Shown piece after piece: positions 1 through 64,000 of a DNA stretch of 64,000 bases (positions are counted from its first letter, which is position 1; each line of letters opens with the position of its first letter). The notes beneath the pieces are model-generated. The model was given only the letters and a program-made list of their open reading frames with translations. It was not told the DNA's origin and made no database searches. The stretch is from Phragmitibacter flavus (GTDB lineage Bacteria; Verrucomicrobiota; Verrucomicrobiia; Verrucomicrobiales; Verrucomicrobiaceae). The position numbers were made by a program, and so were the translations under genes. Location of the stretch: positions 1 to 64,000 of the forward strand of contig NZ_VAUV01000006.1 in assembly GCF_005780165.1 (NCBI RefSeq), written 5' to 3'.

Positions 1-135
1 CCCAAACAGCACACAACACCCCCACAAGAGTCCACCCCCCACTCCGCAGCCCTCACCGCCGACTCCCCACCCCCCACCGCCCACCGCCCCCCCTGCACCC
101 CCCACCACCATCCCCCCACTGCCAACAGCCCCCAG

Positions 136-212
136 CCCACTGCCCACTGCCCACTGCCCACTGCCCACTGCCCACTGCCCACTGCCCACTGCCCACTGCC
201 CACTGCCCACTG
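136..212. repeat. Heptanucleotide tandem array, 11 perfect units
   Basis: Eleven uninterrupted copies of CCCACTG occupy 77 bases. There are no spacers, so this is not a CRISPR array. Degenerate relatives of the unit (CCCCACTGCC, CCCAGCCC) lie just upstream at about 113-136, which suggests growth by slippage. The same 7-base period recurs in several gene leaders of this window. Confidence 0.95.
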
Positions 213-319
213 CAGACCTCAACCGAACCCAACATCACCCCACTAACTCAATCATCCCATCGCGACAATTATTCTAATCTCCACGACCAAATAACAATTA
301 TTCAAAAAACATCTTTGGC

Positions 320-335
320 TGGCATTGCGGATGCT
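320..335 (+). promoter_or_regulatory. Possible sigma-54 (-24/-12) promoter
   Basis: The sequence TGGCATT-GCGG-ATGCT keeps the invariant GG and GC dinucleotides of a sigma-54 promoter 10 bases apart, with four of five -12 element bases matching. A start near 346 would give a leader of about 50 bases before the barrel gene at 399. Sigma-54 control fits a nitrogen-acquisition locus. It is one motif match without a confirmed upstream activator site. Confidence 0.35.
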
Positions 336-398
336 TTGCAAGTCTTTGCGATCTGGCAGGTCGCAAGACAACAACAACAACCAAGAAAGGAACACTGC

Positions 399-1217
399 AT
401 GAAATCATTGATTAATAAGTGGAACAACAAACTCGTCAAAACGAGCTGCGTCCTCGCGGCCGCCGCTCTGCTCTCCCCGGCAGCATTTGCTGGCACCATG
501 ACCAGCAAAACCGTTGAGCCAGTGGCTCCCGTTGAAGAAGATCCCTTCGTCACCGGAACCCTCTCGTTCATCGCCGACACTCACTTCATCTCCTACGGCT
601 TTGACGTCTGGGGTGGTGGTAACGATTTTGACGACGTGCTTTTCCACCCATCATTGGAACTCGTTTTCAATCTTGGTGGTGGCCTCTCCGCCATCATCGG
701 AACCTGGTGGGATGTGAATGACAAGGCTGAGTCCAGCATTGGCAGCAACGTCCAGGAAATCGACGTGTGGGCAGGTCTGTCCTACGCAACCGGCCCGGTC
801 ACCTTCACCCTCCTTTATCAGGAGTGGATCTATGCTGGTGACGCCGAGCGCATCGTCGACTTCAAAGTCGCCTTCGATCACTTCCTTGCCCCAAGCATCT
901 TGGTGCACGGTCGCGTTGACAACGGCCTCGGCCTTGACAACGGCGTCGTCGGTGTCCTCGGCATCGCTCCTAGCATCGAAGCCGGTCCTGTGACCATCTC
1001 GTTCCCAATCACCGCAGCAGCCGCTACGGAAGACTTCCACGGTGGAGACGCCGGCTTCGCTTACGCCTCCGCAGGTGTTGCCGCCAGCATCCCCCTCGTT
1101 GAGCACGTCAACCTCTCCCTCGGAGTTACCGGCTACTACACCAATGACAGCGTGATCCCAACCAACCCTGATGACGCGTTCATCACCGGTTTCGCGGGCA
1201 TCGTCGTCACCTTCTAA
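399..1217 (+). CDS. Outer-membrane beta-barrel protein, urea-locus associated
   Basis: A 272-residue secreted protein. The frame is open from 315, but the ATG at 399 is preferred because it follows AAGGAA and starts a clear signal peptide: lysines, then LAAAALLSPAAFA with cleavage after AFA. The mature part alternates polar and hydrophobic residues with many Gly and aromatic residues (for example FNLGGGLSAIIGTWWDV, VTFTLLYQEWIYAG). It ends in a terminal Phe (GIVVTF), typical of BAM-assembled outer-membrane barrels. About 10-12 strands would fit the length. It sits 102 bases upstream of urtA on the same strand, with a hairpin between them, so a role in passing urea or another short solute across the outer membrane is an inference from position. 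I recognise no specific family with confidence; a generic porin or Gcw_chp-like barrel is possible. Confidence 0.7.
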   Translation: MKSLINKWNNKLVKTSCVLAAAALLSPAAFAGTMTSKTVEPVAPVEEDPFVTGTLSFIADTHFISYGFDVWGGGNDFDDVLFHPSLELVFNLGGGLSAIIGTWWDVNDKAESSIGSNVQEIDVWAGLSYATGPVTFTLLYQEWIYAGDAERIVDFKVAFDHFLAPSILVHGRVDNGLGLDNGVVGVLGIAPSIEAGPVTISFPITAAAATEDFHGGDAGFAYASAGVAASIPLVEHVNLSLGVTGYYTNDSVIPTNPDDAFITGFAGIVVTF

Positions 1218-1243
1218 TTCTTCCCGGTTCCGACCGGTTCTTT

Positions 1244-1280
1244 AGGGAGGGTGAGGCCAATCCTTGCCCTCCCTTTTCTC
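1244..1280 (+). terminator. Rho-independent type terminator after the barrel gene
   Basis: A hairpin with arms 1244-1256 and 1262-1274 (13 pairs including two G-T, 5-base loop) is followed by TTTTCTCC. It lies 26 bases after the stop codon and 45 bases before urtA, so it may attenuate rather than fully stop read-through into urtA. Confidence 0.7.
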
Positions 1281-1318
1281 CGCCAAAATAACGTCAAATA
1301 ACTATATCCCCAACATCC

Positions 1319-2578
1319 ATGAATAGACGATTTTTCAACTCCCTGCTTGCAGCTTCACTCGCCACGGGTGCCCTTGCCACCACCAATGTCTCCGCTCAGG
1401 AAACCGTCAAAGTCGGTGTGCTTCACTCCTTGAGTGGCACCATGGCCATCAGCGAGACGTCCCTGCGCGACATCCTCATGTTTGCTTTTGACGAAATCAA
1501 CGCCGCTGGTGGCGTCCTCGGCAAAAAAATTGAGCCTGTTGTCGTCGACGGAGCTTCCGACTGGCCGCTCTTCGCCGAAAAAGCCAAAGAACTCCTCGAA
1601 GTCGAAAAAGTCGCCGTCACCTTCGGTTGCTGGACTTCCGTGAGCCGAAAATCCGTTCTTCCCGTTTATGAGACCAACAACGGCCTTCTTTTCTACCCCG
1701 TGCAATACGAAGGTGAAGAAGAAAGCAAAAACGTTGCCTACACCGCCGAGGCCGTCAACCAGCAGGCCACCCCTGCCGTCGACTACCTCCTCGAGCAAGG
1801 TTACAAAAAATTCTATCTCATCGGCACCGACTACGTCTACCCACAAACCACCAACCTCGTCCTTCTTGAGTATCTCCTCAGCAAAGGCGTGCCGATCGAA
1901 AACATCGGCGGCGGTTTCACCAAAGACGCCAGCGGCAAAATCATTTCCGCAGGGAAATACACCGGATTCGGCCACACCGACTACCAGCAAATCATTGCTG
2001 AAATCAAGCAGTTTGCCGCCGGTGGAGAAGCCGCCGTCATCAGCACCCTCAACGGCGACACCAACGTTCCTTTCTTCAAGGAATACGCCGCCGCCGGTCT
2101 GACCGCTGAAACCGCTCCTGTGGTTTCCTTCTCGATCTCCGAAGACGAATTCCGCGGCCTCCCTGCCAAGGACCTCGCCGGTCAGCTCGGTTGCTGGACC
2201 TACTTCATGTCCATCGACACCCCTGCCAACAAAAAGTTCGTTGCCGACTTCCAAGCCTGGCTCGCCAAGTCCACCGTTCCTGGCATTGTTAAAGAAGGTC
2301 GCGTGACCTGCTCCCCAATGGTGCTCAGCTATGTCGGTGTTTACCTTTGGAAAGCCGCCGTCGAAAAAGCCGGCAGCTTTGAAGTCGACAAAGTTCGTGA
2401 AGCTTGGAAAAGCGGCATCAGCTTTGAAGGCCCTGGCGGCAAAGTCACCACCCAGCCTAACATGCACTTGACCAAAAACGTCTTCATCGGCGAAACCACC
2501 ACCGAAGGTCAGTTCGACATCCTCAAAGAATTCAAAGACGTGTTCGGCGAGCCATGGCTCAAAGGCAAATTCAAGTGA
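1319..2578 (+). CDS. urtA: Urea ABC transporter substrate-binding protein UrtA
   Basis: A 419-residue periplasmic binding protein of the branched-chain amino acid/amide type (Peripla_BP_5). It binds urea and delivers it to the UrtBC permease. The N-terminal signal peptide ends around NVSA-QETV. UrtA hallmarks are visible: [17 protein letters not shown] near residues 30-46, then [18 protein letters not shown] and [17 protein letters not shown]. The length agrees with characterised UrtA proteins. The start ATG is the first in frame and leads directly into the signal peptide. It is followed by a strong terminator and, unusually, is separated from urtBCDE by a DUF1553/DUF1501 pair of about 4 kb, so it is probably made in excess of the permease from its own transcript. 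Amide or short-chain amide binding is the only serious alternative. Confidence 0.95.
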
Positions 2579-2618
2579 TCTAACCTCCCGTTAGTTTACT
2601 TCAACCATCGTCTACCTC

Positions 2619-2658
2619 AAGGCGGGCTCCCCAAAGGAGCCCGCCTTTTTCATTTTTC
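2619..2658 (+). terminator. Strong rho-independent terminator after urtA
   Basis: A perfect 12-bp stem (2619-2630 with 2636-2647) closes a CCAAA loop and runs into TTTTTCATTTTT. It separates urtA transcription from the downstream genes. Confidence 0.9.
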
Positions 2659-2802
2659 AAAAGAGTAGCGATTTTTGCACTCGATCAACATCACTTCGCA
2701 ACACGAGTTCTTTGCCATTGCACGAAATCACCGAACATGCGCAATATATCCTTGCGTATCACCGTTCCGTGCATGCGCCAGATGGCACTAACTGAAACTT
2801 CC

Positions 2803-5268
2803 ATGCCCTTCTCGCCCGCCCTATTTCGCGCGACTGGCCTCCCTGCCAGCGTTCTCCTGCTGTGGCTGTTACTCAGCACCACCCTCCGCGCCGAAAATCG
2901 AGTTGACTTCACCCGCGACATCCAACCCATTTTCAATCAACACTGTGTCAAATGCCACGGCCCCGATGAACAAAACGGCGCCTTGCGCTACGACAGCAAG
3001 GTCGCCGCCTTCTCCCAAGCCGACTCCGGCCACCACGCCATCGTTCCCGGCGATCCGACAAAAAGCCAGCTTCTCGCCCGCATTTCCTCCACCCATCCCA
3101 AGGACCAGATGCCCCCAAAAGGTGACCGCCTTAGCCAGACCGAAATCAACCTCCTTACCCGATGGATCCAATCTGGTGCCTCCTGGCCCGAAAGCGCCGA
3201 TGCCATTACCGCCAACGCTGATTCAGAACCCGGCAAAAACCACTGGTCCTTTCAACCCCTTATCCCCACTCCTCCCCCTGCCGTCAAAGACCCCTCCTGG
3301 CCCCGCTCTCCGCTAGACCAATTCATCCAGGCCAAACGCGAATCCGTCAACCTCACTCCCGTTTCCGACGCCGCACCCGCCGCCCTCATCCGCCGCGCCA
3401 CCTACGACCTCACCGGTCTCCCACCCACCGTCGATGAAGTCACCGCCTTCGTCAAGGCCTGCGACCCCCTCGCCAACCCCCAAACCGCCTACGCCGCCCT
3501 CATCGACCGCCTCCTCAACCGACCCACCTACGGCGAACGCTGGGGCCGCCACTGGATGGATTGGATCCGTTACGCCGACACGGCAGGCGACAACTCCGAC
3601 TTCCCCATCCCCCAGGCCTACCTCTATCGCAACTACCTCATCGACGCCTTCAACCAGGACCTCCCCTACGCCCAGTTTATCACCGAACAACTCGCCGGCG
3701 ACCTCCTCCCTGCCGCCAACCAGGAGGAACGCAACCGCCTCACCATCGCCACCGGCTACCTCGCCATGGCGCGCCGCTTCGGCTCCCTCGTCGAAGGTTA
3801 CCCCCAACACCTCACCATCGAAGACACCCTCGACAACCTCGGCCGCACCATGCTCGGCCTCACGATCAGTTGCGCCCGCTGTCACGACCACAAATTCGAC
3901 CCCATCAGCGCCCGCGACTACTACGGTCTCTACGGCATCTTCGCCAGCACCCGCTACCCCTTCCCCGGCATCGAACTCTTCCAAACCCAGCGCGATCTTA
4001 TCCCCCTCATCCCCGCTTCCGACGTCGACAAAACCCTCGCGCCCCACCAGAAAAAAACCGATCAACTCACCCGCGCCCTCGAAGACTTGCTCGCCAAATC
4101 CGAACAAAGAGCCATCGCCAACGCCGCCCTCGAAACCCAAACCACCATCGACCAACAACGCAAAGCCCAACGCGAGCTCCAGTCCCTCTACCTCCAAACC
4201 CGCAAAGCAGGTGAAAACCTCGCCGCCCATCTCAAACAACTCCCCCCCATCCCCGCTGCTTACGCCGTCCGCGAAGCCAAACCCGTCAACGCCCGCATCC
4301 AAATCAAAGGCGAACCCGAACGCCCCGGCGCCGAAGTCCCACGCAAATTTCCCGACATTCTCGGCGGCCAGCAACTCCCGCCCGCCCTCGCCAATACTAC
4401 CAGTGGTCGGCTCCAGCTCGCCCAATGGATCACCCATCCCGACAACCCCCTCACCGCCCGCGTCATCGTCAACCGGATCTGGCAACGCCACTTCGGCACC
4501 GGCCTCGTCCCCACCCCCAGCGACTTCGGCCTGCGCGGCACCCCGCCCACCCATCCTGAACTGCTCGACTGGCTCGCTCAAGAATTCCTCAACAACGGCG
4601 GCTCCATCAAACACCTCCACCGCCTCATCATGACTTCCCGCACTTACCAGCTTTCCAGCCACGACCAGGATCACGAATCCAACCTCACCCGCGACCCCAC
4701 CAACCAGCTCCTCTGGAAATTCAACCGCCAGCGTCTCGACGCCGAATCCATCCGCGACACCCTCCTGCTTGTCAGTGGTCAGCTCGACCCCACCCCACAA
4801 ACCAAACCCTACCCAATCCCTCCAAGCAAAAACTGGAAATACACCCAGCATCACCCCTTCAAAGACGACTACCCCAGCAACAAACGCAGCCTTTACCAAC
4901 TCACCAAACGCCTCACCGCCCAGCCCTACACCCAAACCTTCGACGGACCCGATCCCAACGTCTGCACCACCACCCGCGACCAGTCCGTCACCTCCCTCCA
5001 GGCCCTCTTCTTCGTCAATAACGACTTCCTCCACCAACAAGCCACCCACCTCGCCAGCAACCTCACTTCTCTAAAACTCAGCGACTCCCAACGCCTCCAC
5101 CACACCTATCTCACCCTCCTCGCCCGCCCTCCCACCAACGACGAAACCCAACTCCTCCTTTCGCACCTCGAAACCCTCCTCCACAAAACCGATCACGATC
5201 CCACCGCCGCCTGGTCCAGCCTCATCCGCTCCCTCCTCCGCACCAACGAGTTCATCTACATCGATTAA
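2803..5268 (+). CDS. PSCyt1-DUF1549-DUF1553 secreted multidomain protein (pair 1)
   Basis: An 821-residue exported protein of the family expanded in Planctomycetes and Verrucomicrobia. The frame opens at 2737, but the ATG at 2803 begins a proper signal peptide (LLLWLLLSTTLRA, cleavage before ENRV). Domain order: PSCyt1 cytochrome-like domain with heme motif CVKCH near residue 48; DUF1549 (PSCyt2) around 160-380 with WGRHWMDWIRYAD and a second heme-type motif CARCHDHKFDPIS near 357; a Gln/Lys/Ala-rich probable coiled segment around 420-480; DUF1553 (PSD1) from about 540 to the end with NPLTARVIVNRIWQRHFG. The biochemical role of the family is not established; extracytoplasmic redox or binding work on polymeric substrates is commonly inferred. 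It precedes its DUF1501 partner by 15 bases and lies between urtA and urtB. Confidence 0.93.
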   Translation: MPFSPALFRATGLPASVLLLWLLLSTTLRAENRVDFTRDIQPIFNQHCVKCHGPDEQNGALRYDSKVAAFSQADSGHHAIVPGDPTKSQLLARISSTHPKDQMPPKGDRLSQTEINLLTRWIQSGASWPESADAITANADSEPGKNHWSFQPLIPTPPPAVKDPSWPRSPLDQFIQAKRESVNLTPVSDAAPAALIRRATYDLTGLPPTVDEVTAFVKACDPLANPQTAYAALIDRLLNRPTYGERWGRHWMDWIRYADTAGDNSDFPIPQAYLYRNYLIDAFNQDLPYAQFITEQLAGDLLPAANQEERNRLTIATGYLAMARRFGSLVEGYPQHLTIEDTLDNLGRTMLGLTISCARCHDHKFDPISARDYYGLYGIFASTRYPFPGIELFQTQRDLIPLIPASDVDKTLAPHQKKTDQLTRALEDLLAKSEQRAIANAALETQTTIDQQRKAQRELQSLYLQTRKAGENLAAHLKQLPPIPAAYAVREAKPVNARIQIKGEPERPGAEVPRKFPDILGGQQLPPALANTTSGRLQLAQWITHPDNPLTARVIVNRIWQRHFGTGLVPTPSDFGLRGTPPTHPELLDWLAQEFLNNGGSIKHLHRLIMTSRTYQLSSHDQDHESNLTRDPTNQLLWKFNRQRLDAESIRDTLLLVSGQLDPTPQTKPYPIPPSKNWKYTQHHPFKDDYPSNKRSLYQLTKRLTAQPYTQTFDGPDPNVCTTTRDQSVTSLQALFFVNNDFLHQQATHLASNLTSLKLSDSQRLHHTYLTLLARPPTNDETQLLLSHLETLLHKTDHDPTAAWSSLIRSLLRTNEFIYID

Positions 5269-5283
5269 CCGATCAAGCCGCCC

Positions 5284-6633
5284 ATGCACTCCCACACCCG
5301 CCGCCAGGTCCTCCGCTCCATGTTCAGCAGCTCGCTGCTCATGCCCGGCCTGCTCTCCGAACTTCTCGCAAGCGACAATCCCAACCCGATCGCCCCGCGC
5401 GGCTCCCACCAAAAAGCCAAGGCGAAACGCCTCATCATGATCTACGCCACTGGCGGCGTCTCCCACATCGATACCTTCGATCCCAAACCCCTCACTTCCA
5501 AACGCGACGGCAGCGGCTCCGACAAACTCATGGGCAACCTCTTCGGCGCCCAACCCAATTCCCGTTGCGGCACCCAGGTCAGCGACATCTTCCCCCACCT
5601 GCGCGATGTCATGGACGAAGTCTGCCTCGTCCGCAGCATGAAAGCCTCCCACTTCGACCACAGCGAAGCCACCCTCGGCATGCACACCGGCTCCCCCACC
5701 TTCGCCCGCCCCAGCATCGGCTCTTGGGTCAGCTACGGCCTCGGCACCTTCAATCAAAACCTCCCCAGCTTCGTTGTCATCGCCCCGCACCTCCCCTATG
5801 GCGGCACGCAAGTTTACGCCAGCGACTTCCTCCCCGCCATCCACCAAGGCACCCGCGTCATCCCCGGCGACAACCCCATCGCCAACCTCACCGCCCCCGC
5901 CGCCACACGCCACCTTCAGTCCACCGAACTCGACCTCGTCCACACCCTCAACCAAAAACACTTCGACGCCCGTCGCCACGACAGCGCGCTCGCCGCCCGC
6001 ATCAAGTCCTTCGAAACCGCCGCCCACATGCAACAGGCCGCACCCGAAGCCTTCGACCTCACCCAGGAACCCGCCCACATCCGCAACCTCTACGGCCTCG
6101 ACCGCAAAACCAAAGGCCCCGGTGCCGACTTCGCCTGGCAATGCCTCGTCGCCCGCCGCCTCGCCGAACGCGGCGTTCGTTTCATCGAACTCATCGACAC
6201 CGGCTCCCGCCCCAACTGGGACTCCCACGGCGACATGAAAGAACACGCCGACCTCGCCTACAACGTCGACCAGCCCACCGCCGCCCTCATCACCGACCTC
6301 AAACAACGCGGCATGCTCGACGACACCATCATCCTTTGGGCCACCGAATTCGGCCGCACCCCGGCCAAGGAAGGCAAAAACGGACGAGGTCACCACCGCG
6401 ACTGCTTCAGCATCTGGCTCGCCGGTGGCGGTTTCAAACCCGGTCACATCCACGGCAGCACCGACGATATCGGACGTTACACCGAATCCAATCCCGTTGA
6501 AGTCCACGACCTTCACGCCACCATCCTCCATCAACTCGGCATGGACCACGAAAAGCTCACTTACCGCCACGCCGGTCGTGACTTCCGCCTCACCGACGTC
6601 CACGGCCACATCATCAAAGACCTCCTCGCGTAA
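5284..6633 (+). CDS. DUF1501 alkaline-phosphatase-fold protein (pair 1)
   Basis: A 449-residue protein of the DUF1501 family (alkaline phosphatase/sulfatase superfamily fold). The N-terminus HTRRQVLRSM followed by a hydrophobic stretch resembles a Tat signal. Family blocks visible are RLIMIYATGGVSHIDTFDPKP (residues about 47-66), MHTGSPTFARPSIGSWVSYG (about 140), NWDSHGDMKEHADLAYNVD (about 318), ILWATEFGRTP (about 353) and the C-terminal LTYRHAGRDFRLTDVHGH. It forms a two-gene unit with the DUF1553 gene 15 bases upstream, the standard pairing in this phylum. The Asp/His-rich blocks suggest metal binding, but the reaction is unknown. It is clearly diverged in sequence from the other two copies in the window. 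Confidence 0.92.
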   Translation: MHSHTRRQVLRSMFSSSLLMPGLLSELLASDNPNPIAPRGSHQKAKAKRLIMIYATGGVSHIDTFDPKPLTSKRDGSGSDKLMGNLFGAQPNSRCGTQVSDIFPHLRDVMDEVCLVRSMKASHFDHSEATLGMHTGSPTFARPSIGSWVSYGLGTFNQNLPSFVVIAPHLPYGGTQVYASDFLPAIHQGTRVIPGDNPIANLTAPAATRHLQSTELDLVHTLNQKHFDARRHDSALAARIKSFETAAHMQQAAPEAFDLTQEPAHIRNLYGLDRKTKGPGADFAWQCLVARRLAERGVRFIELIDTGSRPNWDSHGDMKEHADLAYNVDQPTAALITDLKQRGMLDDTIILWATEFGRTPAKEGKNGRGHHRDCFSIWLAGGGFKPGHIHGSTDDIGRYTESNPVEVHDLHATILHQLGMDHEKLTYRHAGRDFRLTDVHGHIIKDLLA

Positions 6634-6770
6634 TTTCCTCCACCGCGCGTCGAGCGACCGCACCAACCGCTAACAAAGGGACATCGTGCGTCATTGAGGG
6701 TCTGTGATAGAAAAAATTCCATCATCATTCTTTCCAAAGTTGGAACAGTTCACGCTTATCAGGCCCACTG
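6634..6770 (+). promoter_or_regulatory. Intergenic leader of the urtBCDE unit
   Basis: These 137 bases separate the DUF1501 gene from urtB and must hold the promoter for urtBCDE if that unit is transcribed apart from the preceding pair. It is the A/T-richest part of the neighbourhood (6705-6760). No convincing -35/-10 pair or hairpin was found. A GG-N10-GC match at 6742-6755 is too close to the ATG at 6771 to be persuasive as a sigma-54 site. Confidence 0.35.
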
Positions 6771-8483
6771 ATGAAATTGTCAGCCGTTGCCTTGTCATGT
6801 CTTCTCTTCCTCGCCCACGCTCTTACCACTGCGCAAGGCCAAGCTCCCGCCCGACAAATCATCAACGACGCCATCGTTGAAGAAGATCAGGCCAAAAAAC
6901 GTGACCTGATCGGCAGCCTCAGCCTGCAGGCCGACGATACCATTCCAGGTTTGCTCAGCGCCTGGAGCGATGGTCAATATTTTCTCTACACCCCACCAGA
7001 AGGAGCCCCGATCGCCATCGAGCTAGGGGCCGAAAAAGACGCGGCAGGCACGGCTGCCGTCACGAAGATTTCCGATGGTCAGCCGCTGGTCGACCCCGCT
7101 GGCCAACCCGTTCGACTCAAGGCCGATCAGCTAACCTCCGTCAAAACCAACATCGGCATCCGCCGCGCCATCAAAGGCGTTCTCGACGTTCTTGAACTCG
7201 GTGCCACCGATCCGGTCAAACGCCTGCAAGCCGCCAAAACAGTCGGTTACTCACAAGCCCTAGAAAAACTTCCTCTTCTGGAAAAACGACTTGAAGCAGA
7301 GACCGATCCCGAAGTTCTCAAGGGCGTGAAAGAAGCCGTCGGACTCGTCAAAATCAAATCACCCGATGACAAAGTTAAACTGGAAGGCTTTCAACTCCTT
7401 CAAGAACTTCAAACCCTTGGCAGCTACGACCTCATCACCGCCGGGTTGAAACAAGCGGAAACCGCCAACAACCCCGAGCTTGTCGCCGCTGCCACCGCCG
7501 CCCTCAAATCCGTAGATAGCCACCGTTCCTTCGTAAACTTCTTCGGCACCATCTTCCGCGGCACCAGCCTTGGCAGCATTCTTCTCATTGCCTCCCTCGG
7601 CCTTGCCATCACCTTCGGTCTCATGGGTGTCATCAACATGGCCCACGGGGAAATGATCGCCGTTGGTGCCTACACCACTTATGTCGTTCAAAACGTGTTC
7701 GGGGCCGGTCTCGCCCTCTCTCCTTTCGGCTTCTCCATCATGATCCCCGGCATGCACGCCACCGGAGCTTGGTATCAAACTTACTTCCTGTTCGCGTTGC
7801 CTCTTAGCTTCATCGTTGCCGCCGGTGTCGGCATCCTCCTCGAACGCGGGGTCATTCAATTCCTCTACAGCCGTCCACTCGAAAGTCTTCTCGCCACCTG
7901 GGGTGTTTCCCTCGTTCTGCAACAGCTGTTCCGTCTCACCTTCGGTGCCAATAACGTGCAAGTCAGCAGCCCCGTTTATCTCAGCGGCAACTGGACCATC
8001 AACGACATCGTGTTCAACTGGAACCGCGTCTTCGTCATTGGTTTTGCCATCCTCATCGTCTTCGGCGTCTGGCTTATCCTCACCAAAACGCCGCTCGGCC
8101 TCCTCATCCGCGCGGTCATGCAAAACCGCAACATGGCCGCCTGCATGGGCGTCCGCACCAACCGCGTTAACATGATGACCTTCGGCCTCGGCTCCGGACT
8201 CGCCGGACTCGCCGGTGCCTTCCTCAGCCAAATCGGCAACGTCGGCCCGTCCCTCGGCCAGACTTACATTGTCGACTGCTTCATGACGGTGGTTGTTGGC
8301 GGCGTCGGCAACCTCGTCGGCACCGTCGTCAGCGCCGTTGGCATCGGCCTCGCCGATCAATCGATCCAGCAAATCCTGCTCAACCCAGTCATGGGCAAAG
8401 TGCTCGTGCTGCTCGCCATCATCCTCTTCCTGCAATGGCGCCCCGCCGGCATCTTCGTCACCCGCAGCCGCAGCCTCGACTAA
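6771..8483 (+). CDS. urtB: Urea ABC transporter permease UrtB
   Basis: A 570-residue protein with a signal peptide (LSCLLFLAHALTTAQG), an extracytoplasmic N-terminal region of about 230 residues, and a LivH-type permease domain from about residue 255 to the end. The N-terminal region has HEAT-like helical stretches (for example LQAAKTVGYSQALEKLPLLE). The permease start, LGLAITFGLMGVINMAHGEM, is the conserved signature of branched-chain amino acid/urea permeases, and about eight further hydrophobic segments follow. The long periplasmic extension is normal for UrtB but absent from LivH, which supports urea specificity. It pairs with UrtC in the inner membrane to form the channel. It heads the urtBCDE gene order. 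Confidence 0.95.
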   Translation: MKLSAVALSCLLFLAHALTTAQGQAPARQIINDAIVEEDQAKKRDLIGSLSLQADDTIPGLLSAWSDGQYFLYTPPEGAPIAIELGAEKDAAGTAAVTKISDGQPLVDPAGQPVRLKADQLTSVKTNIGIRRAIKGVLDVLELGATDPVKRLQAAKTVGYSQALEKLPLLEKRLEAETDPEVLKGVKEAVGLVKIKSPDDKVKLEGFQLLQELQTLGSYDLITAGLKQAETANNPELVAAATAALKSVDSHRSFVNFFGTIFRGTSLGSILLIASLGLAITFGLMGVINMAHGEMIAVGAYTTYVVQNVFGAGLALSPFGFSIMIPGMHATGAWYQTYFLFALPLSFIVAAGVGILLERGVIQFLYSRPLESLLATWGVSLVLQQLFRLTFGANNVQVSSPVYLSGNWTINDIVFNWNRVFVIGFAILIVFGVWLILTKTPLGLLIRAVMQNRNMAACMGVRTNRVNMMTFGLGSGLAGLAGAFLSQIGNVGPSLGQTYIVDCFMTVVVGGVGNLVGTVVSAVGIGLADQSIQQILLNPVMGKVLVLLAIILFLQWRPAGIFVTRSRSLD

Positions 8484-8500
8484 AGCGTCAGCTTCAGTCT

Positions 8501-8540
8501 CATTCTTTAGCCTTTATCCCTTAGCCTTTATCCTTTCAAC
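8501..8540 (+). repeat. Heptad-phased leader before urtC
   Basis: Five successive 7-base units (CATTCTT, TAGCCTT, TATCCCT, TAGCCTT, TATCCTT) fill 8501-8535 and stop 5 bases before the urtC ATG. No purine-rich ribosome-binding site is present between this tract and the start codon. See the finding on heptad leaders. Confidence 0.75.
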
Positions 8541-9740
8541 ATGTCCCTAACCACCAGCACCTTCTTCAACAACAGGCGCAAGGCCGAGATCATCATCGTC
8601 GGCATCATCGCCATTCTGATGATCGTCGTGTTCCCGATTCTCAACTCCAACGGGGTGATCAGTAACTTCACCCTCAGCATCTGGGGCAAATACTTCTCCT
8701 TCGCGCTGCTCGCCATCTCCGTCGACATGTTATGGGGTTACATGGGTCTCCTAAGTCTCGGCCAGGCCCTCTTCTTCAGTCTCGGTGGTTACATGCTCGG
8801 AATGTATCTGATGCGGGCCATCGACTTCAACGGCATCCCTCCCTTCCTCGGATTCCTCGGATTCAAAGACAGCCTCCCCGCCATCTGGCAACCCTTCTCC
8901 AGCTTCCCTTTTGCGGTGGCCATGGTGCTCATCGTTCCCGGCCTGCTGGCGCTTGCCTTCGGTTTCCTCGCCTTCCGCTCCCGCATCAAAGGCGTTTATT
9001 TCTCCATCCTCACCCAGGCCCTCACTTATGGTGCCTACCTGCTCTTCTCCCGTCAGGAACTGCGCATGGGCGGTGACAACGGCTTCACCGACTTCCGCAC
9101 CATTCTCGGCTATGACATCCGCAGCGATGAAACCCAGCGCACGCTCTACGTCATCACCGCCCTCACCGTGCTGCTCACCTACATCGGTCTCCGCTGGCTC
9201 AACAACACCAAATTCGGCCTCGTCCAACGTGCCATTCGCGACAGCGAAAACCGCGTGCTTTTCTCCGGCTACGCGTCTGCCCACTACAAGCTCTTCATCT
9301 TCGTCCTGTCCGCCATGATCGCCGCCATCGGGGGTGCCCTGTTCGTCACTCAGGTGCGCATCATCAACCCCGGTGAAATGACCACCGTCAAATCCCTCGA
9401 AGCCGTCGTCTGGTGCGCCATTGGTGGACGCGGCACCATCGTTGGACCCATCATTGGTGCCGTCGGTGTCAACAGCCTCAAAAGCTGGGCCTCCCGCGAA
9501 TATCCCGACCTCTGGCTCTTCATCCTCGGCCTCACCTTCATGTTCGCCGTGCTCTTCATGCCCAAAGGCCTCGTCGGTCTGCCTGCCCAGTTGAAATCCT
9601 ACTGGGCCAAATGGCGACCCAAGGACGAGCCCGATCCCAGCCCCTCGCCACCGGGGGACGACCTCGCCATCAGCGACGCCGTCACTGAAACCAACGCCCC
9701 CTCCACTTCCGCACCCGCCTCCAACATCGCCAGCAAATGA
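8541..9740 (+). CDS. urtC: Urea ABC transporter permease UrtC
   Basis: A 399-residue LivM-type inner-membrane permease that forms the translocation path together with UrtB. About ten hydrophobic segments are visible, beginning with IIIVGIIAILMIVVFPIL. Family blocks include SVDMLWGYMGLLSLGQALFF (about residues 55-75), FRSRIKGVYFSILTQALTYG (about 150) and AVVWCAIGGRGTIVGPIIGA (about 290). The C-terminal tail is cytoplasmic, charged and Pro/Ser/Thr-rich (about 360-399), with no known function. The gene follows urtB by 57 bases, which hold a heptad repeat tract, and overlaps urtD by four bases (ATGA), so urtC and urtD are translationally coupled. Confidence 0.95.
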   Translation: MSLTTSTFFNNRRKAEIIIVGIIAILMIVVFPILNSNGVISNFTLSIWGKYFSFALLAISVDMLWGYMGLLSLGQALFFSLGGYMLGMYLMRAIDFNGIPPFLGFLGFKDSLPAIWQPFSSFPFAVAMVLIVPGLLALAFGFLAFRSRIKGVYFSILTQALTYGAYLLFSRQELRMGGDNGFTDFRTILGYDIRSDETQRTLYVITALTVLLTYIGLRWLNNTKFGLVQRAIRDSENRVLFSGYASAHYKLFIFVLSAMIAAIGGALFVTQVRIINPGEMTTVKSLEAVVWCAIGGRGTIVGPIIGAVGVNSLKSWASREYPDLWLFILGLTFMFAVLFMPKGLVGLPAQLKSYWAKWRPKDEPDPSPSPPGDDLAISDAVTETNAPSTSAPASNIASK

Positions 9741-10507
9741 GCGTCGCCCAAACACCTTTCCTCCTCGCCGCCGAAGGCCTTAACAAATCCTTTCAGGGAT
9801 TCCAGGCCATCCGTGACCTCTCTTTCTATCTCGACGTTGGTGAACTGCGCACCGTCATCGGACCCAACGGTGCCGGCAAAACCACCTTCCTTGACCTCAT
9901 CACCGGTCGCACCAAACCCGACACCGGCACCATGCTTTTTGAGGACAGCCATGACCTCATCAGCATGAACGAATACGAGATCTACCGTCTCGGCATCGGT
10001 CGCAAATTCCAAACTCCCACCGTCTACACCGACCACACCGTTTACGAAAACCTTGTCCTCAGTCTCGCCGGTTCCCGTTCCGTCTGGAAAAGCCTTTTCA
10101 GCAAAGTCAGCCCGGACCAAAAGGACCGAATCTACGAAATCCTCAAGACCATCAAGCTTCAGGACAAAGCCGATTGGAAAGGCGGAGCCCTTGCCCACGG
10201 CCAGAAGCAGTGGCTCGAGATCGGCATGCTCCTCGCCCAGGATGCCAAGCTGCTGCTCGTCGATGAGCCCGCCGCTGGCATGACCGACGAAGAAACCTAC
10301 CGCACCGGCGAACTCCTCCTCTCCCTCGCCGGCAAACACACCATCGTCGTCATCGAACACGACATGACCTTCGTCCGCCAAATCTCCCAAGGCCGCCGCG
10401 TCACCGTCCTCCACCAGGGCCACGTTCTCTGCGAAGGTGCCGTCGACCACGTGCAAAACGACGAACGCGTCATCGAAGTCTACCTCGGCCGCAAATCGAA
10501 ACATTAA
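9737..10507 (+). CDS. urtD: Urea ABC transporter ATP-binding protein UrtD
   Basis: A 256-residue LivG-type ATPase that powers urea import with UrtE. Visible motifs are Walker A GPNGAGKTT (about residues 45-53), a signature region LAHGQKQWLEIGMLL (about 150-165) with the modified AHGQ signature usual in UrtD, Walker B LLLVDEPAAGM and the switch His in VVIEHDM. The start overlaps the urtC stop by four bases. The length is normal and nothing is missing. Confidence 0.95.
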   Translation: MSVAQTPFLLAAEGLNKSFQGFQAIRDLSFYLDVGELRTVIGPNGAGKTTFLDLITGRTKPDTGTMLFEDSHDLISMNEYEIYRLGIGRKFQTPTVYTDHTVYENLVLSLAGSRSVWKSLFSKVSPDQKDRIYEILKTIKLQDKADWKGGALAHGQKQWLEIGMLLAQDAKLLLVDEPAAGMTDEETYRTGELLLSLAGKHTIVVIEHDMTFVRQISQGRRVTVLHQGHVLCEGAVDHVQNDERVIEVYLGRKSKH

Positions 10508-10536
10508 CGAACCACACCACCCACTTCAGCCTTTTT

Positions 10537-10571
10537 TATCCTTTTTCCTTTCGCCTTTATCCTTTCTTCTT
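10537..10571 (+). repeat. Heptad-phased leader before urtE
   Basis: Five pyrimidine-rich heptads (TATCCTT, TTTCCTT, TCGCCTT, TATCCTT, TCTTCTT) end 2 bases before the urtE ATG at 10574. The unit TATCCTT is shared with the urtC leader at 8529-8535. No Shine-Dalgarno sequence is present. Confidence 0.75.
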
Positions 10572-10573
10572 CC

Positions 10574-11278
10574 ATGTCCAACGTCCTCGAAATCCGCAAC
10601 CTCGAAGCCTCAATCGGCGGCAGTCGCATCCTGCGTGGCATCAACCTTGATGTTCCGACCAAATCCGTCTTCTGTCTCATGGGTCGTAACGGCGTCGGCA
10701 AAACCTCCACCTTGAAAGCCATCGTCGGACTGCTCGCCGCCAACAACGGCACCATCAACTTCGACGGCATCGAACTCACCAAACTCACCACCGACAACCG
10801 CGCCCTCACCGGACTCGGCTACGTCCCCCAAGGCCGCGAAATCTTCCCCCACCTCACCGTTGAAGAAAACCTGCACATCGGCGCCATCGCGCGTGGCAGA
10901 AAGCTCAAGTCCGAACTCGAGCGCATCTTCACGCTTTTCCCCATCATCAAAGAGTTCCTCCCTCGCAAAGGTGGTCAGCTCTCCGGTGGTCAGCAACAGC
11001 AACTCGCCATCGGCCGCGCCCTTCTCACCGAGCCGAAACTCCTCATCCTCGATGAACCCACCGAAGGCATCCAGCCCAACATCATCGACCAGATTGGCGA
11101 CGCCATCAAAATGCTTCGTGAAGAAGGCAAGATGAGTATTCTCCTCGTCGAGCAATACCTCGATTTCTGCAAAGAACTCGGCGACACCTACGCCATCCTC
11201 GAACGCGGCGCCGTCGCCTCCGCCGGCCCGATGACCGAACTGACCGACGACGTCGTCAAAAAGTTCCTCACGGTCTAA
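10574..11278 (+). CDS. urtE: Urea ABC transporter ATP-binding protein UrtE
   Basis: A 234-residue LivF-type ATPase, the second nucleotide-binding subunit of the urea importer. Walker A is GRNGVGKTS (about residues 36-44), the ABC signature LSGGQQQQLAIGRALL lies at about 136-151 and Walker B is LLILDEPTEGIQPNI. The EGIQPNII sequence after Walker B is typical of UrtE. It closes the urt cluster; a hairpin at 11285-11302 and a convergent gene follow. Urease genes are not in this window, so the fate of imported urea cannot be seen here. Confidence 0.95.
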   Translation: MSNVLEIRNLEASIGGSRILRGINLDVPTKSVFCLMGRNGVGKTSTLKAIVGLLAANNGTINFDGIELTKLTTDNRALTGLGYVPQGREIFPHLTVEENLHIGAIARGRKLKSELERIFTLFPIIKEFLPRKGGQLSGGQQQQLAIGRALLTEPKLLILDEPTEGIQPNIIDQIGDAIKMLREEGKMSILLVEQYLDFCKELGDTYAILERGAVASAGPMTELTDDVVKKFLTV

Positions 11279-11284
11279 AGGAGT

Positions 11285-11302
11285 GCGGACATTCCTGTCC
11301 GC
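11285..11302. terminator. Perfect hairpin between convergent urtE and a minus-strand gene
   Basis: A 7-bp perfect stem GCGGACA/TGTCCGC with a TTCC loop sits 6 bases after the urtE stop and 8 bases from the end of the convergent gene. There is no T-run on either side, so it may be a bidirectional RNA-end element rather than a classical terminator. Confidence 0.5.
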
Positions 11303-11310
11303 TTCAGTTG

Positions 11311-11706
11311 TCAAACCTTGCTCTTCGCAAACACCGCGCGAACAAGAGCAATCCAACACGCCATCAAGGCCAGTCCCGGCAAGGCGAGCAACACCCCGCC
11401 CTTGTCGAGGTAGCGCAACCCCGGCACCCAAACATAACCCCCAATCGCGTTGAGAAGAACTCCCCAGAAAAGGAGCCAGCAAGCACTCACGCGGATCCGA
11501 AAAAATACCATCGACCCCAGCAAATAAATCCATCCGCACACCATCGTGCTGATCATTTCCGTCCGCTCGTTGGCCCCCAAAGCCCAGGCCCAACCCCACG
11601 TAAACAAGAAGATGGTTAATAACGCAAAGGCCACCGCAATAACCCCAACAAAAACACACCCACCACTGCGGATCTGATCGAGCCTATCTTCAACAGGTGA
11701 CGGCAT
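11311..11706 (-). CDS. Small membrane protein, unknown function
   Basis: A 131-residue hydrophobic protein with four predicted transmembrane segments: FVGVIAVAFALLTIFLF (about residues 18-35), STMVCGWIYLLGSMVFF (about 53-69), WLLFWGVLLNAIGGYVW (about 78-94) and GVLLALPGLALMACWIA (about 104-121). Short charged loops and a basic C-terminus (FAKSKV) follow the inside-positive pattern. I do not recognise a family. It is convergent with urtE and precedes nothing on its strand within 600 bases, so it is probably a monocistronic gene. The ATG at 11706 is the only reasonable start. Confidence 0.7.
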   Translation of the reverse strand: MPSPVEDRLDQIRSGGCVFVGVIAVAFALLTIFLFTWGWAWALGANERTEMISTMVCGWIYLLGSMVFFRIRVSACWLLFWGVLLNAIGGYVWVPGLRYLDKGGVLLALPGLALMACWIALVRAVFAKSKV

Positions 11707-11753
11707 TTTTCATTCTCCAACAAATGGACCGGCTTTAGTGAGGAAATCATTTC

Positions 11754-12623
11754 CTAATCACCAATCGCCTCAATCTCCGGAATTCTTGCGCACAGCTTCA
11801 CAATCTCCCCCGCCTCCATCACCGCAAACGCCGTCGACATCGCATCGGACAACGCCGCCGTCGGTGCCAAAGCCCAAACTCGCTCCGCCTTCACCGGCAA
11901 TGGCTCCATGGTCCGCGGATTCATGATGTGCCCGCCCTTCACCTGAAATCCGCTGCCGCTCACCGCCCGCTCACACAAGCTCAACGAAACCCGCTGCGCA
12001 TTGCCCACATTCACCGCCCAACCGCTCATCCCCGGGGGCGATTGCATCGCCAAAACCGTGCTGTCACCCGCATTCAACAACACCCGAGTCACCTGCCACT
12101 CCAATAACAACGCGGCGGCCTGATCCAACGCATACCCTTTGCCGATCGCCCCCAAATCCAACGCCGGAAAATCCACCAGTGCCCTTACAAATCCTTCTTC
12201 CTCAACCTTATAAACCTTCGCTCCGATCCGCGTTCTCGCCTCTTCAATCTCCCCCGGCTGTGGCGTGCGCGGTGTCCCGTCCTGGTTGCGATAAATGCCC
12301 ATCAACGGCCCTACGGAAATGTCAAACGCCCCAGCGGTTTCCGCCTGCACCAACGCCGCGAGTTGCAAACAATCCATCGCCGCCAATCCCACCGGTGCAT
12401 GTTCTCCTGCCCTCAACTGCTGGATCCGCGCAATGTCACTCATCGGCAAGTATCGACTCAACTCATCCTCCAGCCGGTCAATCTCCGCGAACGCTGCCTG
12501 CGCCGAACTCGCCGCATAAGCCTCATCAACCCCCTCATCTTCCGCAATCACCACTTCAAACTGCGTGGCCATCGCCAGATGGTGATATTTAAAAAATCGG
12601 CGCCCTTCCATCACCCTATTCAA
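11754..12623 (-). CDS. apbE: FAD:protein FMN transferase (ApbE family)
   Basis: A 289-residue flavin transferase that attaches FMN from FAD to Thr or Ser of target proteins, with Mg2+. Family motifs visible are FDISVGPLMG (about residues 98-107), LDLGAIGKGYALD (about 155-167), HIMNPRT (about 233) and the metal-binding ALSDAMSTAFAVM (about 256-268). There is no signal peptide or lipobox, unlike many periplasmic ApbE proteins, so a cytoplasmic or unusual location is possible. The farthest start is a TTG whose overlap with the upstream stop (TTGA, 12620-12623) suggests translational coupling to the glycosyltransferase gene; an ATG at 12611 is the alternative. No Nqr/Rnf or other obvious flavoprotein target lies nearby. 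Confidence 0.9.
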   Translation of the reverse strand: MNRVMEGRRFFKYHHLAMATQFEVVIAEDEGVDEAYAASSAQAAFAEIDRLEDELSRYLPMSDIARIQQLRAGEHAPVGLAAMDCLQLAALVQAETAGAFDISVGPLMGIYRNQDGTPRTPQPGEIEEARTRIGAKVYKVEEEGFVRALVDFPALDLGAIGKGYALDQAAALLLEWQVTRVLLNAGDSTVLAMQSPPGMSGWAVNVGNAQRVSLSLCERAVSGSGFQVKGGHIMNPRTMEPLPVKAERVWALAPTAALSDAMSTAFAVMEAGEIVKLCARIPEIEAIGD

Positions 12624-14263
12624 TCGCGTCTCCCCGGTCGAATTGCCTCACGTTTAGCCTCGCGTTTGTTCCAAAGATCCTCCCTCACCAACACCGCCAG
12701 GTTCGTTCCCGGACGCAATCCAAACACGCTGGTGACATAATCCGGCACCGGCCCGGCCTCCGCCGTCGAACTCAATATCTCCCACGCTTTGCCCTCCTGA
12801 TCCAGATCCACCACCACCACTGGCGCATCCAGCTTCACCGGAAACTGGTCCACATAAGACACCCGCGGCATGTCCCTCAAATACCACGCCAGCGGCCAGC
12901 CAAATTCCCGCTGCACCACATACACCGCCATGTCGTTGCCATCAGGATGATGCTCCTTCAAATCCTCCACCAAATCCACCAGCTTGAGGAAATTGGTCGT
13001 CGTGTGCGAATACACATAAGGATTCCGTGAGTCCGCCGAATACCTCACCTCACCAGGAAACTTGTAGTCGGTCGCCATGCTCGTTTGCTGACACAGATGA
13101 TAAACCCCGCCCGTCAAAATCAGCAACCACAGCGCCTTCAAAATCCACGGCCCTGTTGACACGAACACCCACCTCACCCCCAACCCCGCGAGCAGAGGCA
13201 GCGCAAAATTCACTCCAAGAATCGTCCACGGCGTCTTGTAGGGAATCAACGAATAAAGCGCCAGCAACACCACCGTGTAAACCGCCAGAAATACCTGCGC
13301 CGCATGCAGATTCTTCGCCAGCTTCGGCTGGAAAAACACACTTAAAATCCCCATCAACGCCAGCACCCCCGTCATCAACTCCGTCCATAAAAACCCATCT
13401 TTGTGCCAGAACAGCACCCCAAGATAATACGTCCACGGCTTCTCATGCCCGCTTCCCTCCGACCTCTGCAAATAACTCAAGTAAGTCGTCGCACTCTCCA
13501 ACACTCCCGTCCATTCGCGAAACCCATTGGAAAACTGCCACACCGAAACCACCGTCGCTGAAAAGCCCAGCCAGAACCACGAACGCCACGTCACCCGACC
13601 CCCGCCCCGCTTCGGTGAGAACGTCAGCCTCGTCGACTTCGCCTCAAACGTCCCACCCATCATCTTCACCGCCACCACCCCGGCAAAAATCGCCGCCATT
13701 GGAAAAACAAACGTCTCTTTCGTGGCATGCATTGCCCCCATGCAGGCTCCCGCCAGCAGCAGCCACCAGACGTTCCGCCATTTCGTCCAGCTCCACAACG
13801 CTCCCAACATCAAACCACCCAAAAACACCATCGGCACCTCCATGATGTAATAGCGGCTGTAAAAATTCATCATCGGCGACACCGCCAACAAAATCGCCGC
13901 CATCGCCGTCCCCGTCTTGCCCAGCACATCCAAAAAAAACAGCGGCAGCAAAATCATCGCGAACCCGAAAATCGCCACCACCGCGCGAAACCGCCGCTCG
14001 TTCATCTCATCCGCATCCATCCCCCGCACCACCCCCATCGCCCGCGTCGCCTCATGCAAAAATGGCCCGTGGTAGTCCTTCGGATCATACTTAAAAAATC
14101 CCGTCCGCCAAAACTCCTGCGTTTTCAGCGCCAGGATCGCCTCATCCGTGTGCATCGGCTTCTTGCCGAGATCCGCAAAACGATACATTCCGCCCAGCGC
14201 CAGCGCGAGAGCGAACAAAAAGACAAAACTTTTCCATCCCAGAAGGGCAGTTTTACGCGGCAT
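12620..14263 (-). CDS. Agl23/TIGR03663-type membrane glycosyltransferase (GT39-like)
   Basis: A 547-residue multi-pass membrane protein. The N-terminus has a first transmembrane helix followed by the GT-C type Asp motif in KKPMHTDEAILALKTQEF (about residues 36-50), where D and E sit in the first extracytoplasmic loop. DYHGPFLHEATR follows, which is characteristic of the Agl23-like family. About ten more hydrophobic segments run to about 380, and a soluble C-terminal region covers about 390-547 (VYVVQREFGWPLAWYLRDMP). It probably transfers sugar from a polyprenyl-phosphate donor on the outer face of the inner membrane; the acceptor is unknown. The ATG at 14263 is preferred over one at 14290 because MPRKTALLGWKS gives a basic N-terminus. 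It overlaps apbE by four bases and is divergent from the DUF1553 gene at 14415. Confidence 0.85.
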   Translation of the reverse strand: MPRKTALLGWKSFVFLFALALALGGMYRFADLGKKPMHTDEAILALKTQEFWRTGFFKYDPKDYHGPFLHEATRAMGVVRGMDADEMNERRFRAVVAIFGFAMILLPLFFLDVLGKTGTAMAAILLAVSPMMNFYSRYYIMEVPMVFLGGLMLGALWSWTKWRNVWWLLLAGACMGAMHATKETFVFPMAAIFAGVVAVKMMGGTFEAKSTRLTFSPKRGGGRVTWRSWFWLGFSATVVSVWQFSNGFREWTGVLESATTYLSYLQRSEGSGHEKPWTYYLGVLFWHKDGFLWTELMTGVLALMGILSVFFQPKLAKNLHAAQVFLAVYTVVLLALYSLIPYKTPWTILGVNFALPLLAGLGVRWVFVSTGPWILKALWLLILTGGVYHLCQQTSMATDYKFPGEVRYSADSRNPYVYSHTTTNFLKLVDLVEDLKEHHPDGNDMAVYVVQREFGWPLAWYLRDMPRVSYVDQFPVKLDAPVVVVDLDQEGKAWEILSSTAEAGPVPDYVTSVFGLRPGTNLAVLVREDLWNKREAKREAIRPGRRD

Positions 14264-14414
14264 AGACAATGTCGATATAGCCCCCGTCACCCCACCCCGT
14301 CAAACCCCAACCCTCACGCGAAATTCCGACCTCTTTCACCGTATCCCCTTCCACTGGTAATTTTCGAATGTCCAAAATCCCCACAATCGGACTAAACTGG
14401 ATACCCACGCCTGC

Positions 14415-17321
14415 ATGAATCCGCCCCTCATCCGCTTTCTCCTGTCACTGGTCCTTGCCTTGTTTGCCAGCAACCTGGCGGCATCTGCACCCGACCCCAC
14501 CGAGTTCTTTGAGAAAAAAGTTCGCCCCATTCTTATCGAACGCTGCTTCGAATGCCATTCCAACACCGCCAAAATCAAAGGCGGACTCGCTCTCGACAGC
14601 AAACACGACTGGACCACCGGCGGCGACACCGGCCCCGCCATCATCCCCGGCCAGCCCGAAGAAAGCCTCCTCATCCAAGCCATCACCTGGAGCGATCTCG
14701 ACCTCCAGATGCCCCCCAAAAAGAAACTCTCTGACTCCGAAATCCACATTCTCACCACCTGGATTGCCAATGGAGCCCACGATCCCCGCGAAAGCTCCGC
14801 CTCCTCCACCCCACGGCCCACCATGGCCACCACTGTTGAACAAGGCCGGCAATTCTGGTCCTACACCCCCATCCAAAACCCGGATCTCCCCAAAGTCGCC
14901 GACCCCAGCTGGCCAAGCCATCCCATCGACCACTTCATCCTCGCCAAACTCGAACAAAACCACCTCACCCCCGCCCCCGACGCCGCCCCCGAAGTCCTCG
15001 TCCGCCGCCTCGCCTACAATCTCATCGGCCTCCCCCCCACCCCCACCCAAATCGATCAATTCACCAAGCACGCAAGCACCGACCGACCCGCCGCCATCCT
15101 TGCCCTCATCGACGAACTGATGGCCTCCCCCCACTTCGGCGAAAAATGGGCCCGCCACTGGCTCGACATCCCCCGCTTCGCCGAATCCAGCGGCGGCGGA
15201 CGCACCCTCCTCTTCAAAGACGCCTGGCGCTACCGCGACTACATCATCCACGCCTTCAACCACGACCGCCCCCTCGACCAGCTCATCCGCGAACACATCG
15301 CCGGCGACCTTCTTCCCGCCACCACTCCCGACGACCGCACCCGCAACCTCATCGCCACCGGCTTCCTCGCCCTCGGCCCCACCATCTACGAAGAACAGGA
15401 CAAACAACAGCTCCGCTTCGACATCATCGACGAACAACTCGACACCCTCGGCAAAGCCTTCCTCGGCCAGACCATCAGTTGCGCCCGCTGTCACGACCAC
15501 AAATTCGACCCCATCACCCACGCCGACTACTACGCCCTCGCCGGTATCTTCGCCTCCACCCGCACCCTCGCCGACTATAAGGCAAACGTCGCCACCTGGG
15601 TCACCACTCCCCTTCCCCTCGCCCCCGACCAGGAAAAACACCACCACGATCTCGAAACCCGCTATACCACCCTCGAAAAAACTCTCAAACAAAACAAAAA
15701 CCAGCTCGCCAAGCTCAAAGACCAAACCACCGGCCTCGCCTTCAAAACCAACCAGCCCATCCCCCTCAAGGAAGTCCCCGGCATCGTCCTCGACGACTCC
15801 CAAGCCCAGGCCAACGGCGATTGGAAACACTCCCGCTATTCCTCCCACTACTTCGGCGAAGGTTATCTTCACGACCAAAACACCGGCAAAGGCAGCAAAA
15901 CCCTCACCTTCACCCCCAAACTCCCCGCCTCCGGCCGTTACGAAATCCGCCTCGCCTACACCCCCCAACATGACCGCGCCAAAAACGTTCCCATCCACAT
16001 CTTCCATGCCCTCGGCGACCAGACCATCCACGTCGACCAAACCCAAACCCCCGACATCGAAAACCGCTTCGTCTCGCTCGGCACCTTCACCTTCGAAAAA
16101 GACGGCGACGCCTACCTGATCATCTCCAACGAAGGCACCGAAGGTTTTGTCACCGTCGACCTCCTCCAGTTTCTCCCCGAAGGCAGCAGCGACCAACTCG
16201 CCGCCAAACCCACCGACAAACAAAAGGGCAAATCGCAGGTCAATATCGCCCTTCGCGACCTTCAAAAACAAATCAAAGAGCAGGAGTCCGCCCTAAAGGA
16301 ACTCAAGGCCACGCGCTCCCTTCGTCCCGTCGCCATGACCGTTCGCGAAGAAGACACCATCGCCCCCACACAAATCCGCATACGCGGCGACGTCCACCAG
16401 CCCGGTCCCACCGTCCCCCGTGGATTCCTAAGTGTCGTCACCCCACAAAACCCGCCCATTCCCGACCACCAAAGCGGTCGCCTCGAACTCGCCGAATGGC
16501 TCACCAATCCGCAAAACCCCCTGACTGCCCGCGTGCTCGTCAACCGCATCTGGCACGCCCTCTTCGGAGCCGGACTCGTCCGCACCACCGATAACTTCGG
16601 CACCACCGGCGACGCCCCCAGCCATCCCGAACTCCTCGACTACCTCGCCCAACAGCTCGTTCAAAACCAGTGGAGCACCAAAACCCTCATCCGCCAGATC
16701 CTCACCACCCGCACCTGGCAGCTCGCCCACGGCACCCAACCTTCCGATCCCGACAACCGCCTTCTTTCCCACGCCCATCGCCGACGTCTCGACGCCGAAC
16801 CCATCCGCGACACCATCCTCATCGCCGCCAACACCCTCGACCCCAAAATCGGCGGCACCAACATCGAAGGTGCCTCCGAAACCGACGCCGCCTCAGAATC
16901 CGCCTCCAACATCGAATACCACTACCAGTTCAACGACACCCGACGCAGCATCTACACTCCCGCCTTCCGCAACAACCGGCTCGAGATCTTCGAGATCTTC
17001 GACTTCGGCGACATCAACACCGCCCAAGGCCAGCGACAAACCAGCACCGTCGCCCCCCAGGCCCTCTACTTCCTTAACAACCCCTTCGTCCTCCAACAAT
17101 CCCAGCAAGCCGCCCAACACGCCCTCACCAACCCGTCCACGCCCACCGACGAAAAACGACTCGACCACGCCTTCCTCACCACCCTCAGCCGGCTCCCCAC
17201 CGCCACCGAACGCGACCACTGCCAGCACTTCCTCGACTCCTCCACCCTCCCCGACGAACAGACTTGGGCCGCCCTCTACCAATCCCTCTTCGGCTCCCTC
17301 GACTTCCGCTACCTCGACTAA
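14415..17321 (+). CDS. PSCyt1-DUF1549-DUF1553 protein with golvesin-like insert (pair 2)
   Basis: A 968-residue exported protein. The signal peptide FLLSLVLALFASNLAASA is followed by PSCyt1 with CFECH near residue 43, DUF1549 from about 170 to 385 with WARHWLDIPRFAES and CARCHDHKFDPIT near 356, a short helical stretch (about 410-440), and an inserted beta-rich domain (about 455-590). Blocks in the insert such as SGRYEIRLAYTPQHDRA and VTVDLLQFLP match the golvesin C-terminal-like/xanthan-lyase fold. A second helical stretch is followed by DUF1553 from about 687 to the end (NPLTARVLVNRIWHALFG). The insert is absent from the pair 1 and pair 3 homologues and suggests carbohydrate or surface binding. 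Its partner DUF1501 gene begins 52 bases downstream, after a heptad tract. Confidence 0.93.
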   Translation: MNPPLIRFLLSLVLALFASNLAASAPDPTEFFEKKVRPILIERCFECHSNTAKIKGGLALDSKHDWTTGGDTGPAIIPGQPEESLLIQAITWSDLDLQMPPKKKLSDSEIHILTTWIANGAHDPRESSASSTPRPTMATTVEQGRQFWSYTPIQNPDLPKVADPSWPSHPIDHFILAKLEQNHLTPAPDAAPEVLVRRLAYNLIGLPPTPTQIDQFTKHASTDRPAAILALIDELMASPHFGEKWARHWLDIPRFAESSGGGRTLLFKDAWRYRDYIIHAFNHDRPLDQLIREHIAGDLLPATTPDDRTRNLIATGFLALGPTIYEEQDKQQLRFDIIDEQLDTLGKAFLGQTISCARCHDHKFDPITHADYYALAGIFASTRTLADYKANVATWVTTPLPLAPDQEKHHHDLETRYTTLEKTLKQNKNQLAKLKDQTTGLAFKTNQPIPLKEVPGIVLDDSQAQANGDWKHSRYSSHYFGEGYLHDQNTGKGSKTLTFTPKLPASGRYEIRLAYTPQHDRAKNVPIHIFHALGDQTIHVDQTQTPDIENRFVSLGTFTFEKDGDAYLIISNEGTEGFVTVDLLQFLPEGSSDQLAAKPTDKQKGKSQVNIALRDLQKQIKEQESALKELKATRSLRPVAMTVREEDTIAPTQIRIRGDVHQPGPTVPRGFLSVVTPQNPPIPDHQSGRLELAEWLTNPQNPLTARVLVNRIWHALFGAGLVRTTDNFGTTGDAPSHPELLDYLAQQLVQNQWSTKTLIRQILTTRTWQLAHGTQPSDPDNRLLSHAHRRRLDAEPIRDTILIAANTLDPKIGGTNIEGASETDAASESASNIEYHYQFNDTRRSIYTPAFRNNRLEIFEIFDFGDINTAQGQRQTSTVAPQALYFLNNPFVLQQSQQAAQHALTNPSTPTDEKRLDHAFLTTLSRLPTATERDHCQHFLDSSTLPDEQTWAALYQSLFGSLDFRYLD

Positions 17322-17324
17322 TTT

Positions 17325-17373
17325 CACTTCCGACTTCCGACTTCCCACCTCCCACTTCCCACTTCCGACTTCC
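17325..17373 (+). repeat. Seven heptads abutting the DUF1501 start codon
   Basis: Seven consecutive 7-base units of the form (C/G)AC(T/C)TCC occupy the whole space from 4 bases after the upstream stop to the base before the ATG at 17374. Three are CACTTCC, three GACTTCC and one CACCTCC. There is no purine-rich ribosome-binding site, and the tract is exactly in register with the start codon. Confidence 0.85.
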
Positions 17374-18783
17374 ATGATCACTCGTCGTTCCCTCCTTCAA
17401 CGCACCGGCTGCGGCTTCGGCTCCCTCGCCCTCGCCGGACTCGCCAACGCCAGTTCCCAAAACTCCTCCGCCGCCACCCAAACTCACGCGCACTTTCCGC
17501 CCAAGGCAAAACGCATCATCTTCCTCTTCATGGCCGGCGGCGTTAGTCATGTCGACAGCTTCGACCACAAACCCCACCTTTACCAAGCCGACGGCCAGAT
17601 GCTCGACTTCGCCGATCAACGCGCCATCAAACGCGGCGGCACCGGAGCCAACCGACGCGTCATGAAACCCCTCTGGGAATTCAAACAACGCGGCCAAAGC
17701 GGCCTCTGGGCCTCCGACCTCTTCCCCAACATTGCCTCCAAACACATGGACGACCTCTGCGTCATCTGCTCCATGCACACCGAAGGCGTCGCCCACGGAC
17801 CCGCCACCCTCTTCATGCACACCGGAGCCGCCAACTTCGTCCGTCCCTCCATGGGCTCCTGGCTTCTTTACGGACTCGGCACTGAAAACCAAAACCTCCC
17901 CGGCTTCGTCAGCATCGGCCCCTCCCTCGGCAACGGCGGACCCCGCAACCACGGCAGCGCCTTTCTTCCCGCCATCCACCAGGGCACCCCCATCGGACGC
18001 GCCGGCGTCAGCGCCCACGACCTCAGCTTCCGCAACATTCACTCCGCTCGCGACCTCCCCAGCGCCCGCCAGCAATTCGAACTTCAGCAAGCCCTCAACC
18101 TCGGCCAGCTCAGCGCCAAACCCGGCGATCCCGAACTCGAAGCCCTCGTCAACAGCTACGAACTCGCCTGGCGCATGCAAACCAACGCCCCCGGGGTCGT
18201 CGACCTCACCCGCGAAACCCAAGCCACCCTCAATCTTTACGGCGTCGATCAAAAACCCACCGACGATTTTGCCCGCAAGTGCCTTATGGCCCGTCAACTC
18301 AGCGAAGCCGGCGTCCGTTTTGTGCAGGTCAACTACAACACCAACAGCTCCAGCAATCCCGCTTGGGATCAGCACAGCGACATGCCCAAACACGCCGAGC
18401 ACGCCGCCGCCGTCGACCAACCCATCGCCGCCCTCCTCACCGACCTCAAAGCCCGCGGCCTCCTTGAAGACACCATCGTCTGGTGGGGCGGCGAATTCGG
18501 CCGAACTCCCTACGCCGAAAACAACGGCACCGGTCGCGACCACAACCCCAGCGGTTTCACCATGTGGCTTGCCGGTGGCGGATTCAAACCTGGCCACGCC
18601 CACGGCAACACCGACGAGTTTGGTCATTACGCCATCGAAGACAAAGTCCACATGCACGATCTCCATGCCACCCTGCTTCATCAAATGGGCCTCGACCACG
18701 AGCGCCTCACCTACCGCTACGATGGCCGCGACTTCCGGCTCACCGATGTGCATGGTCATGTGGTCAAAGAAATCATCGCCTAA
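17374..18783 (+). CDS. DUF1501 alkaline-phosphatase-fold protein (pair 2)
   Basis: A 469-residue DUF1501 protein. The reading frame is open far upstream inside the preceding gene, but MITRRSLLQRTGCGFGSLAL at 17374 is an obvious Tat-type start. Conserved blocks are RIIFLFMAGGVSHVDSFDHKP (from about residue 44), MHTGAANFVRPSMGSWLLYG (about 149), WDQHSDMPKHAEHAAAVDQP (about 331), WWGGEFGRTP and LTYRYDGRDFRLTDVHGH at the C-terminus. It is much closer to the pair 3 copy (24023-25423) than to the pair 1 copy. The last 60 bases of the two genes are nearly identical at the DNA level, and the identity continues into the downstream repeat element, which points to gene conversion or duplication through the 3' end. 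Confidence 0.92.
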   Translation: MITRRSLLQRTGCGFGSLALAGLANASSQNSSAATQTHAHFPPKAKRIIFLFMAGGVSHVDSFDHKPHLYQADGQMLDFADQRAIKRGGTGANRRVMKPLWEFKQRGQSGLWASDLFPNIASKHMDDLCVICSMHTEGVAHGPATLFMHTGAANFVRPSMGSWLLYGLGTENQNLPGFVSIGPSLGNGGPRNHGSAFLPAIHQGTPIGRAGVSAHDLSFRNIHSARDLPSARQQFELQQALNLGQLSAKPGDPELEALVNSYELAWRMQTNAPGVVDLTRETQATLNLYGVDQKPTDDFARKCLMARQLSEAGVRFVQVNYNTNSSSNPAWDQHSDMPKHAEHAAAVDQPIAALLTDLKARGLLEDTIVWWGGEFGRTPYAENNGTGRDHNPSGFTMWLAGGGFKPGHAHGNTDEFGHYAIEDKVHMHDLHATLLHQMGLDHERLTYRYDGRDFRLTDVHGHVVKEIIA

Positions 18784-18785
18784 CT

Positions 18786-19170
18786 CCACGCCTCAGTCAC
18801 TCGTCCTCGACATGAGGCACTTCGCTGAAACAATCAACTTCCAAGTCAGCTAAAACCCCCTGAGCCGGATCTTCCTCCTACTCCTACTCTTCCTCCTACT
18901 CCCGACACAGCGGACCGGAAACTGACTCGCTACCAAAAAATGACCGTTTCTACCCGCACAGCTCTGGTCATGCGCGGCTTTCGAGGACGAGTAGGAGAAC
19001 GAGGACGAGGACGATCCCTCCAGCACCCCGATCAAACATTCGGTCCCTTCAAGAGTCCAAGATCTTTCGAGTGCGGAGTAAGAGTAGGAGGAAGAGTAGG
19101 AGGAAGAGTAAGAGGAAGAGTAGGAGGAAGAGTAGGAGGAAGAGTAAGATTTCCCACCCTTGACCCCCAT
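18786..19170. repeat. GAG-N-A-N hexamer repeat element, copy A
   Basis: An intergenic element homologous over its length to 25438-25810. In order it contains a short left arm CTCGTCCTCGA (about 18800-18810), a block GAGCCGGATCTTCC followed by CTCCTA-type hexamers (18862-18903), a unique middle with ACTGACTCGCTACCAAA, a conserved GTCATGCGCGGCTTTCGAGG, the core of hexamers GAGGAC, GAGTAG, GAGAAC (18981-19015), then GATCAAACATTCGG and a 12-unit array alternating GAGTA(G/A) with GAGGAA (19078-19149). No gene is seen. It separates pair 2 from the two-component system at 19215, whose promoter must lie in or next to it. Confidence 0.85.
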
Positions 19171-19214
19171 CCCCCCCACATCGAAGCTATCTCATCCCCC
19201 CAACCTGACCCATC

Positions 19215-19892
19215 ATGCGCATCCTCCTCGTCGAAGACGCCGCCTCCATTCGCAAACCAGTCGTAAGGGCACTCAAAGCGTCGGGATTTGCCGTGGACTC
19301 TACCGGTGACGGCGTGGAGGGCTGGCAGATGGCGCAAGATCATGATTATGACGTGATCATTCTCGACATCATGTTGCCTGGCATGGATGGACTTGAAATT
19401 CTGCGCCGGCTTCGAACCTCTGGAAATGAAACCCCTGTGTTATTCCTTACGGCCAAGGATGCCATCGAGGATCGCGTTGCGGGTTTGCGACTTGGTGCGG
19501 ATGACTACCTAACAAAATCTTTTGCCGTCGAAGAACTGCTTGCCCGGGTTGATGCGTTGGGGCGCAGAAAGTATGCGAAGCGTTCTCCCCTGCTTGTTGC
19601 AGGCGATCTGGAGCTCGACCAGGCAGCGAAAAAAGTCCGCCGCGCTGGGCGCGAACTGAACCTTACGCCGCAGCTTTTCTCACTGTTGGAGTATCTGCTT
19701 TTGCGAAAGGGGCATGTCGTCTCACGCACAGAAATTGAGGAACACATTTACGATGAACTGGCTTCTCCCATGAGCAATGTGGTCGACACGGCGGTATGTG
19801 CTTTGCGTCGCGCCATTGCGCTTTCCGATGAGAGCGAACCGATTATCCATACACGTCGCGGGATGGGTTATGTGATTCCCGAATCCCCATGA
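19215..19892 (+). CDS. OmpR-family response regulator
   Basis: A 225-residue DNA-binding response regulator. The receiver domain (residues 1-115) has the acidic pocket VED at 6-8, phospho-acceptor Asp51 (ILDIMLPGMDG), Thr79 and Lys101. A winged-helix Trans_reg_C domain covers about 125-222 (LNLTPQLFSLLEYLLLRKGH, IHTRRGMGYVI). After Lys101 the usual Pro is replaced by Ser (TKSF instead of TKPF), which may alter the beta5-alpha5 turn. It overlaps the sensor kinase gene by four bases. It lies directly downstream of hexamer repeat copy A, and its target genes are not evident. Codon choice here is more balanced than in the flanking C-ending genes. Confidence 0.93.
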   Translation: MRILLVEDAASIRKPVVRALKASGFAVDSTGDGVEGWQMAQDHDYDVIILDIMLPGMDGLEILRRLRTSGNETPVLFLTAKDAIEDRVAGLRLGADDYLTKSFAVEELLARVDALGRRKYAKRSPLLVAGDLELDQAAKKVRRAGRELNLTPQLFSLLEYLLLRKGHVVSRTEIEEHIYDELASPMSNVVDTAVCALRRAIALSDESEPIIHTRRGMGYVIPESP

Positions 19893-21265
19893 GAAGCATC
19901 CGAGCTCAACTTCTTCAATGGCTGCTGCCCGGCATCGTTTTTGTGTGCGTCATCGCCAGCGCGGGGATGTATTATTCGGCAAAGCAGGCCATGGATGCGG
20001 ATCTCGACGCCCAACTTGGCAGACTGGCGGGCTCAGCGCGACTGGCCCTGCGCAATCAGACGACCATCGACCTCGGCGGCGCACGTGTCCCGGCTTTGAG
20101 AGCTTTCCTCGCCAAGGAAGAATTTCAACAGCCAGGCCAGTATTTTGAATTGTGGTCATCTGCAGGAAAGCCGGAACGCCGGTCGCTAAATCTGGGCAAA
20201 GCGGATCTGCCTCGACCATCCGAATTGACACGCGACGGCACCCGTTATGACGCTCAACTGGAAAACGGTGAACGGGTTCGCGTCATCGCGATGCAATATC
20301 CCCAAAGCACCAACAATGAGCCACTGGATTTTGCGGTCGCTTTAAGCCGAAGCGAGGGGGAATCTCGCTTGTCCCGGTTGTTGGCGGATCTGATCATTGG
20401 GGGTGTGGTGTGCTGCGCCATGCTTTGCCTGCTGCTGATACTGGCGCTGCGTTATGCCTTGCGCCCGCTGGAGCGCGTTGGCGAGCAGGCTGCAGCAATG
20501 GGGGCCAATTCACTGCATGAGCGATTTGCCACGGAAGCCATTCCATCGGAGATCGCGCCCATTGTCACGCGATTGAATGATCTGATGTCGAGACTTGAAC
20601 AAGGTTTCGAACGCGAGCGAAGGTTCAGCAGCGATCTGGCTCACGAATTACGCACGCCACTTGCCGCAATCCGAACCACCAGTGAAGTGGCCGCCAAGTG
20701 GCCGGATCAGTCGTCACTAGATGACTTTCATGACATCACCAAGGCTGCCACGCATTTGCAGCAAACTGTCGATAGCCTGCTGCTGCTTTCACGCATCGAC
20801 ATGGCCTCCGCCAACGTCAGCCTCCAATCCGTCGTTCTGCGCCCGCTGATTGAAGAATGTGTCTCCCTTCACACACCCCGCGCCCAACAACGCGACCTCA
20901 CCTTCAACCTGCAACTGGATGCCGCATCCGACATAGAAACCGATCCAAGTCTGTTGCGCATCATCGCCAGCAATCTAATTGCCAACGCTACCGAATATGC
21001 TCCGCATGGATCCGAGATTGTCATCATCGCAACCAACGACCATCCCATCCTGCGCATCGAAAATCTCGCCCCCGACCTCACCCCTGAAGACATCCCCCGC
21101 CTGTTCGACCGCCTTTGGCGAAAAGACGCCACGCGCAACGACAGCTCCCATTCTGGCCTGGGCCTGTCCATAGCATCGAGCGGTGCCCAAGCTCTCGGAT
21201 GCACCCTCCACGCAGAACTGCTCGAGACCGGCACCCTCCAAATTTCGCTATTTCCCGAAAAATAA
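19889..21265 (+). CDS. Sensor histidine kinase
   Basis: A 458-residue membrane histidine kinase and partner of the preceding regulator (ATGA overlap). Layout: transmembrane segment 1 (about residues 11-29), a periplasmic sensor of about 135 residues, transmembrane segment 2 (about 168-188), HAMP linker (LRPLERVGEQAAAMGAN), HisKA with FSSDLAHELRTPLAAIR and phospho-acceptor His near 252, then HATPase_c with the N box LIANATEYAP (about 365) and G box SGLGLSIA (about 432). The order is that of QseC/CusS-type kinases. The signal is unknown, and the periplasmic domain has no motif that I recognise. A DUF1553/DUF1501 pair follows on the same strand after 48 bases and may be in the same transcript. 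Confidence 0.92.
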   Translation: MRSIRAQLLQWLLPGIVFVCVIASAGMYYSAKQAMDADLDAQLGRLAGSARLALRNQTTIDLGGARVPALRAFLAKEEFQQPGQYFELWSSAGKPERRSLNLGKADLPRPSELTRDGTRYDAQLENGERVRVIAMQYPQSTNNEPLDFAVALSRSEGESRLSRLLADLIIGGVVCCAMLCLLLILALRYALRPLERVGEQAAAMGANSLHERFATEAIPSEIAPIVTRLNDLMSRLEQGFERERRFSSDLAHELRTPLAAIRTTSEVAAKWPDQSSLDDFHDITKAATHLQQTVDSLLLLSRIDMASANVSLQSVVLRPLIEECVSLHTPRAQQRDLTFNLQLDAASDIETDPSLLRIIASNLIANATEYAPHGSEIVIIATNDHPILRIENLAPDLTPEDIPRLFDRLWRKDATRNDSSHSGLGLSIASSGAQALGCTLHAELLETGTLQISLFPEK

Positions 21266-21313
21266 TCGTCCCATCTCATCTTCCGCTCATGTTTGAAATG
21301 CAAAGATGGCGGC

Positions 21314-24004
21314 ATGAACCTGTTCTCCGCCTTTTTCTCAGGCTTCACCGTCCTCGCAGTGACCGCTGCCCAAGCAGCAGCAGAACCTGGCGCGAGCCCT
21401 GAAGGCATTGCGTTCTTCGAAAGTAAAATCCGCCCGGTGCTCATCGACAAATGCTACCAATGCCATTCCGCCGAGGCCGACAAAAACAAAGGCGGACTCA
21501 CTCTCGATACCCGCGAAGGTTCACTCCATGGTGGCGAAAATGGACCCGCCGTCGTGCCGGGCGATCTTGTGGCAAGTTTGCTCATCGAAGCCATCCGCTA
21601 TCACAACAAAGACTCGGCCATGCCGCCGGAAAAGTCGGGTGGAAAACTGCCGGACAATGTCATCAAGGACTTTGAAAAATGGGTGCAACTTGGCGCACCA
21701 GATCCACGCGACGGAGCCCTGAACCTTACGAAAAAATCGAATCCCGAAGCAGCAAAGGAATGGTGGGCATGGCAACCTCCAAAGATCTGGCCTGTGCCCA
21801 CAGTCAAAGACACCGCCTGGCCAAGGAATGACATCGACCGTTATCTTCTCTCATCACTTGAAGAAAAGAATCTCAAACCGGTTAATGATGCCGACAGACT
21901 GACGCTATTGAGGCGGGTTACCTTCGACCTCACCGGATTGCCGCCAACACCGCAGGAAGTCACCGCATTTTTCAAAGACACATCTCCCGATGCGTTTAAA
22001 AAAGTGGTCGACCGTCTGCTCGATTCCCATCACTTCGGCGAAAGATGGGGCCGTCACTGGCTCGATGTCAGCCGCTACGCGGAAAGCACAGGCAAGGACA
22101 TCAATCTTGCCTATCCGCATGCATGGAGATACCGCGATTATGTCATTGCTGCCTTCAACAGCGACAAGCCTTATGATCAGTTCCTGCGCGAACAACTCGC
22201 TGGCGATCTCCTGCCAGCAAAAGACGACAAGAAGCGCGCCGAACAGCTGGTTGCCACAGGCTTTCTGGCCATGGGCACCAAGAGTGTCAATGAAGCCAAT
22301 CCCCGCCAGTTTGCGCTGGACTTGGCCGATGAACAAATCGATACCGTTTCGCAGGCCATCCTCGGCGTCACTGCTGCCTGCGCGCGCTGCCATGACCACA
22401 AATTCGATCCGATTTCGCAGAAGGAATATTCTGCCATGGCGGGCATTTTCCTCTCGACCGATACCCGTTATGGAACCTTTTTCGCCGCTCAAAATCGCAG
22501 CGCTGCTGATCTGATCGAACTGCCGAAAGGGGCCGATGCACCCGTGTTCCCACTTGTCCTGTCCCCGCAGGAGCGAGAGAAAAAGCAGGCCGATCTCGAA
22601 GGCTATCTTCAGCAGGCCAATGACATGGCTTCCGCGACTTTTGGTCAGTCTTCGCGCAGTTCCCGATCCAGTCGCCAGCCGCGAAATCAGCAAATGCTGC
22701 TGTTGCTGCGCATGAATCAAATCGGCCTGCTGGAGACCGAATTAAAATCCTTCGATGAAAGCGGCAAGATGCGTCCTCTCGCCATGGGTGTGCTGGATCA
22801 GCCAGTCCGACGCGAGGAAACCGGCACGCGCACGCGAGAAACACCCCGCTATGCCTCCAGCACGCCAGAGCAGGCCATTGCCTCACGCTTTCTGGAAAGA
22901 GATGGGCGTTTTTCCAGGCCACCTGAGTTCAAGATCATTACGGATTCGCCAATCTATGCCCGCGGCGAGGTGAGCCAGCCAGGAGAGAAAGTTCCTCGGG
23001 GATTTCTGTCGGCGCTCACGCACCAGACTCCGCCCGTGATTCCCGCAACCAGCAGTGGACGACGCGAACTGGCGGAATGGATGCTGGCAGAAAGCCATCC
23101 ATTGACCGCACGTGTCATGGCCAATCGTGTCTGGCAACACCTGTTTGGACAAGGCCTCGTCAACACGCCTGATAATTTTGGAACCACGGGCAGCCAGCCC
23201 AGCAATTTGGCACTGCTCGACACCCTGGCCATCAAGTTTCGCGAAGGTGGCTGGTCGGTAAAAAATCTTATCCGAGGGATCGTCAACAGCCGCGCTTATC
23301 AACTCTCCTCGACCTATGACGAAACGAACTTTGCCGCCGATCCGGAAAACTCCCAAATCTGGCGAATGAACAAGCGACGGCTCGATGCCGAATCCATCCG
23401 TGACGCCACCCTGGCCATTTCTGGACAACTGGACCTTCGCCCACCAATCGGCTCTCCCATTGCCATGCGCGGCAACGGTCCCATTGGCGAATTTAGGCAG
23501 TTTCCCAACGCGGGAATTGCCGAGGAGTTACTTGTCGAAGCAGGCACCCGCACCAATGCCCGTTCCGTCTATCTTCCAATCGCCCGGGACATGCTGCCTG
23601 ATGCGCTTGCCGTGTTCGACTTTGCCGAGCCTGGTTTTGTGAATGGCAGCCGCGAGGTCACCAATGTGCCGGAACAAGCACTCTACATGCTGAATTCTCC
23701 CACTCTCGCAACCGCCGCTCAAAAGCTTTCGGAACGGGTGCTAACTGCCTATCCGACCAGCGCAACCATTGATGCGCCTGCCACCCTCGCTCAGCGCGTC
23801 CAGCATGCCTACGGTCTCGTCTTTGCTCGAGTTCCCAGCGAAGCAGAACGCCAAGCTGCTTTCAACTTCTTCGCCAAGTTTCCCACTGCCTCCTCGGAGG
23901 ATGGGCATCAGGGATCAACTACCATCACCGAAGGCAGCGCAGCCGCCTGGACTTCCTTCTGCCGTGCCCTCTTTGCGAGTGCCGAATTCCGCTACCTTAA
24001 CTAA
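21314..24004 (+). CDS. PSCyt1-DUF1549-DUF1553 protein (pair 3)
   Basis: An 896-residue exported protein. The ATG at 21314 is preferred over 21293 because it begins the signal peptide (MNLFSAFFSGFTVLAVTAAQAAA). PSCyt1 has CYQCH near residue 47; DUF1549 has WGRHWLDVSRYAES and CARCHDHKFDPIS near 356. A linker of about 150 residues, rich in Ser, Arg and Gln (SSRSSRSSRQPRNQQ, about 448-462), is followed by DUF1553 from about 580 (HPLTARVMANRVWQHLFG). There is no golvesin-like insert. Codon use is less C-biased than in pairs 1 and 2, and the antisense strand lacks the very long shadow frames seen opposite those genes. It follows the histidine kinase closely and precedes its DUF1501 partner by 18 bases. 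Confidence 0.93.
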   Translation: MNLFSAFFSGFTVLAVTAAQAAAEPGASPEGIAFFESKIRPVLIDKCYQCHSAEADKNKGGLTLDTREGSLHGGENGPAVVPGDLVASLLIEAIRYHNKDSAMPPEKSGGKLPDNVIKDFEKWVQLGAPDPRDGALNLTKKSNPEAAKEWWAWQPPKIWPVPTVKDTAWPRNDIDRYLLSSLEEKNLKPVNDADRLTLLRRVTFDLTGLPPTPQEVTAFFKDTSPDAFKKVVDRLLDSHHFGERWGRHWLDVSRYAESTGKDINLAYPHAWRYRDYVIAAFNSDKPYDQFLREQLAGDLLPAKDDKKRAEQLVATGFLAMGTKSVNEANPRQFALDLADEQIDTVSQAILGVTAACARCHDHKFDPISQKEYSAMAGIFLSTDTRYGTFFAAQNRSAADLIELPKGADAPVFPLVLSPQEREKKQADLEGYLQQANDMASATFGQSSRSSRSSRQPRNQQMLLLLRMNQIGLLETELKSFDESGKMRPLAMGVLDQPVRREETGTRTRETPRYASSTPEQAIASRFLERDGRFSRPPEFKIITDSPIYARGEVSQPGEKVPRGFLSALTHQTPPVIPATSSGRRELAEWMLAESHPLTARVMANRVWQHLFGQGLVNTPDNFGTTGSQPSNLALLDTLAIKFREGGWSVKNLIRGIVNSRAYQLSSTYDETNFAADPENSQIWRMNKRRLDAESIRDATLAISGQLDLRPPIGSPIAMRGNGPIGEFRQFPNAGIAEELLVEAGTRTNARSVYLPIARDMLPDALAVFDFAEPGFVNGSREVTNVPEQALYMLNSPTLATAAQKLSERVLTAYPTSATIDAPATLAQRVQHAYGLVFARVPSEAERQAAFNFFAKFPTASSEDGHQGSTTITEGSAAAWTSFCRALFASAEFRYLN

Positions 24005-24022
24005 ACCACTTTCTTTATTGAT

Positions 24023-25423
24023 ATGAATTTCTCCGCCTCCCCTGATCCTCGCTCGCCCCACTTTGGTCGTCGTGAAATGTTAAAATCCCTTTCCAGCGGC
24101 TTTGGTTATCTGGCCTTTGCAGGTCTTGCCACCCAAGCTTCGCAAGCCGCCGCTCCACCACGCGAAGGCCCGCTTGCACCCAAAGCGTCGCACTTCCCGG
24201 CGCGTGCGAAACACGTGATTTTCCTCTGCATGCGCGGTGGTCCATCCCATGTGGACACGTTCGATTACAAACCGAAACTCAGCGCCGACAGTGGCGCTGC
24301 GGGGCAACGACCTGGAACCAAGCTGCTGGGTTCAAAATGGAACTTCGCCCAGCACGGGCAAAGCGGGCTATGGATTTCCGAACTCTTCCCCAATGTCGCA
24401 AATCATGCCGATGATCTTTGTGTGTTGCGCTCCATGCAAACCGATCTGCCTTCTCATCCGCAGGCTTTTCTTCAAATGCACACCGGCTCCTTTCAGTTCG
24501 TGCGACCATCTCTCGGCGCATGGACGCTTTATGGTCTCGGCACTGAAAACGAAAATCTTCCCGGCTTTGTGACCCTCACTCCACCAGGTGCTTCTGGCGG
24601 GGCGCAAAACTACGGCTCCTCATTTCTTCCTGCGATCTATCAAGGCACCCGCCTCGGAACCGATACCCGTCCCATCGCTGGCGCTCAAATCCGCAACCTC
24701 AAATCACCGCTCAACAGCGAAGTTCAAAGGGCTGAACTCGACTTGGTGCAGACACTGAATCGCGAATCCTTGCGACGGGACCAATTCAATCCTGCCGTCG
24801 AAGGCGTGATCGAGAGCTATGAACTGGCGTTCCGCATGCAGAAGGAGATGCCGCAGGTGATGGATATCGAAGGCGAGAGCGCCGCGACGAAAAAACTCTA
24901 CGGTCTCGAAAACACCAGCACCGCTGACTTCGGGCGCAAATGCCTGCTGGCGCGCCGTTTTGTCGAAGCAGGCGTCCGTTTTGTGGAAATTTCCCACGGA
25001 GACTGGGATCAACATTTTAATCTCACCAGCGCGCTCGGAGCCAACTGTCGTTCCGTGGATCAACCCATTGCCGCGCTGCTCACGGATCTCAAGGAGCGCG
25101 GGTTGCTCAAAGATACCCTGGTCATCTGGGGTGGCGAGTTTGGCCGAACCCCCCACGCGCAGGGTGGTGATGGCCGCGATCACAACAACAAAGCCTTCAC
25201 CATGTGGATGGCCGGAGGTGGTGTCAAAGGCGGCTTCGCGCACGGCATGACCGATGATTATGGTTATGAAGCCATCGACAACAAAATGCATGTCCATGAT
25301 CTCCATGCCACCATTCTGCATCTGCTGGGTCTTGATCACGAAAAACTCACCTATCGTTACGCTGGACGCGACTTCCGGCTCACCGATGTGCATGGTCATG
25401 TGGTCAAAGAAATCATCGCCTAA
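24023..25423 (+). CDS. DUF1501 alkaline-phosphatase-fold protein (pair 3)
   Basis: A 466-residue DUF1501 protein with a Tat-like N-terminus (FGRREMLKSL, then a hydrophobic run GYLAFAGLATQASQAAA). Blocks visible are HVIFLCMRGGPSHVDTFDYKP (from about residue 62), MHTGSFQFVRPSLGAWTLYG, WDQHFNLTSALGANCRSVDQ, WGGEFGRTPHAQGGDGRDHN and LTYRYAGRDFRLTDVHGH. The final 60 bases of the gene match the pair 2 gene almost exactly, whereas the upstream body is only similar at the protein level. Immediately after the stop lies hexamer repeat copy B, just as copy A follows the pair 2 gene. Confidence 0.92.
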   Translation: MNFSASPDPRSPHFGRREMLKSLSSGFGYLAFAGLATQASQAAAPPREGPLAPKASHFPARAKHVIFLCMRGGPSHVDTFDYKPKLSADSGAAGQRPGTKLLGSKWNFAQHGQSGLWISELFPNVANHADDLCVLRSMQTDLPSHPQAFLQMHTGSFQFVRPSLGAWTLYGLGTENENLPGFVTLTPPGASGGAQNYGSSFLPAIYQGTRLGTDTRPIAGAQIRNLKSPLNSEVQRAELDLVQTLNRESLRRDQFNPAVEGVIESYELAFRMQKEMPQVMDIEGESAATKKLYGLENTSTADFGRKCLLARRFVEAGVRFVEISHGDWDQHFNLTSALGANCRSVDQPIAALLTDLKERGLLKDTLVIWGGEFGRTPHAQGGDGRDHNNKAFTMWMAGGGVKGGFAHGMTDDYGYEAIDNKMHVHDLHATILHLLGLDHEKLTYRYAGRDFRLTDVHGHVVKEIIA

Positions 25424-25437
25424 AAGATCTCTCCGAC

Positions 25438-25810
25438 CCCACGCCTCAGTGTTTCGTCCTCGTCCTCCTACTCGAACTCGTCCTCGACACCCGCCGCTCC
25501 GCTGAAACGATAAATTCCCAAGTCAGCACACACCCCCTGAGCCGGATCTTCCTCCTACTCCTACTCTTCCTCCTACTCCCCGCCCAACGGATCGGAAACT
25601 GACTCGCTGCCAAACGAGGCAGCGGTCCAAAGCGCACACCTCTGGTCATGCGCGGCTTTCGAGGACGAGTAGGAGAACGAGGACGAGGACGATTCCCGCC
25701 AACACCCCGATCAAACATTCGGCCCCCTCAAGAGTCCAAGATCCTTCGAGTGGGGAGTAAGAGGAAGAGTAGGAGGACGATTAAGATTTCCCAACCTTGA
25801 CCCCCAACCC
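25438..25810. repeat. GAG-N-A-N hexamer repeat element, copy B
   Basis: Homologous in the same orientation to copy A at 18786-19170. It has a longer left arm of CTCGTC-type hexamers (about 25454-25488) that is the inverse of the right-hand core (25659-25693), the shared block GAGCCGGATCTTCC, ACTGACTCGCTGCCAAA, GTCATGCGCGGCTTTCGAGG and GATCAAACATTCGG, and a short terminal hexamer run (about 25757-25785). No gene is seen in 25424-25831. The two inverted arms could fold into a long hairpin in either strand. Confidence 0.85.
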
Positions 25811-25831
25811 CCAATCCCAGATAATCACCCC

Positions 25832-26506
25832 ATGCGGCACCTCCTCCCTACCCTCATCACCCTTTTCCTCTCCATCCCGCTCCACGCCGGACTCGTCTTC
25901 GACCAAAATCCCCTCGAACTCAAACCCGGTCCCGCTGACGAAGTGGTCGAAGCCAAATTCACCTTTCACAACGGCGGCGACAAACCCATCACCATCACCG
26001 GTCTCGACAGCAACTGCTCCTGCCTCGAAGCCAACATGGACAAAGCCACCTACCAGCCCGGCGAAAAAGGCTCCGGCACCGCCACCTTCAAAGTCAGCAC
26101 CTTCGTCGGCAAACACGAAAAATCTCTGCGCATCAGCACCAACGACCCCAAAGAGCCCGAACAAACCCTCACCACCATCATCGACATTCCCGTCATCGTC
26201 GACGTCCAGCCCAAAACCCTCCAGTGGGTCCTCGGCGAAGCCCCCACCGCCAAATCGGTCGACATCACCATTGCCGGACCCGATCCCGTCCACATCAAAA
26301 ACGTCACCGCCACCCGCGACAACGTCACCTTCACCCTCGAAGAAGTCGAACCCGGCCGCAAATACCGCATCAACCTGCAGCCCAAAGACACCGAAACCGT
26401 CACCATCGGCGCCCTGCGCATTGAAACCGACAGCCAATACAAACGCCACACCCGCCAGCTCGCCTTCTTCAACATCGTCCGCCCCTCACAAACCTCTAAA
26501 AAGTGA
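25832..26506 (+). CDS. DUF1573 domain secreted protein
   Basis: A 224-residue protein with a short signal peptide (LLPTLITLFLSIPLHAG). It contains a DUF1573 Ig-like domain (about residues 18-115): FDQNPLELKPGP, FTFHNGGDKPITITGLDSNC and the conserved Cys pair CSCLEA. A second beta-sandwich region follows (about 115-215). DUF1573 proteins are exported and resemble ASPM-SPD-2-Hydin/MSP-type Ig folds; their role is not established. It begins soon after repeat copy B and is followed 58 bases later by the rhodanese gene, which is a frequent neighbour in Verrucomicrobia and Planctomycetes. The pair may deal with sulfur or redox chemistry in the periplasm, but this is an inference from proximity. Confidence 0.85.
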   Translation: MRHLLPTLITLFLSIPLHAGLVFDQNPLELKPGPADEVVEAKFTFHNGGDKPITITGLDSNCSCLEANMDKATYQPGEKGSGTATFKVSTFVGKHEKSLRISTNDPKEPEQTLTTIIDIPVIVDVQPKTLQWVLGEAPTAKSVDITIAGPDPVHIKNVTATRDNVTFTLEEVEPGRKYRINLQPKDTETVTIGALRIETDSQYKRHTRQLAFFNIVRPSQTSKK

Positions 26507-26524
26507 ACCCCTCACCCAAGACCC

Positions 26525-26564
26525 AATCATAAATCCCAAATCATCAATCATAAATCCCTCCCCC
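26525..26564 (+). repeat. Heptad-phased leader before the rhodanese gene
   Basis: Five heptads of consensus AATC(A/C)(T/C)N fill 26525-26559 (AATCATA, AATCCCA, AATCATC, AATCATA, AATCCCT), followed by CCCCC and the ATG at 26565. The unit is unrelated in sequence to the tracts before urtC, urtE and the DUF1501 gene but has the same period and position. Confidence 0.8.
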
Positions 26565-27020
26565 ATGCGCACCATTGCTGAAGCCACACTCATCGTCCTT
26601 CTCACCCTGGTCGCCGCCACCGCCACCCACCACTTCCACCCCCGCGCCCCGGCGTGGCACCTCATCGACGAACCGCTTCTCGACGACGAAGTCACCCTCG
26701 CCTCCATCACCCAACAATGGAACAACGACGTCCTGTGGATCGACGCCCGTCCCCGCAGCGACTACGAAACCGCCCACATTCCCGGTGCCCTCCTGCTCAA
26801 TGAACAGGAAGCCAATGACCTCCTCTTCGACTACTTTGAAACCCTCCAGGACAACACCAAACCCATCGTCATCTACTGCGGTTCCGAAGCCTGTCAGGCC
26901 AGTCGCAAAATGAAAGACTACCTCCGCGAACGCCTTCCCACCGCCGACATCTATCTCCTCAAAGGCGGCTGGAAAAGCTGGACCACAAGCCAGTCTTCAC
27001 CGGCAACTCCCCAACCTTAG
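26565..27020 (+). CDS. Membrane-anchored rhodanese-like protein
   Basis: A 151-residue protein with an uncleaved or signal N-terminal hydrophobic segment (EATLIVLLTLVAATATHHF) and one rhodanese domain (about residues 42-140). Visible motifs are WIDARPRSDYETAHIPGALL and IVIYCGSEACQASRKM, in which the first Cys is the expected sulfur-carrying residue. The loop is longer than in small single-domain rhodaneses. The frame is open far upstream within the DUF1573 gene, but the ATG at 26565 follows the heptad tract and starts the hydrophobic anchor. It probably acts on the periplasmic side in thiol or persulfide transfer, possibly together with the DUF1573 protein. It is convergent with the kinase gene that ends at 27032. 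Confidence 0.87.
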   Translation: MRTIAEATLIVLLTLVAATATHHFHPRAPAWHLIDEPLLDDEVTLASITQQWNNDVLWIDARPRSDYETAHIPGALLLNEQEANDLLFDYFETLQDNTKPIVIYCGSEACQASRKMKDYLRERLPTADIYLLKGGWKSWTTSQSSPATPQP

Positions 27021-27031
27021 TTCGGTTCAAT

Positions 27032-29677
27032 TCAATTCTGGCCAACACCGCCGCTCATCGAACCACGCCGCACCACCTCCTCCTGCACCAATCGCGCACG
27101 AGCCAAGGCCATCGGCTCCCCAGCTTCGCGGGTCCTCACCATTTCACCGATCACGGCCAGTTGCCGATTCCGCTCCGCCGCCAGAATTTTCCCTGGTTCC
27201 TCGCGCAGTTTTGCAGATTGCGTCAGATAAATCCCAAAAAGCCCCTTCAAGCTTTCCGGCCAGCCCACCGCCGCCTGTGCAGGTGCCCGCAATTTGTTCG
27301 TCACCCGCGAGATTTCGCCCAAGTAAGCCTCACGTGCCGTCCCGCGCAAACTCGGCACCGCCCGCTGCAGCGCCGCCAGGTATTTCGCCTCCAGATCCGC
27401 CAGCGCCAGCGCCGGATTTGCCGACCCCGCCTTCGCCAAAGCAGACGCCCACTCGCCCGCCAGCGAACTCCGCAACGACGCCAAATCAGGATCAAACACC
27501 TCCAACTTTTCAAATTCGCGCCGCGCCCGCACCAACCGACCTGCCTCTGACTCCAAATCCCCCAACTTCGGCAACCGCCACACATGCAATGCAAAATCCC
27601 CATCCTTCTGCGGCGGCGATCCCCAGCGCATGCCCCCGCCCGACAGCAGCCACTGCTCGTCCGCACTCACCGCCACATGCGACGTGCAAAATGTCTCCGA
27701 CTCCATCCGGAACACCTCTTTGCCCGTCATCACCTCCCAAATCCGGATCGTCTTGTCCTGCGCACTGCTCAGCAAAAACCGCCCCCCTTCAAGAAATTGC
27801 ATCGACTCCACCATCCCCTCGTGTCCCACGCACGAAGCCACATCCCGGTCTGACTCCACATCCACCACCAACAGCCGGTTCCCCTGCGTGAAAGCCACCA
27901 AAGCCCCATCCTTCGAAACCGCCACCCGCGACGGCACCATCGGCCGCGCCTGCAAGCGCTTCAACGGAGCCGCCTCCTGCAAATCGCCCATCCACAATTC
28001 CATGCTGATCCCCTGCTGATCCCTTCCGCCCCCCACCGTAAAAAATCTCTGCGCCTTGCCGCCACCCGGAGCCAATGCCAGCGCATTCACAATCTTGCCC
28101 CACTTGTCCAACACCGCCCGCCGCTTTCCCCCGTCCTGCCACGGCCACGCCCGCAACGAAGCCCCCATTTCCGTGCAGGCACTCAGCAACCACCGGCCAT
28201 CCTCCGAAAACGCCAGACCCGTCACCTCCCGACCCGATGACGCCGTCTGATTCACCAGCTCCCCCGACGTCGCATCCCAAACCCTCAACATCTGGTGACC
28301 GCTCCCTGCCGCCACAAACTTCCCATCCGGCGACACCGCCACCCGCTGCATGCCATTTTCAAATGGACCAAACTTCAAAATCGTCACCCCCCTCACCACA
28401 TCCCAAATCCGCACCGTGCCATCCGAACTCGACGTCGCCGCCCGACGCTGATCCGGAAAAATCGCCACTCCGGTGATCACATCCTCATGACCTTCCTGCA
28501 TCTGCGAAACATGTCCGGCTGGCACCTTCGCCAGCTCAAGCGTCTCCTCAGGCACCACCTCCGCAACCACCGTCCCTGTCGCGACCTGATCCCCTTCCAG
28601 CACCTCACCCAGTTTGGTTGAAATCGAATCCACCATGTCCCGCACGCCCCCCCCCGTCGACAGCATTTTCTCCACCGCCATGATTCCCGGCACCGGCTTG
28701 GGTTGCTTCGCCTGCTCCTGCTGCCACCACAACCACGCCGCCAATCCCGCCAGCATCACGATCGAACTCAACACCAGCAACCCAAACCCACTTGATCTCT
28801 TCACCACCGGCGGCGGCCCCATGTCCATCAATCTCCCACTCGCCGTCCTCGGCAAATGCGCCTCCCGCCTCGGCGAAGTCGCCTTCAAAATCGCGGCCCG
28901 CATCTCCCGGACATCGCGAAACCGCTGATCCGGATTCTCATGAGTCGCCTTCTGCACCACCTCGTTCCAGGCCCCTCCATCCGGCAACAACGCACAGGTC
29001 TTGCGTCCGTCATGCCACGGCACCCGACCCGTCAGCATTTCAAAAATCACAATCCCCAGCGCATACACATCCGCCCGGTGATCCACCCTGCCCCCGTCCA
29101 TGATCTCCGGCGCGACATAATCCGGCGTGCCCAATGCCACCTCATCCTCCTGCGCTGCCATCGGCCTCGACAACCCAAAATCCACCACCTTCACCCGACC
29201 TTCCTGATTGATCAAGATGTTCGAAGGCTTGATGTCCCGATGCAGAATCCCATGCTCATGCGCAAAAATCAGCGCGTCACAAAGCTGCAACGCAATCGAC
29301 TTCACCTTCGGCACCGTCAACCGGTTCAGTCGGATGATGTTGTGCAACGTGTCCCCATCCACGAATTCCATCACCAAATAGAACCATCCATCATCCGTCA
29401 CCCCAAAATCGTGCACTGCCGCAATGTTGTTGTGCGTCAACCGCGCCATCGACCGCGCTTCCCGCGTCATGTGACCCGCAAAATCCACCTCCCCCTCCGG
29501 CATCGGCGGCAGCACCTTCACCGCCACATGTCGTTCCAACGAAGCCTGTCGCGCCAGATACACCGCCCCCATTCCTCCTTGCGCGATAAAATCGCAGACC
29601 TCATAGCGCGGCAGCATCGCCGCCAGCTCGGCAAGCGAGGGCGGTTCAAAAGAATCCGGCTGTTGGGCAGATGCCAT
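27032..29677 (-). CDS. Hanks-type Ser/Thr kinase with WD40 repeats
   Basis: An 881-residue single-pass membrane kinase. The start at 29677 (MASAQQPDSFEPPSLAELAA) is preferred over the frame opening at 29767. The kinase domain (about residues 24-285) has the glycine loop IAQGGMGAVYLA, VAVKVL, catalytic HRDIKPSNIL and DFGL, APEIMDG: all catalytic residues are present. A transmembrane helix (about 300-320, LLVLSSIVMLAGLAAWLWW) is followed by a WD40 propeller (about 385-730) with units such as SSSDGTVRIWD and SAQDKTIRIWE, and a helical C-terminal region (about 730-881). The propeller is the likely extracytoplasmic sensor or binding platform. The next kinase gene, upstream on the same strand, is separated by repeat copy C. 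Confidence 0.92.
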   Translation of the reverse strand: MASAQQPDSFEPPSLAELAAMLPRYEVCDFIAQGGMGAVYLARQASLERHVAVKVLPPMPEGEVDFAGHMTREARSMARLTHNNIAAVHDFGVTDDGWFYLVMEFVDGDTLHNIIRLNRLTVPKVKSIALQLCDALIFAHEHGILHRDIKPSNILINQEGRVKVVDFGLSRPMAAQEDEVALGTPDYVAPEIMDGGRVDHRADVYALGIVIFEMLTGRVPWHDGRKTCALLPDGGAWNEVVQKATHENPDQRFRDVREMRAAILKATSPRREAHLPRTASGRLMDMGPPPVVKRSSGFGLLVLSSIVMLAGLAAWLWWQQEQAKQPKPVPGIMAVEKMLSTGGGVRDMVDSISTKLGEVLEGDQVATGTVVAEVVPEETLELAKVPAGHVSQMQEGHEDVITGVAIFPDQRRAATSSSDGTVRIWDVVRGVTILKFGPFENGMQRVAVSPDGKFVAAGSGHQMLRVWDATSGELVNQTASSGREVTGLAFSEDGRWLLSACTEMGASLRAWPWQDGGKRRAVLDKWGKIVNALALAPGGGKAQRFFTVGGGRDQQGISMELWMGDLQEAAPLKRLQARPMVPSRVAVSKDGALVAFTQGNRLLVVDVESDRDVASCVGHEGMVESMQFLEGGRFLLSSAQDKTIRIWEVMTGKEVFRMESETFCTSHVAVSADEQWLLSGGGMRWGSPPQKDGDFALHVWRLPKLGDLESEAGRLVRARREFEKLEVFDPDLASLRSSLAGEWASALAKAGSANPALALADLEAKYLAALQRAVPSLRGTAREAYLGEISRVTNKLRAPAQAAVGWPESLKGLFGIYLTQSAKLREEPGKILAAERNRQLAVIGEMVRTREAGEPMALARARLVQEEVVRRGSMSGGVGQN

Positions 29678-30056
29678 CGGTGAAAAATAGAGGATTTCGC
29701 CCCACGAATTTACCGCCCATCGCAAAAATAAGGAATGACAAACTGCGCCACCTCTCTGCAATCGCACCTTTTTCTCCTCCCCTTACTCCTACTCTTCCTC
29801 CTACTCCCCACTAAAACCATCATCTCTTCTAAGAATCACCAAACGATTCGGTGATACCTCTTCAGACTCGTCCTCGTCCTCGTTCTCCTACTCGTCCTCG
29901 ATAGCCACGCATCGCCAGCCGACACGTCTTCAAACCCAAAAAATCTCCACCAGCCGATCATCATTCGTCATTCGAAGCCCCCAAACCCAGCCACGTCCAC
30001 TGCTCGAGGACGAGTAGGAGAACGAGAACGAGGACGATTACCTCCACCTTCCCCCT
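29678..30056. repeat. GAG-N-A-N hexamer repeat element, copy C
   Basis: These 379 intergenic bases hold no gene. A run of CTCCTA/CTCTTC hexamers (about 29774-29811) matches the equivalent block of copies A and B. A 35-base arm at 29867-29901 is an exact inverse of the core found in copies A and B up to the last base. At 30004-30038 the core recurs in forward orientation with one change. The two arms are about 100 bases apart and can form a 34-of-35 stem. The unique middle differs from copies A and B, so only the repeat arms are shared. Confidence 0.8.
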
Positions 30057-32534
30057 CTACTGCTCCTCAGGACGCGAAAACACCCCATCCTGACTCAGCA
30101 CCACACGAAATCCCACCTCATCCATCCTCGCCCCTTGCGGCACCGCCCGACGATGCGACGACAGCAATTCCTCGCGCTTCCGACTCTTCCAACTCCCACC
30201 CCTCACCACTCCCTGCGTCCGCAACTTCTCGTCCGTGCCGCCAAATTCACCAGTCACCCACTCCGCCACATTGCCCGACAAATCAAAGAACCCATACAAA
30301 TTGCTCGGAAACGACCCCGCCGGAGCCAGTCCCGCAAAATTGTCCTGCAAATTCTCCAACGCATCCTTCGAGTTCGCCTTCCGCGCCGCCGTCAAATCCC
30401 AAACATTCCCCTCCGCCCTTGGCGGCGGCCAGCTGAAACCCCAAGGATAAATTCCCTCCACCCGATTGCTCCGCTCCGCAGGAGACTCCCCACGCTCCCT
30501 CGGCAAATTCGCCGCCATGCTCCACTCGTCATCCGTCGGCAATCGGTAGGACTGACCCTCGTCAATCAATCCACGCGACCGCTCCACCGACGTCAGCCAG
30601 CGGCAAAACGCCTCCGCATCCCTGCGCGAAACCTGCGTCATCGGCAGATTGGTCTCCCTGCCGAATTCCACCATGGGCGGATTCGAAATCGGAATGCGCC
30701 TCAAAAATGCCCCGAAATCCGCCCGGCGCACCTCTTTCGCCGACATCAGCACCGACCCGAGCGGCACAAAATCCATGCCCAACGTGTTTTTCCACTCCTT
30801 GCCAAACGACACCGCATCCGTCGGACGCAACTTCGCCTCCAGTTTCAACTGCCCGTTCGCCTTCACCTGCCCCTTCACCGTCTCCCTCAAAAAGCCCGGC
30901 AGATTCAGCACATAGCTCACCTGCCCCTCCCGCACCCTCAGCAGCGTCAACGGCGTCCGTCCCAAAACCTCATCATTCAACGACACTTCGGCATCCGACG
31001 GCGAACTCGCCACCACCACCTGACCATAAAGCACCTTCGTTACCTCCAGTCGCACCGCCGACCAACCTTCCCGCGTGCCTGGCTTGCTTTTCACCGCATT
31101 ATCCGGCTTCCAGCGATACTCAAAATCCCCGCTCAACGCCCCCGCCTCCCGATCCTGACGCGTCAGCCAGCGACAAAATTCCTCGGCATCCGCCTTTGGA
31201 ACAATCACCGCATAATCCGGCTTGCCACCCTTCGGAAAATTGGCCACCACCTCCCCTTCAAAAGGCCTCAAAGAGTCCTCCAAAAATCGCGTGAACAACG
31301 TCAGATGCACCGGCTTGTCCGCCACATGCCGATCCCCACGCCAGCTGAACTTCATGTCCTCATGATTCAACCACATGCGCCCCGGATTCGGCAGCTTCGC
31401 TTTCGCTCTTTCCTCCGGCGTCAACTTCCGCTCCACCGGTGCCGCCACCACATAGGGCGGCTGCAGGTGAGACTTCACCAACGACAATCCCGTCCCGCAC
31501 AACAGCGATCCCAGCACCAGTTTCGGCAGTCCGCTCCTCAACCTCTGACCCCACGTCACCGGCTTTGGCACCCCCACCTCCCGCAACGCCTCGGCAAAAT
31601 CCGCCGCCGTCGCAAACCGATCCTTCACCTGCGGCGCACAAGCCTTGCAGATCACCGCATTCCACTCCCGCCACAACTTCCAGTCCGTCGACCCCAGATC
31701 ATCCGGCACCTCGGGAAACTCCATGCGATCCTTACCGGAACTGATCTCATACAGCACCTTGCCGAGACTATAAATATCCGCCGAAAACGTCCCCGGTCCC
31801 TCCGGCGGCACAAACCCTTCCGTCCCCACAAACGTCCGCTCCCCATGCGCCGCCACCAACCCGATGTCCGCCAGCTTGCACGCGCCATCCACATAAATGA
31901 TGTTGGAGGGTTTGATGTCTCGATGCGTCAGCCCGTAGCTGTGCATATACCCCAGCGCATCCGCCAGATGAATCCCCGTCTGCTTGCAAAGCTCGACATT
32001 CAACCGCCCCACCCGCTTGAAATCTGACGTCAGAGTGCGCGGCACATAACTTCCAATATCAATCCGCTGACCATTCTCCACGTCATCCGCCAGCTCCATC
32101 ACGCAGTAATAAAACCCCGCCTTCTCATTCCAGCCCACGTGCAAAATGTTCACCAAGCCGCGATGCCCGCGTGAAATCGGCTCGAACTGCTTGATCCCCT
32201 CAAACTCGCGCTGAAACGTTTTTTCAAACTCAAAATCCTCCCGCCAAACCACCTTTACCGCCCGCATCGCCCCCGTGATCGTCTGCGCCAGCCACACCTC
32301 CCCATAAGCCCCCGAGCCAATCCTGCGGATCAACTTCAAATCTGCAATCGGGATGTCATCACGAATCGAGGGCGGATCCGCCGCTTTGTCTTTCTCCAGT
32401 TCCTTTTCCACCACTTGCCCCTGCTCTTGACCCCCAGGCTGACCCGGTGCCTGCCCCGGCTCTCCAACCTCCACACGCTCCTCCTCCGCTTCGCGGAAAA
32501 GTCCATCGTTGGGAGAGGAAGGCGCTGACGACAT
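30057..32534 (-). CDS. Ser/Thr kinase with PEGA and formylglycine-enzyme-like domains
   Basis: An 825-residue protein; the ATG at 32534 is preferred over a TTG at 32552. A Glu/Gln-rich leader is followed by a kinase domain (about residues 55-325) with IGSGAYGEVWLA, AVKVVW, HRDIKPSNII and ADIGL in place of DFG (the metal-binding Asp is kept). A transmembrane segment lies at about 345-362, and a linker with a degenerate FGE-like stretch (about 390-480, AEEFCRWLTRQD) precedes a PEGA domain (about 500-570, SPSDAEVSLNDEVLGRTPL). A C-terminal FGE-sulfatase/SUMF1 domain spans about 585-815 (AFCRWLTSVE, YRLPTDDEW, GFFDLSGNVAEWV, VRGGSWKSR). SUMF1 domains in such fusions usually act as binding modules rather than sulfatase activators. 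The gene is 107 bases downstream of the sigma factor gene. Confidence 0.92.
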   Translation of the reverse strand: MSSAPSSPNDGLFREAEEERVEVGEPGQAPGQPGGQEQGQVVEKELEKDKAADPPSIRDDIPIADLKLIRRIGSGAYGEVWLAQTITGAMRAVKVVWREDFEFEKTFQREFEGIKQFEPISRGHRGLVNILHVGWNEKAGFYYCVMELADDVENGQRIDIGSYVPRTLTSDFKRVGRLNVELCKQTGIHLADALGYMHSYGLTHRDIKPSNIIYVDGACKLADIGLVAAHGERTFVGTEGFVPPEGPGTFSADIYSLGKVLYEISSGKDRMEFPEVPDDLGSTDWKLWREWNAVICKACAPQVKDRFATAADFAEALREVGVPKPVTWGQRLRSGLPKLVLGSLLCGTGLSLVKSHLQPPYVVAAPVERKLTPEERAKAKLPNPGRMWLNHEDMKFSWRGDRHVADKPVHLTLFTRFLEDSLRPFEGEVVANFPKGGKPDYAVIVPKADAEEFCRWLTRQDREAGALSGDFEYRWKPDNAVKSKPGTREGWSAVRLEVTKVLYGQVVVASSPSDAEVSLNDEVLGRTPLTLLRVREGQVSYVLNLPGFLRETVKGQVKANGQLKLEAKLRPTDAVSFGKEWKNTLGMDFVPLGSVLMSAKEVRRADFGAFLRRIPISNPPMVEFGRETNLPMTQVSRRDAEAFCRWLTSVERSRGLIDEGQSYRLPTDDEWSMAANLPRERGESPAERSNRVEGIYPWGFSWPPPRAEGNVWDLTAARKANSKDALENLQDNFAGLAPAGSFPSNLYGFFDLSGNVAEWVTGEFGGTDEKLRTQGVVRGGSWKSRKREELLSSHRRAVPQGARMDEVGFRVVLSQDGVFSRPEEQ

Positions 32535-32641
32535 GGACAATAAAATACTCAACTCAAGCCTCTCAGATTACAATAAATCAATCGCTCCTGCCGGATCCGG
32601 TCATTTCACCCATCAACACCCAAAAAATCCCTCACCACCCC

Positions 32642-33379
32642 TCACAGCATGGTCGCCTCCAGCGCCTGCACCTCTTTCTTCACCAAGGCACCCACCCGAT
32701 GCTTCGCCAGATAAACCTGCGCCGCGTTGATCCCCAGAACCTCCGCCGTTTTTTTCACCCCCCAGCCCTTCATCACATAACAATCAAAAATCTGATACTG
32801 CCTCGGCGACACCCGCGTCTTCACCCGCTCCAGCGCGGCAAAGGTGATGTTGTCCCGCCACTCCTTGTCCCAAACCTTTTCCAAAATGTTGTCTTTCTCA
32901 TGCGAAAGCCGGTCCATCGCCAGGTTCGCATTTTCCGAATTCTCATCACCCTGATCTCCCAAAGACGGCTGCCGCTTGCGCGCCCGAAACACATCCAGAA
33001 TCCGCCAGCGGGTCATCTGCAACAGCCACGCCTTGAAAGAACCCGCACGCGGATCATACTGACCCTTCTTCACCTGTCGCGCGATCGCAATGATCGTCTC
33101 CTGGACCACATCAAACGCCTCCTCCCGCGTCAAACCCGCCTTCGTTGCCACACTGAAAATCAGCCGCCAATACGTTTGATAAAACTCGTCCCAGACCTTC
33201 TGGTCCTCCCAGTTGTCCAGCTTTTCGATCAAACTCTTGCGCGTCTTCTCACACAGATTGCGCTGCCGACGTTCATCGGAAGGAGGCTTTTCAGTGCTGG
33301 GTTCGGCGGAGCTGCGCGGCATCCCCAAAGTCTCGTAAGACAACCCTTGAAACGCAAGAAAAAATTCACCCGCGACCAT
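32642..33379 (-). CDS. ECF-like sigma-70 family factor
   Basis: A 245-residue sigma factor with region 2 (about residues 58-140: EFYQTYWRLIFSVATKAG, EAFDVVQETI, FKAWLLQMTRWRILDVFRAR) and region 4 (about 190-240: VSPRQYQIFDCYVMKGWGV, INAAQVYLAKHRV). Region 4 has VYLAKHRV where most members have VYRARRRL. The linker is long and acidic (SLGDQGDENSENAN). The ATG at 33379 is chosen because GGAG lies 5 bases upstream; an ATG at 33322 is possible. It is followed on the same strand by the PEGA/FGE kinase, and this sigma-plus-kinase pairing is common in Planctomycetes and Verrucomicrobia, suggesting phosphorylation-dependent control. No anti-sigma factor gene is adjacent. Confidence 0.88.
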   Translation of the reverse strand: MVAGEFFLAFQGLSYETLGMPRSSAEPSTEKPPSDERRQRNLCEKTRKSLIEKLDNWEDQKVWDEFYQTYWRLIFSVATKAGLTREEAFDVVQETIIAIARQVKKGQYDPRAGSFKAWLLQMTRWRILDVFRARKRQPSLGDQGDENSENANLAMDRLSHEKDNILEKVWDKEWRDNITFAALERVKTRVSPRQYQIFDCYVMKGWGVKKTAEVLGINAAQVYLAKHRVGALVKKEVQALEATML

Positions 33380-33479
33380 CTAAACTCCGGCACACATTCC
33401 CACCTCCTCCCACAGAAATCCGTTGCAAGCACCAACTCCCCGGCGTTCAAAGAACACCCGCCCGCCACTCCAAGCTCCC

Positions 33480-34001
33480 ATGCCCAAACTCATCGCCATC
33501 GCCGCCATGGCCTCCAATCGCGTCATTGGCCGCGACGGAGATCTTCCCTGGCACCTGCCTGAAGACCTGAAATTCTTCAAACAAACCACCCAGGGCCATC
33601 CCGTGCTGATGGGTCGCAAGACCTTCGAATCGATCTTCCAGCGTCTCGGCAAACCGCTTCCCGGCCGCACCAACATCGTGCTCAGTCACACCATGCCGCC
33701 TCGCCAGGATGCCACCATCATCCGCACCTTCAACGAACTCGCTTCCCTCCCCGGACTCACCTCCCCTGTCATCTACCTCATCGGCGGCGCGCAACTCTAC
33801 GACGCCCTCCTCCCGCAGTGCGACGAACTGCTGCTCACCTGCCTCGACCAACCCTACGAAGGCGACGCCTGGTTCCCCGCCTTCGAATCGCTCTTCCACC
33901 CCGCCGAAATCCTTCTGCAAGGCAACGGTTTCGAAATCCGTCGTTATCTCCGCACCCAATCATCATTCCCCACACCATGCGCCTCACCCTCCTCTCTCTG
34001 A
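33480..34001 (+). CDS. folA: Dihydrofolate reductase
   Basis: A 173-residue enzyme that reduces dihydrofolate to tetrahydrofolate with NADPH. Motifs are LIAIAAMASNRVIGRDGDLPWHLP (residues 4-27, with the conserved W of LPWHLP), PEDLKFF with the catalytic acid, VLMGRKTFESI (about 46-56), GRTNIVLS and IYLIGGAQLYDALL (about 97-110) with the double Gly of the NADPH site. The frame opens at 33423, but the ATG at 33480 puts the first strand at the usual position. It overlaps the next gene by 25 bases, so the two are probably co-transcribed. No thyA is nearby. It is divergent from the sigma factor gene, with a 100-base gap. Confidence 0.94.
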   Translation: MPKLIAIAAMASNRVIGRDGDLPWHLPEDLKFFKQTTQGHPVLMGRKTFESIFQRLGKPLPGRTNIVLSHTMPPRQDATIIRTFNELASLPGLTSPVIYLIGGAQLYDALLPQCDELLLTCLDQPYEGDAWFPAFESLFHPAEILLQGNGFEIRRYLRTQSSFPTPCASPSSL

Positions 34002-36007
34002 TCCTCATGCTCGGCACAGCGCTGGGCCAAACTCCTTCCCCAACTCCGGCTCCTGCCGTCCGTCCTATTCCCCCTCCCGGCATCGAAGTCCCCCAGGCTG
34101 ACAAAGACACCCTTAAAAAAGGCCTCGAAGAACTCCAGCAACTCATCGACCAGGCACGCAAAGCCCAGGCCAAACACCCGCAGCTCAACGACCTGCTCCC
34201 TGACATCCAGATCTTCCACAAATCCGTCGACTGGGCCCTCGCCGGCAACGAATTTTTCAAACCCGAAGACATCAAAGCCGCCCACGAACAAATCGCCGAA
34301 GGCAAAAAACGTGCCCTCGCTTTCAAAGACGGTCAAAACCCATGGACTACCCAAAAAGGTTTCGTCGTCCGCGCCTATCAATCCAAAATCGACGGCTCCA
34401 TTCAACCGTATGGCATGAGCATTCCCGCTAACTACAACGGAGCCAAGTCCCGACTCGACTTCTGGCTTCGTGGCCGTGCCGAAAAAGCCACCGAGCTCGG
34501 CTTCCTCGACGACCGCAGCAAACGCCCCGGTCCCATCAATCCCGCCAACGTCCTCGTTCTCCATCCCTACGGTCGCTACTGCTGCGCCAACAAAATGGCC
34601 GGCGAAACCGACCTCTTCGAAGCCTACGCCCACGCCAAAAAATTCTACCACTTCGACGAAAACCGGCTCAACATCCGCGGCTTCAGCATGGGCGGAGCCG
34701 CCACCTGGCAGTTCGCCACCCACTTCCCCTCCTTCTGGTGCGCCGCCACCCCCGGAGCCGGATTTTCTGAAACCCCCGAGTTCCTCAAACTCACCCCTGA
34801 ACAACTCGCCGCCACCCCTTCGTATCAGAAAAAACTCTGGCACCTCTACAACGCCAGCGACTACGCCCTCAACCTCTCCAACGTCCCCACCATCGCCTAC
34901 AGCGGAGAAATCGACGGACAAAAGCAGGCCGCCGACGTCATGTCGCGCGAAATGCAGAAGGAAAATCTCGATCTCCTTCACCTCATCGGACCAAAAACCG
35001 CCCACAAAATCCATCCCGACAGCCTCGCTGAAATCGAAAGCCGCCTCACCGACATCACCGCCAAAGGTCGCGACCGCGCCCCACGCAATCTCAGCTTCAC
35101 CACCTTCTCCCTCCGTTACCATCAATCCCACTGGATCACTCTCGACGGCCTCAAGGAACACTGGCAACGCGCCCGCGTCGACGCCCAGATCCCGCACAAC
35201 CTCAACACCGGCATCGACATCAAAACCGAAAACATCACTGCCCTAACCATTGACTTCGCCCCAGGCCAGTGCCCGCTCGACCTCTTCGTCGCGCCCACCA
35301 TCATCATCGACGGCACCTCCCTCAAAGCCGGTCGCATCAAATCCGACCGCTCCTTCAAAGTGAGCCTCCAGCAGCGCGACGGCGTCTGGCAAAAAGCCGA
35401 CATCACCTCGCCCGACACCACCCCCACCCTCAGCAAAAACCACGGCCTGCAAGGTCCCATCGATGACGCCTTCTGGAGCTCGTTCGTCTTCGTCACCCCC
35501 ACCGGCCAGCCCACCCATCCCGCCCCCGGCGAATGGGTCACCAGCGAACTCCAGCGCGCCATCCGCGAATGGCGCAAACAGTTCCGTGGCGATGCCCCGC
35601 AGATTGCAGACACCGACCTCAAGGACGAACACATCGTCAACAGCAACCTCATCCTCTGGGGTGATCCTTCCAGCAACGCCATCATCAAAAAAATCGCGGA
35701 CAAACTGCCCGTCAAATGGACCGAGAAAGGCATCGTCCTCAACGGCAAAACCTACGCCAAAGATCAGCACGTCCCCGTCGTCATCTTCCCCAACCCGCTC
35801 AACCCTGCTCGTTATGTGGTGCTCAACAGCAGCTTCACCTACCGGGAAGAAGACTATCTTAACAACGCCCGCCAGGTGCCAAAACTCCCCGATTGGGCCG
35901 TCGTCAATCTCAGCGAAAAACCCGATGCCACCAAGCCCGGCAAGATTGTCGATGCAGGCTTCTTCGATGAACAATGGAAGTATAAATCCGCCAACGAAAA
36001 TCCCTGA
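33977..36007 (+). CDS. Secreted alpha/beta hydrolase (prolyl oligopeptidase-like)
   Basis: A 676-residue exported protein. The true start is the ATG at 33977 (signal peptide LTLLSLILMLGTALGQ); the longer open frame lies in folA. A Pro-rich segment and a helical N-terminal part precede an alpha/beta hydrolase region (about residues 130-370) with the nucleophile elbow RGFSMGGAATW (Ser near 239). Candidate Asp and His lie in YSGEIDGQKQ and TAHKIHPDS. A beta-rich C-terminal part follows (about 380-676: NLILWGDPSSNAII, HVPVVIFPNPLNPARYVVLN). The layout matches large secreted esterase/peptidase-like proteins frequent in Planctomycetes and Verrucomicrobia. The substrate is unknown; polysaccharide esters or peptides are possible. 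Confidence 0.82.
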   Translation: MRLTLLSLILMLGTALGQTPSPTPAPAVRPIPPPGIEVPQADKDTLKKGLEELQQLIDQARKAQAKHPQLNDLLPDIQIFHKSVDWALAGNEFFKPEDIKAAHEQIAEGKKRALAFKDGQNPWTTQKGFVVRAYQSKIDGSIQPYGMSIPANYNGAKSRLDFWLRGRAEKATELGFLDDRSKRPGPINPANVLVLHPYGRYCCANKMAGETDLFEAYAHAKKFYHFDENRLNIRGFSMGGAATWQFATHFPSFWCAATPGAGFSETPEFLKLTPEQLAATPSYQKKLWHLYNASDYALNLSNVPTIAYSGEIDGQKQAADVMSREMQKENLDLLHLIGPKTAHKIHPDSLAEIESRLTDITAKGRDRAPRNLSFTTFSLRYHQSHWITLDGLKEHWQRARVDAQIPHNLNTGIDIKTENITALTIDFAPGQCPLDLFVAPTIIIDGTSLKAGRIKSDRSFKVSLQQRDGVWQKADITSPDTTPTLSKNHGLQGPIDDAFWSSFVFVTPTGQPTHPAPGEWVTSELQRAIREWRKQFRGDAPQIADTDLKDEHIVNSNLILWGDPSSNAIIKKIADKLPVKWTEKGIVLNGKTYAKDQHVPVVIFPNPLNPARYVVLNSSFTYREEDYLNNARQVPKLPDWAVVNLSEKPDATKPGKIVDAGFFDEQWKYKSANENP

Positions 36008-36093
36008 TTTCCACCTTAAGTTCCCCGTGCTTGCTTCCACCGTTGATTCGCACTACTCTCACCACAAATTAAAGACCCGCATTCACTTCCCTG

Positions 36094-38136
36094 ATGCCCC
36101 GACAGATCAAGTTCACCTGCCTTAATTGCGGCACCAAGCTCGCGGTGCCGCAACAAATGGCGGGCGTCAGCGACAACTGCCCCAAGTGCGGAGAAATCGT
36201 CACCTCCCCCACCCTGGAAGTGTGGCAGGCATCCCTTGCCGCCGCCCAAAAGCCAGCCCCAGATCCAGCTCCGGCTTTGCCGCCACCAGACGCCACCAGT
36301 AAGCCTGCCGCTGCATGGAGCGCCGCCGAACTCGCCGACGCCCTTAACCCACCAGCGCCAGCACCGGCACCAGCTTCGCATCCACCATCAGCACCAGCAC
36401 CAGTTCCCACTCCGGTTGAAGCAGAAGAGGCATCAATTCCTGAGCAGGAACCTGACGGGCTAACTTCAGGCGATCCCTCTTTGCTAAGCCGCATGTTGAG
36501 TGGTCCCAAAGTCAGCGAGAAAACCCTCTCCCCCATTTCACTCCGTCAGTCTCCCCTCGCACCGACAGCTCCCGATCCAGCATTGGCTTCTCCGCGTGTC
36601 GACTCATCTTCCGACGACACCGCTGAAGAGCCCGTTGATGACGCCTCCGAAGAGTCTGACTCAACGGACACAGACGCCCCCTATCAATCTCCCCACGCGC
36701 CCGGCATGGGCGAGATTCTCGCCGCCGTCAGCGCCACTCCCGAACGGGAAAACCGCACCTACCGCTCCACCCCGTTTTTGAGCGGACCGGAAATCAGCCA
36801 ATCCCGACCCAAACGCCGCAGCGGACCGGGAAAACTGTTCATCGCCATCCTCTACTTCCTGGCCTTTGACCTCATCATGCTGGTCATCTTCCGCAAACAG
36901 GTCGTCGAGTTCTGGCACGACAACATTGCGCGCACCAGACACACCTCACCAGCGGCTCTCCCTCAAACCACTCCACCGGTTCCGCCCCCGACATCCCCCG
37001 AATCAGCCCCACCACCGGCTGAATCACCGGAGCCATCTGCGGAAGAACCAGCCACAACTCCAAATCCAACCGCCGAAGCCGCCCCCGTTCCCCAGGCCAT
37101 TCCCATCACCGAAGAACAACTGGCAAAATTGCCCGGTTCCAGCATCGGCATCCCGCCAGCCAGCCCGGCACCAACTTCCGCACCACCTCCAGTTCCCGCC
37201 CCAGCCCCAGCCCCATCCAGCGCCGACGCTCCGTTTGCCGTCTCCGATGCGTGGGTGTTTGGTCCACCAGCCTCTGCTGCCACCACCACAACAACAACAA
37301 CACCAGCGGTCGCAAACCCAGAAAAACCTCTCCCGCTCGAGGCCGACGCCCCCATCGGCGGGCTGCCTCCGCCTCCACCGGACATGGCCCTTCCCAACGG
37401 TCCACTCCCCGGGTCGCCCACTCCAGCCCCTCAGCCGGCTCCTGCTGCAACCTCTTTCGCCAATGTCTCCTCCCCCGGCACCAACCGCATCCCGCCTGAG
37501 GCCAAAAGCGCTTTCGATGCCATCAGCTCTTTCCTCAACGCACCCGACTGGAAAACCCGCGCCAAGTTCAGCATGCAAGCCGACAAGCTGACCGCTGCCA
37601 TGGCCAAACATGCGCAGGAATATGGCGACGGACCCATCGCAGTTGATCGCATCGAATTCGTCGAGCGTCACACCAAAACCCCCGGTTCCACCCCCTACTG
37701 CATGTTTGAGCTGCAAGGCAGCAAACTCCCCCACCGCGTGCTCGCCCTGGTCATCCAACCGGATGACGGTCCCGTCCTCGTCGACTGGGAAGCATTCATG
37801 GAATTTCGCCATGATTACCTCCTCAAATTCCTCGAAACCCAGGGTGCTCCCAATCAGCAATTCCGCGTCATGCTGCGCCGCAAACATTACTTCGACAAGG
37901 ACGTTCCCGGCATCGACAGCAAAGAAAGCTATCAAATCACCCAGCCCAACCTGGTCAACAAATACGAGGGCCACGTTTTTGTCCAAAAAGACACCCCGCT
38001 CAGCACCAAGCTCGGCACCCAACTTGGTTGGGGGATGGACATGCCCGTCATCGTGGAACTTGCCTGGAAGACCAACAAAAAACACCATTGGGTCGAAATC
38101 GTTTCCATTCCCCACTACGGCTGGCGAAATTCCTGA
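36094..38136 (+). CDS. Zinc-ribbon, Pro/Ala-rich single-pass membrane protein
   Basis: A 680-residue protein of unknown function. An N-terminal zinc ribbon CLNCGTKLAVP ... CPKCGEIV (two CxxC knuckles, about residues 9-33) precedes a long low-complexity region rich in Pro, Ala and Ser (about 45-210). A transmembrane helix (about 250-268, LFIAILYFLAFDLIMLVIF) and a second Pro/Ala/Thr-rich tract (about 285-465) lead to a folded C-terminal domain (about 470-680) with FVERHTKTPGSTPYCMFELQ and MLRRKHYFDKDVPG. The layout, with a cytoplasmic ribbon and a periplasmic domain on a flexible stalk, is seen in other verrucomicrobial proteins whose roles are not established. The ATG follows an A-rich stretch without a clear ribosome-binding site. 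Confidence 0.75.
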   Translation: MPRQIKFTCLNCGTKLAVPQQMAGVSDNCPKCGEIVTSPTLEVWQASLAAAQKPAPDPAPALPPPDATSKPAAAWSAAELADALNPPAPAPAPASHPPSAPAPVPTPVEAEEASIPEQEPDGLTSGDPSLLSRMLSGPKVSEKTLSPISLRQSPLAPTAPDPALASPRVDSSSDDTAEEPVDDASEESDSTDTDAPYQSPHAPGMGEILAAVSATPERENRTYRSTPFLSGPEISQSRPKRRSGPGKLFIAILYFLAFDLIMLVIFRKQVVEFWHDNIARTRHTSPAALPQTTPPVPPPTSPESAPPPAESPEPSAEEPATTPNPTAEAAPVPQAIPITEEQLAKLPGSSIGIPPASPAPTSAPPPVPAPAPAPSSADAPFAVSDAWVFGPPASAATTTTTTTPAVANPEKPLPLEADAPIGGLPPPPPDMALPNGPLPGSPTPAPQPAPAATSFANVSSPGTNRIPPEAKSAFDAISSFLNAPDWKTRAKFSMQADKLTAAMAKHAQEYGDGPIAVDRIEFVERHTKTPGSTPYCMFELQGSKLPHRVLALVIQPDDGPVLVDWEAFMEFRHDYLLKFLETQGAPNQQFRVMLRRKHYFDKDVPGIDSKESYQITQPNLVNKYEGHVFVQKDTPLSTKLGTQLGWGMDMPVIVELAWKTNKKHHWVEIVSIPHYGWRNS

Positions 38137-38214
38137 GCCACTCCGCCGCGAATGAAGCGAGCGCTTTACGAAAAGCCCCACCTGGGCTATCTTGAAGATC
38201 GTATCTATATCTAA

Positions 38215-39027
38215 ATGTCATCCATTCTTCTGATCATCGGAATATTGGTATTCTCCTGGGGATGCCGCAGTTTCCAAAACCGTTACGTCAACAAAGCCGG
38301 TTGGCTCGCTCTTCTGGCGGCCACTTATCTGGGCGGCTATTTCTTCAGCAATAGCCACATCGGTGGTGCCACCGCCCTTGCCATGTGGTTGATCTTTCCC
38401 TGGCTGGGTATCGTGACCCGGGTCCGCAAACTTCGTTTTCCAATTCGCCATGAGCTGAAACACCGGTTCCCACCGCCCAAAGACATTTTTCCAGACCTCG
38501 ACGAAATCACCGACGAAGTCGAAGAAGCCGGTTTCGAAAAAACCGATGATGCCGGCTGGAAATGGGAGTCTGCCGACCACTTTGTGCGTCTCTTTTATCA
38601 CGCCGACAAAAAACTGCAGGCCAACATCAGTGTCTCGCAGCAGGACGGATTCGTGTTCTCCTACGCCAGCCTCACCACCCGCACCGCTGATGGTCATAGC
38701 TTCGTGACTACCAACTATCCGTTCAGCTTCACGATGAAGACTGCTCCCTTGCAGCAGATCAATCGTTCGGAAGATGCCGACAGCTTTGAGGAAATGCTCT
38801 CCTCCCACGATGAATTTCTCGACTCACTCGCCATCAATTCCGAGCGCATCAGCGTCCAGGATCCCGAACTGCTTCCCACCACCGTTTCGCAGGAACTTAG
38901 TCAGCAAATCGACCACAACCTTCTCACCGGCGTGATTGTCCGGCTCGACGAACACCACTTCCGCTACTCATGGCGCGGTTGCGTGTTCTTGTGGCTGCAG
39001 ATGGTCAAGGACATGATCCGGGTGTAG
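38215..39027 (+). CDS. Membrane protein, unknown function
   Basis: A 270-residue protein. Three hydrophobic segments occupy the N-terminal third (ILLIIGILVFSWGC at about 4-17; WLALLAATYLGGYFF at about 30-44; GATALAMWLIFPWLGIV at about 51-67). A soluble, charged domain follows from about residue 80 (KDIFPDLDEITDEVEEAGFE, WKWESADHFVRLFYHADKKL), with features of a mixed alpha/beta fold. The first segment contains a Cys (WGCRS), but its position does not make a good lipobox. I recognise no family. It is preceded by 78 bases with no obvious signal and followed by a 201-base gap containing a perfect palindrome. Confidence 0.7.
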   Translation: MSSILLIIGILVFSWGCRSFQNRYVNKAGWLALLAATYLGGYFFSNSHIGGATALAMWLIFPWLGIVTRVRKLRFPIRHELKHRFPPPKDIFPDLDEITDEVEEAGFEKTDDAGWKWESADHFVRLFYHADKKLQANISVSQQDGFVFSYASLTTRTADGHSFVTTNYPFSFTMKTAPLQQINRSEDADSFEEMLSSHDEFLDSLAINSERISVQDPELLPTTVSQELSQQIDHNLLTGVIVRLDEHHFRYSWRGCVFLWLQMVKDMIRV

Positions 39028-39061
39028 TTCGCTCAGTAGTTCTCTCTGCCAACTGCCGAAG

Positions 39062-39078
39062 ACGTTGCCGGGCAACGT
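39062..39078. repeat. Perfect 17-base palindrome in an intergenic gap
   Basis: ACGTTGCC-G-GGCAACGT is a perfect inverted repeat with 8-base arms and a single central base. It lies 34 bases after the membrane-protein gene and about 150 bases before the DUF1428 gene. Arms this close suit a dimeric regulator better than an RNA hairpin. No other copy was noticed in the window. Confidence 0.6.
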
Positions 39079-39228
39079 GGCGTCATGGTGCCCGCTCGAT
39101 AGGAACCACAGCCCCTACGCGCGACTGCCTGTCCAAATCACAAAAAAAGTCCAGCCCGTGTCCTCAACACTCCACTTCATTCGTCATGTCTAGGTAAGTC
39201 CCCATTCAAACTTAACCCACCTACTCAT

Positions 39229-39591
39229 ATGTCCAAATACGTCGACGGATTCGTGCTCACTGTTCCCAAGAAAAATCTCGAAGGTTATAAAATCATGGCC
39301 ACCAAGGCCAGCGTCGTGTGGAAAGACCACGGCGCCCTCGAATATCGTGAATGTGTCGGCGAAGACATGACGCCCGAAGGCGTGCTGCCCTTCCCCACCC
39401 TCACCAATCTCAAGGAGGATGAAGTGGTGGTCTTTGCCTACATCGTTTATAATTCCCGCGAACACCGCGACGAAGTTAACGCCAAAGTCATGGCCGACCC
39501 ACGCATCAAAGAATCCTGCGATCCGGAAAAGATGCCCTTCGATTGTTCCAAAATGGCCTACGGCGGCTTTCAAACCATCGTCGAAAGCTGA
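39229..39591 (+). CDS. DUF1428 domain protein
   Basis: A 120-residue cytoplasmic protein of the DUF1428 family (dimeric alpha/beta barrel, ABM-like fold). The N-terminus MSKYVDGFVLTVPKKNLEGY and the block WKDHGALEYRECVGED are the conserved signatures, followed by KLKEDEVVVFAYIVYNSRE-like strands and a C-terminal RIKESCDPEKMPFDCSKMAY. The function is unknown; members often lie beside SRPBCC (AHSA1-like) and glyoxalase-type genes of PhnB or YciI style, as here. It ends with a strong terminator, so it is probably transcribed alone. Confidence 0.9.
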   Translation: MSKYVDGFVLTVPKKNLEGYKIMATKASVVWKDHGALEYRECVGEDMTPEGVLPFPTLTNLKEDEVVVFAYIVYNSREHRDEVNAKVMADPRIKESCDPEKMPFDCSKMAYGGFQTIVES

Positions 39592-39633
39592 TCGGGATTG
39601 ACTCGCCTTCCCCACTTCATCTTTGTTGCATTC

Positions 39634-39669
39634 AGCGACCAGCCCCCAACCGGGTTGGTCGCTTTTTTT
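39634..39669 (+). terminator. Rho-independent terminator after the DUF1428 gene
   Basis: AGCGACCA (39634-39641) pairs with TGGTCGCT (39656-39663); the stem extends inward to 12 pairs with one G-T, and seven consecutive T bases follow. Confidence 0.9.
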
Positions 39670-39824
39670 ATCGTCGACCATTTCCAAAAAATCCTTCCGG
39701 CTTGTCCTTTGTTATCAAACCCGTTCGTCGTCTCCGCAGATAGAGAGCAATGGACTCATCCAAAAGATATCCAACGCCATACTCCACCACTCCACCCACT
39801 TCCAAACCAAGAACCCCTCTCCCC

Positions 39825-40391
39825 ATGCCATTGAGCACCGCGCAACTCAGCCAGCAACTGCTTCCCGGCGGACTCCACTTCACCCTCACGCGTGAGTTCG
39901 CCGCCCCCAAACAACTTTTGTGGAAGCTTTACACGGAAGCCGATCACCTCGCTCACTGGTGGAGTCCGAAGAATGAGAAGACCACCATTGTCGAACTCGA
40001 TCTCCACCGCAGCGGCGCTTTCCGATTCGAAAGGCAATCTCCTGAACGACAAACGCCATGGTCCAAATGGATCTACCTCGACATCCAACCAATGAAGCTA
40101 TTGACCTACTTCCAGTCATTCACCGATGCCCATGGCAAAACCATCCGCTCCCCCGAGAACCCCAAGTGGCCCATGGAAATGTATGGCACCATCACCTTCG
40201 AAGCCAGTCCACCGCTACATCACACCATCATCACCCACACCCTCGCCCCCTGGAACGCCAGTGAACAGGAACATCAAACTTTCAATCAGGCCCGCCTCAA
40301 CATGAAATCGGCCTTTCAGAAATCCTGGGACCAACTCGAAACCTATCTCACCCAACTTACTATCAACAATAACAACACATCATCACCATGA
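39825..40391 (+). CDS. SRPBCC (AHSA1-like) protein
   Basis: A 188-residue START/Bet v1-fold protein of the AHSA1 group. Motifs are LTREFAAPKQLLWKLYTEAD (about residues 22-41), LAHWWSPKN, GAFRFERQSPERQ and a C-terminal helix NMKSAFQKSWDQLETYL. The frame opens at 39750, but the ATG at 39825 matches the usual family start. Such proteins bind hydrophobic ligands or act as Hsp90 activator-like domains; no specific ligand can be inferred. It overlaps a second SRPBCC gene by four bases (ATGA), so they form a translationally coupled pair. Confidence 0.85.
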   Translation: MPLSTAQLSQQLLPGGLHFTLTREFAAPKQLLWKLYTEADHLAHWWSPKNEKTTIVELDLHRSGAFRFERQSPERQTPWSKWIYLDIQPMKLLTYFQSFTDAHGKTIRSPENPKWPMEMYGTITFEASPPLHHTIITHTLAPWNASEQEHQTFNQARLNMKSAFQKSWDQLETYLTQLTINNNNTSSP

Positions 40392-40921
40392 TCATCAAAA
40401 TACTCATCGGCCTCGTCATCGTCCTGGTCATTCTGGCCATCGTCATCGCCCTTCAGCCTGCCGATTTCCGGGTCACCCGCAGCGCCACCATGGCGGCTCC
40501 ACCAGAAGGAGTCTTCGAGCAGGTCGACGACCTGAAAAAATGGGAAGCCTGGTCCCCTTGGGCCAAAATGGATGCCACCATGAAACAAACCTATGAGGGC
40601 CCCGCCACCGGCGTTGGAGCCATCTCGCGCTGGACCGGGAACGCTCAAGTGGGTGAAGGAAGCATGACCATCACCGAAAGCCGCCCAAACGAACTGGTTG
40701 GTCTCAAACTGCAATTCTTGAAACCTTTCGTCGCCACCAACGAGGTGCAATTCACCTTCAAACCCGAGGGCGATCAAACCCTTGTCACTTGGGACATGAC
40801 CGGCACCAACAACTTCATGGCCAAAGGTTTCAACCTGATCATGAACATGGAAAAAATGTGTGGCGACCAGTTCAACCAGGGCCTCGCATCAATGAAGTCC
40901 ATCGTGGAAACCCGACCCTGA
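40388..40921 (+). CDS. Membrane-anchored SRPBCC/polyketide-cyclase-like protein
   Basis: A 177-residue protein with an N-terminal anchor (ILIGLVIVLVILAIVIAL, residues 4-21) and an SRPBCC domain (about 30-175): FRVTRSATMAAPPEGVFEQV, WEAWSPWAKMDATMKQTYEG and GAISRWTGNAQVGEGSM are the standard family blocks. The start overlaps the AHSA1-like gene by ATGA. The anchor places the domain at the membrane face, perhaps handling lipid-like molecules, though this is an inference. It is convergent with the repeat-protein gene that ends at 40937, 16 bases away. Confidence 0.88.
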   Translation: MIIKILIGLVIVLVILAIVIALQPADFRVTRSATMAAPPEGVFEQVDDLKKWEAWSPWAKMDATMKQTYEGPATGVGAISRWTGNAQVGEGSMTITESRPNELVGLKLQFLKPFVATNEVQFTFKPEGDQTLVTWDMTGTNNFMAKGFNLIMNMEKMCGDQFNQGLASMKSIVETRP

Positions 40922-40936
40922 TCCAGTCCCCGGAAG

Positions 40937-43897
40937 TCAATCACGTCGGCGACGGCGATTGACCAGCAGAACCCCCAACCCCAACATCAGCAGCATCGCC
41001 CTCCCCGGCTCCGGAATCACCGTCGCCGTCACATAATATCCATCCGTCGTAATCGTCTGGCTGAGCACAAATCCATTGATCGAAGTGGTCCCCAAAGTTA
41101 GCCCGTCCGTGCTCAAATCGGAATAAGCCGCATTCGACCAGTCGATCAACTTCCACGTATGTCCGTCAATCCACATGGAAGTATCCACCGCCACCAACTC
41201 GACCACGCCATCGTCCAGATTGATGTTCCCTGTCGTAAAGATCTCCAACAAATCATTGCCCAACCCCAGCGAGTTGTAGGAACTGCTCCCCAACGCCGCC
41301 AGACTTCCTGCACCCGTCAGGTCAAACTGCAACGATCCGTTCAAATTGATGCCCACATTGGTCACTGCCAGACTGTTCCCCAATACCAGATCCTGCGCCG
41401 TCCCACCCGTTCCATGGGTCGCACCCACCATCAACTGACTGCCAACTCCCAAAGTAATGCTCCCCGCCGCCCCGCCCGTGATGCTCCCCGTGCCGCCCAA
41501 CCTCGCGTCCGCCAACACCGTCACATCCCCTGTGCCCGTTGCGGAGCCAGTGGTGTTGTTCGCCAACAAGGTCCCACCCCTAACCTCCGTTCCACCCGCA
41601 TAGGTATTGGCACCCGACAAAATCACCGTTCCCGTTGTCGCCGTTCCCACCGCTTGATTCGCCCCGCCGTCGGTCGCATTCAGGTCCGGATGATTCACCA
41701 GTTGATTGACCGTCACCCTCGTCACTTGCGTGGCGCTACCGTTGTCATTGATCACTCCTGAAAATTCCACCGCACCGCCGCCTTCTGCGAACAGCGCAAG
41801 ATTCGTCAATCCATTCGGAGCATTCGGCGAAGTGATGTTGCCGCTGAACGTGACCAACCCCGTTGTGTTAACACCACCTACCCGATAACCATTGACAATC
41901 CCGTTGTTGGCCACCCCATTCGTCATGTAAGTCGCCACCGTCCCCAAGTTCACCGTTCGCGCAAAGGTTGCTCCCGGCGTCTCCATAAAGAACCCCGGTG
42001 TGGTGTTGATCCCACCCGCCACATTCACCGCCAGCGGTGCCCCATCCGCCCCCAGATCCAGGGCACCTGTTCCAATCGCACTCGCCTCTCCCAGCGCTCC
42101 CACACTTCCGGCCACCACCAGCGTGCCACGCAGCACCTTGTTCAACAACGCGTAACTATTCGTGGAATTGCCCAACCGAATGGTCCCCACCCCCTGGTTC
42201 GAACCATTCCACAACATCACACTGCCACTGCCGGTGATTTGCCCGGTGATGTTCATCAACATTCCCGCACGTTGAACCGCCATCTCATAGCGGCCCGTGG
42301 TGCTCCCCACGGCAAAAGAAATATCCCCACTCATCGTCAGCACCGAGGTGTCCGCAGCGTTGGTCGAATTAAACACAAATCGCGGTCTGCCCACAATGGT
42401 GCTGCTCAGGGCCGACCCATCCAAATCACGATCAAAGGTCCAGTCAACCGTTGAACCCGTGCGATTTTCCACGATCAACGTTACATTCCCCGTATCTGCA
42501 TTGGCCGAGCTCGGCGTGGTCGCATCCCCCCACACAATGGCTGAAGACGACTGCCCCAGCGGCCCCGCTTCTCCCTCCTTCACCTCATCCGTAACGATGA
42601 TCGTTCCCTGCTGCAAGGTCGTCGTCCCGGCATACAAATTTTCACCCGTCAAAGTCAATGCACCCGTGCCCGTTTTGACCAGATTCCCCGCCCCCAAAGC
42701 CGGCAGCGGCGAATACAAATATCCCACCGGCGCATACGGAGCATAAGAAGGTGGCCCGGCCTGATTAAGGCGCTCCCCCTGCGTTGCCCCCGTCGCACTT
42801 CCCGCAATGACTCCCGCGAAAGTCGTGGACGAATTGTTGCCGCCCATCGTGAGCGTGTTTCCATTCAAGATCACATTGCCGCCACTAACTCCACCACCTG
42901 CCAGCGAACCGATCGTCTCATTCGACTCCAGCGACAACGTCGCCTTCACCGATCCTCCATTGACACCCCCTTGAAAATTGCTCAACGTCACCGCCGATGA
43001 ATCGCCAATCGCATTGCCTCCCCTGATCACCAAAATGCCTCCATTGATGTTCGTTGCCCCCAGATACGAACTGCCTGCCTGCTCCAACACCAACGTCGCG
43101 TCACCCGTCTTCGTGAATCCCCCCGCTCCCGTGATCGGGTTATATATCGTCAACATCTGTGCTCCACGATTGCCCACGTCCATTCGCGGTGCATTCACCA
43201 CATCCTGCACCAGATTGAAGGTGTTGTTGTTGGTCAGTTGAATCGCCGTCGTCGTCCCAGACGCACCGAAGTTCCATAACTGCGGTCCGAACTGCCAGTT
43301 GTTGGTCATCTGGTTGAGCGTCGTGCCATTCAAGGCAATCGAAGTCGCCCCGCTCAAATCCCAATACCCGCCATCCGAGGTGCTGTTGTTGTTTCCCAAC
43401 GTGGTCCCACTCGCCGCCGTGAAACCACCCTTGAACTGCATCCAGTTGGGCGAATACGGGCCCCCATAGAAGCTCCCCGCGAGAATCTCAAAGTTACCGT
43501 TAACGATCAAGTCGACCGCCCCCGGCGTGTATCTAGATCCAATGTTGTTGAACCCCGAAACCACCGTCAAATTGTTGATGATTTGCGTCGTGATGGGAGC
43601 CGGATCTGGAGAGACATAATAATCTCCGAGATAACCCGACGAATTGATCAAAAATACATTGTCCGTTGCCGCCGGACCTTCCGTCGGGACCACCCCACTA
43701 TCCACACCACCCGTCTCCCAATTCGCTCCCGTCGCCCAATCACGATTCCCATGCGGCGTGAGATCCCCATCGCCCGTCCAGTAATAATCCACGGCCATTC
43801 CCCTCCCCAAAATTAAAAGCACCGCCGACAGAGCAAGCAGCGGATATGGCAAACTGTGCCGAGGCCGGAGATGTTCGATTCGTGGTTCTTCTTTCAT
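40937..43897 (-). CDS. One-module autotransporter-repeat PEP-CTERM protein
   Basis: A 986-residue surface protein. The ATG at 43897 is preferred over a TTG at 43903. A basic leader and hydrophobic segment (SLPYPLLALSAVLLILGRGMA) act as a signal peptide. One passenger module follows. It opens with YYWTGDGD ... WATGANW and carries several autotransporter-associated beta-strand repeats (for example GTGALTLTGENLYAGTTTLQ, ANTYAGGTEVRGGTLLANNT, GTGSITGGAAGSITLGVGSQ). A capping block TWKLIDWSN lies near residue 930. The C-terminus is a PEP-CTERM sorting signal: PEPGRAMLLMLGLGVL followed by RRRRD. There is no C-terminal autotransporter barrel. It is the last gene of the minus-strand run that starts with the Verru_Chthon cassette. 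Confidence 0.9.
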   Translation of the reverse strand: MKEEPRIEHLRPRHSLPYPLLALSAVLLILGRGMAVDYYWTGDGDLTPHGNRDWATGANWETGGVDSGVVPTEGPAATDNVFLINSSGYLGDYYVSPDPAPITTQIINNLTVVSGFNNIGSRYTPGAVDLIVNGNFEILAGSFYGGPYSPNWMQFKGGFTAASGTTLGNNNSTSDGGYWDLSGATSIALNGTTLNQMTNNWQFGPQLWNFGASGTTTAIQLTNNNTFNLVQDVVNAPRMDVGNRGAQMLTIYNPITGAGGFTKTGDATLVLEQAGSSYLGATNINGGILVIRGGNAIGDSSAVTLSNFQGGVNGGSVKATLSLESNETIGSLAGGGVSGGNVILNGNTLTMGGNNSSTTFAGVIAGSATGATQGERLNQAGPPSYAPYAPVGYLYSPLPALGAGNLVKTGTGALTLTGENLYAGTTTLQQGTIIVTDEVKEGEAGPLGQSSSAIVWGDATTPSSANADTGNVTLIVENRTGSTVDWTFDRDLDGSALSSTIVGRPRFVFNSTNAADTSVLTMSGDISFAVGSTTGRYEMAVQRAGMLMNITGQITGSGSVMLWNGSNQGVGTIRLGNSTNSYALLNKVLRGTLVVAGSVGALGEASAIGTGALDLGADGAPLAVNVAGGINTTPGFFMETPGATFARTVNLGTVATYMTNGVANNGIVNGYRVGGVNTTGLVTFSGNITSPNAPNGLTNLALFAEGGGAVEFSGVINDNGSATQVTRVTVNQLVNHPDLNATDGGANQAVGTATTGTVILSGANTYAGGTEVRGGTLLANNTTGSATGTGDVTVLADARLGGTGSITGGAAGSITLGVGSQLMVGATHGTGGTAQDLVLGNSLAVTNVGINLNGSLQFDLTGAGSLAALGSSSYNSLGLGNDLLEIFTTGNINLDDGVVELVAVDTSMWIDGHTWKLIDWSNAAYSDLSTDGLTLGTTSINGFVLSQTITTDGYYVTATVIPEPGRAMLLMLGLGVLLVNRRRRRD

Positions 43898-43934
43898 GAT
43901 CAAAACAATAATTTAATGGGTTCGGTTCAAATGG

Positions 43935-46900
43935 CTACCGGCGGCGACGGAGGCTCCATCCCAACAGTCCAAGCAACAGCAGCAACGCCCTTCCTGGCTC
44001 CGGCACGGCAGAAGCCGTCACGTAAAAACCGTCCGGCTCAAACGACGAGGTCAAAAAGTATTCACCAAACACCGAATTGGCAAGTTGCAGACCTTCTTCC
44101 CCAACCGGCGCCTCACCACCCGACCAGTCAATCAACTTCCACGTCTGCCCCTCCATCCACAAAGAAGAATCAACCGCCGCAATCAACACCATCGCATCAT
44201 CAAAAATTAACTCGCCCGATGCCTCAATCACCAACAGATCATTCATATCCACACCGCTCATCAGATCAAACTGCAAGGTCCCCGACAACGAAACGTCCAG
44301 ATCCAACACATCTGCCGAACCCAACGTCAGTGTCTGCGGCGCACCGCCCACTCCATGCGTCGACCCCACCATCAGCTGGGTGCCGGCACTCAGTGTGATG
44401 CTGCCGCTGTCGCCACCAGAAATACTGCCCGATCCACCAAGCGTCGCACCACTGTCCAACAAGGTGCTCACACTACCGGAACCCGTCGCGGAACCAGCCG
44501 TGTTGTTCGCCAAAAAGCTTCCCGAACGAATCAACGTGTCTCCGGAATAGGTATTGGCTGCGGTGAACTCCAGGATGCCCGGACCGATCTTCTCCAACCC
44601 TCCGGCCCCGGTAACCACATTCGCCACCGTGAAAAGATCGGCTGCCTGCTCAACCCCCAAAGTCGCACCGTTTGCCCCAAAGGTCACCCCACGATTTGCA
44701 TCATCAATGGTCACGTTTGCATAAGCCGACAAGGTCCCGCCGTTGATGGTCAGATGGGCTGCATTGAACGCCAGCGGATTACCACCCAGGTTGCGCTCAT
44801 CATTGGTCCGCACCACTCCTTCGTTGATGGTGGTCGTTCCCGTAATATAAGATCCAGAGGCCGTAAAGCCGGTGTCTCCATTGTCCCCGTCAAGGTCCGT
44901 GCCCCCGTTGAAAGTAACGGTGCCCGAACCGTTTTTGATCAGGTTCACCACCTGGCTGGAGCGGCGTTTGACAAACGGCACGCTGGTGTTGCCGGATCCA
45001 CTAAAGACAATATCCACGGCAGCGCTGCTGTTGGTCATGAAGCTGGTGATGCTCAAGCTGCCATCGTTGATGATGTTATAAGTTCCGCCATTGCGTGGCC
45101 TCAGCTCCGCATTGATCTGCTGCGTTCCACCGCGAACCTCCAATGAATCTCCAAAAGCGAAGAGCACACCGCCGCCGGTTCCTGCAGCAATCTGGTAGTC
45201 GCGCTCTCCGGTGAAGATGAGATTGCGGAAGCTTTGATCGCCGCGATGCTGCGTCGCTGTTACTCCAGTTCCTCCCGCAAAAACGACATCATCGCCCGCC
45301 CCCGGAGCAACACCGGACAGCCAGTTGCCCCCGACCTTCCAGGACGCCGGGTCCACCGCATCATCCCCCTCCCAGACGAAAGCCCCCGCCGTGGCCACCA
45401 CCGAAATCGTGCCGTCCACAAGAAACTGGCTCACGTCCCAGTCAAATCCAGTCGCCAGACTGCCCATCGTCGCCGTGAAATCAAAATCCAAGCCACCGTC
45501 CAGCGAAGTCTCGTCAAAGTCCACCCCGCTCCAGTCGATCAACTGCCAGGTTCCACTGGTCCACCCCGACTGACCACTGGCATTCGCCACCACCACTGTC
45601 CCGCCCAGAGTCAACACCTCCGCCGTGGTGAACAACTGCAAACGATCCGACTCCGACAAGGTCAGCCCCGCCTCGTTGCCGAACAAATCAAACTGCATGT
45701 CCCCTGCCAGTGTGATCCCCACATCCGCCACACTGCCCAACGTCAGCAAACCAGGAACGCCGCTGCTGTTGTTGTGATTGTTGCCCACCCGCAAAAAGGC
45801 ATCGGCACCAATCGCGATCTGGCCACCCTCTTTCCCCGCGACCAATCCAAACCCGCTCAGCATCGATGCCCCCTCCACAAAAACACTGCCAAAGCCCGTG
45901 GCCGAGCCGCTGATGTTTCCCACGTTCAGCGTTCCGCCCTGAACAAAAGTATCTCCGGTGTAAAGATTCGCCGCCAACAGACTCAACGTTCCGGTGTTGC
46001 TCTTCGTCAATGAGCCAGAACCTGAAATGACGTTGGCAATTCCCATGGTGAAAGTCCCCTCAACCTCAAATTCACCACCATTTTCACCCAAGCTCACGCC
46101 GCGATTCTCATCATCAATCAGGACGTTGCCAAATGCCCCCAGCACACCGCCGTTCAAGGTCAGATGCCCCGCATCGTAAACCTCCGGATTGCCTCCAAGA
46201 TTGCGCTCATTGTTGATGCGCACCTTCCCTTCATTGATGGTCATGCTGCCCGTGATCGTGCCAGTTGCATTGACACCAGCATCACTCCCGTTGAAGCCGC
46301 TGATGGTGACCGTTCCACTGCCCTCCTTGACGATCGTCAGGTCATAGGTGTTGTGACGCCGTTCAAATCGAGAAATGAGCGTGTTGCCCGATCCGCTGAT
46401 GGTCAGCAACTTGTCCGTAGCAGCCGCGCCTTGATCAAAATCATTCGCCGTGATGCCGTCGGTGAACAACAGCGAGTTGCCATCATTAGCCGCCACACCG
46501 TTGTTGATGATAAACAACTCGGAGCTGTTATCTCCAAAACGCAGGTTCGAATTGATTGTCTGGATGCCGCCCCTGACCTCAATGGTGGCACCATCAACCG
46601 CGTTTCCGCGCACATAAAGCACCCCGCCTGAGCCAGGCGAGATCGAATAATCCGCAGCCCCGGTAAACACCACATTTCGCACATTGGCATCCCCGTTGGT
46701 AACCGTCGCCGTCGGTCCCGCCGCATCAAAGATCACATCGTTGGAGGCTGTCGGCGTGGTGCCCGCCGTCCAGTTCAGCGCCTCATTCCATGCGTTGCTC
46801 TCCGCACCGCTCCAGATATGAATATCGGCTGCATCGATCTGCTGCACCGAGATGGTGCCGTCCGTAAGAAAATTGCTGGTGTCCCACTCATAACCAATCG

Positions 46901-48980
46901 CCAATGCGGAACTGTCGATCCCATAACTGAAGGTCCCATTCTTCGCCGCCGCACCCACTCCGCTCCAATCGACCAACTGCCACAACCCAGTCGTCCAGCC
47001 AGTTCCCCCCACTGCACGCCAGTTCGCCTCCCCCGTTGCATTGGCCACTGCAACACTGCCACCCAAAGTCAACTCAGTCGCCGTCGTCAACAATCTCAAA
47101 CGATCTGACGCACCCGCCGTCACGCCATCGGAGGCACCAAACAAATCAAAGCGCAGCTCACCCGCAAGCGTGATGCCCACATCCACCGCCGAGCCCAAGG
47201 TGAACTCCGACACCGCACCAACGTAACCTCCTGCACCCACCTCGCCCACCGCCGTTCCATGCGTATTGCCCACCATCAAGCCAGACCCCGCCGCGATCAC
47301 CAGGCTCTTTCCCGCCGCCCCGGTGACAAACCCGGTCCCGCCCAGCGTGGCCGAACCGCTCGTCGCGACATTGCTCGTCCCCGTTCCCGAACCGGTGACA
47401 TTGGTCACAAGCAAGGTGCCCTCATTGATCGCCGTATTGCCAGAGTAGTTGTTCGCCGCCTGCAGCTCCCAGAGGCCTGCACCAAACTTGCTGAACCGAG
47501 TTGCCGTTGTATTGCCTGGAGCCGCCACCGTGCCGCCGATGACCCCGCTCATCACCCCATTGGCACTTCCGCCCAACTCGAAACTCGATGCATGCTCAGC
47601 CGTGGAACTGGTGGCAAGCACGGAACCCGTCCAGGTGAGAATGCCCGTGCCATGGTTTTCCAACCGCCCATTGCCGCTGCTCACCGCGTTGCCGTTTTGC
47701 AGCCGGATGTCACGATCGGTCGTTGTCGTCGCGCCTGTGTAAAAAAGCCGGCCAACCGTGGCGCTGTTTTGTCCAAAGGTGAATATCGTTCCCGCACCGA
47801 GCGCCGACGCCTGGTTCTTCATCCCGATCGTCGCCACACTGATGATCCCGTCTTGGGCAAACGCATTTCCTGCGAAACTATTCGCATTGTTGTTGAGGAA
47901 CAGCGTTCCGTTGGTGCCACCGTCAGTGCGACCAACCCCAACATTCGCACCAGAGATTGAACCGTTCACTACAATGTTGGAGGTCGATGTCCCGCGAAAA
48001 ATGATCGAGCCTGTCATGGAAATGTTTCCATCCAGCGTCAACACCCCTGCTCCATTGTTGTAAAGCAACCCGCCGTTGCCCGTGATGGCCCGGTTGGTCG
48101 TCGCCGTGCCGCCCGTGTATTTGGCATGCGCACCAGAATTGATGATCAAAGCGTCACCGGCTCCAATCGCGCTGTTTTCGCCGACATTCCCAAAACTCGA
48201 AAACAACAGGGTCCCGGCCCCCACCGTTGTGTTGCCGGTGTAGCTGTTGGCATTGTTGGTCAAGGCCCACGCACCGTTGTTTCCCCCGCCGGCACCCGTC
48301 ACCACCACGGACAATCCCCCTGCGGCTCCGCCATTGGAAATCAATCCGCTGATGTTGTTTCCAGAGGCATTGTTCTGACGACTGCCAGCGGTGCCGGTCA
48401 GATTCAACGTCACCGAGGAGCTCGTCACACCACCGGAAATGGCACCCTCAAAATTCAATTTATACGGGTTGGCATCGCTCCCAACATTGGTCGCATTGTT
48501 GGTAAACGTATAAGTCCCCGCAGCATCACTGGTCAGCGGTTGAATCACCAGCGGCGCATGAAAGGTCGTCACGCTGGTCACCCCCGAATTCACCGTGATG
48601 GATCCACCGGACGTGAGGTTCAATCCATTGCCCAGACCAGCACCTTCGCCGCCAACGGTATAGGCCCCCGCTCCAGCAGCAAACACCATCGATTGAATGC
48701 TCCGATTCTGATCCACCACCACCGCTGTCGGGCCCTCGTCGCTGTTAAACGTGGCCGTGTCGAGACTCAACGTGCCATCCGTCGACCCCGGCACCGCCCC
48801 ATCCCAATTCAGCACATCCTCCCACGCCGCGGTCGCACCGTCGCCAACCCACACACGCGTCAGTTGAGCCTGAAGCAGCGTCACTGGCAGCAGGCTGCAC
48901 ACCAATGCCAGCCAAACATGAAAAGATCCCCGCCTGCAACGATTCACAGGGGATTGGAAGAAAAGGGAAGTCACGTTCAT
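43935..48980 (-). CDS. Three-module autotransporter-repeat PEP-CTERM giant protein
   Basis: A 1681-residue exported beta-helix-type protein with a signal peptide (VWLALVCSLLPVTLLQAQ). Three modules are visible, each opening with a W-x-G ... W ... NW ... P motif: near residue 40 (VWVGDGATAAWEDVLNWDG), near 722 (HIWSGAESNAWNEALNWTAG) and near 1200 (VWEGDDAVDPASWKVGGNW). Each module closes with a WQLVDWSG/WQLIDWSG/WKLIDWSG cap. Beta-strand repeats of the autotransporter-associated type (such as NSYTGNTTVGAGTLLFSS and NNYSGNTAINEGTLLVTN) occur throughout. The C-terminus is VPEPGRALLLLLGLLG plus RRRR, a PEP-CTERM anchor. It is flanked by sister genes with two modules and one module. The function is presumably adhesive or cell-surface structural, but unproven. 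Confidence 0.9.
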   Translation of the reverse strand: MNVTSLFFQSPVNRCRRGSFHVWLALVCSLLPVTLLQAQLTRVWVGDGATAAWEDVLNWDGAVPGSTDGTLSLDTATFNSDEGPTAVVVDQNRSIQSMVFAAGAGAYTVGGEGAGLGNGLNLTSGGSITVNSGVTSVTTFHAPLVIQPLTSDAAGTYTFTNNATNVGSDANPYKLNFEGAISGGVTSSSVTLNLTGTAGSRQNNASGNNISGLISNGGAAGGLSVVVTGAGGGNNGAWALTNNANSYTGNTTVGAGTLLFSSFGNVGENSAIGAGDALIINSGAHAKYTGGTATTNRAITGNGGLLYNNGAGVLTLDGNISMTGSIIFRGTSTSNIVVNGSISGANVGVGRTDGGTNGTLFLNNNANSFAGNAFAQDGIISVATIGMKNQASALGAGTIFTFGQNSATVGRLFYTGATTTTDRDIRLQNGNAVSSGNGRLENHGTGILTWTGSVLATSSTAEHASSFELGGSANGVMSGVIGGTVAAPGNTTATRFSKFGAGLWELQAANNYSGNTAINEGTLLVTNVTGSGTGTSNVATSGSATLGGTGFVTGAAGKSLVIAAGSGLMVGNTHGTAVGEVGAGGYVGAVSEFTLGSAVDVGITLAGELRFDLFGASDGVTAGASDRLRLLTTATELTLGGSVAVANATGEANWRAVGGTGWTTGLWQLVDWSGVGAAAKNGTFSYGIDSSALAIGYEWDTSNFLTDGTISVQQIDAADIHIWSGAESNAWNEALNWTAGTTPTASNDVIFDAAGPTATVTNGDANVRNVVFTGAADYSISPGSGGVLYVRGNAVDGATIEVRGGIQTINSNLRFGDNSSELFIINNGVAANDGNSLLFTDGITANDFDQGAAATDKLLTISGSGNTLISRFERRHNTYDLTIVKEGSGTVTISGFNGSDAGVNATGTITGSMTINEGKVRINNERNLGGNPEVYDAGHLTLNGGVLGAFGNVLIDDENRGVSLGENGGEFEVEGTFTMGIANVISGSGSLTKSNTGTLSLLAANLYTGDTFVQGGTLNVGNISGSATGFGSVFVEGASMLSGFGLVAGKEGGQIAIGADAFLRVGNNHNNSSGVPGLLTLGSVADVGITLAGDMQFDLFGNEAGLTLSESDRLQLFTTAEVLTLGGTVVVANASGQSGWTSGTWQLIDWSGVDFDETSLDGGLDFDFTATMGSLATGFDWDVSQFLVDGTISVVATAGAFVWEGDDAVDPASWKVGGNWLSGVAPGAGDDVVFAGGTGVTATQHRGDQSFRNLIFTGERDYQIAAGTGGGVLFAFGDSLEVRGGTQQINAELRPRNGGTYNIINDGSLSITSFMTNSSAAVDIVFSGSGNTSVPFVKRRSSQVVNLIKNGSGTVTFNGGTDLDGDNGDTGFTASGSYITGTTTINEGVVRTNDERNLGGNPLAFNAAHLTINGGTLSAYANVTIDDANRGVTFGANGATLGVEQAADLFTVANVVTGAGGLEKIGPGILEFTAANTYSGDTLIRSGSFLANNTAGSATGSGSVSTLLDSGATLGGSGSISGGDSGSITLSAGTQLMVGSTHGVGGAPQTLTLGSADVLDLDVSLSGTLQFDLMSGVDMNDLLVIEASGELIFDDAMVLIAAVDSSLWMEGQTWKLIDWSGGEAPVGEEGLQLANSVFGEYFLTSSFEPDGFYVTASAVPEPGRALLLLLGLLGWSLRRRR

Positions 48981-49080
48981 AACAAAAAACCAATCTGCAC
49001 GCGGTCGACAACCCTCAGAGGGGGTCCAACATTCTTACCATGGACCTTAATCATCTAAAGTTCCCGGTTCCATTTTTGCT

Positions 49081-52000
49081 TCAATCGCGTTTCCGACGCA
49101 AGACCAAAACCATTGCCCCGACCATCAACAGAACTGCACGTCCTGGCTCAGGCACGATCGCCATCACATAATAACCATCATTCCGAATGATCTGCTCCAG
49201 CATGAACCCATCAAACACCGTCGTTGCCAGGGTGAGCCCGGTCGTATCCACCGAAGACGGCATCATGTTCGACCAGTCAATCAACTTCCAAATGTGCCCA
49301 TCCACCCAGTCCATCGTGCTCTCCACCGAGACCTCCACCACCCCACCAGACAAACTCAACGACCCCAAGGTTTCAATTTCCAAGAAGTCATTGCTGGTGT
49401 TGGCCGAATCATAATAATTGTCATCCAAAGGCAGCAAACTTCCTGCGCCCCGGATATCGAACTGCATCGTGCCCTGAATCGCCACATTGGCCGCACCTCC
49501 CAAGCCGAGCTGCAAGACTTCCGCCGCCGCTCCCGGGCTACCATGAGAAGTCCCCACACGCAGGAAACTCCCACTGACCACCGAGATACTGTTGCCGCCC
49601 GAAATTGCCCCGGAGCCACCAAGCGTCGCGCCCGATGCTACCGAAACGTTGCCGATCCCGGTTGCAGAACCCAACTCGTTGACTGCAAGCAGCACCCCGC
49701 TGGATACCACCGTATCTCCTAGATACGTGTTAGCTCCGCCTAGACTCAAGGTTCCCGGGCCTGTCTTTACCAATCCACCAGCCCCCGTCACCGGCGTGTT
49801 CACCGCAAACGTTTGCGCCGCATTTTCCACCCTCAATGTCGCACCTTCTTCTCCAAACGTGACCCCGCGATTTTCATCGTCGATGGTGACGTCGGCATAA
49901 GCCGAAACGGTGCCGCCATTGATCGTCAGATGGCCGGGATTAAAGGCGGCGGGATTGGCTCCGAGATTCCCCTCCTGATTGATCCTCAGTATCCCATCGT
50001 TCACCGTCATGGTGCCAGTAATCGCCCCCGCCAAATTGGCCTCAGCGGCAATGGCAGTCGATCCAGTGAGCGTCAAAGTTCCTGTGCCATTTTTCACGAT
50101 GCTCAAATCGTAGTTGTTCATCCGCCGTTGGAAATGATTCACGGTCGTGTCACCGCTACCGCTGAAAATCAACGTTTTGTTGGCAACCGATCCGGACAAG
50201 CGATGATACATGATCGGCTGGCTGAAATTTAGGGTGCCGTTGTTGATGATGTTAAACTCATTGTCCACGCCATTGGCAACTCGGAACTGGGCACCAAAAC
50301 TTTGGTTGCCACCTTGCACCTCAAGGACCGTCCCATAGCCATACATCACTCCTCCGGAGCCGGTGTTGATCAGATAGTTTTGCGCCCCGGAGAAATACAA
50401 GTTTCGGAAGCTTTTGTTTTCATCGATCGCGGTAATGACCCTCGTTTGCCCGCCCAAAACTGTCCCCGCTGAGTCGAAGAACACATCATCAGTTGGACCC
50501 GGCACGTTGTTGTTTTCCCAGTTGGCCGCGTTCGCCCAAGATTGAGTTGGCTGGTCCACACCAGAACCGATCCAGGTCTGAGTCGGAATATCGATGATCG
50601 AGATCGTCCCGTTCGTCATGAATTGGCTTACATCCCAACCGTAACCGAATGCCAGGGAATCCGTGTCAAGATCAAACGTAAAACTGCCCGTCACCATGCT
50701 CGGGTCCACTCCCGACCAGTCGACCAACTGCCAGGTCCCGGTGGTCCAGTTGCTGCCACCACTGACATCGGCCATGGAAATCACCGCCGCAGAGCCAATG
50801 GTAATCATCCCCGTGGTATCGAACGACAATAAGTCCGCATCACCAAATGTCGTTCCTGCATCTCCATAACCGAACAGGTCAAATTGGAAGGTTCCCTGAA
50901 GATTCATGTCCACATCAGCGCCACTTCCCAAGGTGAAGGTTGACTCAGCAGCCGTGTAACCTGCCGCGCTCATCATTCCCGTGGCGATGTTGTGAGTATT
51001 CCCCACCATCACCGTGCCCGTGTTGCCAACGGTGATCGTCGACCCCGCAGCGCCTCCGACAATTCCAGTGCCGCCGAGGATGCCTGTTCCATTGACGGTA
51101 ATCTCCCCCGATCCTGTCGCAGAACCCGTCGTGTTCGTTGCCAACAATGTCCCCGCACTCACCAAGGTGCCGCGATAATATTGATTCGCCCTCTGCAATT
51201 CCCAAGTGCCCGCTCCGCTTTTCTCAAGCCGAAGATTCACGTTGGCCGCAGCATCCGCATTGGTGCCGCCAATGATGTTGGACATCACTCCGTTTCCAAC
51301 TCCCGTTAAACCAAGATAACTCGCATGGGTTACCGTTGCGGACGCAGTTTTGACGGTTCCCGAGAAAGTCACTGTTTGGCCGGCGACACCGCTTTCAAGA
51401 ATGCCGCCACTTCCGGTGGCAGGGGAATTGGCCCCGTTGTTTAAAGTAATCGCACGATCGGTCGTTCCTCCTGTTGCACTGCTAACTCGAAGGCGTCCCA
51501 CAGGCACATTGGCCTGATTTTGTCCTAGGGCAATCGTTGTTCCTGCCCCAATGGCAGATCCATCAATGGCGGCCTGAGCTATCGTGGCAATCGATGCAGC
51601 TTCAAAGGTCCCGGTCGAAATGCTAATCCCTCCAGTAAACCTGTTGTTAACGTTGTTCAGAAACACCGTCCCACCATCCGTTCGGCTCAGTGACCCTGAC
51701 CCGGTGATGAGAGCATCAATACTAAAGCTGCCGCTACCCCGGAACGTAAGTGAGCCGGTGAGGGTCACACTCCCTGCGTCAGTGATGGTGACGGTGGAGT
51801 TGCCGGTGTTGTTAAACCACGTGCCCCCGTTGCTAATGATGGCCCGATCGGTCGTAGCCGATGCCCCAGTGTATAAGGCGATGGAACCACCTCCGAGTCT
51901 GAAAGTATCGCCCGCCCCAATGGCGCTGGCTTGGCCAGCCAATCCGATGGTATTGAAAAAAAGCGCCCCGCTCTCCAACACCGTATCTCCCGTGTAAGTG

Positions 52001-52716
52001 CTGAGCCCGGTGAGATTCCAGGCCCCACGCTCGGCTGATGGGGTTGCACCGCCGGAAGCATTTGTCGAAATGCTCCTGAGGGTTACCGTCAACCCCTGAG
52101 CTGCACCGCCATCGGAAATCACTCCTGAAACCAAATTCGCTCCGCCAACCGCATTCCTTGTCCCAACCGATGAATCAAGTGCCAGGGTCGCACCTTGAGA
52201 GGTGACGCCAGAAGAGATGTTGCCATTCACAATCATGCGAGGACCCACCGCCCCATTGGCCGCGATGTTGATCAACGACAACGCCCCGGCATCCGTCGCG
52301 CTGGTAGGCTCAATGATCAGCGGCGCATCAATAGTCAGGTTTTGCGTCACCCCGGCATCCATGATGATCTGTGACTGATCCACCATGTGCAAGGCGAAAC
52401 CTCCATTGGCTCCCTCACTGCCCAATGTATATGCGCCTGCTCCGGTGAAAAATCCAATTCCACCTATCCACCGGTCTTCGTCAATCGTGACTGACGTGGG
52501 ACCGTTGTCTTCAAAGAATATGGCAACATCACCCGTAGTGCCACCAATCGCGCCAGGCACGCCAAAGCTCCAATTTTCGTCGACGTTCCACGCTTGCACG
52601 CCACTCGGTCCAATCCATTCAAATGCATACGATCTCATACTGGTGGCCATCATCAAACAAGCCCCCAGGAAGATGGGAATGAAGCGGGTGAATCTATTGA
52701 TTTGGAGGGGAATCAT
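49081..52716 (-). CDS. Two-module autotransporter-repeat PEP-CTERM protein
   Basis: A 1211-residue exported protein. The open frame extends back to 52947 across the neighbouring gene, but the ATG at 52716 starts a signal peptide (INRFTRFIPIFLGACLMMATSMRSYA split around a basic start). The modules open near residue 35 (FEWIGPSGVQAWNVDENW) and near 714 (TWIGSGVDQPTQSWANAANW), and close with WQLVDWSGVD and IWKLIDWSN. Beta-strand repeats such as STYTGDTVLESGALFFNT and ANTYLGDTVVSSGVLLAVNE lie between. The C-terminal PEP-CTERM signal is VPEPGRAVLLMVGAMVLV plus RRKRD. It starts 34 bases downstream of cassette protein A, making co-transcription with the cassette likely. Confidence 0.9.
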   Translation of the reverse strand: MIPLQINRFTRFIPIFLGACLMMATSMRSYAFEWIGPSGVQAWNVDENWSFGVPGAIGGTTGDVAIFFEDNGPTSVTIDEDRWIGGIGFFTGAGAYTLGSEGANGGFALHMVDQSQIIMDAGVTQNLTIDAPLIIEPTSATDAGALSLINIAANGAVGPRMIVNGNISSGVTSQGATLALDSSVGTRNAVGGANLVSGVISDGGAAQGLTVTLRSISTNASGGATPSAERGAWNLTGLSTYTGDTVLESGALFFNTIGLAGQASAIGAGDTFRLGGGSIALYTGASATTDRAIISNGGTWFNNTGNSTVTITDAGSVTLTGSLTFRGSGSFSIDALITGSGSLSRTDGGTVFLNNVNNRFTGGISISTGTFEAASIATIAQAAIDGSAIGAGTTIALGQNQANVPVGRLRVSSATGGTTDRAITLNNGANSPATGSGGILESGVAGQTVTFSGTVKTASATVTHASYLGLTGVGNGVMSNIIGGTNADAAANVNLRLEKSGAGTWELQRANQYYRGTLVSAGTLLATNTTGSATGSGEITVNGTGILGGTGIVGGAAGSTITVGNTGTVMVGNTHNIATGMMSAAGYTAAESTFTLGSGADVDMNLQGTFQFDLFGYGDAGTTFGDADLLSFDTTGMITIGSAAVISMADVSGGSNWTTGTWQLVDWSGVDPSMVTGSFTFDLDTDSLAFGYGWDVSQFMTNGTISIIDIPTQTWIGSGVDQPTQSWANAANWENNNVPGPTDDVFFDSAGTVLGGQTRVITAIDENKSFRNLYFSGAQNYLINTGSGGVMYGYGTVLEVQGGNQSFGAQFRVANGVDNEFNIINNGTLNFSQPIMYHRLSGSVANKTLIFSGSGDTTVNHFQRRMNNYDLSIVKNGTGTLTLTGSTAIAAEANLAGAITGTMTVNDGILRINQEGNLGANPAAFNPGHLTINGGTVSAYADVTIDDENRGVTFGEEGATLRVENAAQTFAVNTPVTGAGGLVKTGPGTLSLGGANTYLGDTVVSSGVLLAVNELGSATGIGNVSVASGATLGGSGAISGGNSISVVSGSFLRVGTSHGSPGAAAEVLQLGLGGAANVAIQGTMQFDIRGAGSLLPLDDNYYDSANTSNDFLEIETLGSLSLSGGVVEVSVESTMDWVDGHIWKLIDWSNMMPSSVDTTGLTLATTVFDGFMLEQIIRNDGYYVMAIVPEPGRAVLLMVGAMVLVLRRKRD

Positions 52717-52750
52717 AAAAAGGAAAAGCGGGTAGGATTTGCGGCAAAAA

Positions 52751-55700
52751 TTATGGAGTGAAGCGCTTTGTCGAAATGATTCGGAAGCGGTAGTAGTCAT
52801 CGAGACTGGCTTCACCCACACTAGGCGAAGCAAAGTCCACAAGGCTTGGATCCAATGGATCGATATAACGTTCCAAAGTGGTCGAGCCGCGGATCTCTGA
52901 AGCGACCACATCGGTGTTCTCATTCCAAGTTGCCCACGCCGTGGCATCAGTGCCGCGACTGCGCACCGCTTGAGCCAGGGTCTGGACCCGATAATGCACC
53001 GTGTAAGTGTTGGACTTGGTCGTCAGTCGAGGATACAGGGCGCTGTAAGGACGCTCTTTAAGGTTGTCACCCGTAAGAGCATGGTTGTTCCAAAAGTCCC
53101 GCATCGCTGCCGCGCTAAACGTCTGGCCTTCAGGAACCAGAAACAGTTCACAGATTTCACTCGCTGACTTAAACACATCCGCTCCATTGTTGAAACGCAG
53201 CTCAAACTGTCTCAGGGTTTCCTCCGCATTGATCCTCTGTCTGAACGTTTCTGGGAGGTTTGCCGCCGAACCCTTGTAGTTGGTGGAATTGGCGTTCGGA
53301 ATGGCCACCACCCGCTCGCTTCTGAACAATGCATGCAGCCCGGTGCTGCGATGGATGTAGGTAAAGGGCATCATCTGATAGTTCATGTTGATCTTACCCG
53401 CCGTGGAGAACGGTTCACTAACCGCATAGGGCTCCACCACCGGCATCCAGAACAGATCAAGCAGGAGGTGGTCTGGGGGATCTGTTGCCGTCCCCACACC
53501 TTTATGAGTCGCACCAGTTCCCGTGTGCGGTCTGAACAAAAGAGTCTGCCATGGCACATTTGCCTGAATACCGGTTGGAAGCGATCCGAACATCACCGGC
53601 GAGCTTACCTGGCGGTTGGGCGAGAAGAACGTTGGTCCGGGTTCAGCAAATTGTTCGGTCCGGTCATAATAAGGAACTTCAGGAGTGCCGTTGACCAGAT
53701 TACGTGATCCGTTCCCCTCATCCGGTTTGTTGATGTAAGGTCCGTCGGTATAAGTCGCTATGCCCGTATCCCAATCCCCGGTGGCTGTCGCCGCTTCGGA
53801 CCCCGCCTCTGTTGGCACATCAGGTGCCGTGTTACTGCTATAGACGACTCCAGGCAAAGACAGCAACTTGCCCGTTGTAAATCCACCTTGAACGAAATTT
53901 GACCCAATCGTCTCCGTGAAGGTATGCGCCATACGAATGCCAGGAGTGGCATAGTTTGGGTGACGTTCAAAAACCTCCACGGGGACTTCTTTTCGCCCGG
54001 CAATCAGGCGGTAGTCTCCATGCAGAGGCATCAAGGTTTTGACGATGTCACCCTGCCGGAAAATTGACCCCGCGTAGGGATTGGTCGTGCTGGTGCCCGG
54101 GTTCCTGCTTGCCTGATGCAAGCGGCCAGGTTTCCCGGAGAAAGCTCCGTCATTCGAGAATGACCACCAGTTCTCCCTGGTTGTTGCCTCGGCACTGGGC
54201 GTTCCCGCACTGCTGTTTGGTGCCGTATCCGTTCCCGTCGCGATCAGTTCCGGCGAAGGCATGCTCAGAATTGGCGGAAACTGAAGCTGGATCGTCTGCA
54301 AAGGAATGGAACTATCCGTCACCGTTGGCGTGTGTCCGGCGTAGATACGCACGGTTACCGGACCAACACTGGTCAACCTTAGATTGCCTGTTGCGGGAAC
54401 CGTAACGGGTGCGCTAATGAAAGGATAAACGTTCTGATCATTCAACCCAGTATCTGCCGCCATTGGTCCTCTGGCAGGTATCCTTCTCTGGCTTCCACCA
54501 ACCACCAAAGGCAGACGATACCCCGCCGTTCCGCCCCAGGCGCGTCCATGAAACATGCTGCTGGCGGCGGTGTTCAATGAAACGATCCCATCAGCTGGGA
54601 AACCCAGCGGGATGGTGCTGTTGATCCGTAGATTTTCCAACCCTGTCACCCGTATCTGCATGGACGGGCGGATGTAATTCGCCCCCCGACTTGGACAGAA
54701 CAATTCCATCATGAACATGGCTTCAATCCGTTTCTGGCCGGAGGTCAATAGGCTGCCGCCAAGTGAGCGATTCGCAGTAACATTGCTGGCAATTTTCGCC
54801 TTGTTTAAGTTGTCGTCTTCCGCAGGGTCGCCACTCCCATCCGCCGTCGCAATCAACACCAATCCTGCTTCAGACAAACTGTAATACCGACCAAATCCCG
54901 CTGTGTTGGTGTTGGCTGCGTGAATGGGAGCTACCTGTCCAAATCCGGGGTCTCCAACACCCCCAGCTGATCCGCGGCGACCAGCAAACTGTTTGTTCTG
55001 TCCGGTCGCTGGATACTGCCCAGGATGCAGATTGTCATCATAAAGGTTGGTTGACCTCACGTAGTCCATGATTGACGTAAGTATCTGGTCCCTGTCTGAT
55101 GCGTTGCCACCGGGAGGAACCGGATATTTGTTGAGAAAGTTGCCTCCATAACCCGGGACGTTCTGTTCCATCAGATCCCGGAGGTAGTTATAAACCTCTC
55201 CGTTGCGCGGGATATTGTCGTAATCATTCGTTGGACTGGTCGACAGCTCCCTGGCAAAATAATACTTTCCGCCATTGGCTGTCTCAGAGCAAAATGCAAT
55301 CAACCGGTCAAAAGCGGTGCGCCAGGTTGCATCATTATTGCGATGCACCGGCCACATCGATACGCGCGGCTTGTTGAAAAGCGAAACCTCCGGGGCCCGG
55401 CTGGTGGCGGTCAGGAAGAAACGGCTGCGATCGAGTTGGGCCTGGGTTATTCCGGTCTGCATCGTTCGGGTCGTGCCGCCCGATTCGGGGGTAAAGATCA
55501 ATTCATCGACGGAGGCATAGAGACGGTCGTCATCCAGAGTAACCACTTCCGTAGGGATAACTCTGCCTCCGTTTGATCCGCCCATCTGCATGCGGGGGGC
55601 GATTTGTCCAATTTGCTCACGAGTTAGATTGGGAATGACGGCACTGAGATAAGTCGTGGCAGGATGTCCGGAATAGCGCTGATATTCAAACTGTGCCGGC

Positions 55701-56614
55701 GAACGGTTTGCCAGACCTTCGCGATCAAACGCGGTGCCGGTATGGGGAGGAGCCCAATAAGAGCCCGCCTCGGGTCCATAAATGCCAGTTCCCTCTGGCT
55801 CCCAGCGGTCACCGGCAGCCGTGTTGATGTTCACTTTCGACGTTTCATCGTCCGTCCAGAAAGCCAGCCTTCCAACGATAGGATTTTCTCGCGTCGGAGG
55901 ATTTGCACTTCCTACCCAGGTCGCAGTGCCGCCGGTTCCGTCGTTTCCGGCAGTTCCCCCACCCGTTGGAGAGGTGAGTGATCCATCTCGCAACATATAC
56001 AACCAGCGAACCGGCATCGGAGCCTCATTCACTTCCGCGCCCGATGGTCCTACGGTGGCAAGCGGCGGGGCATCAATTCTGAACCCCTTGGGCCGCTCCG
56101 TTTCTGCCAGGTCGAGACTCGATGGATCGACGATCGGATATTGCTTGGTGCCCTGCAGGTTCAAGACCGGTTGATTGATATCGGCAAAAAGAGACGGCGT
56201 TGAACTCCAGGCAGGTGGCACATCAACATCAGGGTCAAAAGCCGTTCCTGTATTGGTCCATGTCATTCTCTCTGCAGAATAAAGTTTGTAATTGGTGCGT
56301 GGGGTTGAAGATGCGACATTGGAAGCGGAGTCTCCCCATGTCCTGATCATGCCAGGTTGGGATGCCCAGGCTATCTGGCTTCCCTGCGAGGTGGCCTCCC
56401 GGATCTGGGCCATCACAATGTTGACGGCGGTGTCGACCAAACTCTGGCTCCGACCACCACTGTCAGCCAGTTTCGAAGCCTTGGTCTCAGTGGAGATGCT
56501 CAGAAAGAAGGAGAGCACCAAGCCTGAAACCAGCAGCAGACAGCTCAACACAATGACGAGCGCCACTCCCTTCTCGCGCTTACCCATCTGGGCACGACGA
56601 TTCGATTTTTTCAT
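52751..56614 (-). CDS. Verru_Chthon cassette protein A
   Basis: A 1287-residue protein. The start MKKSNRRAQMGKREKGVALV leads to a pilin-like hydrophobic helix (VIVLSCLLLVSGLVLSFFLS, about residues 20-40) and a helical neck with QSLVDTAVNIVMAQIREAT, as in PilX/GspK-like minor pilins. A very long soluble part follows, with Asn/Gly/Thr-rich segments. The first residues of the helix region lack the classical G/FTLVE signature of major pseudopilins, as in GspK-type tip subunits. The cassette family A-D is known only from Verrucomicrobia-type genomes and its function is not established. By size and position this protein is the natural tip or cargo-docking subunit. It follows cassette C by 44 bases and precedes the repeat-protein genes. 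Confidence 0.92.
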   Translation of the reverse strand: MKKSNRRAQMGKREKGVALVIVLSCLLLVSGLVLSFFLSISTETKASKLADSGGRSQSLVDTAVNIVMAQIREATSQGSQIAWASQPGMIRTWGDSASNVASSTPRTNYKLYSAERMTWTNTGTAFDPDVDVPPAWSSTPSLFADINQPVLNLQGTKQYPIVDPSSLDLAETERPKGFRIDAPPLATVGPSGAEVNEAPMPVRWLYMLRDGSLTSPTGGGTAGNDGTGGTATWVGSANPPTRENPIVGRLAFWTDDETSKVNINTAAGDRWEPEGTGIYGPEAGSYWAPPHTGTAFDREGLANRSPAQFEYQRYSGHPATTYLSAVIPNLTREQIGQIAPRMQMGGSNGGRVIPTEVVTLDDDRLYASVDELIFTPESGGTTRTMQTGITQAQLDRSRFFLTATSRAPEVSLFNKPRVSMWPVHRNNDATWRTAFDRLIAFCSETANGGKYYFARELSTSPTNDYDNIPRNGEVYNYLRDLMEQNVPGYGGNFLNKYPVPPGGNASDRDQILTSIMDYVRSTNLYDDNLHPGQYPATGQNKQFAGRRGSAGGVGDPGFGQVAPIHAANTNTAGFGRYYSLSEAGLVLIATADGSGDPAEDDNLNKAKIASNVTANRSLGGSLLTSGQKRIEAMFMMELFCPSRGANYIRPSMQIRVTGLENLRINSTIPLGFPADGIVSLNTAASSMFHGRAWGGTAGYRLPLVVGGSQRRIPARGPMAADTGLNDQNVYPFISAPVTVPATGNLRLTSVGPVTVRIYAGHTPTVTDSSIPLQTIQLQFPPILSMPSPELIATGTDTAPNSSAGTPSAEATTRENWWSFSNDGAFSGKPGRLHQASRNPGTSTTNPYAGSIFRQGDIVKTLMPLHGDYRLIAGRKEVPVEVFERHPNYATPGIRMAHTFTETIGSNFVQGGFTTGKLLSLPGVVYSSNTAPDVPTEAGSEAATATGDWDTGIATYTDGPYINKPDEGNGSRNLVNGTPEVPYYDRTEQFAEPGPTFFSPNRQVSSPVMFGSLPTGIQANVPWQTLLFRPHTGTGATHKGVGTATDPPDHLLLDLFWMPVVEPYAVSEPFSTAGKINMNYQMMPFTYIHRSTGLHALFRSERVVAIPNANSTNYKGSAANLPETFRQRINAEETLRQFELRFNNGADVFKSASEICELFLVPEGQTFSAAAMRDFWNNHALTGDNLKERPYSALYPRLTTKSNTYTVHYRVQTLAQAVRSRGTDATAWATWNENTDVVASEIRGSTTLERYIDPLDPSLVDFASPSVGEASLDDYYRFRIISTKRFTP

Positions 56615-56658
56615 ATTTTAACTTTCTAAATTGGTTAATTGATGGCGTGACGCAGGTC

Positions 56659-57738
56659 TTATGGGGAAGACGCTACAACCGTCTGTTCGCGACTCCATTT
56701 CGCGCCGCGTATGCTTATCTCCGTGCTAAATACTCGATAACTCACCCCGCTGGCCGTCAGGTTGCCGACAAGCGATTCCAAATCAGCGCGACGCGCTTCG
56801 GGGGAAGCATTTTGGAACATGGCGCTCAACCCAAAATTGGGAGGCGAACTTCCATTTTCCAGATCAAGCTGAGAGGCGGATGCTTCATCAATCGCCACCA
56901 TGGTGAACTCGACGACCGGCGGCAACTGGTGCAGGCTGTTGAGCTCGGGGTTGGAAGCGCCCTGGCCGACTAGCGTCGAATCATAGGCATACAAAGGAGC
57001 GAGTTTGTTTCCGTCCGGATCCACCGTTGGATCGCCGACGGCACCTTTGCTCGGCAGTTTTGGCAAAATCACCATCGCAACGATGTTGCTCGCCACCACA
57101 CGCGCCCATTCGCTGCCTTCGACTGAATCGATCCATTCGGCTGGACTCTCGTAAATGTTCAATTCTTCGCTGGGCTGCCTGTATTCCATCAACCGAAAGC
57201 GGCTTCGCGTAACACCGGGAACGAACGCAGGTCGATCGGTGTCTGGACGGAACTCCAAAAAATACCCCCACGTGTTCAATAGATTGTCCAGCCCTGCATT
57301 TTCAGGTTCACTATTAAATCCCAAGGGAGCTTGAAAGAAGATGGCGTGGGTGGGGCGAGTCGAGGCCGCTCCTCCAATCAGAGTGCTGGCAGGTCCCGTT
57401 TGAAACCGAAGCTCTGAATGCCGCCCATATCGGCTCGGAACAAAGGTCGATGCATTCGCTGCCGTGCGCCGATTCCCCGAAGCGTCGAAGTAGTCATAGT
57501 AAGTGTTGAGCGTCGCCTGCGACAAATTTCTGGAAATCGCCTCAAAAGCATCGCGCGCCTCCCTGAACTGGTCTGCTTTGGCGGTGGTATTACGCCAAAC
57601 ATCGCTAGTCTGGCCGATTACCTGAACAATCAGCAGCATCAGAATCGCCAGCACGCCCATCGACAGCAGCAACTCCACCAGCGTGAAGCCCTTCTTGCCA
57701 GACTGGGACGATCTTGAAGATGTGGGTCCTTGGTTCAT
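56659..57738 (-). CDS. Verru_Chthon cassette protein C (pseudopilin-like)
   Basis: A 359-residue protein with a type IV pilin/pseudopilin N-terminus: a short basic leader, then KKGFTLVELLLSMGVLAILM with Gly before the methylated Phe and Glu at mature position 5. The soluble domain includes AFEAISRNLSQATLNTYYDY, similar to GspJ/PulJ-type minor pseudopilins. A prepilin peptidase would process it; none is in this window. The gene overlaps cassette B by four bases (57735-57738), so B and C are translationally coupled. Confidence 0.92.
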   Translation of the reverse strand: MNQGPTSSRSSQSGKKGFTLVELLLSMGVLAILMLLIVQVIGQTSDVWRNTTAKADQFREARDAFEAISRNLSQATLNTYYDYFDASGNRRTAANASTFVPSRYGRHSELRFQTGPASTLIGGAASTRPTHAIFFQAPLGFNSEPENAGLDNLLNTWGYFLEFRPDTDRPAFVPGVTRSRFRLMEYRQPSEELNIYESPAEWIDSVEGSEWARVVASNIVAMVILPKLPSKGAVGDPTVDPDGNKLAPLYAYDSTLVGQGASNPELNSLHQLPPVVEFTMVAIDEASASQLDLENGSSPPNFGLSAMFQNASPEARRADLESLVGNLTASGVSYRVFSTEISIRGAKWSREQTVVASSP

Positions 57739-58313
57739 TTAATTTTTGCGATGTGACTGGTAAAAGTGGTGAAGGGAATGCGAGTGGCAGGATCAATGGT
57801 CCCCGCCAATGGATCGGTCGACCCGCCGATGATCGGGAGATCCTGGTTCTGCGGATTGAGGGCCACCTGAACCGTCACGGTTGCGAGCGAGCTGTTTTCC
57901 AAAACTCCCGACAGCGTGGGCAAATCAGTTCCTGGCATCACGCGCATGTGCGCATGGAAAATGGCCTCCGCTGCATCCGCAGCAGGCAACTCCACTCCTT
58001 CATCGGTAAAATAGCGAATTTCTTTGACCACAGGCACTCCGGCTACTGGCGTGCCGCCTGGCGCAACGCCCACCAACAAATCGTAGTCGGTTTGCACGGC
58101 CTCCTTGATGAGGCGTTGGGCGATCTGGGACGAGACAGTGACATTCATCGCATCACGAAACATGTTCATGCCGGATGGCAACAATCCAAGAAGCGTGATG
58201 ATGCCGAATGCGGCAATTCCCGTCGCCACGGTCACCTCAACCAAGGAAAAGCCGGCTTGGCGGAGTCGTGCAGCAATCGAGTATTTTGGTGTGTTTTTCG
58301 AAAAAGATTTCAT
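57735..58313 (-). CDS. Verru_Chthon cassette protein B (pseudopilin-like)
   Basis: A 192-residue protein. The ATG at 58313 is used; a TTG at 58322 is possible. The leader of about 20 residues ends in RQAGFSLVEVTVATGIAAFG, a canonical prepilin cleavage site (Gly|Phe, Glu at +5), followed by the hydrophobic helix and a globular region resembling GspI/PilV-like minor pseudopilins (AQRLIKEAVQTDYDLL; FHAHMRVMPGTDLPTLSG). Its stop overlaps the start of cassette C. It lies 45 bases downstream of cassette D. Confidence 0.92.
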   Translation of the reverse strand: MKSFSKNTPKYSIAARLRQAGFSLVEVTVATGIAAFGIITLLGLLPSGMNMFRDAMNVTVSSQIAQRLIKEAVQTDYDLLVGVAPGGTPVAGVPVVKEIRYFTDEGVELPAADAAEAIFHAHMRVMPGTDLPTLSGVLENSSLATVTVQVALNPQNQDLPIIGGSTDPLAGTIDPATRIPFTTFTSHIAKIK

Positions 58314-58358
58314 AACAGTCAACTAAAGTAAGGGGTTGGCGTTCAGGCGAATGACCGA

Positions 58359-59006
58359 TCAACCGGGGCGGTAAAGTCTCAATGAACCATTGTAGGGATC
58401 AATTTGGATGGCGGCGTGGTTGGGAGGCGGAGAGCCCTCTTCGTTTGCTCCATGAACGGTGAGAAACCAAGTTCCGGCCCCCAAGTCAGTCGCCCCGTCG
58501 GGACGGAATCGAAGCCGGTAGGCGGTGTAGTCAGTTCCAATTCCCCTTGGCAGAGGCAATTTGGGATCGGCAGTATTGGGCCAGTCTTTCAACCGACTCG
58601 CCTGCATCAAGGTAGAATAGGTCGCATCATCATTGATTACCGCGCCGTTGGGAAGATACTGCACTTCGGCAACCGGCTTGGCGATCGTATTGGTCTCGTC
58701 AAATACGAAGACCTGCAAGGCGGCCACCTCCTGATCAGTCGACAACCTCTCTTCAGACGCATACTTGTAAAACCGCACCTCGACCACCCGGTTTTGCGAG
58801 AGCGCCGTCTGCCTGGCGATGCTCAATGAATCCACCACCGTCTGAATCCCCATCGAAATTTGATTGGCTTTCGAAATGCCGCTGGTCACCGGAACAATCA
58901 ATGCCAGCAGGAGGGTGATGATTACAATCACCACCAGCAACTCCACCAAAGTAAATGCCGAGCCTCTCAAAGACCGACGAACGATGGATGGATTTACTTG
59001 CTTCAT
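58359..59006 (-). CDS. Verru_Chthon cassette protein D (pseudopilin-like)
   Basis: A 215-residue protein, the first gene of the minus-strand run. It has a prepilin N-terminus (RGSAFTLVELLVVIVIITLL; Ala instead of Gly before Phe, Glu at +5) and a GspH/FimT-like soluble domain (SLSIARQTALSQNRVVEVRF, TDYTAYRLRFRPDGAT). The ATG at 59006 is preceded by AGGAG at a 7-base spacing, the best ribosome-binding site in the window. A good sigma-70 type promoter lies 37-66 bases upstream. The Ala at the -1 site is less usual than Gly but is found in other pseudopilins. Confidence 0.93.
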   Translation of the reverse strand: MKQVNPSIVRRSLRGSAFTLVELLVVIVIITLLLALIVPVTSGISKANQISMGIQTVVDSLSIARQTALSQNRVVEVRFYKYASEERLSTDQEVAALQVFVFDETNTIAKPVAEVQYLPNGAVINDDATYSTLMQASRLKDWPNTADPKLPLPRGIGTDYTAYRLRFRPDGATDLGAGTWFLTVHGANEEGSPPPNHAAIQIDPYNGSLRLYRPG

Positions 59007-59042
59007 TATGTGGCTCCTGTAGTTGCTTTGTGATTACCTATA

Positions 59043-59072
59043 ATTATGCGGCTAATGATTGAAACGAGTCAA
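59043..59072 (-). promoter_or_regulatory. Sigma-70 type promoter of the cassette operon
   Basis: Read on the minus strand, TTGACT (59067-59072) and CATAAT (59043-59048) are separated by 18 bases, and transcription would start near 59036. The leader of about 30 bases carries AGGAG at 59014-59018 before the cassette D ATG. Both boxes match the consensus in five of six positions. Confidence 0.65.
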
Positions 59073-59417
59073 TGGCAAAATGTGGATTCATCTAAATAAC
59101 TTTCTCAATCTGAGTGAGTTGCGATTTATCTTTTAATTTTTTTCACAAAGTTATAGAGATTTGACTTATGAATACATGATATATTCATATTATTTATTTA
59201 ACGCAGATAAACGCACCCTTTTATTTCTTTCGCCCCGTATAAATACCTGGTTTATTGGGGGAGTCCAGCCCCTCCCACTCCCGGGGTCGCCTGCAATGGT
59301 TCACCAAATTGCCGCGCCATCGCCAAATTCTTCTTGGCGATTGCTCTCAGCGGGGTTAACTCCCCTCCCGCCATTCAAACGGCGAGTAGCAACAGCACCG
59401 CAACACCTATATCCCTT
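59073..59417. other. A/T-rich divergent intergenic region before gnd
   Basis: No gene is seen. From 59080 to about 59250 the composition is strikingly A/T-rich against a GC-rich background. A perfect inverted repeat TATGAATA/TATTCATA (59167-59174 and 59182-59189, 7-base spacer) follows a TTGACT (59161-59166), so a promoter with overlapping operator for gnd is possible, giving a leader of more than 200 bases. A G-rich/C-rich hairpin-capable segment (about 59258-59284) lies in that leader. Confidence 0.5.
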
Positions 59418-60857
59418 ATGTCTAAAAGTGACTTCGGCTTGATCGGCCTCGCCGTCATGGGCCAAAACCTTGTTCTCAACGTCGAAAGCCGCGGCTTTCA
59501 AGTTTCCGTCTTCAACCGCACCACCGCCACCACGGATGAGTTCGTTGCCAAACATCCTGGTAAAAAACTTGTCGGAGCGAAGACTCTTGAAGAATTTGTT
59601 CAATCGCTCGCCACGCCACGCAAGATCCAAATCATGGTGAAATCCACCGCTGTGAAAGACACCGATCGCGACGCCGTGGACGCCGTCATCGAGCAATTGA
59701 TCCCTCTTCTCGAAAAAGACGACATCGTCATTGACGGTGGCAACAGCTACTACCAGACCACCGAGCGTCGCGACGCTTACCTTGCCGAAAAAGGACTCCG
59801 CTTCATCGGTGCAGGCGTGTCCGGCGGTGAAGAAGGTGCCCGCAAAGGCCCCTCCATCATGCCCGGCGGCCCTCCTTCCACCTGGGAAGTGATGAAACCC
59901 ATTTTTGAAAGCATCTCCGCCAAAGTCGACGGCGAACCTTGCGTCATTCACATCGGCCCCGGCGGTGCCGGTCACTACGTAAAGATGATCCACAACGGCA
60001 TCGAATACGGCGACATGCAGCTCATCTGCGAGGCCTACAACATCTTCAAACACGCCGGCTTCACCACAGACGAAATGGCCGCCATCTTCAACGAATGGAA
60101 CGAAGGCGACCTTCAAAGCTACCTCATCCAGATCTCCGGCAAAGCCCTTGAACAGAAAGATCCTGAAACCGGCACCCCGATCGTCGAACTCATCGTCGAC
60201 AAGGCCGGCCAAAAAGGCACCGGTCAATGGACGCTCCTCAACGCCGCCGAAAACGCCGTCGTGATCAGCACCATCAACGCTGCCGTCGAAGCCCGCATCC
60301 TTTCTTCCCAGAAGAAACAACGCGTCGCCGCCAGCAGCCAGCTCACCGGACCCGAGACCAACATCACCCTCGACAAAGCCGAACTCGTCAAGAAAGTTCA
60401 GGACGCTCTCTACGCTTCGAAAATCATCTCCTATGCCCAGGGCCTCGACCTCATCAAAACCATGGGCGAGAAAAAGAACTGGGGACTCGACCTCGGGCGC
60501 ATCGCCAGCATCTGGCGCGGCGGTTGCATCATCCGCGCCCGCTTCTTAAACCGCATCACCGATGCCTACCGCACCAACGCCAGCCTGGCCAACCTCATGC
60601 TCGACCCGTTCTTCAAGGACGTGCTTAGCGAGACCCAGCAAAACTGGCGCGAAGTGGTCAGCCTCGCCACCCTGAACGGCATCCCCGTTCCCGCGTTCAG
60701 CGCCAGCCTCGGTTATTACGACAGCTACCGCGCCGCCCGCCTCCCCGCCAACCTCCTTCAAGCCCAGCGCGACTTCTTCGGTGCCCACACCTACGAGCGC
60801 ACCGACAAACCCGAAGGTGAATTTTTCCACACCGACTGGCCCGAAGTCATCGGTTAA
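59418..60857 (+). CDS. gnd: 6-phosphogluconate dehydrogenase (decarboxylating)
   Basis: A 479-residue enzyme that oxidises 6-phosphogluconate to ribulose 5-phosphate, CO2 and NAD(P)H in the oxidative pentose phosphate pathway. The N-terminal Rossmann motif is GLIGLAVMGQNLVLN (residues 6-20). Catalytic and substrate blocks are VIDGGNSYYQTTERR (about 98-112), GAGVSGGEEGARKGPSIMPG (about 126-145), HYVKMIHNGIEYGDMQL (about 184-200, Lys and Asn catalytic) and the C-terminal FFGAHTYERTDKPEGEFFH. The length is that of the long, classical Gnd class. The frame opens with a TTG at 59334, but the ATG at 59418 places the Rossmann strand correctly. NADP preference cannot be settled by eye. A terminator follows at 60901. 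Confidence 0.97.
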   Translation: MSKSDFGLIGLAVMGQNLVLNVESRGFQVSVFNRTTATTDEFVAKHPGKKLVGAKTLEEFVQSLATPRKIQIMVKSTAVKDTDRDAVDAVIEQLIPLLEKDDIVIDGGNSYYQTTERRDAYLAEKGLRFIGAGVSGGEEGARKGPSIMPGGPPSTWEVMKPIFESISAKVDGEPCVIHIGPGGAGHYVKMIHNGIEYGDMQLICEAYNIFKHAGFTTDEMAAIFNEWNEGDLQSYLIQISGKALEQKDPETGTPIVELIVDKAGQKGTGQWTLLNAAENAVVISTINAAVEARILSSQKKQRVAASSQLTGPETNITLDKAELVKKVQDALYASKIISYAQGLDLIKTMGEKKNWGLDLGRIASIWRGGCIIRARFLNRITDAYRTNASLANLMLDPFFKDVLSETQQNWREVVSLATLNGIPVPAFSASLGYYDSYRAARLPANLLQAQRDFFGAHTYERTDKPEGEFFHTDWPEVIG

Positions 60858-60900
60858 GGAAAGGGACCGCGAAGTTGCACTTCGCTTAATTCATTCGATC

Positions 60901-60935
60901 AAAAAGCGGCTGCGGGAAACCCAGCCGCTTTTTCG
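60901..60935 (+). terminator. Rho-independent terminator after gnd
   Basis: A 12-bp stem (60901-60912 with 60922-60933, including five terminal A-T pairs) has a 9-base loop. The descending arm doubles as the T-tract, and the A/T symmetry would also allow function on the opposite strand. Confidence 0.9.
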
Positions 60936-61004
60936 TTTGTCCTATCAGATCATCGGGCGATTGATCATCCGCCGCGTGCCTGCCCAGCTCCCTCCACCAA
61001 TTGA

Positions 61005-61565
61005 ATGACTTCCAAACTCGAGATCGCCGCCAATGCCGTCAACGCCATTTCCATCCTGCTCGCGGCAAGAAACCAAGTCCACACATGGTGGACGGGCATC
61101 ATTGGATGCGTCTTGTTTGCCGCCCTCTTCTATCAAGCCAGGCTGTATGCCGACGTCACCCTTCAAGGATTCTTCATCATCACTTGTTTGATCGGCTGGC
61201 ATCACTGGAAAAGCGGCAACCATCATCCCGCCCGCGCCATCCGCCATGTTCAGCCAAAAACTCTGCTAGCGCCAACTGCGGTGGGCGCCACTGCCGCCTT
61301 GGCTTATGGCTGGCTGCTCCATCAGTTTACTAATGCCTACGCCCCGTTTCTCGACTCATTCGTGCTGGCATTCAGCGTGATCGCCCAATTGTTGTTGGTG
61401 CGGCGCTACTACGAATCTTGGTGGGGCTGGCTCTTAGTCAACTCGATCGCAGTCCCGCTCTTCTATTCGCGCGGATTGCACCTCACCGCTCTTCTCTATC
61501 TCTTGTTCTGGATCAATGCAATCACCGCCCTAATCCGATGGAAAAAATGGATGCAACCCCCATGA
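61005..61565 (+). CDS. pnuC: Nicotinamide riboside transporter PnuC
   Basis: A 186-residue membrane transporter with seven short hydrophobic segments. Family signatures are ISILLAARNQVHTWWTGIIG (about residues 16-35) and FQGFFIITCLIGWHHWKSG-like TLQGFF ... IGWHHWK (about 52-72) with the conserved WHHWK motif, then a C-terminal WWGWLLVNSIAVPLFYSRG. It facilitates uptake of nicotinamide riboside, which is trapped by phosphorylation. Its stop overlaps the start of nadR (ATGA), and this coupling with the kinase that drives uptake is the classical arrangement. Confidence 0.94.
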   Translation: MTSKLEIAANAVNAISILLAARNQVHTWWTGIIGCVLFAALFYQARLYADVTLQGFFIITCLIGWHHWKSGNHHPARAIRHVQPKTLLAPTAVGATAALAYGWLLHQFTNAYAPFLDSFVLAFSVIAQLLLVRRYYESWWGWLLVNSIAVPLFYSRGLHLTALLYLLFWINAITALIRWKKWMQPP

Positions 61566-62641
61566 ACCAAAGCTTTCAATGCGGCTTGGTCGTGGGCAAA
61601 TTTTCACCCCTCCATCTCGGCCATGAATCGCTCATCAAACGAGCGCTCGACTCGTGCCAGCAGGTCGTGGTGATCAGCTATTCCAAACCGGAGTTTGCCG
61701 GCTGCGAATCCCATCGCCGCGACCAATGGTTCGCCGCCCGATACCCAACCGTAAAACACCTTGCAGTCACCGACGAACGCCTTCAATCATGGACCAACGT
61801 TCCTCTCGCCAAGATTCCCGACAACGATGCAGCGGAAATCGTTCATCGCCGATTCTGTGGATTTCTTTGCCTCGAAGTTCTCCAGGTTCAAGTCGACGCA
61901 GTGTTTACCAGCGAAACTTACGGCGAAGGATTCGCGCATGAGTTAACCACCTACTTTCGCGAGCGCGGAATCTCCTCGTTAAACGTGAAACACATCATGG
62001 TGGATCTCGAACGCGCGACGTGGCCCATATCAGGGACCCGGGTGCGCCAGAGCATTCACGACATGCGTGACTGGTTGTCTCCCGAGATATACGCCACTTT
62101 CGTGAAAAAAGTCTGTTTCCTGGGTGGTGAATCCACTGGCAAGAGCACCCTGGCCGCGCAGCTTGCCAAAGTCTACAACACCCTTCACGTCGCCGAATAC
62201 GGCCGCGAATTATGGGAGCAACAATCAGGAACGCTTCACTACGATGACCTGCTAAAAATTGCCCGCACACAAACAGCACGTGAAGACCTTGCCACGAGAA
62301 AAGCCAGCGAATTTCTGTTTTGCGACACCTCTCCTCTCACCACCCTGTTCTACAGCCGATCACTCTTTGGCCGAGCGGATCCCTTAATCGAATCCTTTGC
62401 ACAAAGACCCTATGACCATACCTTTCTTTGCGCACCCGACTTCCAATTTGATCAGGACGGCACCCGTCGCGATGCCGAGTTCCGAGTTCACCAACATGCC
62501 TGGTATCTGGATCAGCTAAACGCTCGAGGCATTGAACACACCCTCCTAACTGGCACCCTGGAAAGCCGAATTAACCAAGTCAAAACCATCCTGACCCATC
62601 ACACCAATCCGACTCCGATCCGCAATACCAGTCCAACTTGA
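61562..62641 (+). CDS. nadR: NadR-type NMN adenylyltransferase/ribosylnicotinamide kinase
   Basis: A 359-residue bifunctional enzyme without the N-terminal helix-turn-helix of enterobacterial NadR, so it is an enzyme only. Residues about 8-175 form a nucleotidyltransferase domain (VVGKFSPLHLGHESLI with HLGH; SGTRVRQSI near 155). Residues about 180-350 form a P-loop kinase domain (CFLGGESTGKSTLAAQL, Walker A; EYGRELWEQQ; FLFCDTSPLTT). It converts nicotinamide riboside to NMN and then to NAD. The ATG at 61562 lies inside the pnuC stop; the longer open frame upstream is within pnuC. Confidence 0.93.
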   Translation: MNQSFQCGLVVGKFSPLHLGHESLIKRALDSCQQVVVISYSKPEFAGCESHRRDQWFAARYPTVKHLAVTDERLQSWTNVPLAKIPDNDAAEIVHRRFCGFLCLEVLQVQVDAVFTSETYGEGFAHELTTYFRERGISSLNVKHIMVDLERATWPISGTRVRQSIHDMRDWLSPEIYATFVKKVCFLGGESTGKSTLAAQLAKVYNTLHVAEYGRELWEQQSGTLHYDDLLKIARTQTAREDLATRKASEFLFCDTSPLTTLFYSRSLFGRADPLIESFAQRPYDHTFLCAPDFQFDQDGTRRDAEFRVHQHAWYLDQLNARGIEHTLLTGTLESRINQVKTILTHHTNPTPIRNTSPT

Positions 62642-62670
62642 CAGGCAATCAACCAGTCGGTTAAACTGGT
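62638..62670 (+). promoter_or_regulatory. Promoter and operator of the toxin-antitoxin pair
   Basis: A perfect -35 TTGACA (62638-62643) overlaps the nadR stop. A -10-like TTAAAC (62661-62666) follows at a 17-base spacing. The inverted repeat ACCAGT (62652-62657) and ACTGGT (62665-62670) straddles the -10, as expected of an autoregulatory antitoxin operator. Transcription would start only a few bases before the ATG at 62674. Confidence 0.55.
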
Positions 62671-62673
62671 CGC

Positions 62674-62913
62674 ATGAAAACCCGCACCGTTGGTGCCTAT
62701 GAGGCCAAGACCCATTTCGCGGAACTGCTCGACCAAGTCGCCAAAGGCGAATCGGTGCAAATTACCCGTCGCGGCAAATTGGTGGCTGAACTGCGCCCCC
62801 CTTCCCAGTCGCTGGAAAAACCCCGTCCGAAACGGGGCAGCGCCGAGGGCTTGATCCTCTACATGGCACCCGATTTCGATGCACCACTGGATATTTTTAA
62901 GGACTACATGTGA
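62674..62913 (+). CDS. Phd/YefM-type antitoxin
   Basis: A 79-residue protein with the PhdYeFM N-terminal DNA-binding fold: TRTVGAYEAKTHFAELLDQV (residues 3-22) and VQITRRGKLVAELRP (about 29-43). A flexible, positively charged middle follows, and a C-terminal toxin-neutralising tail (APDFDAPLDIFKDYM) carries the DFDxPLxxF motif typical of partners of PIN-domain toxins. It overlaps the toxin gene by one base (TGATG). It is expected to repress its own promoter at 62638-62670 through the ACCAGT/ACTGGT inverted repeat. Confidence 0.93.
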   Translation: MKTRTVGAYEAKTHFAELLDQVAKGESVQITRRGKLVAELRPPSQSLEKPRPKRGSAEGLILYMAPDFDAPLDIFKDYM

Positions 62914-63302
62914 TGAAGCTCCTGTTGGATACCCATATCTTCCTTTGGTTTGTGCAAAATAGCCCAAAACTGCCAGGTCGATGGTATGATTTCATCGAAA
63001 CGTCAGGCCACCGTTTCCTCATCAGCCACGTCGTGCCTTGGGAAATCAGCATCAAACACGGCTTGGGGAAACTAAAACTCGACCGCAGACCCTCAGAAAT
63101 ATTCCCCGCTCAGGTAGAGGCAAACGGCTTCGAATTTTTGCCAATCACCCTGCCTCATGTGCTCCGGCAAGGTGAACTGCCCCCGCATCACGGCGACCCC
63201 TTCGACCGCCTTCTGGTCGCCCAATGCCAGATCGAACGCATCAAAATCATCAGCCTCGATCCTCAACTCCACGCCTACGAAGTCGTGTTGCCGGAGCCCT
63301 GA
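62913..63302 (+). CDS. vapC: PIN-domain (VapC-like) toxin
   Basis: A 129-residue PIN-domain ribonuclease toxin. Acidic active-site residues are visible in LLLDTHIFLWF (Asp near 6), VPWEISIKHGLGKL (Glu near 42) and HHGDPFDRLLVAQC (Asp residues near 93 and 96). The C-terminal strand IKIISLDPQLHAYEV contains the fourth position. The set matches the VapC/SLL-type PIN subgroup with Phd-like antitoxins. The ATG at 62913 is preferred over a GTG at 62910. The expected substrate is RNA such as a tRNA or rRNA site; it cannot be specified from sequence. Confidence 0.92.
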   Translation: MKLLLDTHIFLWFVQNSPKLPGRWYDFIETSGHRFLISHVVPWEISIKHGLGKLKLDRRPSEIFPAQVEANGFEFLPITLPHVLRQGELPPHHGDPFDRLLVAQCQIERIKIISLDPQLHAYEVVLPEP

Positions 63303-63333
63303 AAATTCAGGTTTCCTTACATGCCTAGGAATT

Positions 63334-63431
63334 GGCGCAATATGCGCCACAATCCCCCTTTTTAGTGACATCATTCGGCACATTTTGTGGCGCAAACACC
63401 ATTTTGCGCCATATTTACAGATCATGCGCCA
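63334..63431 (+). promoter_or_regulatory. Cluster of TGGCGCA/TGCGCCA operator-like half-sites before fic
   Basis: Five half-sites occur in 98 bases: an inverted pair TGGCGCA-ATA-TGCGCCA (63334-63350), a second inverted pair with 9-base arms TGGCGCAAA/TTTGCGCCA (63388-63396 and 63403-63411), and a single TGCGCCA that overlaps the start codon of the Fic gene (63425-63431). This is a strong candidate for autoregulation by the winged-helix domain of that protein. Confidence 0.6.
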
Positions 63432-64000
63432 CCCCGATCAAGATGCTGATTTTGTTTCCGTGCTCGATGTGTTCCAAAAGCACTCGGTTCCACTGTCGCT
63501 CGAACAAATTCATCAAGCGCTTCCAAAAAAGAGCCGTCGCACTCTGCAGCGACGCATGGCTGCTCTTGTCAAAGAGGGGAAACTGCTCGCCAGAGGCGAA
63601 CGCGGTGGCCGACGTTATATGCTACCCGCTGTCACCGACTGGCCCCTTCCCCATGAGCAGCTCACTTATCGCTATCCCAAACGCCGCGAACACGAAGAGA
63701 TCAGCCGCTTACGTAAAGACGAGGGCATCCCTTTCTCTAAAGAAGGCAGCGAAATCCGCCACATCGTCCACCAGCCTCTTGCCAAACGAAAACCGGTTGG
63801 CTACCAACCCGCTTTCCTCGACGCCTACCAGCCCAATGTAAGCGCTTACCTCTCGAAATCCGACCGCGCCAAGCTCACCAGTCTCGGTCAGTCCGTGAGC
63901 GGCCTCCAACCCGCGGGCACTTATTTCCGTCAGGTGCTTGGCCGGCTGCTGATCGACTTGTCATGGAACTCCAGCCGTCTCGAAGGCAACACGTATTCGT
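63424..64000 (+). CDS. Fic-family protein with N-terminal winged helix, cut by the window edge
   Basis: The first 192 codons run off the end of the window. The N-terminal part (residues about 5-70) is a winged-helix domain: VLDVFQKHSVPLSLEQIHQA, KSRRTLQRRMAALVKEGKLL and a wing RGERGGRRYML. A linker is followed by LGRLLIDLSWNSSRLEGNTY, the (S/T)xxxE(G/N) inhibitory-helix motif that precedes the Fic core in class II Fic proteins. The catalytic HxFxx(G/A)NGR motif would lie beyond 64000. Such proteins AMPylate or otherwise modify target proteins and can repress their own genes. The ATG at 63424 is the first in frame and carries an operator-like half-site. Confidence 0.85.
   Translation, partial: MRHPDQDADFVSVLDVFQKHSVPLSLEQIHQALPKKSRRTLQRRMAALVKEGKLLARGERGGRRYMLPAVTDWPLPHEQLTYRYPKRREHEEISRLRKDEGIPFSKEGSEIRHIVHQPLAKRKPVGYQPAFLDAYQPNVSAYLSKSDRAKLTSLGQSVSGLQPAGTYFRQVLGRLLIDLSWNSSRLEGNTYS

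Follow-up and report, generated by a model that had tools for sequence, protein, structure and literature searches.

The four Verru_Chthon genes D, B, C and A, which in Phragmitibacter flavus directly precede three genes for giant PEP-CTERM beta-strand proteins, probably encode an engine-less, exchangeable tip of a type II secretion system (T2SS) that is inherited together with its cargo and is likely to aid the export of that cargo. The genes lie within the window, the stretch of 64,000 nucleotides analysed here, and all seven are on the minus strand. D (58359..59006) encodes a GspH-like prepilin of 215 amino acids, B (57735..58313) a GspI/PilV-like prepilin, C (56659..57738) a GspJ-like prepilin of 359 amino acids and A (52751..56614) a giant GspK-type pseudopilin of 1287 amino acids. 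They are followed by the genes of three PATR (autotransporter-associated beta-strand)/PEP-CTERM proteins, cargo 1 (49081..52716), cargo 2 (43935..48980) and cargo 3 (40937..43903), which carry two, three and one modules, respectively, as counted from their W(K/Q)L(I/V)DW caps. This order and these module counts agree with the preliminary description of the sequence, all seven open reading frames having been confirmed with matches over the NCBIfam cut-offs.

The close packing described earlier was also borne out on measurement, with gaps of 31–100 bp and a single overlap: D and B are separated by 45 bp, B and C overlap by 4 bp, and gaps of 44, 34, 100 and 31 bp separate C from A, A from cargo 1, cargo 1 from cargo 2 and cargo 2 from cargo 3. 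The ATG of cargo 1 is at 52716, its longest open reading frame beginning at 52947, within A, and inspection of the 34-bp gap revealed no terminator-like site. On either side the run is bordered by unrelated genes on the opposite strand, encoding 6-phosphogluconate dehydrogenase (59334-60857) and two START/AHSA1-type proteins (39750-40921). The cassette and the three cargo genes probably constitute one transcription unit, which would yield a single transcript. The promoter proposed ahead of D, TTGACT-18-CATAAT (59043..59072, minus strand), is the best sigma-70-like match in the run (10 of 12) but, since matches of this kind are no commoner in the stretch than in shuffled sequences (8 found against 10.2 expected), it is only suggestive. 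Two further observations concern the surroundings: a gene at window positions 27032-29767 encodes a fusion of a protein kinase with WD40 beta-propeller repeats, and a second, divergent D-B-C-A cassette with no PATR neighbour lies on the same strand about 11 kb past the window end (C6:75109-80317).

All four cassette proteins exceed the curated NCBIfam cut-offs for Verru_Chthon D (TIGR02596, 9e-43), B (TIGR02598, 4e-16), C (TIGR02599, 2e-117) and A (TIGR02600, 6e-294) and, as a closely spaced run of four, the cassette itself is no different from this family; what is added here is its co-inheritance with cargo, its engine-less nature and a fusion of the two. No functional study of Verru_Chthon or verrucomicrobial pseudopilins was found in literature searches. 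Secondary NCBIfam matches are to ComGD (7e-8) and GspH (3e-7) for D and to PilV and XpsI, a GspI protein (both 1e-4), for B, and those of C include GspJ. The prepilin motifs noted previously in D, B and C (FTLVE, FSLVE and FTLVE, respectively) each have a glutamate at +5. This residue, Glu5, is missing in the K-type member A, as in the T2SS tip GspH-I-J-K (XcpUVWX; EpsI/EpsJ, 2RET; GspIJK, 3CI0). An AlphaFold model of C, built from 40 sequences (pLDDT 91), gave as its top Foldseek matches 2ret, the EpsI/EpsJ complex, and 3ci0_J (probability 0.87-0.98, TM-to-target about 0.5, E 0.013-0.1), which by these values are strongly suggestive but short of significance; the 2ret chains matched are presumably EpsJ, and 3ci0_J is assigned to GspJ by its chain label. 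It is strongly indicated that A, B, C and D are pseudopilins, C being J-like, and the cassette looks like a minor-pseudopilin set in which D-B-C-A parallels H-I-J-K. The earlier proposal of an H/I/J/K-like set is thus supported by the predicted GspJ-like fold of C, the secondary GspH- and GspI-type matches of D and B and the GspK-type N-terminus of A.

For A, both the length and the GspK-type start reported earlier were verified, the start reading G|VALVI. GspK was the next-best NCBIfam match for every A variant tested, with values from 3e-6 for a divergent copy (C21) to 0.04 for the window protein, and the N-termini of some variants weakly match PilX_N. HHalign comparison with verrucomicrobial GspK was good only over residues 1-58 from the prepilin cleavage glycine (probability 94, E 1e-7); GspK kinship of the head by profile-profile alignment was rejected as not significant, two further K-x-N-x-N motifs being sub-threshold. 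No T2SSK match was obtained at E<=10 against Pfam T2SSK_1st/T2SSK, and a search of PDB sequences with the A profile gave nothing at E<=10. A structural model spanning residues 90-1287 (pLDDT 84, pTM 0.88) yielded nothing significant in Foldseek against the PDB; among the 50 matches listed, GspK 3ci0_K had the top probability (0.30) and the pseudopilus-tip chains 9a1f_T and 5vtm_X were also present. Because the GspK similarity is confined to the N-terminus and the model has no significant PDB match, A is, as judged from sequence and model, a pseudopilin whose N-terminus is of the GspK type and whose remaining head of about 1,200 residues appears largely new. It differs from the canonical tip protein in being four times the length of GspK and in lacking a Pfam T2SSK domain.

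The cassettes also differ from a T2SS in forming clusters without GspG or an engine and in occurring in many copies per genome. Among 79 cassette loci across the Verrucomicrobiota, drawn from the 80 loci that ranked highest in similarity to A and therefore leaning to close relatives, GspE was found in one and GspF, the secretin, GspG and canonical GspK in none, and identical queries recovered the core T2SS loci of the P. flavus genome. A cluster of GspE, F, D and G is therefore absent from nearly all cassette loci and, in line with the preliminary description, engine genes are present elsewhere in the same genome. Search hits in the P. flavus genome comprise 5 full-length GspE-type ATPases together with shorter PilT-like ones, 6 secretins, 3 canonical GspK genes, 1 prepilin peptidase, 3 exosortases, about 115 PEP-CTERM proteins and at least 16 cassettes, some of which are reduced or divergent; ten other genomes each carry from several to about two dozen A genes. 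The presence of many tips and few engines in one genome suggests that the tip is an exchangeable part, inherited with cargo, and the earlier phrase that machine and cargo are encoded together was too strong, as the cargo genes are accompanied by those of the tip alone. All four genes were present at 45 of the 56 loci with sufficient flanks, in the orders BCDA (16), BCAD (11), DBCA (9) and ABCD (9), and B immediately preceded C wherever both occurred; the window cassette conforms to this pattern, with four clustered genes on one strand and B directly before C.

Repeats in the three cargo proteins match TIGR02601/PF12951 at 2e-12 to 1e-22 (TIGR02601 values 1e-19, 1e-22 and 2e-14 for cargos 1, 2 and 3), and a PEP-CTERM signal over the cut-off is present in each (C6:49087, 43938 and 40946, respectively; TIGR02595 4e-4 for cargo 2). 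They have the attributes of exosortase substrates, namely a C-terminal PEP motif, a hydrophobic stretch and a basic end, in a genome that encodes exosortases. This is shared with the PEP-CTERM/exosortase system (Haft 2006, PMC1569441), whose classical partners are EPS genes, whereas in P. flavus a pseudopilin cassette accompanies a number of the PEP-CTERM proteins. The passenger-type repeats are those of the autotransporter-associated proteins, but the C-terminus is PEP-CTERM and not a beta-barrel, which rules out export of the cargo by the classical autotransporter (type V) route. PATR proteins that by eye end in autotransporter-like barrels, and not in PEP-CTERM, do occur elsewhere in the genome, on C4 (L216), C2 (L204) and C26 (L208), such that two PATR export routes may coexist. 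A further PATR/PEP-CTERM gene in this genome, at C3:65997-82046, has 5,350 codons and 15 repeats; the surrounding stretch contains no cassette, the nearest being about 24 kb away.

The preliminary description had suggested counting how often cassettes adjoin repeat genes. The PATR model used for this was made from repeats of the P. flavus genome and gave zero matches in reversed sequence. Of 41 cassettes in ten genomes, 20 had a PATR gene no more than 10 kb away, whereas among 75 control stretches, each 20 kb long and taken from cassette-bearing contigs of the same genomes, only 6 contained one (odds ratio 11, P=1e-6), and these matched controls exclude PATR abundance as a chance source of the association. 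PATR density declines away from the cassette: it is 61 per Mb at 0-1 kb and 5.6 per Mb at 7-10 kb, against a background of 4. For PEP-CTERM genes of any kind the corresponding figures are 25 of 41 and 15 of 75 (P=1e-5). Within the P. flavus genome, several distances were tried: a PATR gene lay within 5 kb of 7 of 15 cassettes (P=8e-4), and the enrichment weakened at 10 kb (P 0.009) and was gone at 20 kb (P 0.12). When mapped on a tree built from 85 A proteins, adjacency to PATR was clustered, requiring 17 changes compared with 22.5 in shuffles, only 1 of 500 shuffles being as low.

The link between cassette and cargo is real but not universal. About half of the cassettes have no PATR neighbour (none of the seven in LW23 has one) and about 33 of the 40 PATR clusters in the P. 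flavus genome lack a cassette. Linked and unlinked PATR proteins end in the same LIDW...VPEP C-terminal cap, so that no cassette-specific signal is visible, and a C-terminal tag of this kind was rejected as a candidate. Many cassettes adjoin glycoside hydrolases, including GH2, GH5, GH36, GH38 and GH42 genes, or no obvious cargo. For these reasons the view that the pseudopilus is dedicated to these particular proteins holds as regards a statistically supported and evolutionarily conserved link, and is weakened as regards exclusivity. The glycoside hydrolase neighbours, the frequency of PATR cargo without cassettes and the common cap would favour a general expansion of pseudopilins, in which redundant tips are co-regulated with secreted proteins that are needed at the same time and make no cargo-specific contact. 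In a soda-lake verrucomicrobium 67 pulG-like pseudopilins were recorded, one pseudopilin being over-expressed on alginate (PMC13274419), and this makes an association with polysaccharide use a live alternative. We regard such an expansion as possible, although doubtful, in view of the specific pairings retained while flanking genes change and of the fusion, which argues for a closer tie, both of which are considered below.

For four of the P. flavus cassettes, another genome holds a sister cassette that likewise retains cargo. The A protein of the window is 59% identical to that of L045 from Verrucomicrobium sp. BvORR034 and, when the L045 cargo was compared with 53 PATR/PEP proteins of P. flavus, cargo 2 of the window was the best match (1002 bits, 47.5%), followed by cargo 1 (487) and the next protein (267). 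Similarly, the best match of the L094 and L098 cargo is the protein at C8, and the cargo of the C1a/L110 pair matches at 652 bits, the next value being 55. In all three ortholog groups, therefore, the best match among the 53 proteins is the one adjoining the sister cassette. The fourth pair, C5/L101, retains B, C, A, D and a downstream gene; the L101 cargo (L101:13772-19012) carries PATR and its C5 counterpart (C5:51539-53758) is a shorter, 739-residue protein of the GH5 cellulase family, the two being 61% identical over 724 residues. Apart from a single gene that diverges from the C5/L101 cassette, and a weak match in the flank there, the remaining flanking genes are unmatched in all four pairs, and synteny thus extends no further than cassette plus cargo, or only slightly beyond. 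The few pairs available, most of which belong to a single family, constitute a strong pattern and not a survey. The frequent joint inheritance of a tip and an adjoining secreted protein suggests that the tip helps to export that protein.

Two loci of unusual structure bear on this relationship. At C8:143457-149681 a single frame of 2,074 residues contains a signal peptide, a PATR repeat, PEP-CTERM, the prepilin start of A and then the whole of A; its fusion partners are separate genes in the relatives L098 and L094. We infer that the product could span the membrane as a hairpin whose cytoplasmic loop contains the prepilin peptidase site, and internal re-initiation at an ATG before A is also possible. 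The second locus, C5:69001-112000, is a T2SS locus (E, F, secretin, G, H, I, J and K) with an additional set inserted between the secretin and the GspG-K genes at C5:88336-102507, in the order B-like, C-like, a PATR protein, a PEP-CTERM protein and A-like.

The mechanism that we propose is that D-B-C-A forms a motor-less minor-pseudopilin tip that uses a shared engine to export the adjoining PEP-CTERM cargo, and we would give it an even chance of being correct. The single prepilin peptidase would cleave A, B, C and D, which would then nucleate and cap a pseudopilus of GspG, with GspE, GspF and the secretin likewise made elsewhere in the genome. At the inner membrane, the large A head and a B-C core may make contact with the cargo held there by its PEP-CTERM anchor, and so load it and guide it through the secretin; exosortase cleavage would follow or accompany this passage. 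A more far-reaching version, which we put forward tentatively and consider clearly less probable, is that a few shared T2SS engines take a dozen or more interchangeable, cargo-matched tips, each a genetic unit with its own cargo, and that the tip receives its PEP-CTERM cargo within the inner membrane; such a handover is suggested by the C8 fusion, in which the hairpin could consist of the anchor of the cargo together with the pilin helix of A.

Minor pilins of the H-I-J-K type prime pili as well as pseudopili. It is nevertheless unlikely that A-B-C-D cap a type IV-like surface filament, with the A head of about 1,200 residues acting at the surface, as PilY1 or the large tip pilins do, and with PEP-CTERM proteins that are surface partners and not substrates: this would accommodate the dual priming role, the size of A relative to canonical GspK, a head with no solved relative and the weak PilX_N matches, but the C model best matches GspJ structures, canonical T2SS GHIJK sets exist for comparison in the P. 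flavus genome, and the cargo, being co-inherited with cassettes and in one case encoded inside one, is more directly explained as a substrate.

The choice of substrates by the T2SS has long been an unanswered question. If the cassettes are engine-less tips acting as proposed, their many tips, constant engine and conserved tip-cargo pairs would provide naturally matched and mismatched pairs with which to test whether the minor-pseudopilin tip carries substrate specificity. The proposal gives four protein families that have names but no established function a first role open to testing, and it suggests how some of the giant PEP-CTERM surface proteins might be exported.
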